Source: Clonostachys chloroleuca (taxonomy: Eukaryota > Ascomycota > Sordariomycetes > Hypocreales > Bionectriaceae). Taken from it: a stretch of 64,000 nucleotides of DNA. Positions 1-64,000 of the stretch are shown one piece after another. The stretch is taken from assembly GCA_037952775.1 (NCBI GenBank), contig JBANAY010000004.1:4960001-5024000 (forward strand). Reading direction: 5' to 3'. Made by a program: the position numbers and the translations under genes. How positions within the stretch are numbered: position 1 is the stretch's first letter; every line of letters begins with the position of its first letter. The notes under the pieces were generated by a model, which saw only the letters and a program-made list of their open reading frames with translations, was not told where the DNA came from and searched no databases.

Positions 1-264
1 TTCTGTTTGAGCTTGCCTAGTAGCTAGCTCTGGGAAATCATCACAAGATACCTAGCAGCCTGGCTTCGGGCCTGGTTAATCCCACCCAAGCCGACGATTT
101 CCCTGACCTTTTATTTGTAACGCCAAATCGAACCCCCGGAAACCCTTGAAGTTTTACATACGCATTCCATCGTGCTATTCCCCTTATTAAAATGGAAAGC
201 CGTTATAACCATGGACAAACATGAGAAAATGAAGAAGTACAAGACGCCGTAGACTTCGTTGACG

Positions 265-2252
265 CTACTGGCGCATTTCGAACCGAGGTTTGGCCATCCA
301 GCTGTTGACGTCTCCAGATGAAGAAGCTGCGCGTTCTTTGGCGGCAATTTGTCGAGCTGCCTCGGCCTGCCTTTTCGCGTTCTCTTTCTGTAGCATAGCC
401 TCGCGAAACTTTGCGACATCTCTTGAGGTTGCGGTCCCATCGGCGCTCCTGCCAGAAAGCAGCTTCTCAAAGTCAGGACCTGATGGATATGGCTTGGCCA
501 TTAACCCGTCTCGTCTGATAAGCATGGAGGGTATTCGGAGTTTCAACTGCAAAGACAATGGTTAGAAAACTGCCAGACATGCTTAGACTGGTGTCTACGT
601 ACCTGGTTCAACATGTGGGCGTACCTAACGCCTAGCTGGCTCCCGATAAACTCCAAACGTCCTTGGATCCAAATTCGTTGCGCGTCAGTGGCATAATCCT
701 GACCAAGGGCACAGGCGAGCGGCCACGTAAGGAGGTATCCGGGCAATCCTTTTTCGGCATCTTCTGAACCACAGCCGAAGGCGGAGAATTTGGTGTTTTC
801 AAGCAGATGGCGGCGCTTGGCAAACCATCCCAGCTGATAGGGGACCGACGCTATAATCTCGCTGATGTTATCGACACATATCCTGGCGGCTGTAGCGTAC
901 TCTGGAGTTGTTCTGTAGTCAATTGGGGCACAGACCCAAGCGACGCAGCGAACAACGAGGGAGGCCAAAATGATTCGTGAAGTCCGCATCATATTCAAAA
1001 TGCTGGCGAACCATAAATCCTGATATGCATCAACCCGGCCAGGAAAGACCTCAGCCCGGGACAAATCACCGTTGGGCACGTGGTCCTCCCATGTCACTGT
1101 CCGCCATTTGAATTGTTCCGGCAAATCTCGAGACCAAGCCAGAAATTCCTGATCAATGGTCTGACACTTTCGGATCATATCTAACATCAATTCAATATTC
1201 TCTGGAAGCCGGGAGAGCGTTGCGAGGAGGCGGTTAACCTCGGCTCGGAGTTCCCCAACTCGAATATTGAGACGTTGGCAGCCAGCTGCGGTTTCGTCTT
1301 TGATGGCATCGTTCATCCACCACTCGACGCCCATAACCGGGGGTTGGCCGCTTGTTAGAGTATGGATGATCTGAACCGATTGACTTTAGCTCTATGGTCG
1401 AAACAAGGATAGGGTTGGTGGTACTAACCATTTGAGTGCGAACGGCAATGAACAAGGACAACCCATTTGGGCTTTGAAATTGTTTCTTGCCTCTGGCTTT
1501 GACAAGCTGGATGGCGCCTTCAATGTGTGAGCCCCACGCAAGCATCCCCAGTTGCTTAGCAGATATATTCTCGAACAGGCCAAGGAGCAGGATAGACGCC
1601 AGGGTGGAATCTTGCCTGGAAAGTTCTGGGTGGCGAAGAGCTTGATATGTAGAGGCAAGCGCTTTAGTGTACCGGGCCAGGGCCAGATTTCGGATGTTGA
1701 CTCCGGCTCCGACACGGTTTCCAAGAGAAGCAAGAGCGCAAGCGTCAAAGGCCAGCCGGAAATGTTGTGGGTAGGACTCAGCTTTGAGCATGGGAACTAG
1801 ATACTCCATGAAGCCACGAGTAGAACCCTGGCGAGGAACGAGGACGAAGTTCGAGATGAAATGACAAGATGCTTGATCCATTATTGGCATCTGCGGAAGA
1901 GTGTCTACAAGGCCCAAGTTGCCGGTTCTAGGAGGAGTAGTCGGCTTGTTGATGAGCTGCCCTTGACCGGATTCTTGAATCATCTTCAGAGATATCCCCT
2001 TTTTGCTCGCCTTTCGAGCTCGCCTTTCGGTTGCTTGGGTCTCATTGCGGAAAACCAAATCAAATTCATCCTTGTAGCCGGGACATTGTCTTCGAGATTT
2101 TGCACATTGATTGCAAGTAGGCTTGGTCTCATCACACTGCAAGAAGATTAGTGATGAAATTACGAGGCAAGATGTACAATTGCCTGACTCACCTTGATCC
2201 TTCGAGTCCTGCACATCTGACAGCCTCGGGATGGTTTACCGCAATACACCAT
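265..2252 (-). CDS. Zn2Cys6 fungal transcription factor (Fungal_trans_2 type)
   Basis: Predicted DNA-binding regulator of the fungal binuclear zinc cluster class, acting in the nucleus; target genes unknown. The zinc cluster is split by intron 1: exon 1 (2252-2193) encodes the first two cysteines (C11, C14) and the CRTRRIK stretch, and exon 2 supplies C21, C28, C31 and C38, giving C-x2-C-x6-C-x6-C-x2-C-x6-C. The remaining exons are 2136-1429, 1370-603 and 546-265; introns are 56, 58 and 56 nt with GT-AG ends, and the joined frame gives about 605 residues. The body resembles the Fungal_trans_2 regulatory region (leucine-rich helices, then a WWMNDAIKDE-like segment), which is an inference from general appearance. 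The ATG at 2252 was chosen because it restores the N-terminal half of the zinc cluster. It stands alone, with a 3.1 kb upstream gap. Confidence 0.87.
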
Positions 2253-5200
2253 TGTGGGATATTTTCTGGGGAAGCACTAGAGGGGGTTAGACTTGGGATT
2301 TGATGTGTAATCCAAAGATTCTCCCAAGGATTTGAACAAGTCGAGATCGTAAGAGAAATTCAAAATTAGGTAACCAGATGGCTTGTATCTCAGATCTAAG
2401 CCTGATGAGGCTGCAATGAGATGACACCTTAAATGGCTACATGGATGAAGGCTCTGGAAATGGCTTATATGATGTATAAGAGATGGCGAGCTGAAATTGT
2501 GCCCGAATCGTGGGCAATATAAAGATGAAAAAAAGATGCTGATATCCGCTGGCGAGTTGTCCTTTGATGTTACTCGACAGGAAGAAGATAGGAAAGGCCA
2601 ATGAGAGGTTGGAAAATAAACGAGCGAGGATGGACCGAATTGGATGTTATGGAAGAGATAGATTGAGGGAGAAAATAAAAAGAAAATAAAAAACAGACGA
2701 GATCGTTGTGTTGTGTCGCGTATGCCCGTGTTGCAGTGTAGAGGTGTAGAGATGATACCGTTAACAGGCTCGTCAGCCGACCTGGGAGTGAAAGTCGTAC
2801 CAAATGGAAATGGGACGTTTGCTCGACCTCACACAAGACAGACAGGTGGGCAAACAAGCGGCAGCCTGTACTACCTAGAAATGAGGCGAAATTCCTGGAG
2901 CAAGCACTGGCCCAGAATGAGATGAGTTCAGACGTCGAGGGGCGAGCCTGTGGAATTGAGGCGAGCAGGTGGCTACTTAGTTGTCAAGCACGTGGAGGGC
3001 GGAAGAGAGACGGCTTCGGAACTTGGAAGCCATCTCAGTCGGCACAGTCCTTCTCATCTGACCTGATAAACGGCGTATCGGGAGCGGGGACGAGAACTGG
3101 TTCCGCCTGGGAATTGGAAAGCTGCAGACCTTTCTTGGCACCCCAATGATTTGCAACCATTCGAATAGGTTATCGGGAGTGGGCACTGGGAGAGTATTTG
3201 AAGTGAGGTGAGGGTAGCTGTGAAGAGAGGCGACAGGGGGGAAGCTGGAGGGGTCTGTTGACTGGAGGAGGATTGGAACCTGGCCGGGTGGAGCTCAGTG
3301 CTAGTCCAAGCGGTTGCTTCCCGGTCGGATGCTGTTTGGTGAAGCGGAGGGTGGAGCGTCCATGGTGGAGGGCGGGCGGCGGCTTCGGATATCTGTTGGC
3401 TGGCGGAAGACTGGCTGTGCTCTGTGTAATGCTGCGCTGTTGAACAATAATAACATGCAGGTATCTCTTCTGCTTGGCTGGGTACCTTGGGGTTTTGGTG
3501 ATGCGACAGGGCGAGGTGATGAAGGTTAGAATAGCCAGCAGCTATTTCGCTGGTTGAGCAAATGATGGATCGGCAGGACATGTCGGGTAGCACCTTCCCA
3601 ACAATGTGATGCAACTGTGCTGAGCAGCGTCCTAGCTCTCTAGTTCCGTGATGGCTGCAAGCCACAGCTTGACCGAGTCCTCCAGCCGTCCAGCACTACT
3701 GCGGGTGTTGGGCTAGCACACGCCCGCGGTCATCAGCAGAGGCCTAGCGTACGCCGTTAGCAGCGGCTTGGCGACGGCGAGGCAGCCGCGGCTGTTTTCT
3801 CTGTCGTCCTCCATTGGCCATACCCACATTGGCTGCCACTTCGCGGAGCAGCCACAATGTGATATGTACGATATATTGCCGAGTACATATACCAAACGTC
3901 AGTCGTATCGCATTGTGCGTGCACTCATGTCGTTGGCTGCCTCATCTGCAGCTGCAAAGCATGCACGTTCCATCCCACCTATTCATGCGTGCGACTGCGA
4001 CTGGGTGTTTTGTGGGTAATCCTCTCAAAGGTTTGGACTTCTTGTCCAGCGATTACAGGTAAGTCACGGCCAAGCAGTACGTTACCTGGAACAATTGGAG
4101 ATGAGACATCGAAGCTACTAGGTATGAGTTGACAAATGAGTTCCATGTTTACATGCCAGGTATTGCAGTCAAGGCACTTCATCGCGCTCGTCTGTTACCT
4201 CTTTTTCCTTTTCATCTCTTCCTATTTTCTTTTTTCCACAATGGGAGCGGACATGGCTCCAGGAGGACAGGGATCCACGCCGGTACTACTTATGCATGAA
4301 GTCTGCAGGATGCACCTGCAGGGGGTAAGCAGAGGTCCTCCTCATCGGTGAGAAAAACCAACCTCCACCCAATTCCTAAGCCTACATATGTCGTGCGAGA
4401 TCAGGGCGAGGAAACAAAAAGCAGACCGTTGAATCCCGGAAGAGGAGCCTTTGTCATCGGAACTTGCCTGCATCCCCCCTGCCTGCATGAGGAAGTGTAA
4501 GTGGTGTCATCGGGCTACAAACCACCTATAAACATCAATACTTGGGCTGTTAATAGTCAGACCTGCAGGATGGGCCCGATACCCCATCACGTCGCCTTTC
4601 GGCCTGAAGTACTATCCAGCTACCAGTAACTTCTTGATCGAGCGTGGTGACACCTGATGAATCGGTTTTCTAATGCCGCCCACCCACCTATGTCAGCATA
4701 ATACGGCTAATTCCCTCTCGAACAGCCGAGGCATCTTTTAGTTTCAAGAGTTGAGCCTTCTTGACCCCTCAATAGCTGGATCGGTTACATGCCACTTGCA
4801 CAACAAAGGAAAGGTCATCAAACCTTCCCGTCCCTTAACTTTCTTTCAACACCACCTCACCATGCACGAGGACTAGAGGGGACGAGATTGAGAAGAAATA
4901 GGAAGGGATTGGCAGAGGGTAGCAACGAAGGGAACCATCGTAGAACCTGGGATTCACCATGAACACAAACCGTGTCGTAGTTCTTCTGATTGACCCTGTC
5001 TAAGTACGGAAAGCCCCGGATCCATGCTACGATCTAGGTAGTCGTAGACCATCGTTTCCCATCACAACCCATGATTGCCTCTGTTCCCATCAAACCCAGA
5101 ATATTCATAATTATAGAGTCCTACAATGAACACCCTTCTTCGCTTTTGGCCCTCTGCCCTGTTTATTGGAAATAGAAAATCTAGAACACAGATCAATAGT

Positions 5201-5385
5201 ATATCGCTTCCACCAAACATCGACACCCCTCTGATGAACCCAACAGTGTAGTGGAAACGAGGAGAAACAAACATACAAGACCGTTCGAGGCGAAGTAGCC
5301 CCGTGAAAATTATGTATCATCATTATCGTTAACCTCACCCAGGCAACTCGGTTCATTCTGGACCGCTGCCAGGATATAGGCATGC
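2253..5385. other. Intergenic, no gene supported
   Basis: About 3.1 kb between the zinc-cluster gene and msn5. Several open frames exist on both strands (for example 3054-3665 minus), but they lack splice-linked partners, recognisable domains and plausible composition. It probably holds the promoter and 5' leader of the zinc-cluster gene (2253-3000) and the 3' region of msn5. Nothing else is evident. Confidence 0.6.
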
Positions 5386-8300
5386 TCAGTGATCAATATA
5401 CAGATGACTAACCCTCGAACAAGTTTGAAACCCCTTCCAAAGCATCCGGAGTGGTTCCTCTCCCCCAGTAGCAGTAGATGTCGACCCAGCTTCCCGCGGG
5501 TCGCTCATGAAAGCCTGCGCCATTTTCGTTCGCTGGCTCTTCTTGTTCCGGCTGGAACTAGAAATGCCACTCGATTTGGGGAGTTTTCCCATCTCCGAGA
5601 CACTGACTCCCTTGAGCTCTTTAAGCATCTCGAGGACAATGGCCCTCTGCTGTCGAGTGTGCGATGCGGGCTTTGGTATGTATTCTCCCAAGCGATCAAG
5701 ATCTCTTGGGTCGACATTGGGGAGCGATAGCAAAACGTTTCTTGGCGTGTCTGTTATCGGACTGTAGTAGACAACAATCGCGGCTATAAGCGATGCCAAC
5801 TCTTTCTGTAAGTCTACAAAGTATGGCTCGTGGAATGACGTAATACACGCCTGTAGAGCCTCAGTAGATATGTACTCCCGTATAGCTGTTGCAATTTCGG
5901 GAGGTACGGGAAAGAGGTTGGAGCCATTTGGAACCTCCGTTGAGCCGTGCCTCCTCGACGCAGCGCTGGGGTCCAGGCTGAATTCAGGAATGATGGAGAT
6001 GAAGAGCCTCAAAACCATGCTGCAACACCTGGAATCCCGGACTCGAATGCCATGACAGCAAAATACCAAAAGAGGCTCAACAATTTCTTGGTGCATCAAG
6101 CAAAATTTCCGTAGAGAAGGGAACGGCCGTTGAGGTGCGCCATGTTCGTTTCCCTGAGGAGCTCCTGAACCCATTGCCCGAGGGTCTAAAATGTATTAGT
6201 GAAAAGATCTTCGGATAGACTAAATATGAATACTTACTGGCTTTGTTTGGATCGAGGAAATCTGCAATCATCAAAATTGATGTATAGGTCACCTGACGGA
6301 GAATACTTTCGGCCTTCATTTCCTCCTTCAAAGCAGCTTCTCCTACAGCTGCGACTGTTTGCTGTTGCTCCATTTGAGCCCACTCGCCGCTGATTTTCGC
6401 ATCCGTTTGTCTGAAGCAAGCCGCAAGCAGCTGGGGGAGGAACTGCGCTCGATAATCCACCGGACAGTCATCCACTAGATATCTGACGAGGTTTAGTAGG
6501 TTTGTCTGCTGGTGAGTTGATAACCAGGTCGAGTCACTGAAAAATGCTTCGGAGAGAGGCTCAGAAAGTCCTGCGAAGCCATAAAACTGCATATCAAGAC
6601 GACTCATGCAATAGATGATCGCATACGCAGTTTCCCGAACGAATCGTACCGAGCCACGGATGGTTGATGCTAATCCTTCCATGGTGGTTCGTTTATCAAC
6701 GACTCTGGCGTAGAAGTCGTCCTTGCTCCCATCTGAAATTCCGGCTTGCCAAAAACGATCGCTCAACACCCTGTCTACGACAGCTCTCGTTTCAGTAGGC
6801 AGGCCCACCCAGTTCTGGGGGTTATGAGTGGCATGCGCATAGCTGATTCCCATTAGTAGTCATTCATAGGTACTCCAGGTAGCCTCGCACGAACCTAAGG
6901 AATTTGAGAAGATATGCAAGGATGTCCGCAAAGCCTTCTTGCCAGAGAGCATACGATGCCTGGAATGCAGGAGATGATCTGCTGAGCCTTTCTACAGAGA
7001 ATGCGAGGAATGATTTGGTTGGGCGCAGAGGCAAAACCTATAAGAGCGAAAGTTAGCTGCAAGTTTTGGCTCGATAGGAATTCTCGAAACCGTACTTTGA
7101 GGCGTTCTTCCAGCTCATTCTGAAGCGCCAACCCTTCAGCATCAAGCGAGCATGAACCCCAGTCCTCAATTTCATGCACGCGGCGATTCGCAAGATAGGA
7201 CTGGGCCTTGTCCAGGCCCAAAAGTTCACAGAACGAAGCGTATGATTCCAAGGAATTTCGGATATTATCTTCACGCCACTGAGCCTTGACAGGGTCAATA
7301 AATTCACGAAGCCTGGGAATTTTTGTCGCAGTGTCGATTTTCTCAGCGCGGTGACTACACAAGTTAGCCAACGTCATAGAACTTTCTTGGAAAGGGTGAG
7401 GTTGACGTACATGATGATGAACAAGAAGCTCCTGTATGCCACTGATCTCTTGTCATCAAGTGCTCCAGATGCTAGCATCTCGTTTACACGATTTGCAATT
7501 TGGTCGTAAACATCCTACATCATGTTAGAGCCGCGATTCACCCCAAAAGGTGAGGAAAGGAGAAGCAGCTTACAAGAAGGTGGTCGGGCATTTCAGATGC
7601 TAATCGTTGCAACTCGACCATACTTTCACCTTGTAGATCCTTCACAGCATCATTGAAGGCACGGTGTTCTGGCTCCAACGCAGGCCATGTCATTAGAATG
7701 TGTTCCAAAACCTTTAACATGAAGCTAGTGTTGTTTTTCAGTGCTGTTGTTGAGAAGTATACCAGGAGTTGGAGCTTTCTCTTGCGAATCATTGGGTCCT
7801 ACACATGGCATTTAGCACCAATTTACCAACGCTGACCATGCAGTGGGAAATGTTCTGTTTACCTCAAAATTCATGTCAAGAAGCTTGTGGCACCATGATT
7901 CCAAGTCGTTCTCCAGAGCGGATGTGTTCTACTTTTGGTTAGAGATCTCCAAATGAAAAGAGGATCTGCTCGACATACTTGGTAATCCGGATGATTTATT
8001 CGCCACTTGGAATAACCTTTTAATGCTGCCTCAATCACGGTAAAGTGAGAGTCTACCTTGAGAACAGGCATGGAGTGCTTGTGATAAGTAGATTCTGTGG
8101 ATATTAGTTGTTTGGACTTTGAAGATAAGGGTATTGGAAGCCAAGTCTCACTGTTCAGGGATGAGTCGCCATCATACAGATGCTGTAGAGTAAACTCAGT
8201 GGTGCTCAGAATATGCGCCACAGCATCGAAGAGCTTTAGTTGAACGATGGCTTCTATCAACTGAGAGGTGTAGCGGCGATAGTTGCCAAGAAAGGCATGC

Positions 8301-9785
8301 CGCTCAGGCACTGTATCGGTGTCCTCCATAAGAAATAAAAGTGATGGGTTGTTTGAGTCCTCGGGCAAGTGTTCGTATCGAACTAATCTGGACATGGCAA
8401 CTTCAAGTAGGGGGCCGATGAATGGGGTGAATCTCTCCCCGACGTTGACATGAATGTTGTTTAATAACCTAGTCCAAGCAGCTAAGGGCGGAATGGAGAC
8501 CATCAAACTTTCGTTTTGAACTACCCGGACCAGGAGCTGCAGGAACTCGCCAACGCTGGCATCTTGTGGAACCTGAGATATCTTCCTTCCGAGATAATCG
8601 GCCAAGGAGGCAAGCATCTGCTTAAGTTAGATTTTTGGTTTATATAGAAGAAAGAAAAAAGGAGCGAAGATTTAAGCACCTCTGAGAGTTTCTTGAGGAC
8701 CATGTATTTGTCCTCATCGATGTCTTCGGGATCGACGGCGGACCACTCAAAGAGGTTGTTGCAAAGCTGAATGGATGACTGGTTATACATTGGTAACACC
8801 AGCTCTGAAAATTCGCTATCGGTAAAATTTGCGCGGCTGTAAAGTGCATGGAGAGCTTCTAGGGATCCCTATGTGAAGAGGTTAGTGTCAATACTAGCCA
8901 GCCAACGGAATAGCTCTCGGAGCGAACCTTTTGGATCTCAGGTACAGGGCACGCGAGCCCCCCGGCCAAGACGTTGACGCATTGGGCGGCAGAAATGGCC
9001 TTAGGAATAGCCCAAGGCAGCAGAACCTGCTGGACACCAAGACACTTGATCGCACAGGACCTGACCTCATCGTTGTCTTTGACATTGGAGGCAAGACACA
9101 AGCTGAGAAATTCGGTCAGACGGCTGAGCCAGCCCTCGTGACCGTGTCGTACATCGGGACCTGGCTGCCTGCTAGGAAAAGCTTCAACGAGGACCGAAGT
9201 TGGCGTGAATATCTCGACACAAGCCTTGCTGAGGACCCCTTCCCGCATAGCAACCACCGTGTCTTCGCTGGTTAGAACTTCGTCGGACAACGTTTCGAGC
9301 ACCAACATGACAAACTCCTTATGGGTAGGGGAATCGGTGACATTCCACAGCTCGACAAGTCGCGCATCCATATCCATCCACTCGGCTCCCCAGCAACGCT
9401 TCGCAACCTCAACCCAAAGCTGGGCAGTCTTGTTTCTCAAGAAGGAGGGATCTTCCTTTGAAATAGCCTGGCCCAGCGAAAGAACCCAAGACAGAAGTGC
9501 CTCCACCTGCGAACCATCGTATGTCGACCACTTGTATCGTATAGCATGCTCGAGGAGGGATAGACCGTAGTGTCGAACAATGTGAGCTTGGGCTCTATCG
9601 TTAGCTAGTGTGTAGCCGTGGAAAGGGGCCTCGGGCATCTCCTTGACCGTCTCGAGAAAGGTCTGCGCATCTCGCCGAGAATCGTTGGATGAATAGGGGC
9701 TGTGAACTATCTCGAGAGCTTGTCGGATCCGGTAGAAGATTTGTTCGCTGGTGCCATTGCTGGGGTCGCCGCCATTGGCAGACAT
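5386..9785 (-). CDS. msn5: Exportin-5 / Msn5-type karyopherin
   Basis: Nuclear export receptor of the importin-beta superfamily. Fungal Msn5 exports phosphorylated regulators and exportin-5 exports RNAs in a RanGTP-dependent way (family knowledge). I place 11 exons: 9785-8928, 8868-8680, 8617-8152, 8094-7979, 7928-7863, 7798-7574, 7514-7411, 7354-7096, 7037-6895, 6842-6238 and 6185-5386. All have GT-AG introns, phases agree throughout and the product is about 1276 aa, the usual size. The sequence is helical-repeat-like with no membrane segment. Segments such as LGLDKAQSYL and the RVRDSRCCSMVLR block near the C terminus match my recollection of the family. The third intron (8151-8095, 57 nt) has no stop, so it could be retained. 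The last 20 or so codons look frameshifted at a run of five G on the coding strand (near 5461-5465): one more G would give a family-like end stopping at 5408. The Ran-binding gene yrb1 is 12 kb away, not linked. Confidence 0.88.
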
Positions 9786-11061
9786 GGCCGCCGATCGATA
9801 AAATGAGTGCCTGTTGAATGGCTGGCGGGACGGCCCAGGAGGCAGGATCTGGTTCGACTTGATCGATCTTCAGGACTGCCAGCACGAGGAAGAGACAGGT
9901 CCGGACGGAAGCTTGCTACGGGGCGAGGAGCCTTGCGAGACAGGCGAGGTTGGGCCGAACACCGCTGTTGCGTTGGACTTTGGTGGGGTGTGGGACAGAA
10001 TTGGGCGGATGCAAGGCTGAGAGGTGTCGAGCGAAGGATTGGCGGTCGGTGGGCCAAAGACGGTAGATGGGACGGAAGAGCTTGCTCAGGGCAGAGCTGG
10101 GAATTATTATATTACGGCCGTACGCAAGCAATCGCACTTTGGAGAGAGAATGAGGTTGAGCGTGACGACTCCAGGACAATCTGCTGGGAGCAAAATTGAT
10201 GCGTGCACGGTGTACTGGCACTGGAGAGCAACAAAGAAAGCAGCCCGTCCTTCTCCCATCTTGAGCGAGCCTAGACCGGTTGCGGGGGCGCTTCCGGACC
10301 CACGCCAGGCTGGGATACAGCACTGACAGCCAGGCTCCAGGCCCTAGCACAGCTCCAGCTCCGGTGCTTGCTCACATGGAATGATGCAGTGGACAGGTCC
10401 CTTGCGTTACCGCCAGAGTTTGGGCGTGCAGCACGCGCCTCTCGGAGAGTACTGACATGCGGCCAGCCTGCCAATGAGGCTCAATACCCCAAGCCTTCTA
10501 CAGATTTATCCAATGGGTGCTCTTGGGTGCCTGTGGCTGCAGCCAGCCTGACAGCTCGGCAGCGCACAGATGGAATCACCGCCGTCTGATTCATCTGCAT
10601 CGATCCCTAGACGCAAATGCAGGTCCACACCGACGGAGCGGCACATGACCCAAGCCGGCGGACGGAGCAAAAGTGATTGCTCATTGCAGTCCATACTGCC
10701 AGCAGGCGCGAGTGGCTGCATGTCCCGCTGATAAGCATCACCGCTGAATTCGCATGGAATCTCTTTCTCAGCACGTGGTGATAGATACACTGCATCACAG
10801 CCTTCCCCGGATGCCCCACCTCGATCAAGGAGGTTCTGGTTTGTTTTCTCGCCGATGCCCCACCATAGGTCCGGATGAGAGCTTGTGCTTTCTCTGTATC
10901 CCCCCTGGCTTACATAGATACCTACCTACTTGAGATAGCTAACCTGCTCCGTCTACCTGCAGCCTTGCCGGATGGGTAACAGAGTTTCGGTCGGAGGCGG
11001 AGGAGGGCATCGGCTCGCCGGAGTGAATGAAATGCCCCTAAGTCGTACATCATGACATTTG
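9786..11061. other. Intergenic: msn5 promoter and dph7 3' region
   Basis: About 1.3 kb between msn5 and the next gene on the same strand. Open frames here (for example 9807-10199 plus) overlap the msn5 5' end or have composition unlike the neighbouring genes. No RNA gene or repeat was recognised. Confidence 0.55.
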
Positions 11062-12337
11062 CTATTCAAAATCTACCTTCCAGAGGCAGAATAATTTATC
11101 ATAGAAGCTCGTTGACAGGCATAAAAGTGTCCTGCTGCCCCCCTGCCGATCCCAGCGGAATGTACAACCGTAATTCATACTTTTGTGCTCCTCAAACCGA
11201 GCCAATATCTTGCAAGACCACTCCTGACCGTCCGTAGACCCAACCTCCACCAGCCGCGCCCCGGCATACATGCAAGATGCAAGGACGATAATCTTGACTG
11301 CTCCGCCTTCCAAAGATTTGGCCTCGGCTAGATCGAGTCTCCAGACACCACCACCTAGGTTCTGTTCTATTAGAGGCTTTACACGCTTTATTCCATAGGA
11401 CTTGTCTAGGTCGTGGATGGCAAACATTCGCAGGGTATCATCATAGCTGCCTGTGATAACGAGTCTTCCGCCATTCGGTTCATGGAGATCGAGAGGAAGG
11501 ATCGCTGTGACACCTGCATCGTGTTTCCCACTCATAGTTTGTGGTGTATACTCCGTCTCAGCGGTCAGAGACTCAATTCCGCTGTAATTGTTGTATCGCA
11601 GCTTGGAATCGTCGCCCCCGGCGTATACCACGCTCGTCGCTGTATCCTCACCACCTGCGCTCGGCATCGGCTGAGGGCTAAAAGCTATACACCAGGCCTC
11701 GAGAGAGTTCTCAATGTCCAAAGACGTTGACTTTGCGATTTCCCATCCCTCATTTAGCTGCAAGAGCATAACTGACCCCGTCGAAGTTGTGACCCCAATG
11801 ACGTAGGGGTGTACGGGGTGCCACTGGAACTGGAGAAACAAGACATCCTCCTCTACGCCGTCGCATCTACTGGTGGCGACGTGCTCTAATGGAGATGACG
11901 AGTTGGACTTTGGATCGAGTCTGAAAACTGATAGCGTGGCGGTACTGGAAACCACAGCTAGTAGTCCGGCAAAGTCTGCGCTGGGGTGAAAGCGAAGATC
12001 TAAGAGGGCAGAGGTAGAAGCCTCTGTTTGTACATGAGCTCTGCACTCCAGTGTCAGCCAGCGATGGTTTTGATGCGAGTAGATATTAAATACTGGGAAC
12101 TACGGACAGTGTGTCATCCTCGGCTCTGAAAACCACCAAACTTCCATTCCGACTCTGGACCTCCTTACTTCCGGCTTCTTGGCCTTCCGAGGCTTGCGAT
12201 TGGTCTTTCTCTAAGTTGTATGTGCCGATAACCACATACTCTGGGTGATTGGGACAGAGTTGAATGCAGCTAGGAGGAAGATCCAAAATGACGGAGGCCT
12301 TCGAGGCAATGACCTCAGCCTTTTCTGAAACAGGCAT
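11062..12337 (-). CDS. dph7: Diphthine methyltransferase-family WD40 protein (Dph7/Rrt2)
   Basis: WD40 enzyme of diphthamide biosynthesis; in the family it hydrolyses methylated diphthine on elongation factor 2 before the final amidation (established knowledge). Exon 1 is 12337-12104 and exon 2 is 12045-11062, with a 58-nt intron (12103-12046; the AG choice is based on frame), giving about 405 aa. Family hallmarks visible: the LPPSCIQLCPNHPEYVVIGT start, then repeated blades, GGDDSKLR, HDAGVTAILPL, GSYDDTLR, LGGGVWRL and HKSMNYGCTFRW. The ATG at 12337 is the first in-frame ATG; further upstream the frame opens only from a TTG codon. It lies on the same strand as msn5, 1.3 kb upstream of it. 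Cytosolic by family. Confidence 0.88.
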
Positions 12338-14631
12338 TAGGGGTAGAGACCTTTCCAGGCACGATTGAGACGAAAAGAGATTGGGGCATATATGAAGACT
12401 GGTCTTGATTTCGGTGCCAATCAATCAAATCATGGCATTACATCCATTGTGTAGGTGGAACGTTGAAAATTGAGAGCCCCGCCTCAGCGGGGTCGGAATA
12501 TACAGCAAGAAAGGCATCGCCAGAGTTAAACAACGATCAATGGAGACTGGTCTTCGATTTAGTGAGGCTAATATAGCCCTATCTAAAACGAATATCAAGT
12601 AGTGAATGCTTGATTGCTGGTTTAGTACGTCTGACCTTGCTGTTCGAGGTTAAAGCATAATGATGTCAGGCTTATTCCCAAATGCCCCGATGTCTCCATT
12701 TTACTTTGATGACATTGACATTCTAGAAGCATGATCAGAAACTGGTTATCTACTATTAGGCGTCGTTCTCCCACGGAGGAAGGGCAGGGGCCCGAGATGT
12801 GGACTCCATAATACGGTGTGCTATATCCCGCCCTTTGGTCGCGGCCGTCGATTTGCGCCCGAACGAGGCTATGAGGCCTGTCAGGGCTGCATAATCCCAG
12901 CCTGTAAGAGCAGTCACATGCAGCAAGGGCCGGAAACTTCAGTGAGCGTGACGGGAACAAATCCAGGGAGGTAGAGAGAAAGTGGTGGGATTCGTTTTGG
13001 ATTGGGGGCCATTTCAATTTCGGCTACCCAGTCGAAACAAGGCCTTGCAATTTGATCGACGAGGGAGAGCCCAGGGTGACACGTTGCGGTGCGCCCCGGG
13101 AGAGGGGGAAGGATCCAATCCCAACATTTTTGGGAGAGTGAGCCCAAGGGTAGGTATCATGAGCAGCCGAGGACTCGTGATAGCCGGGTATGGTGACTGA
13201 GGAGAAGGGAATTGTAATAATAATATCTGACCTACTATTCGCATCGTGTTTCAGACCCTGTGCATGATGATCATTCTGGCAAAACTGCCCGGAGAAGGCG
13301 ACTGGCAGTGGCAGCGTCGCATTAGGACATTCATGCAGTAATACTGGCTGGGTTGGTAGGCAAGACATTAGTCTAGGTGATACAAGTGAAAGAAAGGAGC
13401 TGACAGAATATGAATAGCATACTCCAAATCCAAGAGCATGGCGCGTTCGAGTTAATTCATGCCGTATCAGATGGGCCTGTCGTACCAATCTTACCTGTCT
13501 ACAGAATGTCCGCCGCTTTTTTTTTTTTCATAGGAGTGTAACCCAAAGTACCTACGTTTGTGCCGTACAGGAAAAGAAGCTGCTGGTGAGAAGTAGGTGG
13601 ATTGGCGGCTGTTAGGAAACTGATCAGGTGTAGCCCGATTCCAAGTTTCGTTCAGCCCGACAGCCAAATGATGCGTGTTTTGAATAGCTGCTAACCTGAT
13701 TCGTAACGAGCACTGACCTTGAGAAGGCGGTGACGGGCATCTTCGCAAGATGCCTGTGGTTGTGGGAAGGCCGAAGTAATACGTACCACTTGCCTTGCCA
13801 TCTTTTGTTGGCCTCCCGCCGCCATGAAAAGAAGGCTGGACCAGCAGCTGGGTAGCCTTCGCCTGTGACAAAGCCAAGCACCCCTGTCCTTAACAAAAGC
13901 CCACCAGTCGACCAAGTGCGACATGCTGTGTGCGGGGCTAGATACGGTAGGTATTGTCGGGCTTTGGATTCAGCGTCGCAACTTGGGCTGTGCCTGGCAC
14001 TCAGTTGATTGCCTCGGTCGAAGCTAGGCTCTCGCTCCTGTCAACAAAAGCACAACATTCCTTAGGGCCAACTGACGGAGGCGCCACTGACGAATTGGCG
14101 CTGCAGCGTGTGTCTGCCCCTCGGCTACCCTTCCGCCACACGCTAAAACTCCATTTTTTCCATCAGTTTTCTGTTCTCCTGCGTGTCATTTTGATCCCGT
14201 TAAGCAAGGTGTCGCGACTTAGGAAACCAAAAGGGGGAAGTTGAAGGAATACAACCTTTCTCCTTTCTGTTGTATTTTCCTCCACCCCCGCTCGCTTTTC
14301 TCCGCCCATACCGCTTTGTTCATCCATTCATTCGTTACGAGCCACGGTAGCTAATTATACATTTTCCCCTGCCGTTTCCCTGCGTCATCCGCCCGGGCTG
14401 TGTCGACTCACTCTTCTGGCCCACCCCCTGTCCCGGCCCACATCTTCCCTCCCAACGAGACAACGGTTTACTAGTTGGCATTGAAGAGCCCATATACGAC
14501 GTCCGAGTGTTCCTGGCCTGACAAGCTTGAAACGGCGATTCCAATTCTTCTGAGACAGCCCAGACCGCTTCCTTCTTTCCATAACTACATCAACTAAAGC
14601 CCCCCCCGCCGCCACGGCCGCACCCTCCAAC
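12338..14631. other. Intergenic between divergent dph7 and bdm1
   Basis: About 2.3 kb shared upstream region of two divergent genes. A 13-nt T run lies near 13516 and a run of eight C at about 14600 just before the bdm1 start. The pyrimidine-rich stretch 14240-14630 looks like a fungal promoter and 5' leader. Open frames such as 13024-13488 minus show no domain or convincing splice partners. Confidence 0.55.
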
Positions 14632-15555
14632 ATGACGACCGCTGCCCAAGAAGAATTCAACGAGTTGATCTCGAAGAACACTCCGCGCGAAACTATTCAC
14701 CCAGAAGACCGTAACGACCCTGACCTGAGACACCAGGAAGATCTAGAAGAAGAAGACATCTATCGCAACAACCAGATTGACGCAGCGATGCGCGCCCCTA
14801 CAAACAACGATCAGGCAGCCCTGAGACTACCCCCCGCCTCATTCGACAGTGGTCGAGCGACAGGTGTCAAGGGTGTCATTGCCGATGCTCGAAATTTCGA
14901 GGCGGCCCGCCGGACCAAGTGGAGGAGCAAGGCACACGCCGTTCGCCGAAGCATCTTCGGCCTCGATGGCACCCCCTATAATGCTGGCAAGAACGAGAGT
15001 GAGAGTGAGGAGGACACACACAGCGGAAGCGACAAGGACGAGGATTCTTTCCTTGCACAGTGGCGCGAGAGCCGTCGACGGGAACTCGAGTCCGAAAACG
15101 CGGGCAGCAGTATCAGAACTCGCAGGACGAGCCCCAGTGTGAGGGAGTACGGAAGATTTGACGAGGTGGATGCGATGGGTTACCTGGATGCCATTGAGAA
15201 GGTTGCACGAGACACAACAGTCGTTGTCTTTGTATACGACAATGAGGTAAGGACCGCTGGCTTTCCAACATCTGGAACCATTCCCACGTACTAACGTTTG
15301 ATCTAGTGTGAGGTATCAGCTACCATTGAGGCTGCCCTGGTACCGCTTGTTCATAAGCACCGCACCGTGCATTTTGTCAAGGTCCACTACGACGAGATCG
15401 AGTTTGACAATGCCGCCGTTCCTTCAGTCTTAGCCTACAGACACCAAGGCAACCTCGTGGCCAATTTGACCGGCATCATCGAGATGATTCCTGAAGACGA
15501 ACCTTTTACCACCAACTCCCTCGCTAAGCTATTCCAGCGCCATGGTATCTTTTGA
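14632..15555 (+). CDS. bdm1: Phosducin-like protein, Bdm-1/PhLP1 type
   Basis: Phosducin-like co-chaperone; in fungi Bdm-1 is needed for G-beta and G-gamma accumulation and signalling, and PhLP1 works with the CCT chaperonin in G-beta-gamma assembly (family knowledge). Exon 1 is 14632-15246, a 60-nt intron follows (15247-15306, GTAAGG to CTAG), and exon 2 is 15307-15555; about 287 aa. The N-terminal half is charged and probably disordered, with an acidic SESEEDTHSGSDKDED patch. The C-terminal half carries the phosducin thioredoxin-like fold: FDEVDAMGYLDAIEKVARD, then VVVFVYDNECEVSATIEAAL, and the conserved HRTVHFVKVHYDEIEFD. The ATG is preceded by CCAAC and begins the acidic N-terminus typical of the family. 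Cytosolic. Confidence 0.9.
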
Positions 15556-18500
15556 GAAGTAACCACATGCTCGGGCTCTCCGACGAGAGACCCCACCAAA
15601 AGTCAACACATCCAGCATCATGTATATGCATAATATTTACACGACCAATGGCTGTTGCGGCAATTCTCTGTCTTTCCAGCTCACGACCTTCTCATGTCAC
15701 GATACCCGTTTCTGGCTTCAAACAAACCACTATTGCGGCCGACTTAAATATTATCCTTCTCGGCCGACAATCTTTCTTCTTTTGCTTTGCTGTTTCTTAT
15801 ATATGGCTTCTATCTTCATTCTGGAGGCTTTTGTCCAGCAGGTTTTTTTTTTTACTGGGGTTAAGGCGTCTATCGATTCCACGTCCAAGGTTTAGGATAT
15901 TCATGCACGGCATGACGATTAGCATTCATGCAATGACGGCCCTTCTTCACTAGAATTATGTTTACCAGTTTCTCTTTGTCCCTATTGATTTGTAAGAGTA
16001 TACATAGCGCGCCGGGACTTGTGTTCCACGCGGCCACACCTCGGAACATGAAAATATATCAACTTCTTAAAAAATACCTGTCCCCTATCTGACGCTACAA
16101 ACTCTATTTTAGCAGCTGGATCCTCCCAGCCAAGATTCTCAGACTGCCGCGATGTGACCTCCCTCTGCAGGGATCTCCTTAGCGATTTCAGCCTAGAGTC
16201 TGCATGCGTCAATGCAACGCAAGCAAAGCTGGATCAGCTACTCGTCGTTCTTTGTCCCACGCGGTAGCCACGAGACGATCCTGTGTCCTCGGATAGGGGG
16301 TCCCACCTTTCCTGATTTGCCGCCATTCACATCAGTTCGATATGCCGCCAACTCATCATGAGTGTAAGCAGTTTCCAATTATAGGTGGTTTGCATGTAAT
16401 CGTGGAGTAGACGCTTTGTTCTACGTACATCCGTCCAACATAATAAAACCATAATATAATTGGGGATCGGCGAGGAGAAAGATGCGGGCAGAGTAGCGCG
16501 GTTGGGCGTATTGAAAAGCCCATTTTCCAGGGCGATCCCACAATCGATACCAAAAGCAAGAAAGGGGCGTATTGATTACATTCAAATGAGGCTACTGATT
16601 ATGAACCAACAATGGCATGTCGGTTGGTGTTACCGCAGGACGAGGTAGTGAGGGGAAGCTGCCTGCCCAGTTTGCCACTCTATTCTTGTCAGCGCATGGA
16701 TCGCACACAGGTTCTGTTTCATGTGGCACAACGAAAAGCCCTCCCGGGCTGCTTTCTATTTGAGGTAATAGGTAAGCGTAGAGTTGGAGAGCTTTCTTGA
16801 GGGCACTTGCTCTCCTCCCCACGTGACGGTCATGTGCTCAACTGCATGGAGGCAGATAGACCGAGAGCTGGTCATGAATGTCTCCGAGGGGATTTCATGT
16901 TGGTGGTGTCCTAATCCATGTAGCCACGTTGCCACCACCAACAATCTGAGGTGCTTCTGCTTGCTCTTTGGTGATAATTCCCATTTAGGCCTTCTCGGCG
17001 GCTAAGTCGGCTTAGGCGCGGCATTGAGACGCTAAGAATGCCACCATCAGATTTGAGAGTGTGATTGATCTTGATTGTATCTATATGGAAGCGTGAGCTC
17101 TTTTACTGAAATTTGGAGGGCAAAACTTCTCTAAAAGCAGACTGCAAGAGCTCTTTTAATCTTCTGGGGCAATATCTTCGGGGACAAGCTCTTTATACGA
17201 TAGTATGCATAATCATCTTCTGTATCCGTGATAATTATGGATAATTCCATCCATACCCACATACGATAAGATCGGGAACGAAGCTTGATTGATAAAGTGC
17301 CCAAGCAAGAAGGTGACCCAGGCGGACCAAAGCTCTGAAAGCCAGGGTCGCTAGTAGTTATTGTCCTACCTCTTTCACTCTGACAAGGATTATGCATACG
17401 ATAAATGGAAGGCTGTTGTCACTGTACTGTTCGTGCCGGGCTGATGCTCTCATGTCCAGGCAAACAGAGGGGCGAAGGAAGTTGTCCATCCCATTGGCGT
17501 TGCCTTCCTACACACGCGGCGAAGGCCTGTAAGTCTGCGGGGATACTGCTTGTTTGGCATGGTGTTTATGACTCAGAAAGGTGATAAATTGTCTCATATC
17601 GGCCTCTTGGTTATGTCCACGGACAAGGGGCTACAGTATTAGCCAGCTCGACGCTTGAGTGAACCACACGACAGGCGATTGCTGCCAAGAGGGCACGACC
17701 CCACAATGCCCGGCCATAGCGCTCCGCTTGAGAGATAGGGTCTTACTATGGGATCTGCTTTTCGACAAAAGGCATCTACCGGTGGAGTATATATTCCGGT
17801 CTTTAACATCAGTTGGCATACGAAACCAACCCAGAGCCTCGGACGTGGAATTATGCCTTTTCGCTGTACCTGGGCTTTGGGCGCTGACCCGGATGGTGAT
17901 ACAAGGCGCCCCGGTGTTACAGTGTTCCAGGTCGAGGGGTCCGATGCAGCGTTGGCCAGTGGTCAGGTGCCTTGCAGACACCGTCTGTAATTGGTGTTGG
18001 GGAGGTGGTTAGTGGAGTCGAGGTGGAGGCGCGTAGGTGCCTTATTGAACTACGGACGCCTAGAGGAGCAGCTGCCTAGCATCACCGAATGGCTTCCTGC
18101 ACTTGATGGCAGTATTCTCGCTTTGACTCTGCCTAACCTGTGATGCTGAACCTAAAGAAAAGTCAGCATGGCCGATTTATGGTTTTTGTCGAATCTTCCT
18201 GAGCAAGGTAGAACCCGAGGCCTCCGCTGGCCCAGTAATCACAGCGCCATCAGTAATGGTCAAACCATACTCCTTACGTACTGCATGTAAAGTCCCGTCT
18301 GATACGTCGCCTAGCAATTTACCACACCAATGCCGCAATGCGGGACAAGTCACTCCCGATAAGCTGTCCTATTACCCCACCCCCTCCTTCACCTTTAGGT
18401 TCCAGCATACGGATCAAGGGCAGCCTCAGGCGGGCAGGCGACCGAAGTAAATTAATCCCTACCATGTGTTCTTTCCTGTGCTCTTGAACAACTTCTCCTT

Positions 18501-18719
18501 TCTCTAGACTGAAGCTGTTTATTCCCATCTTGCTCGCTGTCCAACCTCCTTAGTGTCTGCATTCGCAAGCACTGCCCGGTGCCAGTAATCTACACTTGAC
18601 GTCACGCTACTGCAGTGCACGTTACCCCGAATTCCACCGAGGCACTCACAGCACTTGCCTATGATGTGAAGGTGGTTGTCGAGCCACACACCTTTCTCAT
18701 CTCTGTTTTCTGCTTCGTT
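15556..18719. other. Intergenic, 3.2 kb, no gene supported
   Basis: It begins with the AT/T-rich 3' UTR of the phosducin gene (T run near 15842). The remainder contains only short open frames (for example 17659-18012 plus) with no coding signature. The last kilobase is the likely promoter and leader of the membrane protein gene. No tRNA-like cloverleaf was recognised by eye. Confidence 0.5.
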
Positions 18720-20735
18720 ATGGAACAGCAGAAAACCAGTGTTTCGACGTCCCCCCAAACAACGGAACACGAGACTCGGTACCGACCCCCATTCCCGCAT
18801 CGTGAATCACAGCTCCCCATAACTCCCGTTACGCCCCCCTCGGATACCTCTCACCGTCATCCACCCATTTCAACAATCGAACACAACGAAACTCTATCGC
18901 TTTCCGAGCCCTCGTTACGGTTTCCAAGGCCTGTGGGAAACTGCCATCTGGCTAACTGGATTTCTTCAAGCGATCCCGACATCATGCGTATACCTCCGAC
19001 GGCCCTGGCCGAAGAGGGCAACCTGGGAGACTCGGCCTTCGAGGTCATATCTGCTACCGATGATGAGGTTTTGTCTCAAGACGAGAATGACCATGACCTC
19101 ATCAGCGAATCAGTCAGCTCCCTAGATGCCCGAAGGACAGACGATGTCCATAGTTTGGCTGGGACGGAGCAAATGACAGACGACGACGAAGACTTCTCGC
19201 AAGTCAACGAGAATACAGGATCTATATATCTGCAAATGGAGGAGGGCGAAGCTGCCGAAGAGCCTGCCGCTCCAGACTTCCCACACACAGACTCTGACTC
19301 CGATCCGGATGTTGAAAGCCACCACTCCACTTCCTCTCTTGAATACACCCAGCAAAGCCTCCGAGCACCATCCTTCGGCAGTCAGAGTCAAGATGGGTCG
19401 GAGGTCCTCATCTATACTGCTGCAGGTCAACCCCACAGCCTAGACGTTGTCAATCCCCAGAATGAAGAGGAACACGAGTCTGATACTATCAAGGGAGTGG
19501 CCCACCGCTGGAAGCACTTCCTGCCAGGTACCTTCAGTGATGAGGAGGTCGAAAGAATGCTGTCAGCAGTACCTCTGTATCTGTTCCTTGCAATTGGGGC
19601 ACTCCTTATCAACTATTGGGTTGGTGGGATGCAGGCCGGAACCGGAGTGACCAACCATGATGTGGTTGTTCCAGAGATCGCGACGTCTGTGATCAATACC
19701 ACCCCAACTACCTCAATAATCCCGTCGTCTTCGCTGTCTACAACAGGTTTACGGCCTGTCACCACTGAACTGGGAGGAGGTATCGACCTCATCTCTATGG
19801 ATCAGTCGCCTTCGGACGGTTGGATTTTCTCCTCAAAGAAGCCTGAAATTGTGTTCAGAATGGCGTCTCAGAACAGCGTTCTGGCCAAGTTTCCAGAAGA
19901 TATCGGAAACTTGTGGAATCTGGAAAGCTGCATTACACTTACGGCAACAAGGGACGGCCACCCGGTAGACATGACCACCACCGTTGTCAAGGAAGGTGTA
20001 ATTAGCAGATTCCCCCGTTGCGAAGCCTATGGCGTAGTCGAACTTGCCCTACGATCCACCTGCAAGCCCATCGTGAACAAAGTGGTTAGAGTCCATTTTG
20101 GACCGAGCATGTTGGAAGAAGTGTATGAGAAAACAAAAAGCATTGCTCAGGATCTTGGCGAACTTGTCCCCGCCGCTGCTCAGGAGGCAGAGCGACGGAT
20201 CAGTGACGCAAGAAGATCTTGGGCATCCCTCTCAGACACCGTGTTTGCTTCTGCCGTCTCGGTTAGCGAGCACATGACCGAAGGCCTGCGCTCCGTCCTC
20301 AACACGCTTGTTTCCAGCTGGAACGAGCTGGACTGTGCGCAACTGATCGACCAGTATCTCCCCCTACGATTCCGACGGGCAATGGAGGGCGCATCTGAAC
20401 AGCTCAACGAACTGAGCGACGCGTCAAAGAACCTAGGATTGGATCTCAAGCTGTATCTGCTAAATGCCCAACTCTCTTCCAAGATTTGGTGGCTGCGAGT
20501 AACTGGTCACAAAGACGAGGGGGCGGCTTACCAACAAAAGGCACATCGATTCATGACAGAGAAACGAGCAGCTGTTGCGGAATTCAAGGAAAAGCACCGC
20601 ATACTTAAGAACGAAGCTCGAAACTGGGCGGACCGATTCAGACAGAGCCTATCCCGATCCAAGAAACACTGCCAGAGCGGGAAGCAGAGGCCGGGCCGGA
20701 GGGGAACTCGTCGCTGCAAGGCGGGATCGTCATAA
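18720..20735 (+). CDS. Single-pass membrane protein with acidic N-terminus, function unknown
   Basis: Intronless frame of 671 aa from the ATG at 18720; the frame extends upstream only to a GTG codon, which was not used. Residues 1-270 are low-complexity, Ser/Asp/Glu-rich and probably disordered, with a DSAFEVISATDDE segment resembling an Atg8-interacting motif (aromatic-x-x-hydrophobic flanked by acids). One hydrophobic segment lies at about 284-304 (LYLFLAIGALLINYWVGG). After it comes a Ser/Thr linker, a compact region (about 370-465, with FPEDIGNLW and a later RFPRCEAYGVVEL), then a long helical, coiled-coil-like C-terminal half ending in a basic RRGTRRCK tail. The layout recalls type II or tail-exposed ER or nuclear-envelope proteins, including selective autophagy receptors. 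That is speculation from architecture only; I do not recognise the family. Confidence 0.8.
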   Translation: MEQQKTSVSTSPQTTEHETRYRPPFPHRESQLPITPVTPPSDTSHRHPPISTIEHNETLSLSEPSLRFPRPVGNCHLANWISSSDPDIMRIPPTALAEEGNLGDSAFEVISATDDEVLSQDENDHDLISESVSSLDARRTDDVHSLAGTEQMTDDDEDFSQVNENTGSIYLQMEEGEAAEEPAAPDFPHTDSDSDPDVESHHSTSSLEYTQQSLRAPSFGSQSQDGSEVLIYTAAGQPHSLDVVNPQNEEEHESDTIKGVAHRWKHFLPGTFSDEEVERMLSAVPLYLFLAIGALLINYWVGGMQAGTGVTNHDVVVPEIATSVINTTPTTSIIPSSSLSTTGLRPVTTELGGGIDLISMDQSPSDGWIFSSKKPEIVFRMASQNSVLAKFPEDIGNLWNLESCITLTATRDGHPVDMTTTVVKEGVISRFPRCEAYGVVELALRSTCKPIVNKVVRVHFGPSMLEEVYEKTKSIAQDLGELVPAAAQEAERRISDARRSWASLSDTVFASAVSVSEHMTEGLRSVLNTLVSSWNELDCAQLIDQYLPLRFRRAMEGASEQLNELSDASKNLGLDLKLYLLNAQLSSKIWWLRVTGHKDEGAAYQQKAHRFMTEKRAAVAEFKEKHRILKNEARNWADRFRQSLSRSKKHCQSGKQRPGRRGTRRCKAGSS

Positions 20736-21525
20736 GGGTAGCTTACGACATGTGGTAGGAATGACTCGTATCCTCCATAACGTGAGTTGTACCATTGGGA
20801 CTGGGTGTTGGGTGTTTTATGAGATAATTTTTATTGTTTTCATTTTTTATTTTTTTGGTGCAAGAGAGGATTTGGAGTCTTGATACCACATCTCCCCTTA
20901 ATAGGAATACACGTCGAAGAATTGATATGGATTGATATCAGTCGCCTGCACAGTACAGTAGCAGCTTTACCAAAGGAGAGCAATGTATCAAAGACGTATG
21001 GCATGTAGTACAAGTGCTTGGTGATAGCCATGTCATCAGAGTTAAATAAAAAGCAAGCGACTGTGAGGAGCCCCACCATGAGTCCACTTGTCATATGTGG
21101 TACATATGTAAGTTGATATAGGGTACCTACGCACGAGGCATTGGCTGTAGGGTGACTTGCTCTGCTGCCTGAGGCCCCTGAGGTCTCCCCACCCTCCAAT
21201 CATTGTGGGCTCTCACAAGGTGCCCGTTGTAATTTCTTGCCCCGCTAACTAACGTGAGGGGCAGACCAGCTTCTTCCTCATTTTGTTCTCCTTTCAATAA
21301 TAACAAAAACAAACCAACGACTGGAAGCAAACGCTGCATATTTGGCATATCTCAATACAGTTGGCGTGTTTGATTTTCTTAATATCTCTTACAGTGAGTC
21401 TACATCTGGTTGGCTTGCTGCGGCAGGCGATCGACTCCCGACTCCCGGAGCCCGTGTCCCATTACTAACCTTGGGCCGTCAGTTTTTTCCCGATCCCACG
21501 CTCGTGACATCCGAAGACGACGAAA
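20736..21525. other. Intergenic, yrb1 promoter region
   Basis: About 0.8 kb; T-rich 3' end of the preceding gene (20825-20865), then the upstream region of yrb1. No gene seen. Confidence 0.5.
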
Positions 21526-22504
21526 ATGTCTGCTGCTGAAGAGACCAAGCCCGTGGAGGTATGGAGTATACTCACGATCGATCGGCGAACCGTCAACCGC
21601 ACGGCTTTCGAAGACGCGAATAGATATGATGGCGATGAGAACCGCAACTAATTTTGAGCGCTTTGCCTAGGCCCCTACTGGCGAGGAGAAGCCTGTGACC
21701 TCCTCGGCCGTTTTCTCCATGTTTGGTGGCGGTGCGAAGAAGGAGAAGAAGGAGGATGAAGACCGTGGCGACAACTCTGGAAGCGCAAAGGCCCAACGCG
21801 AGGCCAAGGAGGAGGTATGTTGAGACCCAATCAACAAGCCTGCACAGTGGCGAAATATACTGACAGTCGTGTTATAGGACCAGGCCCCTGAGTCCGAGGA
21901 TGTCCACTTCGAGCCCGTCATCAAGCTGACCGAGAAGGTTGAGACCAAGACCAACGAGGAGTCGGAGGAGCAGCTTTTCAAGATGCGTGCCAAGCTGTTC
22001 AAGTTCGTCAACGTCAAGGAGGGCGGAGAGTGGAAGGAGCGCGGCACTGGTGATGTCAGGCTGCTCAAGCACAAGGAGAACGGCAAGACGCGACTGGTCA
22101 TGCGCCGCGACAAGACCCTCAAGGTCTGTGCCAACCACTACGTCGTTCCCGAGATGAAGCTCTCTCCCAACGTCGGCTCCGACAGGAGCTGGGTCTGGAA
22201 CGCCGCCGCCGATGTCAGCGAGGGAGAGCCTGAGGCCGTCACCCTGGCTATCCGTTTCGCTAACGCTGAGAGTATGTCGCCTTTGATCCCTGGATGAGGA
22301 CCAGCCTGTGAGAAATTTGTTAGCTAACATGGCCATCTAGACGCCAACCTTTTCAAGGATGCCTTCCTCTCCGCCCAGAAGGAGAATGCTCAGTTCTTCC
22401 CTAAGACCGAAGGGTCCGAGAAGAAGGAGGAGGCTCCGGCTCCGGCTCCGGAGCCTGAGAAGACTGAGGCTGAGAAGACTGAGGCCGCTGCTGATGCCGC
22501 TTAG
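21526..22504 (+). CDS. yrb1: Ran-specific GTPase-activating protein 1 / RanBP1 (Yrb1)
   Basis: Ran-binding protein that helps RanGAP hydrolyse RanGTP and so releases karyopherin export complexes in the cytoplasm (family knowledge). Exons: 21526-21558, 21671-21814, 21878-22271 and 22341-22504; introns have clean GT-AG ends and phases 0, 0 and 1; about 244 aa. The first exon is only 11 codons ([11 protein letters not shown]). The RanBD1 domain spans about residues 70-190, with [45 protein letters not shown] and [15 protein letters not shown] all at expected places. The C-terminus is Glu/Ala/Pro-rich, as in fungal homologues. Confidence 0.94.
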
Positions 22505-24052
22505 GTGATTGTTTCTTGTGTCCCTCCGTATCCGTATGCCTCTTGGTAGAGACGCTATATCGCAACCTCCTCTACTAAAGCTTGGGTGCCAGAGTCTTCA
22601 GGCCCAGTCGTTCTCAAAGTCATATCATTTCGTGTTTACATCAGTTTGGATCACACAAACGATGCCTCGTCACTACACCAACACAACACTACATCTCTAC
22701 CATCTCCTACCCCTTCTTACACCCCCCCCAATCCCAGATAAACCCTGACTGGGTTGTCGTTTACATTCAATATAGACACTGCACAATGTTCAATCCCCTG
22801 CCCTTTTATGACTTAGTTCTGTGAGATGAAGTTGACGGGAACGGAAGCCACGCGAAGTGGCGTCCAGGATGGGTGTCCGGTAGTGGCCGGCCCTGTCTAT
22901 GAGAGATGAGTTTCTTGACGGCTGGAATAGCATCGCGAGGCTAGCTGAATTTCAGATCACACCTATAACGAAGTAAAAAAAGTTAAACTATTCTTGCGTA
23001 GCCTGCTTACGACATGACCATGTTCTGCCTTCCTGTGACACGTCTGCCCGGCCAATAACAGGTGCTAAAGTGGATGTCGATGTGCACAAGAACGGTGCTG
23101 CGTCGGGGCGACAGTTCAGGCTAGGCTGGTTCGCATCGACGAGGTCTGACCGTCGGGCTTGTGTTGGTATGGATTCAAGGACGTTTTCCTCAGCCTTTGT
23201 ATTTTAGATCACCATCGATGTGATATGATGCGACGGGATGTGGGCGGCCTCGTATTGGGGAAAAAAGTCTGTGTGCTTTGCGGTTAATCCAGAGCTGGGG
23301 CAAGTTGGGGAGCAATAGGTGGCAGAGGCAAGACTGGGATCGGGCTGGACGCTGGCAACGCGTTCGTACCTGACAAGGCGCACCTTTCCACAGGCACAGC
23401 CGATTTGCCTCGTCTTCTGTTCACAATTTTAAAAACATAAGCAGGCATCTATGGGGTGCCCGATGGTCTACCTCAGGGACGTCGTCATGCAAGGGAGGTG
23501 GAACCACATGAGATTCGCAGTGGCTGGTGCGCGGCAGGGCCAACAGCAGGCTTTTGTTAGGAGAAAACCCCGACATTTGGGTGGCGGCAGCGGTAGAAGG
23601 CTGCCGCGCCAGACCAGGGACAAGTACCTCGAGGCAGGGAGATATAAGAATTAGGCGTCGGGACTGCTCGTGTCTCGTTCACTGATTCCTACCTCGAGGC
23701 ACGCTCAGCGACAAAGCAAGCTTTTAGGGTCGTTCATCATCCTTGCTATTGGGTCCCCCGATCGGTTGCAGAAAGCTCAGCGTTCAGGGACCTGCCATTC
23801 CAACAAGGCCCAGCCAGCTATTGCCAGCCCAGCGCCCAGCCCATCCCGTACCGTACTGTACTCTCGTCTCGCGCGCCCCCCTCCGTGGCCGATTTTTTAA
23901 ACCCTCTTCTCTCTTCCTGTCTAAGTGCCGTCAATCTCCAGATTCCCAGGCTTTTGTCGCGTCCGTCGCGGCTGTAATAATTTTCATTTTTTTCTTCTTG
24001 TCTTGCCCCGGAGAGACGACGGAGGCTCGCACCCCCGTTCACACCAAGCACC
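22505..24052. other. Intergenic between yrb1 and taf14
   Basis: About 1.5 kb. Contains the pyrimidine-rich yrb1 3' UTR (to about 22760), then ordinary sequence. The last 250 nt before the taf14 start are C/T-rich and likely the promoter and leader. No gene recognised. Confidence 0.5.
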
Positions 24053-25563
24053 ATGTTGGTCGAGGTAAAGTTCCCCTGCCTCTCTCTCACGCTCTCCCTT
24101 TCCGTTCTCCCCGTGCGCTCTTCTCGTGTCTGCTTGTCCATGCGGCTCCTTGTGTCCATTTAATGGATTGGGCCTGGGAGCATCGTTGGTTTATACCAAT
24201 GCGGGCGCTGTCCGCGATTTCGCTGCAATGACCAAGTGTGAGCGGCTCACCGACGGCTGCCTGCAGCTGCCACCGCGGGTGTCCAACATGACATGAGGGT
24301 CTCAGTAGAAGCTCTGCGCGTGCGTGCCGCCAATTTTTGAGGCTCTGAGCTCGCGCCCTCTCGCCTCTGCCAGTGTCTATCTGCTGCAGAGCCTCAGGAG
24401 CGGTCCTTTCCTTGATTACTGCGTTTTCTTCCACCTGACTTCATTTCTCCCCACCATCCATCACTTTCCGCGCTTGTGCCTTGGGAGCTCTCACGGGCTT
24501 CCGGATAGCTTCACTGGCGACTCCCACGCTTTCGCGAGCATTCGCGCCCACGCAAAATGCGCCACCGGGACCGTGCTTACATTCTACAGAGGAAAGTCAA
24601 GGTGGCCGTAGAGCAACATGTCATGTAAGTCCTATGCGATTGGGCCCACGGTTTTCGGGTATGATTAATCGTGTTCACGTACTGACACGGATTGGTGCTC
24701 CAGCGACAAGCCGCCCATCGAGGGATTCCCAATGCGAGAATGGAGTATGCGCCTGTACCTTCTCGACGAGGATGGAGCGGAACGATCGGCAGATGTCTTC
24801 ACCAAAGTTGTCTATAACCTGCACCCTACCTTTGAGAACCCAGTACAAAGTTGGTCTCTCTCCGTGCTCCCTATTGATTGCGCATCCACGCACGCGCCAG
24901 CGCGCGCAAACGAGCGGATTATTGCTGACCTTTTCGCGTAGCATTTGTGAAGCCACCATTCGTCTGCAGCAACGAGGGTTGGGGAGAGTTCGAGATTGGG
25001 ATCGATCTTTACACGACCGAAAAGACGAAGCTTGCGCCCATCGTCCAGGACCTTAATTTTCAGAAGGAGGAGTACGCCAGCATCCACACTGTGGTATTCA
25101 AGAACCCCTCGCAAGCCCTGCAGGAACGCCTACGAGAGACCGGGCCGCTGCCCAACGACGAGGACCGGCCGAAGAAGAAGGGGCTCGCCAGCAAGAAGGC
25201 TGCCCAGAAATACGACTACGAAAAGGTGGCAGATGCGCTGCAAAAACTAGAGGAGGAGGACCTACTCAAGGTGATCCAAATGATCAACGAAGGGAAAGCG
25301 CCCGATACCTACATCAGGAGCGACGTTGAAGGTGAGTCCCCCGCGCGTGGTCCTGGTGGATATCTCCTTTGTTGATGTTGATTCGGGCTAATTAGTGACT
25401 GATTTGCTTCAAGCGGGTGAATTCTCGATCGATCTGTACACGATGCCCGACACACTGACATCGAAACTATGGGACTTCTTCGTGAGTTTTTTGCGCCGCG
25501 GCATCTCAGGATCTGTTGCTAACAAGGGGGCCAATTAAGCTTAAGCGAGGGCTCGTGTCATAG
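24053..25563 (+). CDS. taf14: YEATS-domain protein Taf14 (TFIID/TFIIF/chromatin complexes)
   Basis: Taf14-type acyl-lysine reader shared by TFIID, TFIIF, SWI/SNF, INO80 and NuA3 in yeast (established knowledge). Exons: 24053-24064 (four codons, MLVE), 24590-24624, 24704-24849, 24942-25331, 25414-25481 and 25540-25563; all GT-AG, phases consistent, 224 aa. The YEATS domain fills about residues 5-125: KPPIEGFPMREWSMRLYLLD, VVYNLHPTFENPVQ and the signature NEGWGEFEIGIDLY. A linker (KKKGLASKKAAQKYDYEK) and the extraterminal domain (ALQKLEEEDLLKVIQMINE to the LKRGLVS end) follow. The last exon encodes just seven residues. The first intron (24065-24589) is 525 nt, far longer than the others here. 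The four-codon first exon is inferred from the ATG, donor and frame and is the least certain part. Confidence 0.88.
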
Positions 25564-27840
25564 GGATTCTCGAGGTAATCAGGAGGGGGATATTCGTGTT
25601 ATCTCAATGGTCTTCAAAACGAACCGCTTGTGCTACTTAAAAATGATTTGGGAACCTCCTCAGATGACTCTCGGTACGCACAAATGTGGTAGGAAATTGG
25701 CGATATCTCCTAGGCATTTACGACCAAATGCGAAAGCCGTACCTCTCGATTTATAATGCGGATCTGAGGGTACAACTTGTTGGGAGCAGAAGGGGAATGC
25801 ATAGGAGCAGGGCCTACAATCCCTAGAGACTGGATGAGACTCGGAGGTTGTTAGACCACTGCCCCATGCAAAAGGAAAAGAGGGCTTGCATCGAAAGGAT
25901 CTGTTGCACAGGAACATTATTATTTTTTACCAGCATAACTATCTACCTATCTATCAGTCTTTTTGCGAAGAGCGCGTGTCATCGTCGCCAGAGCCCTTGA
26001 TTGTGGGGGCACATAATATCGTGTTCTCAAGAATGACGGTTGGGCGGTTAATGCCAGAAACCACCTGCATCGGTGCTACCAGCCTAATCCGTAGGTTGGC
26101 ATCTGGAGACAACTCGTGATGCGTTTGTGACGTTTGAGCCGCCTAAGTATCGGAGTACATGGGAGAGGCCGGATGGGATGGCGAATCTTGGCGACGGACA
26201 ATTTGGAGATGTAGTGTGGGGCGCTCTGCAGGTCTCATCTCGATCTGGGAATGTACAAGCCTTGGAATCTGCTACTCGAAGGAAATATATGCGTTTAGTC
26301 CATTGGTACACGCTCTTTTTGAATGTGCCTGTTCTGTGTGCCTGCGCTACTGTCGACATGCGTTGTGCCAGATGAATGTGTTCGCATGCTTCTATGCATG
26401 ATTTCTATCACATGCTAGGTGAATGGAAGCATAAATTGGTGAGCGATGACTGATGGAAGTACCTGCGTCTACCCCGGGTTTCATGACATCAACAACGTGT
26501 TGGCATCAGATCAGGGTAATTCTGGGGCTTCCGAGGACAAGGTACGTAGCCAGGTAGACGAATCATTGGTTGAGCAGATGGCTTGGGAGCTTACATTAAG
26601 GGATAGCGGAGTGGCGGTAGCCTCGGAGCTGTTTGGGGTGGCAACTAGAATGTTTAGTAGGGGAGAAGCCAATTAGGCCACAAGCAGCAAGGGAGTAACA
26701 GGAAAGAGAAGATAATATCACCCACCTACCATAAGGCGATACCCATGATCTCCGGATCTGCCTACTAACCAAAGTTGGACCTCTCCGAGCCTCGAGATGA
26801 GCCCAATTAGGCAATCAAGTCGGTAGGTAAGCTACTCAACGACACGTCCTATTCGATGTTTGATGTCGGGCAAATTGCGAAAGAAACATCGTGTCGAGTT
26901 CTCCAGGCCGCATGAACTGTTGCTCCCGCCATGTCGCAGTTGAAGGTTGTCAGCACGCCCGCTTATCACCACGAAAAGTAGCCCCACAGGATAAGCTCAA
27001 AGAGGTGAAGTATTGCATAATTAGCTCTCTCATTCGATGAGATGCCCTGTCTGGATACTACCCGCTAAGGTATGCGGCCTAACGTCTTTGTTACCAACCA
27101 AGTACTACTCGCGGCTGGCTCGGGAGTTGATGCCCTCTAGCGCTGAGTTCCATGTGGTAGGACGCCGGTATCTCTGTCGTTGTTGTTGTGTGGCTAACCA
27201 TTGGTGTTTCATATGCAGAGATCCTGGCGTCGGATTGTGTTCCGTACCTATAGTTGACTCGGGTTCGTTGACTTGCCGCGGACAATTTCATGCAATGGCA
27301 TGGAGACGTTATGACCCGTGTTACAGACCAAAGAAAAAAAATCAGGAAACTGAGGGTACAATAGACCCAAGGCGCCTTCCCCAATCACGCATCTTGCGGA
27401 GATGCAGAAGGTGTGATCGGTCAGACAAAGGCCTAACTGCAGTTAGTTAGTATCTGAACACAATGGCCTGAAGCCCCGTTCAGCTCGATCATTTTACTTA
27501 TCGCCTGGATTGAGAGATTGGATTGATCTTTTCTGCCTGGACCTTGCGTGCCACGATCCATCTGCGAGGAGCTGTGCTGGACGCTATCAAAGTTAGTTCC
27601 CCAGGGCCCTGACGAGCAACGTTGGAAGGCTCTAGCTGCTCCGTCGAGGTGCGCTAGCAACAACAATCCCCGCTTTCTCCCCCATTTTATTTACAGGCAG
27701 GCCAGGTCCTCCCACGCTCGGCCTGCGCGCGCTGCTGCTTGCTTTAACCTCGCCCAACCGCCGCAAACCGAAGGGTCTGACCCTCCCTCGAACCACCACC
27801 ACAAGGGCCTATCATACGACCCCCGTCAGCGCAGCGAAGC
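25564..27840. other. Intergenic, 2.3 kb, no gene supported
   Basis: Between taf14 and the Aro80-like gene. Short open frames only; those at 27548-28201 run into the next gene in another frame. The segment 27640-27840 is C-rich and is the likely promoter and leader of the regulator. Confidence 0.5.
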
Positions 27841-30800
27841 ATGTCGCAGTACGGGACCGCCAGAGGCACTCCTGTGGGCAATCAGGAGAGCCAGGACAGC
27901 CGCTCGCACCAGGCCCAGCACAAGCGTGTGTACCAGGCGTGCATCCCCTGCCGACGCCGCAAGGTGCGCTGCGACCTGGGCAGCGTCGACAACCCCAGCG
28001 ATCCGCCGTGTGTGCGCTGCCGTCGCGAGAGTAAGGAGTGTTACTTCAGTGCCACCAGGAGAAAACGCAAGAACGACGACGGCGACCTTAGCGATGGCGA
28101 GGAGTACGTTGTTCGAAACGGTCGAAAGCGCGGTCCCGCCCAGGATGATCCCCCGCCTCCTCCCCGAGTCGAGCGTCACATGTACAGCGACGTTCCTCTG
28201 ACGCCGGGCGGATCGCAAGGCCGAAGAGAGCCGCTGAGGCGCCCCGATGGAACAATCGAAGGTCCACGACATGGTGTGAAGCGAAGTCGCAGAGACCGCG
28301 ACTTTGGTTCGGACGGAGACGACAACCAGCACATGGAAAACCCGGATGCCCAGACGGTCATGCGACAAGGGGTTTATGGACCGCACGATGCCCTCGACCT
28401 GTTGTACAAGGCTGCGACGAACACTACTGATAGGTTGGTCGCAACACCCAGAAGTGTCACTTATCAGCAGTCGCTGCGGCAGCATGTTGACAACAGCAGC
28501 CCACTGCCGGTAGCACATAGACGTGTAGAGAGCCGGGCATCAGTAGGAAGCTTGCTACCACCTCAAGCCACGGTCGACGATCGAGCAGACCTGAGCACGA
28601 CGATCCGAAATCCGACCCCCGCGGCGAGATCCGAAAACCCCATCGAACATGAGTTTCCCAAGCGAGATTCGAACACTCCTCCTGGGTATATCGAGGCTGT
28701 TCGCGCTTGGTCTAGGTTCCGCTTTGTTCGAGCGGGTTGGTTCACTCCCCAGGAAGCAATCGAGTACATCGACTAGTAAGTCTTGGCCCGTGTGATAATG
28801 ATGATTTGCAATAATCTGAGTGACAATGTGCAACTAACCACCCCCTGCAGCTACTATGAATATCTATCTCCCATGACACCAATATCCCCCCCAACGTTTA
28901 GTAACCTAGCGTCTCATGGTACACTGTTGACTGACGAGCCCATCCTTGCCGTGACTTTACTTACGATTGCTTCGAGATATAAACAAATGTCTGGCACTGG
29001 CGGTCATTGTCGTTCTCATGCAATCCATGAACAGCTCTGGACCTATCTCAGAGGAATGATTGAGCGCTGCCTGTGGGGCCAAGAGGCCTTTGGTGGAGGA
29101 TTCTGCGGATCGGGCTTGCCCGGCGGCGTGGAATCACTCGATGACAATCGAACGAGCAGTACTGCCCCCTGGCGCGGCATGCGCAAGGGGAGTTTGCGAA
29201 CGTTGGGGACGATCGAGTCCTTGATGATTCTGACCGAGTGGCATCCTCGTGCACTTCATTTCCCCCCAACAGAGGCCACAGACGAGCTAATGCTTCCACT
29301 CGAGAACGAGAAGAGTCTTCTTGCTGCTGTCGTTGATGATGACCCCAGCAGGCAGCCCGGCGGTGCGGGGTTCGGTGGCAAGCGTCTTGAGAGCTGGCTG
29401 GAGCCCGCTTGGAGAAGTGATCGCATGTGTTGGATGCTTCTCAGCACGGCCATGGGGCTGGGTTATGAATTGGGTGTTTTTGATGATATCGATGAGCTTC
29501 TTAAAGACGATGCCATCACGCGGCCAGAGTACCAGGAGGAGGTTTACAGGCAGCGCGCGAATCGGATCAAACGGCTGCTCCTCATCTATACGTCTCAACT
29601 GGCCGGCCGTTTGGGCTGGACCAGTATGGCTCCTGAACACCTCAGAAAAGCTGATCCAGCCGTGGCCCGCCGGCGGCCATACCCAAACGATGAGAGTACG
29701 CCGGGGACTGCTCTCTCCTCCTCATTTTCCAATGCCTTCATCTACGTGCCTGACCTAGAGCTCGATGATCAAATCATTCACTGCTGGGCCGGGATAAGCA
29801 ATGCCATGCATATGGGCAACGAGAAACTGTTCAGATCTCGGAAACACACAACAGCCATCATCCAGTCAGGAAAGTATGTCGATTTGTTGGGAGAGTTTGC
29901 TCCTCTACTACGCGATTGGTACAAAGAGTTTGAACGATTCCGCCTGCCGCAGTTTCTACGACACATCTTAACTATCGAGTATGAATATGTCCGCATCTAC
30001 ATCAACTCCCTGTCGTTGCAGGCGGTCGTTGAGAGATGCACAAATAATGCGGGAAATGCGAACGGCGTCGTCAATGGGGCTCAAGCGGCACCCCATAACG
30101 CGTCTCTCTCCCCTCAAACTATACTCAGCTACGGCAAGCTTCCTCTGGGACAGCTCGGAGGATTCACCATTCACGATCAAGAATATGTACGAGAGGTAGT
30201 CCAGGGCTCTCGAAGCCTTCTCCGGACTGTTGTAGATGGCCTCCTCCCCAGCGGGCATCTCAAGCATGCACCTGTGCGAACCTACTTTCGTATCATCAGC
30301 GGCGCTATGTTCCTGCTGAAGACGTTTGCTTTGGGCGCCCCACGTTCGGATGTGAAGATCAGCATTGACTTGATGGACGCTACTGTTGAAGGCCTGCGCA
30401 ACTGCGTCGTCGACGATGTTCATCTGGGAATAAGATTTGCAGATCTTCTCGAGACTCTAACAAGCAGGCTACGAAACCGGTTCATCCAAGCCCCCACAAT
30501 GCAGAAGGCATCTGACGAGACTCCCCCATTGTGCAAAACGGTGGTCAAGAACAAGTCAGTGGAGATGGCGGCTGGGTGAATAGACACGCCCAGTCGCTCC
30601 GCCAAGGGCTAAACGAACACAGTAAGTCAATACATGCACTCATTTTGTATCAGTCGTTTCACCCACTAACCACTTTTCAAATTAGGAGCTCACGGAATGG
30701 AAGGGAACAATATTTCAGCCACACCGTTCGATCTGTCCAGCGGCAACTTTCCTTACCCCGGCGGGGCATCGCTTGGACCAGGGACTCCTGCTCCCGTGGA

Positions 30801-31131
30801 GAACAGCAACCCATCCGCGCCTGGGGCTGGCATGGATGTGACCCTGTTTGACGATTGGAACAATCCCGGCAACGAGATGTGGTATCTCCCCACAGGACCC
30901 GCATTCTTTCAGAATATGGAGGGCAACGCCGTGTCGATGACGGCCGAGGGTGTCAATGTTGGAGGGCTGGATCTTCTTGACTACATGGCGATGGACCCAA
31001 GCCAGTTCTCCGGTGTCGACAGCAGTGGTGGCAACGGGGGAGTCATGGCCCAGGGCCAGGCGGGCTCAACTAAGGGGTCTTTTACAGAGGAGATTTTGGT
31101 AGTGGTGGGTTGTGATTCTTTTATTTTATGA
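27841..31131 (+). CDS. Zn2Cys6 transcription factor, Aro80-like, with apparent frameshift
   Basis: Nuclear regulator. The N-terminal zinc cluster has C34, C37, C44, C57, C60 and C67, spaced C-x2-C-x6-C-x12-C-x2-C-x6-C. The long 12-residue loop ([12 protein letters not shown]) matches yeast Aro80, the activator of aromatic amino acid catabolism, as I recall it. Exons: 27841-28775, 28851-30621 and 30686-31131; the middle region is a fungal_trans-like helical domain. As written, exon 2 stops at 30579 (about 887 aa). The following sequence is coding-like in the next frame ([20 protein letters not shown]) and splices cleanly into exon 3, rich in Gly/Pro/Asn and acidic, like an activation domain. 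One extra C in the five-C run near 30523-30527 would join them into about 1050 aa. Intron 1 has a TA/C phase-2 junction. Target genes are not deducible. Confidence 0.82.
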
Positions 31132-32694
31132 TGCGGCCTTACTCGGACCAAGGGGGTCACTCGTGGTACGACAGACAATGTTTGATGCGGAAAGCGATTC
31201 GATATGGTTTTGATTTGTTTGCTAGTATTGTTTGGAGTCTGGTCCTGCTCACACCTTGACATTTGAAGACAATCTTGAGCGCTGCTCCGTCAAGAGTAGA
31301 GGGAAAGGGGCGATGAAAAGTTAAATTTGAGTAAAAGAATTACAGTTGAACGTGCTGCGAGAGAAGAGCGTTAGTTGGCCATCGGTATTCAATGAGCAGA
31401 GCAATATCTTAATTACGAAAAGGAAATCAATGTGTCAACCATCATCCTGGCAGAAGCGCCACACTTGAACAATAATATATTAGTATTTTGCTTGACCCGC
31501 CAAATAGTTACTAACAATAAGTAACATAATGTGAACAGGACAAAAGAGTATGCTCATGTAGTACACTATTATTTCGGTTACTTAAAGCTCCTATCCCGTA
31601 GGATCCGTGGAGCGTCAACACCAAGCTCAACACCGGCGCTGTCGTCCGGGAAAATGCCGTGTTCCGCTACCGCCAAATGGGTAGAAACATGTAAAGTATC
31701 AATAATGTACTACCCAAGATCACGGTGGAAGAACCACAGACGGCGCTGGACAAGGCTGTCGGTATCCTTGACAATCACAACTCACGAGGTGACAACTTCG
31801 GGAAGGAATACTAGGGCACGAAAACAACTGTCTTTCCTGTCTAAGAGGAAAGCAAGAAGTCACAGGTAGCCTGCTTTGATATACGCGTATACAATTTCTT
31901 CGGTGATCTTTCCAACTGCGAACGAATATTGTGAGCCTCACCACCTCTTGTTCACGGCATAGGCTGGTGCTAAGTTGCACAGGTGAAAATTTCAGCTTTG
32001 AACGGCAGGATATTATCAGGGCCCTTCATTTGGTGGCCGATTGGGCCACCCTTCGTGTACTTTTCGGGGTGTTCCTCCACTGTAGAGCTTACCTCTCCCT
32101 TGACGCGGGGGATGAGAACTCTGGAGCATTCCCTACGTTTGGCTCCTTTTTTTGTTAGCTGTCCTCTTTTTAGCGTATATTTAATCCTAAACTTCTCGAA
32201 AACGATTGGGAACCTCGTAGAATTCACCTACAAAAGGGTGAGTAGAACCATCGGGATTTCCATTGACGTCATTGCCCTCCATGGCGAAGTCGGGCATGGA
32301 GATTCAGGACGGAAGCATATGAACATCAGTTGTACTAACATTACATCCTCTACACCAGTCTTTACAGCAGCTTGAGACGATCCATTGTATTACCTCGATG
32401 CCAGTTAGTAGTATCAACTAGGCCTGGCGAGATAAATATGAGCTTTCTAGACCCCATAACAGTTACCACTCAATAATAAGAGCAGTGGATTGCCTGGGCT
32501 AAACATCATCAAATTACGGGTGGAAGAAATGACAAAAGTTGCATGCATCTTGTGAACAATTAAAGTCAATGACGGTTCCTTATCAGTGGAGCCGTAGATT
32601 ATCCGATCGTGGGCCCGATAACGGCGCACGGCCGCATTAGTCATGCGGTTACCCAAATAGGCAATCCAAGTCCCATCGCCATCCGCCTCATTAA
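31132..32694. other. Intergenic region with gene debris
   Basis: About 1.6 kb between convergent genes. It contains the relic and dispersed repeat described separately (31435-31815). The rest (31816-32694) has only short open frames and no recognisable content. Confidence 0.5.
31435..31815 (+). pseudogene. Short gene relic, partly duplicated near 50.3 kb
   Basis: From about 31586 a frame reads WSVNTKLNTGAVVRENAVF, is broken by a TAA near 31693, and continues with ITVEEPQTALDKAVGIL and then RGDNFGKEY before a TAG at about 31813. That looks like the C-terminal end of a former enzyme gene, family not recognised. The sequence 31435-31650 is clearly related to 50275-50545 (a shared run around TCCTATCCCGT and the next 50 nt), so the piece was duplicated within the region. 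No start codon or upstream domain survives here. Confidence 0.4.
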
Positions 32695-34395
32695 TTACAC
32701 TGAAGCTCTCTTGTCTTCTGTCTGATGAACCTCGGTGCCATCCTTGTGCTGAACAGGCTCCTTCTCCAGGGCATCTCCGAGGATGTCCGCTCCTTCCGTT
32801 GCGTGGGAAGCTCCTCCAAATAAGGTATCGATCTCTTCGAGCGGAATCTGCTTCGTCTCGGGGATGAAGAAGTACACGTACGTCGCCAGAACGATATTGA
32901 TCGCCATGAAGAAGAATAAACACTTTAAACCCTCTTTTGCAAGGAAAGTAGGCAGGAACTGCTGGAATACGGCGTTGGCCACGTTCTGGACGTCGAATTA
33001 GCTATATTCACGCGAATTGTTTGGTGTTGAGACTACTTACTTGGGTTTGGGAGCACATTCCGACAGCCTGGGCACGAACGTTGGCGCTGAAGATTTCGGC
33101 GGTGTAGACCCACGTTGTGGCTCCCCAAGATGGCTTGTAGAAGAAAGCGAATAAGAACAGGAGGAAAACAATGGCGATTCCAACAGATGCGGACTTAACA
33201 CCCTTGGCGTCGGTGGGGGTTGTGAGACCGACCACGGAGACAATGAGCATGCAAGTAGCCATACCGCAGGCGCCGACAATGAAGAGCCATCGACGGCCGT
33301 ATCTATCGGAGGTCCACATTGCGTTCAAGGTAAAGAGAATTCCAAAGGTCGCGTTGAGAGCGTTGATGAGGTTGATTTTGTTGACATCGCTCCAGACCTT
33401 TTTGTAGATGGATGTAGAGTAAGAATTGAGGGTGCCCTGACCAGTAAGCTGCTGACCAACGTTGAGGAGACAGCAGAGAAGAAGTCGCTTGCGAACTGAA
33501 GGGTCTCGGAATAGCGCGGAGTAGCTAGAACCCTTGAGAGCTTCCTTCTCATACTCGATGGCACTGCGGATAGCCTTGAGCTCCTCCTCAACCTCTTCTT
33601 CGGTGTCTCTGATCTTTTGGAGTGCTTTTCTGGCGGCCTCGACATTGCCGTTCTTGTTGATATGCCAACGTGGAGATTCCGGGATGAAAGGCACTAAGAC
33701 ACAGACAACGGCGGGGACGAGGATTTGGAAGAGGACGACGATCTTCCAGTCCCAGTGGCCAAGCTTTCCCCTGTTCTTGGAGCAAGCAAAGTTGACCCAG
33801 TAGGTAATGAAACTACCAACGGAGTAGTTCATTTGCCAAATTGTCATCACGGCGCCTCGGATCTCGGCTGGTGTGACCTCATTGATATAAACCGGAGCTG
33901 CAGTCAAAGCCATGCCTTGGCCGAGACCAATGATAACACGACCGGCAATGAAGACTCCAATCTTGCGGTAGGGGAAGAAGGTCTGCATGAAAGTAGCGAT
34001 GATGGTGACGAAACATCCGCACCACATTCCCCACCGACGGCCCATGAAATCGGCCAAGGGTCCTCCGATGAAGAAGCCGGAAACAATTGCGCCAATTGTG
34101 TAGGCGGTGTTGACTGCGTGATAGAAAGTCAGTTAATGGCAGTCCAATGAGAGGCAGAGTAATACTTACTCAAACCAAGCATCTGAGAGTTCTTGTTGAC
34201 ATCAAGGTCGACATAGTCCAACCAGTTGTCGGAACCTTGGATACTGTTGAAGACGGAGGCATCGTATCCGTAGAGCACCATGCACAGCGCAGCTACGACG
34301 GAGATGTACCTGGTTCGCAGCACTCGTCAGCATGCCCTTTTCTCGTAAACGGCCGTCATGTCTTACCAATTGTACCACTTCTTTGAGCTCGGCAT
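32695..34395 (-). CDS. MFS sugar transporter
   Basis: Plasma-membrane sugar/H+ symporter-type protein of the fungal sugar_tr family, 510 aa, expected 12 membrane helices. Exons: 34395-34367, 34309-34170, 34113-33041 and 32985-32695, GT-AG introns of 57, 56 and 55 nt. Signature pieces in order: an LYGYDASVFNSIQG start, DFMGRRWG, GRVIIGLGQGM, PAEIRGA, PESPRWHINKNG, QQLTGQGTLNSYSTS, DRYGRRW, and the closing PETKQIPLEEIDTLFGGAS. The substrate cannot be assigned; the QGTLNSYSTS segment instead of the usual Q-x-x-G-x-N-x-x-x-Y-Y pattern fits the branch often annotated as hexose, pentose or disaccharide permeases. The ATG at 34395 is followed by a Lys/Trp-rich start common in this group. A tail-only relic of a similar gene lies at 39.1 kb. 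Confidence 0.92.
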
Positions 34396-36515
34396 TTTGC
34401 CAATTGTCTCAAAGAGAGTGAGATTCGGCTAGGTGTAGAAAAAGAGAAAATACAGTAATCTCAGAGGAGTTGGCGACCTAGACAAATCACTCTCCAAGCC
34501 TTTGAAGTCTCAGATCCGAGAAGACAGGCAAGTATCCAGATTTCCGTGAGGGGGAAGGGAATGAGAAGGAGTGGTAGCATTGGGAAAGAAGGGAGGAGAG
34601 GGAGCTTATATCTTCAGGACTATGGTGTTTCCTCCGCATGGATGGGGTTTCACGGGGCAAAGTACCCCCCTCCACCGCAATTCAGACAGGCATGGCTATT
34701 CGATTCGACCCCATGGCGCAACATGTGCTGGCCTCGGGTGAGCTGGTAAAATCTGGGACAGAGGTCCGGGGTTTCGACGGCGAAAATTGGACGTCCCTAT
34801 CGGATGGCAGACGAATTCCATCCGTCAAGAACTGGGGACCCCGGTAAACTTGGATAGCATGATCAGGGCGGGCGGAGGTTACAGTCAGAAGCTCCAGGCC
34901 ACTTTGACTTGGCAGGCCCTTGTCAATCTGATGGAGACTACATGTGCGGCTGTTTTGGGCAGTGGTTTGGCCATGCCCCGGCAACTAGGCTGGGGACAAG
35001 GCTCGCCAAGTTCTCACACTTGACCCCTCATTGATGGGGAAAAGAGTCTCCATACTCCAGGCTCCATACTCCAGACTCCAGACTCCAGACTCCAGGCCCC
35101 AACTCTACGCGCTTTACCCCGTGGATATAAAGCTTACCCAGATGGGACCAACTACGTCCATATTTACCCAGCAGGCTTGACACAACTGACTCAGAGAGGA
35201 TTGATTGCAGTCGGCAATTTAGTGCGGATCTAATCGACACACCACATGCATACATATCTGTAGTCGTCCACATGGCAAATAGCCTGAACGCAGGCTCTTG
35301 GCTCCCGAAATCACACTATATCCAGCGCTGATCAACTACTCCGTTTGTTCAGAGTCATGCTCGTAACACACGTATGAAAAGGTCAGCGACGCCCGTACTA
35401 AGGTTTGCCTCTGCCTTGATGGAACTTCCCGGAGCCCTGACTCAATCCATGGAAGTGGTTCGTGATCTGGCGTGTGAAGAAGTTCATAGGACCCACCATA
35501 AACATCGCTGATTGGAGGAAGAATATATCCCCGTGGGCCGCCACCATGCAGCCGCTCCAACGGCACGGAGGGAAGGCCCTAGTTCGTTTCTAGCTTTCCG
35601 ATCAAAGGGACCAATCAGGTGGCCAATTTTCGGAGCCCCCGATCCTAGCTACCCTAGAGCCTGTGCCAAGGGAAATTACCTGCCAAGCATCCATCATCCA
35701 GACATTGTGAAGTAGACGGAAAAATTACTTTGACGTACAATTCAACCCTGGATCTACGCGTAATCTAACCATGATCTAGATCCTGGAAGCAATAAGCCTT
35801 CGGTTGCGCACTCCCAGGTTGGTTGGTGGCTCCTACCCTAAACGAGTCCCCCAGTGTACCAAGTATCACCTTGAGGGTTGCACAACGCAACCCCAGACAC
35901 GGGAAATCGGCACAGCGACACCACACTTACGATCTGGGTTGGTCCAATATTGGCAGAAGCTCACAATCCTTTCACAGACCCTGGTCGGGTTGTTGGCCCC
36001 TCAACAATGCCAGCCTCCATCATGCGATACCCGATGATTCAGTGTCGCATCCCTCGTGGAGGCATACGAAGTGGAGATGTACTCAGTTCTTGATCGAATA
36101 TCACAGGCATTTAGCGCATCTCGGCAAAATAGACGGTTTCTCGTGATAAGCTAAGCGATCAATTCTTAGACCTCGAGTTCTTCCTAGCTCCTCGCTTGAA
36201 CCACACAGCTGGGCTCGCGGAGCAAGCGAAGCATTTATCCCATTGGCAGCGGTCGAATTCAAATTAACTACTGTTTACAAACAGCATATACGAGCACTCC
36301 TTTGTCATCGCCTTTCCAATATTCACCCCTTTGGCTCTGTTGCTGGCCGACCCCTCCCAGCATCTCTTTGCGCCTACCTACCCTACCCACAGTATGCTCA
36401 CCTCATCACCCATACAAGCTGCATACATGGCCTTCGACACCTTTGCCCGTTTCTAAACAGCTTACCTGAGCACGTATGAGGAGCAGATGGTCTGTCCTGG
36501 GCTCGGATATGGCCG
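34396..36515. other. Intergenic with short ACTCCAG-type tandem repeat
   Basis: About 2.1 kb containing the transporter promoter (34396-34700). No gene was recognised; open frames are short and lack domains. Confidence 0.5.
35047..35097. repeat. Short tandem repeat, 7-8 nt unit
   Basis: Tandem copies of an ACTCCAG/ACTCCAT unit over about 50 nt. Probably a simple microsatellite, likely without function. Confidence 0.75.
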
Positions 36516-38564
36516 CTAAATCAGAACATCCTCGTTCAGCAACGCCGCGCGGTCGTTGAATGCCTTCCGAAGGTGCATTTCGTGTCGATATGCATCCTCC
36601 ATCTGTCCCTTCAACGTCTCGTGACTGATCGCTCTGAACTCGGAGTGAACGCTCGTCTCAATAGTTGTCACTTGATCCGAAGTCGACTGATCCGGCGCTA
36701 CCTTATCCAAGACTTGCTGTATCTTGTCCAGGTCGCCTTTGTTGACGAAGAAAACGCAACGCTTATCACCCAAGCTTTCACGCTTCAAGTCTTCAATCGC
36801 CTCGCGACCTGGTGCCTCAGGAGTGAGGCGACCCAACTCCAGCATAAATTCGGCCTCCTGGGACGGGGAAAAATCAGGCTCATCGGATTCGAAGACCTCA
36901 TGGATGATGCCCAGTCTCTGATGCACAGTGATACCGCTGTACATGACGAATCGGTGGAAGCCATCATTGTCTGTGGATTTAGCAACAGCACCTAGCATGT
37001 CTTCCTGCAATGTTGCGATCAAAGGGCACTCGATATCCGACGCTGTCACGAGGTTGGAAATGTCCCACGCACAGGCGAAAGGGTAACGGCAAGCGATGGC
37101 AAACTGCAGTACCAGTCGAAAGAATGCACCATCCGGACGACAGGCGAAAAAAGGGTGCAGAATAATGTTGGCCAGTTGGTGGACGAACTCGAGAGGCCAT
37201 AGAGCCTCGTGGGTTATCTCCCCCATCTCGACCTGGTCATTCACATTTTTGCACGAGAATCCATGGTGAGCCGAGAGAAGCCAGTAAGGGGTTTCTTGGT
37301 AAACCAAGATGGCAATGTTCCAAAGATTGAGTGTTGACTCAGTCATCATGTCTCCCATGTCGTCCATCGACCTTGTCAGCTCAATCATTGCGGATACAAT
37401 GCCACGATCGCTGTCGTACTGGGCCTGCTTCTCTCTAGTTAGCTCTGCAGGAAACCACGGGCGAGTAATTTGAGCAAGCTGAAAAGACTGAACCGGAGGC
37501 TTTGCTGAGAGTATGTCGACTGCAATCTTGAAATTTGTCCTGTATCCTGGCAACTGGGGCCCTTCTCTCGCCGTGTCGGTGATGCTCTGGTTCTGAAGCT
37601 TGTCTCTGAGAGCAGAGATAGAGAACTGTGGGTTCATCTGCCGCGAGGTATCTTGTCTGGTAAGCCGGAATGCGTTTCGAGAGCTTGCTTTGGAAGGAAT
37701 CAATTCAAAGTCTTTGTTACTGCTGTTGTTTCTGCAACGATCCGAGTCTTGCTGTATCATTGCATGTTGGTCACGAAGGGCATTTCGAGAACGTCCGTCG
37801 GACGAAATCGATCCAAAGCCTCTGTTATTACCATGATGTCTGGAACGATCTGAGCCTTCCTGGATCATTGCCTGCTGATCCCGCGATACGAGGCCACAAC
37901 GGGCTAGCGAAGGTCGGACTTGCGCCATTACCCGCCCTTCGCATTCTTTCATCATTCGCTTGTGAAGATCCATCTGGGCGCGTCGAGCCTGCATCATGGT
38001 TCTGTCCTCGGACTCTTGTATCATTCTCTTGAAAATGTCGGTCTGAGTTTCGATGAGCCGTGGCATGAGTCTCTCTTTGAACCAATAAATCATGTGCTCA
38101 TTGTTTTCTTCAACTAGTTTCTTGGTTCTTTCCTCGTATTCTTCGAGCATCTTCTTGATAACCTCCGTTTGGGTTTCCATTTCGAAGCCACTGTCCAAAC
38201 TCGGTGGACCATCTTGACTATCTGATTGAGCCCCAGATGCGACACGCTGTCGATAATTCATCTTCCTAATCCGTCGTTCTGGATCTGGTACCGGCCGGGA
38301 ATTCGAAGCAGCTTGGTCATCACGTTGCCGGGCAGGAGTTTCAGACTGAGCCTGCATATCGTGATGGTGCTGTCTGCCGCTGCCACGGCGAGTTGTGGCC
38401 CGACCTCTGGACGACCCACGCTGGCCGCGAGAGGCCCCTCGCCTGTGATTCTGGCCTCGAACCTGTTCCTGGCGGTAAGGGCCATCGCTTCGGTGCAGGT
38501 CCTCGACTTCGCCCTGGCTCTGGAGTATACCAGCCAGCCGATCTCGAGGATTGCCTCTAGACAT
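36516..38564 (-). CDS. Group B island protein, 682 aa, unrecognised family
   Basis: Single-exon frame starting at the ATG at 38564; I do not recognise it. Residues 1-100 are Arg/Gly/Gln-rich (RGQRGSSRGRATTRRGSGR), RNA-binding-like and disordered. Residues about 125-220 form charged helices with repeated Q-T/M-D-x-x-K-R-M-x-x-E-x-E-x-R units, probably a coiled coil. Residues about 225-300 hold two copies of a roughly 38-aa repeat beginning RDQ-[QH]-AMIQ. The C-terminal part (about 350-680) looks globular and contains LHPFFACRP and LVLQFAIACR. The same block occurs in the gene at 40091 (LHPMFAQRP, FVLQFTSICR) with identical spacing, so the two are paralogues. The final 200 residues also align loosely (SDEPDFSPSQEAEF and after). 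Possible nuclear or RNA-associated role is only an inference from the RG-rich start. Confidence 0.72.
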   Translation of the reverse strand: MSRGNPRDRLAGILQSQGEVEDLHRSDGPYRQEQVRGQNHRRGASRGQRGSSRGRATTRRGSGRQHHHDMQAQSETPARQRDDQAASNSRPVPDPERRIRKMNYRQRVASGAQSDSQDGPPSLDSGFEMETQTEVIKKMLEEYEERTKKLVEENNEHMIYWFKERLMPRLIETQTDIFKRMIQESEDRTMMQARRAQMDLHKRMMKECEGRVMAQVRPSLARCGLVSRDQQAMIQEGSDRSRHHGNNRGFGSISSDGRSRNALRDQHAMIQQDSDRCRNNSSNKDFELIPSKASSRNAFRLTRQDTSRQMNPQFSISALRDKLQNQSITDTAREGPQLPGYRTNFKIAVDILSAKPPVQSFQLAQITRPWFPAELTREKQAQYDSDRGIVSAMIELTRSMDDMGDMMTESTLNLWNIAILVYQETPYWLLSAHHGFSCKNVNDQVEMGEITHEALWPLEFVHQLANIILHPFFACRPDGAFFRLVLQFAIACRYPFACAWDISNLVTASDIECPLIATLQEDMLGAVAKSTDNDGFHRFVMYSGITVHQRLGIIHEVFESDEPDFSPSQEAEFMLELGRLTPEAPGREAIEDLKRESLGDKRCVFFVNKGDLDKIQQVLDKVAPDQSTSDQVTTIETSVHSEFRAISHETLKGQMEDAYRHEMHLRKAFNDRAALLNEDVLI

Positions 38565-39129
38565 ACCTCTTGATTTCTGCCCTCGGCTGTGATTAGCAAT
38601 TAAGTGTAATTTACAAGCAAATCACGAAGACCGAAAGGTTTCTCGAGAAGGCGAGCTGTCCTTGCTGGTGGCGATGTTGGGAAAATGATCGAAGGACTGG
38701 AGGCAGACGAGGAAAATCGTACTGATCCGAGGAGCGACAGGAAAACAAACTGAGCAGAAAGTGAGAGAGCAAGTTTTTGGAGGGAGATAGCGCGGCACGA
38801 CAACGTGAGAGGTACTGACCGACAAGACTTTCTTGCTACTGAACAGTCTGTTTCGTCTTCCTTGGTCCATATTCCCACGCAACAGACAAGCGTTGTCTCT
38901 ATATCTGAGGTAGATGAATCGATTACGAATATGAGCTGTTTTACACGATATTCTTTTATTTTTCCCTAACAGCACTGTGCAAGGCGGCGGCCCCTTTCCA
39001 GCCCTTGCGAGATCGGCTTTTTGCCTTAAGTAGAACCTCTCCCCCATAAAAGTTCTCACAAGTGTTTGTGTTGGCCCGGATTGTTTACCATTCTTAACTC
39101 ACATAGAGAGCAAACCTCAGCCCTCTTGA
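38565..39129. other. Intergenic, promoter side of the group B gene
   Basis: About 0.6 kb upstream of the minus-strand 682-aa gene. No coding signature or repeat seen. Confidence 0.45.
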
Positions 39130-39300
39130 GTGCATTTTATTCAAACAAGTTCCATTGGAGGAGATTGAAATTGAAGGAAATTGACACTTTGTTTGGAGGA
39201 GCTTCTTATGCTGAGAAAGGCGCAAATATGCAGAGCGGTCTTTTAGTTGCAGACGACAAGACAGATCTCAAGGACAAGTACAGAGCTTCGTCAGGTGAAT
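39130..39300 (+). pseudogene. Relic of an MFS sugar transporter C-terminus
   Basis: The frame reads FKQVPLEEI and, after a small out-of-frame duplication (GAAATTGAAGGAAATTGA-type), EIDTLFGGASYAEKGANM. This matches the tail of the intact transporter at 32695-34395 (KQIPLEEIDTLFGGASHATEG). Only the last cytosolic tail survives and the membrane helices are absent, so it is a fragment. It is on the opposite strand to the intact gene, 5 kb away, and divergent enough to come from another family member. Confidence 0.7.
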
Positions 39301-39449
39301 ACTTTTGTGTGCCTTGCTACTGTAAGCCAAAGACGCTCCAGACAGGATCGACGTGAAATCCCCGTGGCACATTGCACCGATCCGAGGATTGGGTCTGAGG
39401 AAATGCAGTCTCCCCGTACGCCACTGAAAAGTAGAATGGGGACCGGGGT

Positions 39450-39910
39450 TACATCGATGGGCGTCGGAAAGATCCCGCTACTCGCAGATGCTTCTCATGC
39501 TTCCGATATTGCAAGGACAAGGGACACGATCGTACTAAAAATTCAATCCAATAACTGTACGCAAGGGCTTATTTGGTAGTAAACATTGCGAGAATTGTCC
39601 AGAATCCCAAACCCCAGATAGCAGCAAAGCTAATTGGGGAAACCTTGGTGGGAAATTCCTTTGCAGCAAGTATTAAATTTTCATTACCGCCACGGGGAGC
39701 ATCGTGTCATGTCAAACCTAGACAAGTTCAGCAGAAAGATGCCCGTGAATCGCAAGTGATGTATTTGTGGCCGTACAAATGCAGACTTGAAGAGTTAGAA
39801 GGCTTTTCTATTCGAGGAAGGCTATCATAAAGGCGAAAGTCACGTTCGTTGCACAAGATGCAACCGTCATTTCACGTCAAACCTGCATAAAAATCGATTC
39901 ATTGGCCAAA
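39450..39910 (+). pseudogene. Possible relic of a small Cys-rich zinc-finger-like gene
   Basis: Successive short frames encode RRCFSCFRYCKDKGHD (about 39460-39530), CICGRTNADLKS (about 39765) and RCTRCNRHFTSNLHKNR (about 39848-39900), separated by stops and frame changes. A second weaker RVMSNLDKFSRK copy at about 39700 resembles HFTSNLHK. The paired C-x2-C motifs suggest a decayed zinc-binding gene. The family is not recognised and the call is tentative. Confidence 0.28.
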
Positions 39911-40090
39911 AAAGGCTGGTGCTAGGCAGACATCACCTCATCCTCACCCTTCTCACTCTATGCTCACCTTGGAATAGCAACTTACATATCAACAATCGAG
40001 AACTTAGCTGCGCTGCTAACTTTACATCATCATCAGAATCAAAATCTGTATCCGAATCATTACCACCATCAGAGTTCATCACTCAACCAA

Positions 40091-41424
40091 ATGGACGCCG
40101 AAGGACGCGAACGGGTTATAGCCCAGGCTAGAGAAGTGATGAGATATGTGTGTGCAGCTCGTCCTAAGCTGGAGCAGCATGAATTGGCATCTATATCCCG
40201 TCCGGACAGAGGAGAAGGATGGACCACCGAGCAAGAGGAGTGGGCAGCAAGCGATATGGGCGTATGCGAGGATGTCGGACGTTTCCAGCTTGAGCTGGAG
40301 CAAATGTCCAAGAGCCACCTTGAGAAGCTTGTCAAGGTCTCGAAGGTGTGCATGCGGATCTTCCGCATGACACCGATCGAGTTACTGTCCCCAAGATTCG
40401 GGCTCGCTTACTGCAAGGGGAGGCCTGGGGATGGGCGTTCCTCTGGCACAGCATCTGCTGCGACCCAGCATCCATCCCTGATCCCACAAATCTTCCTCGA
40501 CAAGCTATACATGATGCTTTTGCATCCAATGTTTGCCCAGAGACCGACACCTTACTTTTTGGTGTTTGTCCTACAGTTCACGTCAATCTGCCGCACCAAA
40601 GACCAGCGGTACTGGCAGCTGCCCGAGCTGGAGAATTTCCGTGGCGATGTCCACATCAACGCGATGCGTGAACACTTGAGATCGGCTCCAATCAACAGCC
40701 AGGGCGAGCTCGGATTCCATCCATCCCATGTGCTGCGGGAGGTATGTGCCGGGGCACCTGCTTCAATCTCTGCGGAGACCAGCCTGCTCTTACATATCAC
40801 CGACGTTGCACTCCAAGGTAAAGCTACAGGCGAACTGGCAGCTGTCGATGAACACGGAGCAACGCAGTACAGCGTTTATCTGGCTGATATTGAAAATATC
40901 TGCGCAGCACTCTCTCTTGTTAGTCCTCCTCAAGTCGGTGTCAAGGAAGCGGCCACTATCTGGCAACGGATACATCCGGGGGGAGCCATACAGGTTACCC
41001 CTCTGTTGCGACCATTATCAACGATATCACGGAATCATACAAGCACCAGATAACTCGACAGCTTCTCCAACGCCACTTTAGCACCAAAAGGATGCCCCTG
41101 GATATTAGCACTAGAGCCCCGTCATCGGCACGGAACAAGAGCACCGCCTCTGATCTGAACAGCCGACCGTGTAGCAACGTGCTGTCCCAGCCAAGTGAGA
41201 CACCATCACTACCTGAAAGATCCCATCCCTCGAATGGCATGTCGGCTGATACATCCGGTTTTGCACCGATCGCTATACCCGAGGCCAACAATTCTCCATC
41301 AGACATCGCCCCGTCTGACCTCACCGGTTCAAATGACGACCTAGACGGATCAGGATATCAAAAATCTTGGTTTCCTCCGGCCGGGTGGACCGAATCACCC
41401 ACTGACTCTTGGCCGACGATCTAG
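40091..41424 (+). CDS. Group B island protein, second copy, with apparent frameshift
   Basis: The frame from the ATG at 40091 ends at 41053 (320 aa) as written. Downstream, a second frame (to 41424) is coding-like and continues with YPSVATIINDITESYKHQ, which fits the position of VTTIETSVHSEF in the 682-aa paralogue. One extra G in the six-G run at about 40978-40983 would join them into about 444 aa. Shared with the 36516 gene: F-[LV]-[DH]-[KQ]-L-x3-[IL]-LHP-[MF]-FA-x-RP and VLQF-x3-CR. It lacks the RG-rich, coiled-coil N-terminus of that copy and begins directly with a helical segment (MDAEGRERVIAQAREVMRY). The C-terminal 110 residues are Ser/Pro-rich and disordered. Function unknown; no membrane segment or signal peptide. 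Confidence 0.68.
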
Positions 41425-42135
41425 ATCAGTTCAGGGTGACTCTCGGCCGGGTCAGAGGTGTGCTGGTCAAGCAGGAGCAAAGGAGGAGCGGTATTCATTT
41501 TGGCCGGCATGTATGCACGTTGTAACTAGAGGAAACTCTAAGTTATAGATAGACAATTGTACGATGTATCTAATATAATCTTGTGTAAGACGATTATGCA
41601 AACTTGTGATAAAACCAAGGGTGCGATCTTTTATCTACCTAGTATTGAACGGCAGCGGCGCCCTTCGTCCGCCACGCAATTCGCCTTACGGCTGATAAAG
41701 GTAAGTTAAATTAAAGATAATCAGAACCGCTGTCTTTGCTAAAAATTTCTAGTAAACAGAGAGAAGGCATGTCCTTGCCGCTGAGTGCCTTGAGGTTTGC
41801 ATTGGTAGAAAAGTAAATATCACTAGGTGGGTGGTATGTTTTCAAAGACATGATCGATTCAATATGCAGCCAGCTGGTTGTTCACTTATACCTACCTAGT
41901 CAGTTAAGTAGAGGCCCTTGGCTATCATGGTTAAGGTAATTAGGGAGCTTGGTTGAGGCCATTATCTGTTCCCATAGATGCCTTGGTTAACGGGACAAAG
42001 TAATCATGCACAAAACGATTAGAACCCTCCTCACTTTTCCCTCACTTTCCCATTTCCACTCCCACTTCCACACAAACACACGCACACTCACGCACTCACT
42101 CACGAACATAGCGATACGCGCTACATCGAGGAACA
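41425..42135. other. Intergenic, AT-rich, no gene
   Basis: About 0.7 kb. The last 100 nt before 42136 are C/A/T-rich (CACA and CTCA runs), resembling a fungal transcription start region. Nothing else is evident. Confidence 0.5.
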
Positions 42136-43805
42136 ATGAGCGTGGAGAAAAAGCCACGCGTACCATGTATGATGGTAGAGTCCCTTCGGGGACCCAACTA
42201 TGCATTTCAGAGGGAATTACCTGACGTGACCGACGTGATCGCGCGACGCAGTTACATGGACACGTTTATCCGCCATATGATGCCGATCACCAACAACCAG
42301 ATAAGGGATTATCGGATACATATGACACTTCTGTATCTTCGAACCCTCATCAGGCGCCGCTTCCGGTGGGTAGCAGAAGACTGGTTGAGCTGCATGATCG
42401 ACCTGTATACATGGAGCGCCATTTGTAAGTGCTATCCACAAACCTCACTCTACCGAAAATAAACTAACATCTCCCACCAATTGACGCACATCCGCTTATG
42501 AAGGTGTGCCCAGAATTCCCATGGGAGCTCATAACCCATGATAGGTCATCGGCTCCATCGCGGATGTACAAGGACTTCAGGGGATTCCACTGTTTGGGCA
42601 ATGACCCGTGTCAAGACTTGAAGGACAGCGAGGTGGCCGATAGGGAGCTGGACTTGGCGTTGGGAGGTGACATAGATGAGCACCGAGACGAGCTCCTGAA
42701 GAATTGGAAGTCCAAGTTCGAGGCATTTGGTGAGGATCCAGTTGAGCTCGCACGGCCCAGCTTGAACCTGGAAGCTTCTGTATTCCGTCCTGACGAGACG
42801 CACTCCATGTCTGCGCCATCTGGCAGCACGGCATTGGTCCACAATGCCCCTGGGGCTGGATACACTGGCCAACAAGGAGACATAAGCGGACGGCTAATAG
42901 CTGATACGCAGGGCGGTACAAGCCCCGGTGCACAGCAGAGCAGCTGCCCAAGCGTCAACCTAGAGGTAATTCAACCTGCTCTGGCCAACTTCTGGGAGGA
43001 AATACGGGAGTATGAGAGCTGGCAATCGTTGGCATCGGGAATGATCGTGTCCCCCTGGGAGATCAAACTTCCTCACGAGAGAGTCACGAGTATGCTCCTC
43101 CCAAATCACAAGACCATAGAGACAGAGGGAGAGGAGGGAATCATGGTCCACGTCGTTAGGCGAGGCATGGGCGGCCACACTTTGACGTTGGCCATTGAAA
43201 TCTCCCATTGCGCGAACACCCACTTCTCTCCTGTCCAAGAGGAGCTCGTCAGAGGTCTGTGGAAGTGTATTCTGCGGTGGATCATCACTATCGCGGAAGG
43301 CGCTATGATCAAGTGGGAAAATTGGAGGTTTCTATGGAAACATAAACTCTACCATCCGATGAAAGAATGGGTGAATGGTAAAGATACATGGGATGAATTC
43401 TGCTACGCAATGGATACGATCCACCGGGACGTCGCTCAGAGAGGCAGGGAGAACAACCTGTCCATGCCCCAGGCGTTTCAGCAGTATGAGGATACTCTGG
43501 TTGTTGCAGGGCATACGATGGAGCAGATAAACCGTCGACTGCAAGAAGTGATCTCATCGTCGATCCCGCCAAATTATAAAGATTCGGATGTATTAACACT
43601 GATTGAGAAACTCCGTTCTGTTGGGATAGACCTTTTCACTGGAGCCCCACTGGAGGCACATGATGATTTCTTCATGTTTGCCATGTCCACCATTTATATC
43701 TTTGCTCAAATGAATTTAGAGAGGGAGGGTGACGGGACAAGGAAGTTCTCAGTAGCCAGAATGATCTATGCCGGAATCCTTTCATTTGCCGACTTGGGCA
43801 AGTAG
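42136..43805 (+). CDS. Group A island protein, copy 1 (Trp-rich C-terminal domain)
   Basis: I do not recognise the family. Exon 1 (42136-42424) encodes the N-terminal module with RRSYMDTFIRHMMP and ends W-S-A-I-[C] at a T|GTAAGT donor, the same place and phase as in the copies at 47788 and 60726. Exon 2 is within the frame 42498-43805 and begins EFPWELI, matching FPWKIP in the 60726 gene. A Ser/Gly-rich linker follows, then the shared domain: WKCILRW, GAMIKWENWRFLW and LYHPMKEW (43254-43365), SMPQAFQQYEDTL (43463-43501) and a final hydrophobic helix (FFMFAMSTIYIFAQMN). The joint is imperfect: the AAG acceptor at 42503 breaks frame, and the CAG at 42513 keeps frame but creates TAA. Alternatively exon 2 is translated alone from the ATG at 42498 (435 aa). 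No signal peptide or obvious membrane segment. Confidence 0.65.
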
Positions 43806-45234
43806 GCAGCAGTGCCTTGTGGTAGTGCATAGTCTCGGAGGAAATTATGTGAAGTGACTGGGAATATGTAGTATTTCATAGGTATACCTTTGTTTTGTGT
43901 GCGACCAGATCGAGCGGTCGGCTGTCACTCTTTTTCCTACTGGGTTTTTTAACGAGGGCAGCGGTCTTAACCCACCGAAATGTAAATCATTTGTATCATT
44001 ATTTGTATCATTATTTAGCTTACCTCTTTGTTATGGGGAAGGTGTAATACATGCAGCTCACGCCCATTTTCGGGTTAACGAAGACTTCCCGTCTCGATCA
44101 GCAATAATCGTCCATCAATTGATTTGCTGTTTTCTTACAGTTACACCCTGTTGGAAATAACGGTAGGTTCATGTTACACGAGCATGGAAAAGGAACAAGC
44201 CCCCACGAAACGAATTATTAAGTAGATGATCAGAACATAGTCAATCACCTAGCCTTTACTGCGGTTGATATTATCAATCAAAGAATACTAATAATATATT
44301 GGCATGTCCCTCACAGGACAAATGATCACAGTGAAGCTAACCTGCCCATCTACTACTGCCTATATACGTCAGGCTTTCAATAGTTTGGTGGCCATTACAT
44401 AGTTTAATGGGGCCATTACATAGCTCATCATAAAGGCCATACATAGTTCAGTAGGGCTATTGCATTTCTTAGAGGCCAGCACAAAAGTAATTAGTTTGAG
44501 GAGGTCCCCTTCAATGAATAATCAGTCAGATATAACATCTTTGCCGGGGTACGGTCAAAGCGAGGGGTCAAAGCTCCACTAACGCAACATTAACAAAATA
44601 AACAAACAGTGCGACATGGCTCCTTCTTCAACTCGGCGGACAAGCCGCACGCGTCAATGAAAGCGCGATGTATGCTCACCCGTAAATGCTGGCAAGCACC
44701 AGATTTAACGGGCCATACTTGAAGCCATTGAGGTATCAGAGGATAAGTGCTTTGCCGCACTTTGTGTTGCGGCGCGTGGCTCTCGATACCTTGACATGCT
44801 CCCATTTGAAACTTTTGGTTTGCTAGTAAGCCTCAAGTTTCAATAGTGTGTCCCTTAAGCGCAAGCCTCTACGAGCTCAGCTTGAACAGCCTGCCCATAT
44901 GAACCTCATCATTACGGCTTGGTCTGTCTCTTCTCGAAATTTTGTTTCTGATACGAAACCCAAAGAAGATTCTCGAACTTGGCCTAGGATCAATTCTCGA
45001 TCCAATTTCGACTACCAGCCAATGCGGGCATGACAACACCCGCTACAGAGGCGAATTCACTTATTCATAAAATGCAAGAATAGTTAGGATCAAGATATAT
45101 GCAATACAAAACCTCACTCCTTACATTTGCCTGGATCCTACTTAATGTAACCCTCTATACAGTAAGCCTCCCTTCCCCAGAAAAGTGCCATACACGCATA
45201 TTCCGACCCGCACATACTATTGACTCGGAAAATA
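43806..45234. other. Intergenic, AT-rich, with degenerate GGCCATTACATAG repeats
   Basis: About 1.4 kb without a supported gene. A direct duplication of TTTGTATCATTA occurs near 43990-44015. Confidence 0.5.
44387..44480. repeat. Degenerate ~22-nt tandem repeat (GGCCATTACATAG-type)
   Basis: Three to four decayed tandem units beginning GGCCATTACATAG, with about 22-nt spacing. The GGCCATT core and the period recall the minisatellite at 46.8-47.1 kb, suggesting a common origin. Confidence 0.6.
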
Positions 45235-46491
45235 TTATTGCTGGCGAAGGCAATCATCACTCCTTTCCGTGGCGACAGGGAAACAACTCAGAGGGTTCGG
45301 ATTATCGTCACCTGCTTGCTCCTGAGGCATACTTAAATCTAGCATGTCTGAATCCGGGTTTACGAGGTCAGCAAGCGCGCTGTGAATCTGGGGAGCTGGC
45401 GGGTTTGCCATGACAGGTGATGTGTTCACTGAAGTTTGCAGCACGTTCCCCGGGGCTTGGGTTGCGTTTGCGGACCTTTGTGTGTCAACCTGTATACCGG
45501 TGTTGTCCTTAGCCTGTGGAGGCGATGGAACGACAGAAGGTTGTCCATCCCTCGGATCGAATGTCCAGGGCGGGATCAACGTCTTTGTGTCGTCTTTGTT
45601 CTTGCGGGGATGTACCGCGTGCATTGCGACCCTAACTGCTCCTATGTCAGATTTTGACTGTAGATAACTTACGATGGCCTCCATATCTCGGAGCTTGGGG
45701 TCATTGATGACTAGATCCACTACCGGCTGGCCGGTCTCTGGATCCTGCTCGACTGAGACGATGTTGGTATGGGGGCCTCCGCCGGGATTGGAGTTGATCG
45801 ACGTCAGCGTCGATGTCCCGTCGCTATGCTGCTGTTCATATATGTGAATTTTGGGCACCTGCGTAGCCCTGAGAGGGAGCTGGGTGCCATCACTGAATGT
45901 AACCATGTTCGTGCCTGCAGGACTGGTAGATGGATCCCGCGACTGGGAGTTACCTGGCCTTCTGGGCTTTGGGGATCTTGATTGGTGTCGCCTGCGATAT
46001 GGCGACTGGTCTCTGCGTCGTGGTGGAGAACGGCGACGGTCAGACCGGCGATTGTCAGATCTACACCTCCCATCGCACCGATATGGCGCGCAAGAGCACG
46101 GCGGTGGTGGTGGGGGTGGTGGGGGAGGCATCGCGTACGGGCCGGGATAATACCCTTGTTGGCTCCATTGATAACATCCTTGTTGGCTCCATTGTAGTTG
46201 CGGGGTGTAACCGTACCATCCGTATGGATAGGAGCGATTTGCCCTCCAATACTCCGGGTCGGCGTGGCTTTGACGGTCTCCGTTGTAACGGTCCCTGTCA
46301 TAGTCCCTGGAGCGTGATCTGCCTCGGTTCATTGATCGAGAACGATCTCTTCGGGGCGATCGTGAACTCCTGCCGCTTCTGCGGCTACCACGGCGACTTT
46401 GATCGCTTCCTTGGCTTCGATTGCCATGGCGGTTGCCATTACCATTTCCATTACCATTGCCACTTGGCTGAGCACTGTTTCTTCCTGCCAT
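45235..46491 (-). CDS. RS-rich, proline-rich protein of the island, function unknown
   Basis: Frame of 418 aa from the ATG at 46491 (a GTG directly before it was not used). Residues 1-80 are Asn/Gly then Arg/Ser-rich (RRSGRSSRSPRRDRSRS and more), residues about 85-125 are Tyr/Gln/Trp-rich with a repeated QWSQQG-[CY]-Y unit, and a run of ten prolines and a CSCAPYRCDGRCRS patch follow, then a second RS/RRD segment (to about 190). The C-terminal half is less biased and includes VTFSDGTQLPLRATQVPKIH and PVVDLVINDPKLRDMEAI. RS and Tyr/Gly-rich tracts are typical of nuclear RNA-processing or condensate-forming proteins; any such role is inference. A GTAAGT donor-like site lies after DMEAI (about 45672), but no acceptor gives a normal intron in frame. 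No homology with groups A-C was seen. Confidence 0.65.
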   Translation of the reverse strand: MAGRNSAQPSGNGNGNGNGNRHGNRSQGSDQSRRGSRRSGRSSRSPRRDRSRSMNRGRSRSRDYDRDRYNGDRQSHADPEYWRANRSYPYGWYGYTPQLQWSQQGCYQWSQQGYYPGPYAMPPPPPPPPPPCSCAPYRCDGRCRSDNRRSDRRRSPPRRRDQSPYRRRHQSRSPKPRRPGNSQSRDPSTSPAGTNMVTFSDGTQLPLRATQVPKIHIYEQQHSDGTSTLTSINSNPGGGPHTNIVSVEQDPETGQPVVDLVINDPKLRDMEAIVSYLQSKSDIGAVRVAMHAVHPRKNKDDTKTLIPPWTFDPRDGQPSVVPSPPQAKDNTGIQVDTQRSANATQAPGNVLQTSVNTSPVMANPPAPQIHSALADLVNPDSDMLDLSMPQEQAGDDNPNPLSCFPVATERSDDCLRQQ

Positions 46492-46639
46492 CACGGATGA
46501 TGTTGCTGGTGCTGGTGCTGGTTGGTGCTGGTGTTGTTGTTGTTTGTGATGGTGCAGCTTCTGAAAAGGAATTAATTTTTGCGTGCCTCAAAACACAGGG
46601 AAACTTTGGTGGGGCCACTGTCAGGCGATTTACCCTAAG

Positions 46640-46765
46640 GCGGGAGCGATTAACTACTTGGAGTGATTAACTAGTGGGAGCGATTAACTAGATGGTGGGT
46701 GAGAGTGATGAACTACCTACCTACCTAGGTGGGAGTGATGGACTTATTTGGTCGGAGTGATGAAT
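46640..46765. repeat. Degenerate GATTAACTA repeat block
   Basis: Several copies of GGGAG[CT]GATTAACTA and GAGTGATGAACTA-like units directly beside the 22-nt minisatellite. They are decayed and of variable spacing. Confidence 0.6.
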
Positions 46766-46789
46766 TACTTCCGTAGGGCTGGTCAGGCT

Positions 46790-47092
46790 GGAGGTGATTC
46801 CTTTGTTTAGTGGGGGTGATTCCTTTGTTTAGTAGAGATGATTCCTTTGTTTGGTGGGGATGATTCCTTTGTTTGGTGGGGATGATTCCTTTGTTTGGTG
46901 GGGATGATTCCTTTGTTTGGTGGGGATGATTCCTTTGGTGTAGGCCATTCCTATTTAATGGGGCCATTCCCTCGTTTGGTGAAGGCCATTCCCTCGTTTG
47001 GTGAAGGCCATTCCCTCGTTTGGTGTAGGCCATTCCCTCGTTTGGTAGAGGCCATTCCCTCGTTTGGTGGAGGCCATTCCTTGGTGGGGCCA
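46790..47092. repeat. Two adjacent 22-nt minisatellites
   Basis: About seven tandem units of type 1 (GATGATTCCTTTGTTTGGTG core, 46790-46940), then about six of type 2 (GGCCATTCCCTCGTTTGGTG core, 46943-47080). Both have a 22-nt period and share ATTCC-n-GTTTGGTG, so type 2 probably derived from type 1 or the reverse. Units within each block are nearly identical, suggesting recent expansion. Long open frames here on the minus strand (46725-47093) are an artefact of the repeat. Confidence 0.92.
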
Positions 47093-47787
47093 TTAGTTAG
47101 ATAGCGGAGGCCATCAGTTAGGGAGGTAGCGTGGTGAGGGTTATTATCTTATCTGCTTGTTTAAGCGAAGGCCATGGCAAATGTAGCTTGGTGTGCAGGC
47201 CATTACAGACCTACCTAGGTAGTTTGCTGCGGGAGGCCATTATATAACATCGCGCCCCTCTTGACGCTCCAGGCGAAGGTTATCTAGACTACCTTCTGTA
47301 GCGTGTCGGATGCCTTCGACGCCATCGCAAGGGCATAGTTGCCCAACTGGAACATAGGGTCACAACTCCATCAAGATTTAACTGAGATGGTTGCTTTCAG
47401 GAGATATCGATGTAGTAGCTGATTGAAGCAAACTGGATGAAAATAGAGGAAGAGAGCTTTTTCATTCCAAATTAGAAGTGAGAGCCCCCTTGGAACTGAG
47501 TGAGTCGTGGACGAAAATGGTGCGGTCGATTAGTTGAGAACAGTGAAGGCCGTCGCTTAGTTAGGGAGAGGTCGTCAATTAAGTTGCGGGGAGCCGTTGG
47601 TTACGTTCACTGTAGCTTGGTAGAGGTCGTTAATTTGTGCAGGCCCGTTATCTGGGAGGGGAAAAGTGAGAGGCGCCAAACTCAACCTTTCACCACACAG
47701 CCACATGCGCACGCGTGAAACACACACACATCGACAAATACAACGCTCGATCCTTTTTTTCTTGATTGTGTTTTTGGTAGACCAGCT
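47093..47787. other. Decayed repeat flank and leader of the next gene copy
   Basis: Scattered GGCCATTA, GGCCATCAGTTAG and GGTCGTTAATT-like motifs continue to about 47660 with decreasing regularity. From 47690 a CA-rich stretch (CACACACA) precedes the 47788 start, as before the 42136 gene. Confidence 0.45.
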
Positions 47788-48375
47788 ATGGCGTATCTAC
47801 TGGACCACAAGCAAATGGTATCCCTCCGGGGAAAAGAGTATACATTTAACCTGGAAGGTGAATTGCCAGACTGGCGTGATGAACCTTCCCGGCAACTGTA
47901 CATAGATTCATTCATCTTATTCGCGCTGCCAGTCGATTCCGACACAGTTAGAAAATACCGACTCCAAGGGATGAGAACCGTGCTCGAGCACTTGACGTGG
48001 AATAGATTCCAATGGTTTTATTCCGCTATGTTCAGCATTAAGGTTGACCATGTTATGTGGAATCAGATTTGTAAGTTTTACCCACTTCGCCAAGAGAAAT
48101 AATTTCGTTCAATTGCTAACAGGTAATTTTCAGTCGCTACACATATACCGCCAGGTCAGCCGAAGCCATAGTTCCCCTGGATAATGCCGCAATTCTCTCC
48201 CCTAAGGGATCTACTATCCTTTATCTATAAGGCATGGAGGACTGGGATGGGCCTAACCTGCGGTTACCCATCATCCGATAATGAGATATCGACAGAACTC
48301 ACGTTATCGAATATCTCAAGGATATCAACCGAAGAGAGGGTACACAGTTTCTTGAAATATAAGCGGCTGGAGTAA
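47788..48375 (+). pseudogene. Group A island gene, broken copy (5' part)
   Basis: Exon 1 from the ATG at 47788 encodes RQLYIDSFILFALP and ends M-W-N-Q-I at a T|GTAAGT donor (intron about 48072-48133), the same position and phase as in the two other group A copies. After the AG at about 48133 the frame reads on to KP, then TAG, then FPWIMPQFSP and IYKAWRTGMGL (48170-48240). These match FPWKIP and AYRAWRQVLGL of the 60726 gene. A second disruption near 48282 shifts the frame: in the next frame VIEYLKDINRREGTQFLEI and, after TAA at 48360, AAGVM continue the same alignment. It is thus a decayed paralogue running into the stop-interrupted segment downstream. Confidence 0.72.
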
Positions 48376-49655
48376 TGTTATATAACCCGGGGGTTATACC
48401 CGCCAAGCAGAAGCAGACGCAACCCGTAGAAATCCAAGAAGACGCTCTATAGCCACCCAAGCTGAGTAACGGGTCAGACTCCCAAGGAAGAGAAACAGCG
48501 CAGGCAGCCGTGGCGAGATCGCCAGCGCTATCGAACGAAACCCTCCTCTTGAGTGGCCTCATAAGGCCCAATAATTTGGAGGAGTCAGTAACCCTGGAAA
48601 GTGAGGCTAACACACTGTTTACGGTGTTAAGGCATATTGCCCACGTCCGGGCCAAGCAGAGCGGCCCTACAGCCGATATTTTTGCTGCACTCAAGGGGAT
48701 GTACGAGAGAAACCCCATCCTAAGGTACATATAAGAGCGACCACCAGCAGCACCATCAAGAGATGAAGTTGCACGGGATCTGCGTTTGGAATCTGGGCTC
48801 TCCCATGAGACGGTTCTCGATCTTTTACAGTACGAGACTATGGTGTTAACTATCTGGACACTCCCAGACTTCTACCTACTAGCCGGTCCGGTCTCCATGC
48901 GCGCACGACGCGAAGGGGGTTTCCGTATAGAGGAGGAAGGAAAACCAGCGACCTCGTTAACTAATTGCGCCTTTCTTGAATGGGACGGGTCTGGGTTATT
49001 AGAAGGGATTATTGACGCCCTGATAATACCTACTGCTAACGCGCATGGAATATACAGGCCGTATCTATCAGCCTTACCTAGGATCTTTCAGGTAGCTATT
49101 GGAAATGTCAAGGTGGATATAAGACCTCTAAGACAACTCGATATATAGAGAGGTGACTTCACGACATCAGGAGTCTACTACCACCAGCACTACACACAAC
49201 ACTACCTACTCGTAGGTGTGGTTTCTATCAGCTCCGACGGTAGCTACGCGAGATCTTTCTGTGACCCGATTGGATACAGGAGAGACATAGGCTTGGCCCG
49301 AGGGCAGAAAGATCGATTAACCGTTATCATAAACAAGGAAACTTCGGGTCTGCTCATATACGCCGCATCAGCGCTATAGATTACAAAACACTCTGTAGCC
49401 CAAATGGATCAGCCGTTGCCGCCAAAACCGCTAGAGCTGTACGCCATACTCAATCAATTTGAGCCGTACCTTAACGGAACGGCCATGCTTAGTGATAATG
49501 AGTTTGAGCCGGTCCCCGGTAAAACACCCACCGCCACGCAACCAGAGGATCATACTACACAGCACCAAGGCGGCAGCACACCTGTCCATACGGACGGGGA
49601 GCAGGCTGACAGGCCGAACAAAAAGCGAAAGACACCACACAACGAGGCCAACTAG
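48375..49655 (+). pseudogene. Stop-interrupted coding frame, 427 codons, possibly group B-like
   Basis: One reading frame stays open for 427 codons from the ATG at 48375 to the final stop (49653-49655), except for four internal stops: TAG 48450, TAA 48732, TAG 49146 and TAG 49377. Another in-frame TAA lies just upstream at 48360. Every one is preceded by a CTA or ATA codon, so all five read [AC]TATA[AG]. Between stops the translation looks like real protein (for example TIWTLPDFYLLAG, IYRPYLSALPRIFQVAIGN, SGVYYHQHYTQHYLLVG and PLPPKPLELYAILNQFEPYL). The RP...FQVAI stretch weakly resembles RP...LQFAI of group B. Cytosine-to-thymine change in CAR (Gln) codons would explain the stops; ordinary pseudogene decay is the simplest reading. 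Confidence 0.5.
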
Positions 49656-50824
49656 AGCCATTGAGTACCTCCTATCCCACTTACCCGAACCTAAAGCCCA
49701 TAGACCAGGGCCTCGTAATCCAGGAGGGCCCATCCTGACAGGGCCCAAGTCGCAGACACGGAAGGAGTCAAGTGCAAGTCGAAGGAGCTTCCACGGCGAG
49801 ACAAAGCCTAAGTAGAGCACACACGTGCAAGAAAAGGAAATGTATACTAGCATGGCTTGAAGGCGGTCTTTGATAGGCGAGTTAGTTTGTTCCGGTTTCC
49901 CAGGCGAAAATTGGATCTATTGTCTCTCTGCTTCTTCCTTCAAATATTCAAATTTGCTTCAAGCTTTTTACAATTTTGCCCTGTGTGTGTTATAGGCTCT
50001 CCTCTATCGCCAGATGTGCGTAGTAAGCTCTAAGATGAAAAAGTAAGCGCCCTTTAAATAATTTCGCCTTGGTAGGAGAACTCCAGCTGTAGCGATGCTT
50101 TTGTCAATTCAGCTTAGGTTCTTAAAATGAAAAATTGCTAAAATGTGAGAATTGATCTTAGTTCTCTCCTTTAAATTTTGATAATTTTGAGAGAATGGGC
50201 CTTCAGTGGACTCTCTTGAGGTTTCAACGTAGTTTGGAAGCACTTTTGAGGAACATAATGTGTCTGTTAACTGTCATCCTGGCAGAGACGTCGTAGTTGA
50301 ACAATGTCATGCTATCATTTTGCTCTATTAACCAGATAGTTACCAATAACCCCAAGGCAATTTAACATGAAACGAATAAAAAGGGTCCTATCGCCATAAG
50401 CTCCCAAATGGATGCCAACCCCGAGTTAAGGCAACTTCTGTCTACTTCTGGAAGTGTCTGTCCGTGTAGAACACTATCATCTACCTTGAGCTCCTATCCC
50501 GTGGGATCGGTGGAGCGTCAACACCAAGCTCAACCCTGGCACTGTCCTACTGAGGTCTGCTTACCACAATTAGGGCAACGTCCATCCAGACGAAGCAAAG
50601 ACGTTGTTCTTACGCAAGCCCGCTGTACATTCTACTGGGGTAGCAATACGGCATGGCTGAGCATGAAACACCAGATGGACAGCTCATTTCGAGGAGAATT
50701 ACGTTGGTCTTGGAAGGGGCATGACGTTTGGGGAAGCTTGGCAGAGGTACATTGGACGGGGAGATCACAGGCAAAATTGGACATGCCAAATAGTGGATGG
50801 CAGAAACTTTGATTCAATTTCCCC
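49656..50824. other. Intergenic with a dispersed repeat copy
   Basis: About 1.2 kb, AT-rich in the middle (49900-50260). The open frame 50408-50812 has no recognisable domain and lies over the dispersed repeat, so it was not called as a gene. Confidence 0.5.
50275..50545. repeat. Dispersed repeat, second copy of the 31.4 kb element
   Basis: Related to 31435-31650 over its length, with an extra ~100 nt in the middle here. The best-preserved part is the 3' end (CTCCTATCCCGTGGGATCGG and the next 45 nt). The two copies are 19 kb apart in the same orientation. Confidence 0.65.
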
Positions 50825-52326
50825 TCAGCATTTTCTGGGCCATAACGAACCGGTTATTGTGAGCTCGTAGCCCAAATCTCGAGCAAGAGTGTTTGCAACA
50901 CTGTCACCCCATAGTTCCTTGCCAGTTACGAGCAACAAATCAATTGCCGTAATTCCAAAATGAAAGTATCGGCCCCTCTGCCTGACATTCTGCACCCTGT
51001 CGGAGATGTTGATCTGCTTTTTGATCACATCCTTCATCTCGTGTGCCTGAGATTCGTTTAGCCTGCACATGGTTTATACAAGGTGCGTCGTGAGTTAGCC
51101 ATATCGTTGTAATGTTTCGTCCATTGCCGGACCTCATGAACCTTATGAGTAGCGGCGTGTTCGCGTGCCTTCTCGGAATCTAGGAAGATTATCACATGGT
51201 CACTGTCTGTTGTCATCGGAGGGAAGGCCTTTGAGAACCAGACCCGTGTCCATGTTGTCAGTGGTATGGGCGACCCCATCCATAAAGTGGTTGCCCATTG
51301 CACTAGCATCAGCCATACCTCTAACAGGTTGGTACGGTTCTCTTTGCCCTTGGCTACCTGGACGCAGATCTCGACACAGGACCTTTCCAGTTGTTTGGAC
51401 TGCAGGCGGATGTCTTCAAGTCCACCAGCTTTCTCTAAAGTGAGCTCAGCGAGCCCGTTCAGAATGTCCATTCCCGGCAGTCTCGCGACAATGAGAGGGA
51501 CAAAGACTGCGAAAATGCTGGACACGTAGCCCTGGCCGTCCCATAATTGGGCTTGCCTGAGTTCACTCCATGCTTTGGTGAGATTCTCACTCCATCTATC
51601 ATGCTGTTGGCCAAGGGAACCCTCGAGCTTTGTAGTGAGAGGCGTTGACGCCTTTTTTGGGGTTGCACCCCTCGCTCGAGCCTGGCTACCTCTAGGTAGC
51701 CTAGGAGCATCCTGCCAGCTTTTGTCTGGAGGATTAGTGCTAACCGGCCGCGTTCGCTGATTTCCTGGTTGGGATGACAATTGGTTGGACTGGCCCTGAA
51801 TCAGTCCTGGTGCATAGGCTTGTTGTACCAAAAGGGACTGATCTTGAGCCTGCACAAGCCGTTGCGCCAAACCCTGGGTTGCATTATAGGGAACGAGACC
51901 GTTGCCTGTGAAATTTGCAACACTGGTAAGATCATTGCTGACAGGTGGGCTCATGTCAATATATGCATTGACTAAGCCTGCCATGTTGAGTCTATTCAAG
52001 AGATTGCTATTAGACAGATTGATAGCTGTCTGTTGGAAGAGCGGATTCGCCCCAGGTATTCCAAGACCAAGCGTCCCAACGGGCGTTGGTGTGGGTAGAT
52101 GTGCCAAAGACTGAGTATCGCCTTGTACATTTTCATTCCGGTGGAATTTTCCACCTCGAGATCCTCCGTAGCCTCCACTGGATCGTGTCTGGCTGCGGCC
52201 TCGATTCTCGTCTTCCTGTGACTGGGCAACGAGTCTTTCGAATTCTTCGAGATTTTCTTTGCGCCTTTTTGACGATTCTTCGTCATTATTATCGTTTGGT
52301 CTTTTTGAAGGATTTGGTCCTGACAT
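50825..52326 (-). CDS. Group C island protein with the shared Trp-rich domain
   Basis: Predicted exons 52326-51142 and 51046-50825, joined by a 95-nt intron (AAG|GTTCAT donor, TCTCAG acceptor, CTAAC branch), giving 468 aa. Without splicing the frame ends at 51058. I favour splicing because the second exon encodes IDLLLVTGKELWGDSVANTL, which aligns with the C-terminal hydrophobic helix of group A proteins. N-terminus: lysine-rich KRPNDNNDEESSKRRKEN (nuclear-signal-like) and an SGGYGGSRGGKF patch. The middle is Gln/Asn/Pro-rich and disordered. The C-terminal domain (about 51320-51225) keeps the group A spacing: W-x3-[LV]-x-W, G-x2-I-x4-W, then W and PPM. It lacks the exon 1 module of group A. 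Function unknown. Confidence 0.62.
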
Positions 52327-52537
52327 TGTAAACTATTCTTATGGGAAGAATGAAGTTTGATGTGTCTTGTGTGTGTTTGGTTGGTTGGCTGATGGGTTGG
52401 TTGTTGATTGAGAGGAAAAGTTGCAAATTTCAGATCAAAAGTGAGATTAGTTTTCGAGTTTTGCGCGTCACATCATAACGCGACTGCCGCCAACAATCGA
52501 TAATGCAGGTTGCGGCATTCTTTAGCCTGACACCTCA

Positions 52538-52600
52538 GGCAGAGAGGGTTGGCCATCAGGCAGAGAGGGTTGGCCATCAGGCAGAGAGGGTTGGCCATCA
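52538..52600. repeat. Perfect triplicate of a 21-nt unit
   Basis: Three exact head-to-tail copies (52538-52558, 52559-52579, 52580-52600) of a unit containing GAGAGGGTTGGCCATCA, just upstream of the group C gene start. Exactness suggests recent amplification. Confidence 0.92.
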
Positions 52601-52689
52601 AAACCACCTCACTCTTCCTTCGCCCTGTCTCATCTGCCTTTTGTTCAATTCACTTGTTTCTCTGCCTCCCTAAGACGCGCCACGCTTAC

Positions 52690-53400
52690 TAAATCCTTGA
52701 AACATGGAAAAAGACAACTAGAAACAATCAAAGAGCGCGGCACAAGTGTAAACATGGGAATAGCTTCCTTAAGAGATACAACTCTTGTTAGTACAGCAAT
52801 CGAAATCGCAGCGAAGACAGCCGAACATAAAGATAAACCACACGTGGGACATGTAGCTAGCGTTTTCTTGATACCCTAAAAGAATTTCATCAAGAACCTG
52901 TTCAAGTGCATATTAAAGTCCACCACCACTGTTTCTAAAGGTCTTGGGATCAAATGGGAAACTTGGAGAGTCCTCTTAAGATAAAACTTCTACCCCCGAT
53001 GGGATGCTCGCTGACTGAACATGATATGTGGGGCGAACTGCAACACACTGGGGAAGTGATCAGAGAACAAGTCAAAGGGTAATGGTCGAGGAGGAAACTT
53101 CTATGCCCAAGGCGATACAACATTGCGAAGAGTCCATGGCTATCGCCGAACCCCCTGTTTTTGTTGAAAGACTGCATCTCAAGATTAAAACTGAAGTTTC
53201 TCCCTTGGACACAGCTCTCAGTTCATCAATGTAGTGAGAATGAGCTACGGTCCCAACTACAACATTCATCGCCCGCTGCCAGTCTCGCAGACACAAACCG
53301 AAACCTCGTCATTGCAGCCATAGAAATGGCTCTTAACGAATGCAAGTTGCCAACCAAACGATCTTGGTTCCTCGCCGACCAGAAGTCAAGGGTATGAAGT
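52690..53400 (+). pseudogene. Relic of a group A island gene (C-terminal half)
   Basis: Translations in shifting frames retain, in order, the landmarks of the group A C-terminal half: LETIKERGTSVNMGIASLRD and then STAIEIAAKTAEH (about 52715-52840; compare ETEGEEGIMVHVV and LAIEISHCANTH at 43113-43216), GIKWETWRVLL (52946-52978), LTEHDMWGEL (53010-53040), TSMPKAIQHCEESMAIA (53099-53149) and NLVIAAIEMALNECK (53302-53346). Stops and frame changes occur between them and no N-terminal exon is visible, so it cannot encode a full protein. It adds a fourth group A-type copy within 20 kb. Confidence 0.72.
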
Positions 53401-54126
53401 CGCATCGGTATGGCATCGTGCTGCTCCACGGCAGTGAGGATTAGGAAGATGAAGAGGAATATCTCAACAAGTTGGCCGCCAGAAGCAGGTGTGAGTAGTC
53501 GGCGGGTTTCCACAGTGTGTTGGGATAAAATAGCTACATTAGAAATGGAGAACCAACAATTGTGGGAGAGAACCAACACTTAGAGGAAGACATCCAGGAG
53601 TTGGGGGGAAACCTTCTAACGCGGCAATATGAATTTCCCAGTGCCTTAATACCTCTTCAAAACGAGGATACTAGTTGAATATCAGGTTGGAGGCGATGTC
53701 GCATCTGATATCTGATCATTATCTGCGAGACATGACATAAGGCTAACTCCATTCCACAGCAAGAAGGGATTTGACTCTAGGATGGCAATTAAAGTACGAA
53801 AGGTGAGGGTCGTAGAGAAGAGGCTCTAAGGTGTGTAGTAAGGTTCAAACAAAATACAGGCTGGCAAAAATGTCTTGAGAGTATGAGTTTGACATCTAGT
53901 ATCATGCAAATATGGCTTGCCTAAATTTTGACCCCCTTCTTAACATCCTCTTCCCAATTAAATCAAATCATGTACGCCTCTGGTAGATATCAAACTGGAT
54001 CCACCTCTTTTCTATGACTGTGATATCAAAAAACTATATGTCTGTGATGCATGCATAAATGGTACCAACGTATCAATCGCAAAATATGCTTATAACAAAC
54101 GTCCCGACAAGGGGGGATCAACTGTT
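53401..54126. other. Intergenic, right edge of the main island
   Basis: About 0.7 kb with no supported feature; 3' region of the antiporter gene from about 53900. AT-rich. Confidence 0.45.
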
Positions 54127-56987
54127 TCACTTTTTCTCACGTTGGGGCTCGGCGAAGCGGATCCTAGCCGGTGTGGCTCGTCCCCTCTCTTCCTCATCGC
54201 TGTCTTCATCGGCCATTCCAAGTGCGGCCTCTCGCCGTCTGCGTTCTGCAGGCGTTTCGTAGTCGTCGCCATCATCGTCGTCGTCGCCCTGTGTGGCCAA
54301 TACGGCCAGTCTTCGTTTTCGCTCTGCGGCGCTTTCGCCCTGCTCCTCAGATGGTTGCGTCTTGTGAGGTGATGTTTTAGGCGGTGAAGCTGGGGCCTTG
54401 GCACCCGTGCTGGGCTTGGAAACCTTAACTGCAGTCTTTGGCTGCTCGGGTACCCCTTCCTTAGCAATGCTCTTAACCTCTTGGGAGGCCGTAGAGTTGT
54501 TCACCACTTCTCGGCGAGTGTTGGCATCAAGGTTCTGGACCTCACGAATGAAGTCCTCCTTCGTCATGCGCTTGCCAACACCTCCAATGGTGAAGCGGAT
54601 CTTACGGTCATCATCGGCATCATCGTCCTGGCTCTCCTGGGAAGCAACATTCTTGCGGCGGCCAGCACCACCGAGGATGCTCGTCCAGCCACTGCCTCCA
54701 GCGGCTGGGGCGCTGGTTCCGGCTTGGGCAGCTTGTGCGGAAGATTCACCCTCCGCCTTGGCAAGACCGCCCAAACCCATATACTTGAGACTGGTGTTGA
54801 AGACATCCGCCTGGCCCTCTGGCTTCTGCGAGGGAATCTCGTACGTCTTGACGACTTCACCATCCTCGTCCTCAACAATAATCTAAAGATTTCACCTGTA
54901 TTAGCACCCATCAAATCTCTGTCGTGGTCATTCGCTCAACTTACGGTATTGCCAAACTGATAGGCTCGTGCTGGCTCGTGCTTTCGAGATTTGCCCTTTT
55001 CTTTTCGCTTTTCCTTCTCAGTTGAGTACATCTCACTGACCTTCTGTCTCATACCACCCAAAGACCATGGTTTGTTGGTGGATCGCAAAGCCGCAGTAAC
55101 GGGAGATGGTAAGTCTGTTTCATCCTCCCGTGGACTTGGCTGAACAGCCAGCACCTCTCCATCCTGATTTTCAAACACCAGATCGCTGCCCTCTTCGTAC
55201 ACTTGGATGCGGGGTGTGGTGACGGCTGGTTCTGGGGACTTGATGCTCTCTTCAGAGCCTTCAGCCTTGATCTCATCGATGCTATCGCTAGCGGGCGAGC
55301 TGTCAACGGTGTCCTTGGGCTCTTGGTCTTTCTGGGCATCAGACCCGGTTGTGGTGGTTTCTCGGCTTGGGAAGATGGCTGATTGGCTGATGGGACCACC
55401 TGCGCCGTCGTCTTTCTTCGACTTGCGCCGCCTGGAGACAAGCGAAGAAGCTCGGCTTCCTTGACGACTATGGTCCTCTCTGCGGCGTCGGAGGAAGCCC
55501 TCGGGTGGTGCGAGAGTGTCACCAGTGGGATCTGTCTCCTTTTCGTCAAATGAAGCCTCAGACATCTTACCCTGAGATCGTGACATTGAGGAAATTCGGG
55601 GGAGTCTGTTCATCCAAGAAGGTCCGTCCTCGGGAGCTGCGGTGTAGGACATGGTCAGGGTGAGCGTGTTGATTCTCTTGCCCAGCGTAAACACTGCAAT
55701 GGAGGAGCCGTGCACGAGAATAGAGGATATAACCATGAAAGTTGTTATGGGCCAAACGAGGTAGATCAAGTCAAACTCCGGTGCATCGGGTTCCGGAAGA
55801 ACTGCCAGCGGTACTGGCTCTCCGGTCTCTAGCTCTGCTCGTGCGAGAATAGCAATGAAGATGGCACCGACACCAATAGGCCCAAAGTGGCCGGCGAAGA
55901 GAGCCTCACGCCAAGTTCTGATATCGGGTATTAGTGGTTTCAAGGCTAACATGATGGGAATGCGCCGGAAGAAGATGACGAAAACGGATATTACAACAAG
56001 GCGCCAAACGGTAAGACCCATAACACCGCTATTGTACTGTTCCCAGGGAATAATAGTTCCGAGATAGACAAAGTACGTCAAGTTAATCAACAAATCAATG
56101 ACGTTGGAAACATGGGACTCCTCGGTCTTCTCTCCGAACCACCCATCGTTAGAGAAGCCGACTCCAGCTGCAAAGCCAACGAGCAAGTCGTCCACGCCCA
56201 GGATACTACCAGAGCCGGCACAGAAGAGAGCAACAACAAAATAAAAGACGAGAAAGCTCTCCCGATCAATCAAGTCGTGCTTCTCTGCGTACTTGATGCC
56301 ATGGCGGGCGATATAGCCAATGAGGAAACCATATACAGCTCCAAACACACACTCGTACAGGATGGTGTAACAGACAAAGTGGAGAGTGACCTCGCCAGCA
56401 TTACGATGGTACTGGATCAGATAAATAGACAGGTAGATGAAGGGGAATGCCATGCCGTCGTTGCATCCAGACTCAGCGGAGAGCAAATCTCGGAGATGCT
56501 TCGGCACCCGTTTGGCGAATTTACCCTTTCCGACGACGGAGGAGGCAAGAACGGGATCTGTGGCCGTGACACACGCGGCAACCACCAAACTATCCAACCA
56601 GTTAAAGGCGGGGATCATCCACCAGATGAACAGGCTCACGATGAGCCATCCGAAGGTCATGACGGGGATGAGGAGGTAGATGACGGATCGCCAGTGACGC
56701 TCCATATAGAACTTGGGCAATTCTACACCGACGGCAAAGCATTGGACGACCAGAACGATACGGGAAAATTCGATGGTGACGATGTCGGTGGACCCCCAGT
56801 TATTGGGGTTGATGAGGTTGGCGGCATGAGGACCGAAGATGACTCCGCACAGGGTGGCGACAGTAGCTTCACCAATGTACATGCGCTCCTTAATGAAGGA
56901 GGAACAGAGCATGAACAGAGTGGTGAAGCCGCCGAGGATAATGTACACCAAGTGCGGGTCCGTGATGCTGAGGTGACTCCAAGCCAT
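54127..56987 (-). CDS. nha1: Na+/H+ antiporter, Nha1/Sod2 type
   Basis: Plasma-membrane cation/H+ exchanger that expels Na+ (and often K+) for salt and pH tolerance (family knowledge). Exon 1 is 56987-54945, with a 62-nt intron (54944-54883, GTAAGT to TTTAG), and exon 2 is 54882-54127; 932 aa. The N-terminal about 450 residues hold 11-12 membrane helices of the CPA1 exchanger fold, with ACVTATDPVLASSVV and the catalytic-region SAESGCNDGMAFPF, the expected fungal Nha1 signature. The rest is a long cytosolic tail, rich in Ser/Glu/Lys, ending RFAEPQREKK, as in fungal Nha1 proteins where the tail is regulatory. The ATG at 56987 gives the usual MAWSHLSITDPHLVYI start. The tail contains many basic and acidic tracts but no other domain. 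Confidence 0.92.
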
Positions 56988-59533
56988 GTTGGGCGAGTGA
57001 ATGGGTAAGACACTCTAGATTGGGAGTCGCACAGCACCTCGACCGCGAACAGCCCGGGCCAGAGCTGCGGTTGTTAATTGAACGATACCAACCACGAAAC
57101 GGGATCGATAGGAGAACCGGCCCAGTCCGACACCGAAGGCAAGGGATATATGCCTCTAGTGTTTCTGCACCTGCGGCGATACCAATTGGGCCCAATTGGG
57201 AAAAGAGCGTTGGAAGAGGGAAAAAGGTAGCGATCCGGGTTTTCACGGGAGGCTCAAGGACCGCGAGTCAGCTCAGCAACGTGCGCAGCGGACAGGCTTT
57301 CGACAGACGACGGCCGGAGTGTCCTCTTCATTCCCGTGGACGCGAGGATTGACTCAGCACGAGGGAACAAAGGGAGAGGTTGCTGGAGATCAGGCAAGGA
57401 AGGGAATGGAAGGGTCGGGACGAAGGAGAAAAACAAAGAGCTTGACGAATCTGCCCCCACACTATGATGAAACACGGGACCGAAAACAAGCTAAAGCTCA
57501 ACGTCAGGGTGCCTTATCTCGCTCTGGACGATACCTAATAAGAGAATAAGGTAGGTAGGCTTTATTGGATTGGTCCTCGTCACCCTGCATGGGCTACGGG
57601 TGGGGGAATACACTCAAGGACAAGGACCGGAGCTAATATCGAACCGCCGCGCGTTGCGACACCGGGGCAGCGTCACAGCAGAGTAGACGGCAGGCGCGCG
57701 TGCGTGGGCGTGGGAAGGAAGCACCAGACAGACATTTCGTCAATGAGGCGCTGTTGAGATGCCTCAAAAAATCCACAGCAAGAGCAGGGGCGAGGCAGGG
57801 ATATCGCAGGGGGCCCCACGGCTCATCGCGTCCGCTGATTCGCCCAGCCAGCACGCTACGTGCCGAATATACCGATGTGGGCCCCTTGGCTCGCTGCTTT
57901 TGCGCTGCTCAACGCCACACAACGGCTATTCGGATCCAGACTCTACTCGACCTGCGAAGGCCTGGTGTCGTATTGAGTCGATGGACATTGGCCGATCGCC
58001 TGTGAGCTGCACGGTTTATATGCAGAGTTTACTACTTTCATTCAGATTGGCCTTCCGAATACCGTCCTCGGCGCAGACGACGAGGGGACAGACGAGACTG
58101 AGACACACGTGGGCAGCAAACATGTTCCCGCCTGTTGCATTGCCTTGTCTCGTCTCGTCTCGCCCTGTGTATGCGAGTCTCACGTCGCCTGGAGTCAGCG
58201 TCACCCAGAGACGATGGAACCCTCCGTCTTCCCCCTCTGGAGTTTCAACCAACCCGGCCCAGACGTAAGGGATCGTTATGCTTAAACTTTTGGTTTTTAT
58301 GCTTAATCTGAACCGCCCTGTCAGACTTTTCGGTCTATTTAAGTCTGCATGTGTTGGCCTCTCCGTGACCTCCCAATATCAGTCTGTGACAAAGAAAACC
58401 GCAGGCGGCCTCCCAGCTGACCGGGGTGGGGGTCGGATTGGGCGAAGAGGCTAAAAGCAGCCGGTCCAGAATCTCTCCATGCAGCGCCAGAGCCATGGGT
58501 CCCCCAGTTGATCAAATCGCGGCATCCAACGTCGAGACTCAACTCGCCGCCATAGTGGTCTTAAGTGGCTCCTCAATGATTGCATTGCTGTGAGATTGCC
58601 GTCCCCACCTCAGCTCACACCAACTACCCACATCAAATCGGTTCCTCGGCTCGTTGCCAAGTCTTGACCTCGATTCCCTGTCTTCGTCCAAATCGAGGCG
58701 AGGATGATGATGCAGGTTGGATCTTTCATATTGAAAAGCTTCATCTCTACGCACACGGATATGGCGAAACTGCTATGTGAATGCTTGTACTAAGTGTTTG
58801 GTCATGTCTAGCTTCAGCCCTATATCTTGTGCCAAGCCCAACCCGCCAAGAAGCGCATCTGCCAAGTCCTGCCAGCCAAGAAGGCCCTGCATTGATCGGA
58901 GATGTTGTCTTGGCTGTTTAACACTTATATCCAATGGTACAAGTGAACACGCGAAAATGGAACATGCACATAATGATACCTTCTTAAGGGTGAGAATAGG
59001 AAGAGTGACCACATTGAACCCTGCCTAGGCAATCATATTTCACATCTCCAGGTGGCCAGAGCAGACTCAGCACAACCCACCACCGTACAGTAACATCTTA
59101 TTTCTTTTAACCTTCACAGCCATCCGTACAAACTACACCTGCCCAGTATCAACCATATCACATCTAGAGTGGCATGCGACCATTGAACATTATATTTACT
59201 TCCCGGTCACGGCCATCATGCATACCATTCCATGGAAACCCCTGCGCGGATGTGCTCAATCGCTACTATTACACCGTGCGCTAGCACTCTCATGAGGTTT
59301 GGCCACCTACGGAGCTCAACACCCTCGAATGCAGCATTGATGAATAGCAGCCTGCGTAGAGAGCACGGTGAAAGTGTTGAGCGGGAGGTGCGAGGGTAGT
59401 TTAGACCATCTTGGCCAGTGGAAAGCGCCCTGACCCCTCACCGTCATTCTCTAAGTTCCTTTGAGCAAGAAGGTAGCTGGAGAAGGTAGCAAACATATAA
59501 CAATGATCAGGTTCTCCAGCCTGGCCTCAGGCC
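56988..59533. other. Intergenic, nha1 promoter and leader, no gene supported
   Basis: About 2.5 kb. Open frames near 57196-57549 and 57759-58268 lack domain or splice evidence. A short GTCTC tandem run is at about 58147. Long upstream regions are common for ion-transporter genes, but no element was identified. Confidence 0.5.
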
Positions 59534-59911
59534 TTACATATTTCCTTTGGCTTTTTCCATTGTTTGCCCACGTGCCTTGTATAAATTCTCGGTTAGGTCT
59601 TGGGCTATTTTGCTGACTGTCAGTCTGCCCTTCCCAAAACCAACGAGTGCCATCTTCTCGTTGAAGATCTTGAGCCTTTTGGCTTCGGCACTCTCCTTTG
59701 GTGACTCATACGACCGTTTCTTCTCCAGATCTGACATTGATTCTGAGTAGTGTTTGGTAGGGGTAAATTGGGTCGCATTTGATGCAATGCTAAGGTGTGT
59801 CGTGAACGCTACGTGCTGTTGGGGTCCGAGAGATTTTGCGAATCGCGAGCAAGTAGGCCGATCACCTTGGTAGATCCAACGGCCTTTTATCCTGGAGTTA
59901 GAGATTCTCAT
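59534..59911 (-). CDS. Hypothetical small basic protein (uncertain)
   Basis: Frame of about 125 aa from the ATG at 59911, open further upstream to a TTG codon (59962). A TTTTTCGCAG acceptor-like site lies about 20 nt beyond that, so an upstream exon is possible. The C-terminal half is Lys/Glu-rich and helical (KRSYESPKESAEAKRLKIF, then LTVSKIAQDLTENLY), which looks like real coding sequence. I do not recognise it, and no neighbour explains it. It could also be a chance frame. Confidence 0.33.
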   Translation of the reverse strand: MRISNSRIKGRWIYQGDRPTCSRFAKSLGPQQHVAFTTHLSIASNATQFTPTKHYSESMSDLEKKRSYESPKESAEAKRLKIFNEKMALVGFGKGRLTVSKIAQDLTENLYKARGQTMEKAKGNM

Positions 59912-60725
59912 TGATGTGTCTTCCAGAATTTCCGAGGTCCTTGTATCAAAGGTCTCGCTCAAACTGTGCCTAGGACTCGGTCAGCTGCGAAAAATCACAT
60001 TTCAAGGTCAGACGAGAAAAACGGAGAATAGATAGAAAAGGATCGACCCGGGTGAAAGCCGTTGCGTTGAGCACGATCCCACCCACCCAGGCTTTGCTTC
60101 TTAGAGCAGCCTTAGCTCGATAGAGAAACAAAGAAAGATAAAAGGGGGAAGAGAGAGACAAGAGGACCAGTTCTCATCGTACGAACGAGTGAAATCAAAG
60201 CTAATCTCAAGGCGCACCGTCGAAAAAACAACCCCCATGCCTTTTCTGGGGCGTACGCCAGAAGTAGTACATGGAATATTACACCAGGTTGGTCGCGATG
60301 CTGCACATGAGAGGGAAGCAACGTACCTGCGGGAAAGAAAACCAGTGTCATCCAGAGTGGACCAGAATGGGAATCTGGGGAGAGATATTAGAATGGAAAG
60401 ATGGGGAGACAAAAAAATGGCAAGGTGTATGTGTGTGGAAGAGTTTGACTTGTGCAGGTGTGCTCCCACTTGGCAGCCTTCAGCTGCGCGTCACTTGTCC
60501 TTCGCCCACGTTACTCTGCCTCAGGCAACTACTAATCAACCTTCTCTGGATCAGAAACGCGCACCAATTTTGGTTTTATGATAACAGAAGAGGGAATCCT
60601 TAGAGGGAAAAACAACCCATCACTTCTCGCTTATTCTATATCCTACCAACGCCAACCATTGCATCTAATCAACACACAGCCAAAACAAAAATCAGCATAT
60701 TTGCTATGTAATAAAAAAACGAACA
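59912..60725. other. Intergenic between a minus frame and the group A gene
   Basis: About 0.8 kb. AT-rich leader just before 60726 (a run of seven A at 60713). Open frames here are short and unconvincing. Confidence 0.45.
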
Positions 60726-62864
60726 ATGCGTGATACCAGTCACCTGAAGCTTCTTCCCCTACGAAATGAGAGCAGGTCCTGGTTCCGGTTCCCAGGAGGG
60801 ATACCAGATGGGTCAAACGAACATTGGCGTCGTGTCTATATGGACACGTTCATATTCTCCGTACTTGGAAAACCCAATGAAATCATTGGCTTCTGCCGAG
60901 GAACAGCAGCCGTAGAGGTTTTCCAAGACTTGGCTACGAGGCGCTATCGAGAACGTGCTTCTGACAGTGTTGAGATGCAAATCGATCAACGGACGTGGAA
61001 CAAACTCTGCAAGTTCTGAAAATTTCCATCACAATGACACTGACCCTAGACTACTCTAGATGCGAGAATGATGCTAACATTCACCACAGTCACGCAGTCT
61101 CAAGGGCAGCTTTTCCAAGGGCCAATTCCTACATTTCCCTGGAAGATTCCCGACCACCAGATCCTTAGCCCATCATCAATTGCATACCGAGCTTGGAGGC
61201 AGGTTTTGGGCTTGCCCTGCAACGTAGTCTTTGGTATCGATCCCGGAGAGTCTGAGTTGACAAAGCGCGTACTAAAGACCTATACCGTTGAAGATGGAAG
61301 AGAGATACTCCATGCGGCGGGCCATGCCAAATATTTCATGGGGTTTGGAGGTGAAATGAAAGACAACAAGTTTTGGCATCAAGCATGGCACCAAGATTGG
61401 TTCAAAGCCGCAATGATGTCTTCCAAAAACCGATCAAGTAGCACGCCCAAGCCGTCAACGGTAGAGAACCCATTCTCAGAGATAAAGAACCCATTCGCAC
61501 CAGTCAGTTCTGCGCCACCGTTGGGTGAGAAAAGAAAGATTTGGCCAACTGAGGACGAGTCAAAGGGCGGTCTTAAGATGCCCAAAACTTCCGCCTCTAC
61601 GGCCAAGCCCGCCTCCTTGGCTCCAATACTTAACCAGACGGGCACCACCTCAGCAGTCTCGTCCACTGTGCCTTCTGCAGCGCATGGCCTTTCTGCTACC
61701 AACTCGAACTCCAAGGCCAAAGAACCTGGAATAGTTCAAAGATATCAAGTTATGGGCTTGGATGAACCATCAGTGAGCGAGAACTCCCAGGTAGGAGGGT
61801 TGTTTGGACCACCACCATCCACCGTTGCGAGCGTGGGAGCATCACCAAAATCCGCCGTTACGAGCATGGGAGGGATATTTAGACTACCACCATCCACCGC
61901 TACGAGCGTGGGAGGGCTTTTTGGAGTACCATCATCCACCGTTGCGAGCGTAGGAGGGCTGTTTGGACCACCAGCACCCACCGTTGCGAGCGTAGGAGGA
62001 CTATTTGGACCACCAACATCCACCGTCACGAGCGAGGATGCACATCCCCCAACTCCTCCATTTGAAGATGGGACTGGCACTCGAAAGCTGCCAAATTTCA
62101 GTGATAGTCCGCCGATACACCAGAGTCTCGTGAACTGCTGGGAAACTCTATCAAAATCCAAATATTGGATCAAATCGCGACTGGTAACCGCTGCTTTCGA
62201 AATCAGGCTGCCAGACGCCAAGATCACAAACCAGCTATTGCAACCTGGTCCGATTATCACGACCAGACATTCAGATCTGTTCCAAGTTGAGCGTCGCGGT
62301 GTTACTGACGACGATCTCTGCCTCGGGATCAACTTATGTCGACATTTCACCCGTGAGCTCTCCGAGGCCCAGATGGATATCCTGAGGGATACCTGGAGAT
62401 GCATCGTCAGATGGGTGACTGTTGTATGCCAGGGCGCTGGCATCGAGTTTACGAAATGGTGCTTCCTATGGTCAAGGAACCTGTGCCCTCTGATGGATAA
62501 TCGCGTTTCGGATCAACAGACATGGGTATGGCTGGAACGAAACGAGAAGACTACTTTCCTCGAGTTAGTCAAAAGTTTGCCTCGAGAATCCGACTGCCAA
62601 TTCGGAAAAGAAATTTCAGAGACGATATCAGAGATCATAAACGAGCACAAGAGCTCTGATGACAATGAAGGGCTGTTGCAAGCAGTGAGCTCGGCGGTAC
62701 TCGCAGAGAGAGCCGTTTTCAATCCTCGGAGTCGCCTCTTGCAGGCTCTTATGATTGCTGTCTACGCCATAGCTACAAGCAAGTTTGAGACAGACTCATT
62801 CTCTAAAGCTCACCGTGTCTATATTTTGATCCGGGAGGGGCATCCCACCCTACATATCACGTAG
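60726..62864 (+). CDS. Group A island protein, copy 2, with GLFG repeats
   Basis: Exons 60726-61008 and 61090-62864 join to 685 aa. The intron (81 nt) has a GC donor (T|GCAAGT) and a CACAG acceptor. Its position and phase match the GTAAGT introns of the copies at 42136 and 47788, which is why it is called. Exon 1 carries RRVYMDTFIFSVLG; exon 2 starts TQSQGQLF and TFPWKIP. Then comes a Lys/Ser/Pro-rich linker, a 14-residue repeat with VGGLFGPP-type cores (61791-62034), and the shared C-terminal domain: WRCIVRW, GAGIEFTKWCFLW and LCPLMD (62387-62495), ending with a hydrophobic helix (LLQALMIAVYAIAT). No signal peptide. GLFG cores resemble FG nucleoporins, but the proline-rich context may be coincidental. 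Function unknown. This copy has no visible disruption. Confidence 0.78.
61791..62034 (+). repeat. In-frame 42-nt minisatellite encoding VGGLFGPP repeats
   Basis: About six coding repeats of 14 aa (one shortened to 11), variants VGGLFG, MGGIFR and VGASPK, inside the group A gene. The unit is 42 nt and stays in frame. Confidence 0.85.
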
Positions 62865-63194
62865 TAAGATATGGTGGAGGCAGTGAGGGGGGCCAGCACT
62901 TAGTAACGTCGAATATCAGTCACAAATCAAGGATGTAAGAACCAATAATGTAATTTCCGTGTAAGAAGACATATTAGTAGGAAATACACTCATTACAAAC
63001 AATGATCTGTCCCAACTCTCAAGATGGAACATACATCTTCCTAAGCATGTGAATGCCCAAGTCTACGATCCCCCGGAAGGATTGTTACCTTATACTTATG
63101 ATGTACAATAGGCCGAAGTCTCCTGGCGAAGTGTGAAATACTCAACATCGCTCTATTACTCGAATATTCAAAATTTCATGCTTATTCTTTCGCT
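62865..63194. other. Intergenic, convergent 3' ends
   Basis: About 0.33 kb, AT-rich, between two convergent genes. No feature seen. Confidence 0.5.
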
Positions 63195-64000
63195 CTATTG
63201 AGGAAGCGATGGCGGGCCGGCCCATCCATCGTCATAGCTACTAGCTTGCAGAAACTCCAACCATCCAGTATTCTCGCCCATGCCAACGTCCGCTGCATCC
63301 AAAGGAGATATGTTTGGCCACATCATGTTCAAGACTCCATTCATCTGGCCGTTCGAGGCGTCACCCGCCGGTTTGTCCATCGACCATGGTTCCTCAAATG
63401 CCGTGCTGTCCAGCATCGCGGATGGCGACAGGTTCTCCTGGAACTGCAACGTTTGATTAGGCTCGGTCTCATAACCGTCCAGGTATCGCCCGCAGAGATC
63501 TAATATGGTGCTGTGACATCTAGCACAGCTTGCGTTCAGGCCGGCCATGGCTTGGATAGTTTCCAAAGCGGTTATGATCTGAGATCGCCATGCGGGGCTC
63601 TCAGGTGCAGAGGGCTCGCTGCGGAGGCAGATGCAGGGGATCAGAGCGGCCTGGAAAATGAAGTAGCTGGAACCACAGTCAGAATCAGAAGGGTAGGGTA
63701 GCAATTACGGAAAACTTACAGGCCATACCAAGCAGACAACCGGTTGTGCTCCTTGGTTGCCCAATATCCGGCGATGGACACGATCGTAGACTTGGCGTCA
63801 GCCAGACAACGTTTATAGGCTTCCTTGGATGAGGGATCCAGCTCGGCTCCATTTATTAGTGACTTCCGAATCACAAACGGGCGATACATGATGATTCGTA
63901 AATTCCTCAGTCTCCAATCGCACACAGCCTGGGCGTGGGCATAGCGTAGTGGGACGATGGCGGTAACCTTGAAGAACGATGGGATGGAAGCCAGCCACGG
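63195..64000 (-). CDS. Fungal-specific transcription factor, C-terminal part (cut by window edge)
   Basis: Only the 3' part is in the window; the frame is open to position 64000. Two exons: 64000-63720 and 63666-63195, with a 53-nt intron (GTAAGT to CCAG). The visible 250 residues include an LRNLRIIMYRPFVIRK stretch and LSAWYGLYFIFQAAL across the splice, typical of the fungal_trans regulatory domain in Zn2Cys6 regulators. The DNA-binding N-terminus lies outside the window, so the class is inferred. The C-terminus is acidic and Asn/Met-rich, like an activation region. Confidence 0.72.

Follow-up and report, generated by a model that had tools for sequence, protein, structure and literature searches.

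Taxonomically restricted gene families make up a poorly understood portion of fungal genomes, in which orphan families are many. The closest relatives that we found for the genes described here are unnamed Clonostachys products, namely P0002 from C. rosea (527 aa) and P0003 from C. byssicola (489 aa), both also uncharacterised, together with P0005 from C. rhizophaga (504 aa) and P0006 from C. solani (427 aa), and word searches of the literature found no description of such a family. Here we analysed a 64,000-nucleotide stretch of the C. chloroleuca genome (hereafter the window), for which an earlier note had proposed an undescribed protein family with a Trp-rich C-terminal domain. We find that the clustered genes belong to a real family sharing a Trp-rich folded domain (the W domain), and in substance the earlier observation holds. 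The reading we favour, with a probability of roughly 0.6 as a whole, is that the family consists of two modules, an N-module of ∼100 amino acids and the C-terminal W domain, joined by variable low-complexity linkers, and that its genes would duplicate locally, trade modules with other genes and decay as they evolve. The features of the window are collected in Table 1.

Table 1. Family genes, pseudogene and relics in the window, with the basis of each assignment.
Feature	Position	Strand	Structure or match	Basis
42136 gene: N-module, linker, W domain	42136-43805	+	exon 1 42136-42424, intron 42425-42480, exon 2 42481-43805	homology to relatives; structure inferred from relatives
W domain of 42136 gene (folded 282-aa piece)	42957-43802	+		AlphaFold2 model
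N-module-type pseudogene (47719)	47719-48510	+	exon 1 in open frame 47719-48099; exon 2 piece 48133-48510	
51061 gene: KRP/QN/RG-rich N-terminus (∼residues 1-245), W domain	50825-52326	-		homology
Relic of Y C-terminus	52739-52858	+	P0006 residues 267-306, 63%	
W-domain relic, in several frames	52853-53231	+	best relative P0003 (C. byssicola)	
Terminal-helix relic of W domain	59395-59523	-	best relative P0003 437-479	51%, E 3.3e-6
60726 gene: family gene with GLFG-like linker	60726-62864	+	exon 1 60726-61008, GC-AG intron 61009-61089, exon 2 61090-62864	homology; structure inferred

The W domain carries the motif W-x3-[LV]-x-W-x6-G-x2-I-x4-W-x3-W-x5,6-P, which occurred in 3 of the 2434 open frames of at least 40 aa taken from the window and from 11 other stretches, these three being 42136, 60726 and 51061(-). 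The spacings originally given for it, 8-9 residues from W to G and 6-7 from the last W to P, match nothing, the actual values being 6 and 5-6. The shared C-terminal block itself is borne out in the same three frames by BLASTP and profile homology, which spans at least 132 residues. The 60726 protein matched that of 42136 with an E-value of 4e-21 (141 columns, 30% identity in the W domain) and that of 51061 with 1e-6 (132 columns), while 42136 and 51061 matched each other at only 7e-4 over 35 columns. None of 500 shuffles reached the real score in nine of ten pairs, and one did so for 42136 against 51061. A profile from which the 51061 gene had been left out recovered it at 22.1 bits (E 3.8e-6), compared with 15.0 bits (E 0.0012) for the highest of 2434 reversed decoys. 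The terminal hydrophobic helix aligns, as had been claimed, and P0005 aligns through to it. In a six-row alignment, two rows of which are close relatives, the invariant columns were L9, W13, W22, P39, W102, W108, G115, I118, W123, W127 and W145, and no catalytic-looking residue set was present among them.

AlphaFold2 modelling of the W domain of the 42136 gene (282 aa, 6 sequences) gave a mean pLDDT of 69.2 and a pTM of 0.68, a model of medium quality with pLDDT below 50 at 36 of 282 residues, laid out as five short strands followed by helices. A structure search with this medium-confidence model returned no convincing relative; a goose adenovirus ORF14 structure had a probability of 0.93 but TM scores of 0.22 and 0.25 and an rmsd of 6.2. 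For full-length P0002 the pLDDT was 38.8, and the structure matches of this poor model were not used. For the family proteins, a Pfam search of 12 protein entries yielded no hit above threshold; SKA2, LuxC, RUFY4, ANAPC5, DGOK and DUF4317 fell far short of theirs and were ignored, and a PDB search by sequence gave no matches. The Pfam comparison that had been suggested as a check revealed no strong matches of the proteins to different known families. No named protein match outside Clonostachys was found by a search that needs shared five-residue words, from which distant relatives elsewhere could escape. Within the reach of these searches, the proposal that the family is undescribed is supported, its named relatives appearing only in Clonostachys.

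We located eight family loci in the 59 Mb genome, a lower bound, all on C4; six cluster within the window and two lie at C4:2.23 Mb. Five stretches of the window bear W sequence, two of them relics, which bears out the original count of four or more copies in the region. The two paralogues at C4:2.23 Mb and the N-only pseudogene at 47.7-48.5 kb were absent from the earlier note. That note had also taken the N-termini to be unrelated and the W domain to be the sole conserved unit, a view that is not supported: an N-module exon of ∼100 amino acids is common to 42136, 60726, 47719 and the genes at C4:2.2257 Mb and C4:2.229 Mb, 42136 and 60726 are homologous both in their first exon and where the intron starts, and the 51061 gene alone differs at its N-terminus. 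The genes with this module have a common structure, running from first exon through a phase-1 intron to an FPW segment. In all five copies the phase-1 intron starts after the N-module with G[TC]AAGT, after the first base of the fourth codon counted from the Trp codon, and the GC-AG type intron of 60726 agrees with that of 42136 in position and phase. The copy at C4:2.2257 Mb keeps the four Trp spacings and falls outside the strict motif; the 47719 pseudogene, which has four stops in its exon 2 piece, most resembles the C4:2.229 Mb gene, an N-only copy with an RS tail. No N-module was found in the 51061 gene, of which P0002 matches only the C-terminal part (P0002 residues 257-383). The N-exon and exon 2 of 42136 matched P0002 with E-values of 7.8e-46 and 1e-149, respectively. 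The intron of 42136 carries GTAAGT and a branch-like CTAAC sequence, but its last two bases at the join indicated by P0002 and P0003 are AA instead of AG, so this copy may be damaged or unusually spliced.

The 51061 gene shares with P0005 both the KRP/QN/RG N-terminus and the W domain (68% or 73%). The frame of P0005 runs on to the terminal helix, whereas that of the window copy stops at 51058; since a further 76 residues of P0005 match another frame at 50828-51073, the window copy seems to carry a frameshift close to its end. This type of N-terminus was single in the genome at the search's reach. The stretch 59537-59980(-) was considered as a relative of it, which BLASTP did not support (best E to that family 0.055, from an overlapping frame against P0006). 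The N-terminal half of P0006 is as in the 51061 gene, at 68% over 225 aa. Its C-terminus is another domain, Y, instead of W, and profile comparison revealed no relation between the two. The occurrence of W and Y behind the same N-terminus points to module exchange for the 51061 type, as shown by one C. solani gene model in which a mis-joined annotation is possible. Relatives of the Y domain at C3:10.70 Mb occupy two frames, one of them with a stop. Profile comparison likewise gave no relation between W and the neighbouring 36519/40091 family, and with no relation seen among the sequences we do not claim W, Y and 36519/40091 as one superfamily.

Broken copies lie beside the longer genes. The relic reported at 52690 is real and lies at 52853-53231, with 53% identity to P0003 residues 291-339 over 49 aa (E 1.4e-9) and two TAA codons inside, and in a five-sequence profile its best piece scored 15.0 bits, which is decoy level. 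RIP was considered as a possible cause of the decay, but simple dinucleotide ratios do not set the two relics apart. The TpA/ApT ratio was higher in the 47719 region (0.95) and at 49100-50800 (1.0) than in the window as a whole (0.68).

We read this as a fast-turnover family, probably non-secreted and not enzymatic, whose members would act in binding or assembly. Their conserved Trp, Gly and Pro residues would form the core of a putative binding or self-assembly domain, the RG, QN, GLFG or RS linkers might tune partners or condensate formation, and the proteins, presumably neither secreted nor enzymes, would probably act in the nucleus or cytoplasm. Peak hydropathy over 19 residues ranged from 0.99 to 1.45 in six of seven sequences and reached 1.72 in P0005; as the latter exceeds the usual cut-off of 1.6 for a membrane segment, such a segment is possible in the 51061 type.

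A mundane lineage-specific role, for example regulatory or RNA-handling in development or mycoparasitism, with drift under weak constraint, is a possible though less probable account of the family; the RS, RG and GLFG compositions of the linkers, a typical feature of RNA and nuclear proteins, fit it, but by itself it accounts neither for the exchanged domain nor for the clustering of dead copies. We think it unlikely that these are conflict or allorecognition genes, intracellular recognisers of self, non-self or a parasite of which divergence, swaps and dead copies are the trace. The mere 30% identity kept by the two long copies over 141 W-domain residues would suit such a role, as would the W/Y swap, the broken copies side by side and a HET-domain-like gene (judged by eye) near a 36519-type copy at C3:23.07 Mb. 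However, no HET or NLR gene was recognised by eye in the window lists of longer frames, and P0001, from another assembly, differs from the window by one change in 435 residues, with no excess polymorphism in that single comparison. About as unlikely, and the boldest of these readings, is the more specific proposal of an intracellular conflict or self-recognition family in one rearranging cluster, whose specificity would change as whole C-terminal domains (W and Y) replace each other while the N-terminus stays constant and the linkers vary in type.

An origin as mobile-element remnants, whether Starship cargo, retroelement or virus-derived, is improbable: there are several relics and traces of rearrangement, as well as a dispersed 65-nt repeat of which one copy falls within the cluster, all compatible with it, but the spliceosomal intron start is conserved, only eight loci (a lower bound) were found in 59 Mb, all on C4, and neither the 8 viral nor the 62 prokaryotic pattern matches were confirmed by tblastn. 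The DUF3435 (PF11917) tyrosine recombinase gave 39 match rows genome-wide; on C4 those closest to the cluster lie at 3.83 and 6.31 Mb, and a Starship captain near it was rejected. That the 51061 Trp spacing arose by chance or convergence, only 42136 and 60726 being related, is highly improbable, since the unrelated 51061 N-terminus and its weak match to 42136 are outweighed by the restriction of the full fixed-spacing motif to three frames, the match of 51061 to 60726, the profile score above every decoy and the P0005 alignment up to the terminal helix.

On the two-module reading, the family offers a clear view of such change: two modules can be defined and the intron position is conserved, while the linkers differ, a domain is exchanged and dead copies lie beside longer ones. 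C. rosea strains serve in biological control (PMC7896725), and this use would make gene-deletion work practical. Among described families, the nucleoporin FG repeat region (PF13634) resembles the GLFG-like repeats of the 60726 linker, but the match (E 2.7e-4) is limited to that repeat linker and is one of composition only, and at 22.1 bits against a Pfam gathering score of 32.2 we rejected 60726 as a member. The closest likeness is to P0002 and P0003, which have the same N-module, FPW segment, linker and W domain as the 42136 gene, with 53% and 47% identity to 42498-43802, respectively. In their gene models the N-module is joined to the FPW segment within a single frame, at the place where the 42136 gene has the intron ending in AA.

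The C-termini of three window genes, 42136, 60726 and 51061, share a motif of fixed spacing, W-x3-[LV]-x-W-x6-G-x2-I-x4-W-x3-W-x5,6-P, matched by only these three of 2434 open frames (≥40 amino acids; 190,461 residues from the window and 11 fetched stretches). All four Trp positions are retained in a paralogue at C4:2.2257 Mb, C3 and C4 being contigs of the same genome and the window itself spanning C4:4960001-5024000. Similarity reaches past the motif block for 42136 versus 60726 (E 4e-21, 141 columns) and 51061 versus 60726 (E 1e-6, 132 columns), and is weaker for 42136 versus 51061 (E 7e-4, 35 columns). The shuffle control gave 0/500 in nine of ten pairs and 1/500 for 42136 versus 51061, and the latter gene scored 22.1 bits against a profile built without it, compared with a top score of 15.0 bits for 2434 reversed decoys. 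With P0005, a longer Clonostachys rhizophaga relative, the alignment extends to the terminal helix. The Trp-rich C-terminal block (W domain) and aligned terminal hydrophobic helix proposed in the earlier note are thus upheld.

The N-termini were described there as unrelated, which does not hold for 42136 and 60726. The two form one homologous set together with 47719-48099 and the N-termini encoded at C4:2.2257 and 2.229 Mb, as shown by matches to the C. rosea protein P0002 (42136, E 7.8e-46; 60726, E 1.6e-6; 47719, E 5.9e-12; 2.2257 Mb, E 1.7e-24; 2.229 Mb, E 8.1e-7). In all five copies of this N-module a Trp codon, two codons, one codon and one base precede the intron, which starts with GTAAGT in four and GCAAGT in 60726; the 42136 intron terminates in AA at the join indicated by P0002 and the C. 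byssicola protein P0003. Linkers are GLFG-like in 60726, S/G/A-rich in 42136 and RS-rich in the C4:2.229 Mb gene, where the N-module and FPW segment are followed by an RS-rich tail and no W domain was found. The 47719 copy contains stops, and its exon 2 is closest to that gene. Judged from sequence, homologous N-termini in five copies together with the W domain make this a family of two conserved modules with differing linkers.

Modules also appear in other combinations. In both the 51061 gene and P0005, a KRP/QN/RG N-terminus precedes the W domain; the window copy appears frameshifted close to its end when compared with P0005. The C. solani protein P0006 has the 51061-type N-terminus (68% identity over 225 residues) and a C-terminus, Y, with no detected relation to the W domain; since P0006 is a single gene model, it may be a mis-joined annotation. 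At C3:10.70 Mb, relatives of the Y domain are fragmented across two frames, one of which contains a stop. A DDE-transposase-like frame, recognised by eye, was observed ∼2.6 kb from them at C3:10.69 Mb (L024 426-1757).

We searched the genome (59.4 Mb in four contigs) with P0002, P0003, the 42498, 61068 and 51061 frames and exon 2 of the C4:2.229 Mb gene, which revealed eight family loci, six in the window and two at C4:2.23 Mb; as with all our genome-search counts, this is a lower bound. A match at C3:21.85 Mb (E 0.065) was discarded as chance. The expectation of at least four copies in one region is supported by five W-bearing stretches, two of them relics; the relic placed at 52690 in the earlier note was located at 52853-52999, running on to ∼53231 in other frames. 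We base its assignment on the P0003 match and not on the five-sequence profile, with which its best piece scored 15.0 bits, equal to the best decoy.

Features of the cluster and its surroundings
Feature	Position	Strand	Remarks
Family gene 42136	42136-43805	+	
N-module-type pseudogene 47719	47719-48510	+	
Family gene 51061	50825-52326	-	
W-domain relic	52853-52999	+	53% identity to P0003 residues 291-339
W-domain relic	59395-59523	-	51% identity to P0003 437-479
Family gene 60726	60726-62864	+	
Piece like P0006 C-terminus	52739-52858		63% over 40 residues; just before 52853 relic
Second family without Pfam match	36519-38564; 40091-41050	-; +	Common block LHPxFxxRP...F..VLQF, E 2e-13
RS-, GN-, P-rich protein	45238-46494	-	
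Array of 22-nt units	46767-47089		Between 45238 gene and 47719 pseudogene
65-nt direct repeat	31579-31643; 50482-50546		88% identical, 18.9 kb apart
Three identical 21-nt units	52538-52600		Upstream of 51061 gene, between it and relic

Among the neighbours, the 36519/40091 family is represented again at C3:23.04 and 23.07 Mb, with what by eye looks like a HET-domain gene close to one of these relatives, and the 45238-46494 protein matched no Pfam family and nothing else within this genome. None of the 39 genome-wide match rows for DUF3435, the Starship captain family, lies near this cluster; most are on C3.

The W domain, predicted alone from six sequences (mean pLDDT 69.2, pTM 0.68), is modelled with five strands (22-24, 29-37, 55-59, 62-72, 75-83), a helix at 41-47 between the second and third of them, and further helices after the last. 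One long helix, 92-113, carries W102 and W108; the turn that follows holds G115 and I118, and the helix after that turn W123 and W127. The positions fixed across six aligned rows are all Leu, Ile, Trp, Gly or Pro, a pattern that suggests a structural core rather than catalysis. The W domain is a putative binding or assembly domain. No fold relative stood out in a structure search with this model. The protein is unlikely to be secreted, and in six of seven sequences hydropathy speaks against a membrane-spanning segment; the exception is P0005, which reaches 1.72.

No Pfam family scored above cut-off for these proteins, a PDB sequence search gave zero matches, and a word-based literature search found no description of the family. 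A search of 5.8 billion proteins, which depends on shared 5-residue words, returned four named Clonostachys proteins (from C. rosea, C. byssicola, C. rhizophaga and C. solani), the window's own protein and P0001, its counterpart in another assembly, with one difference in 435 residues from 42498-43802. Within the reach of these searches the family is, as had been suspected, undescribed; it is real and fast-changing. Lineage-restricted families are common in fungi, but in this one the construction from two modules, their exchange and the decay of copies can be seen with unusual clarity.
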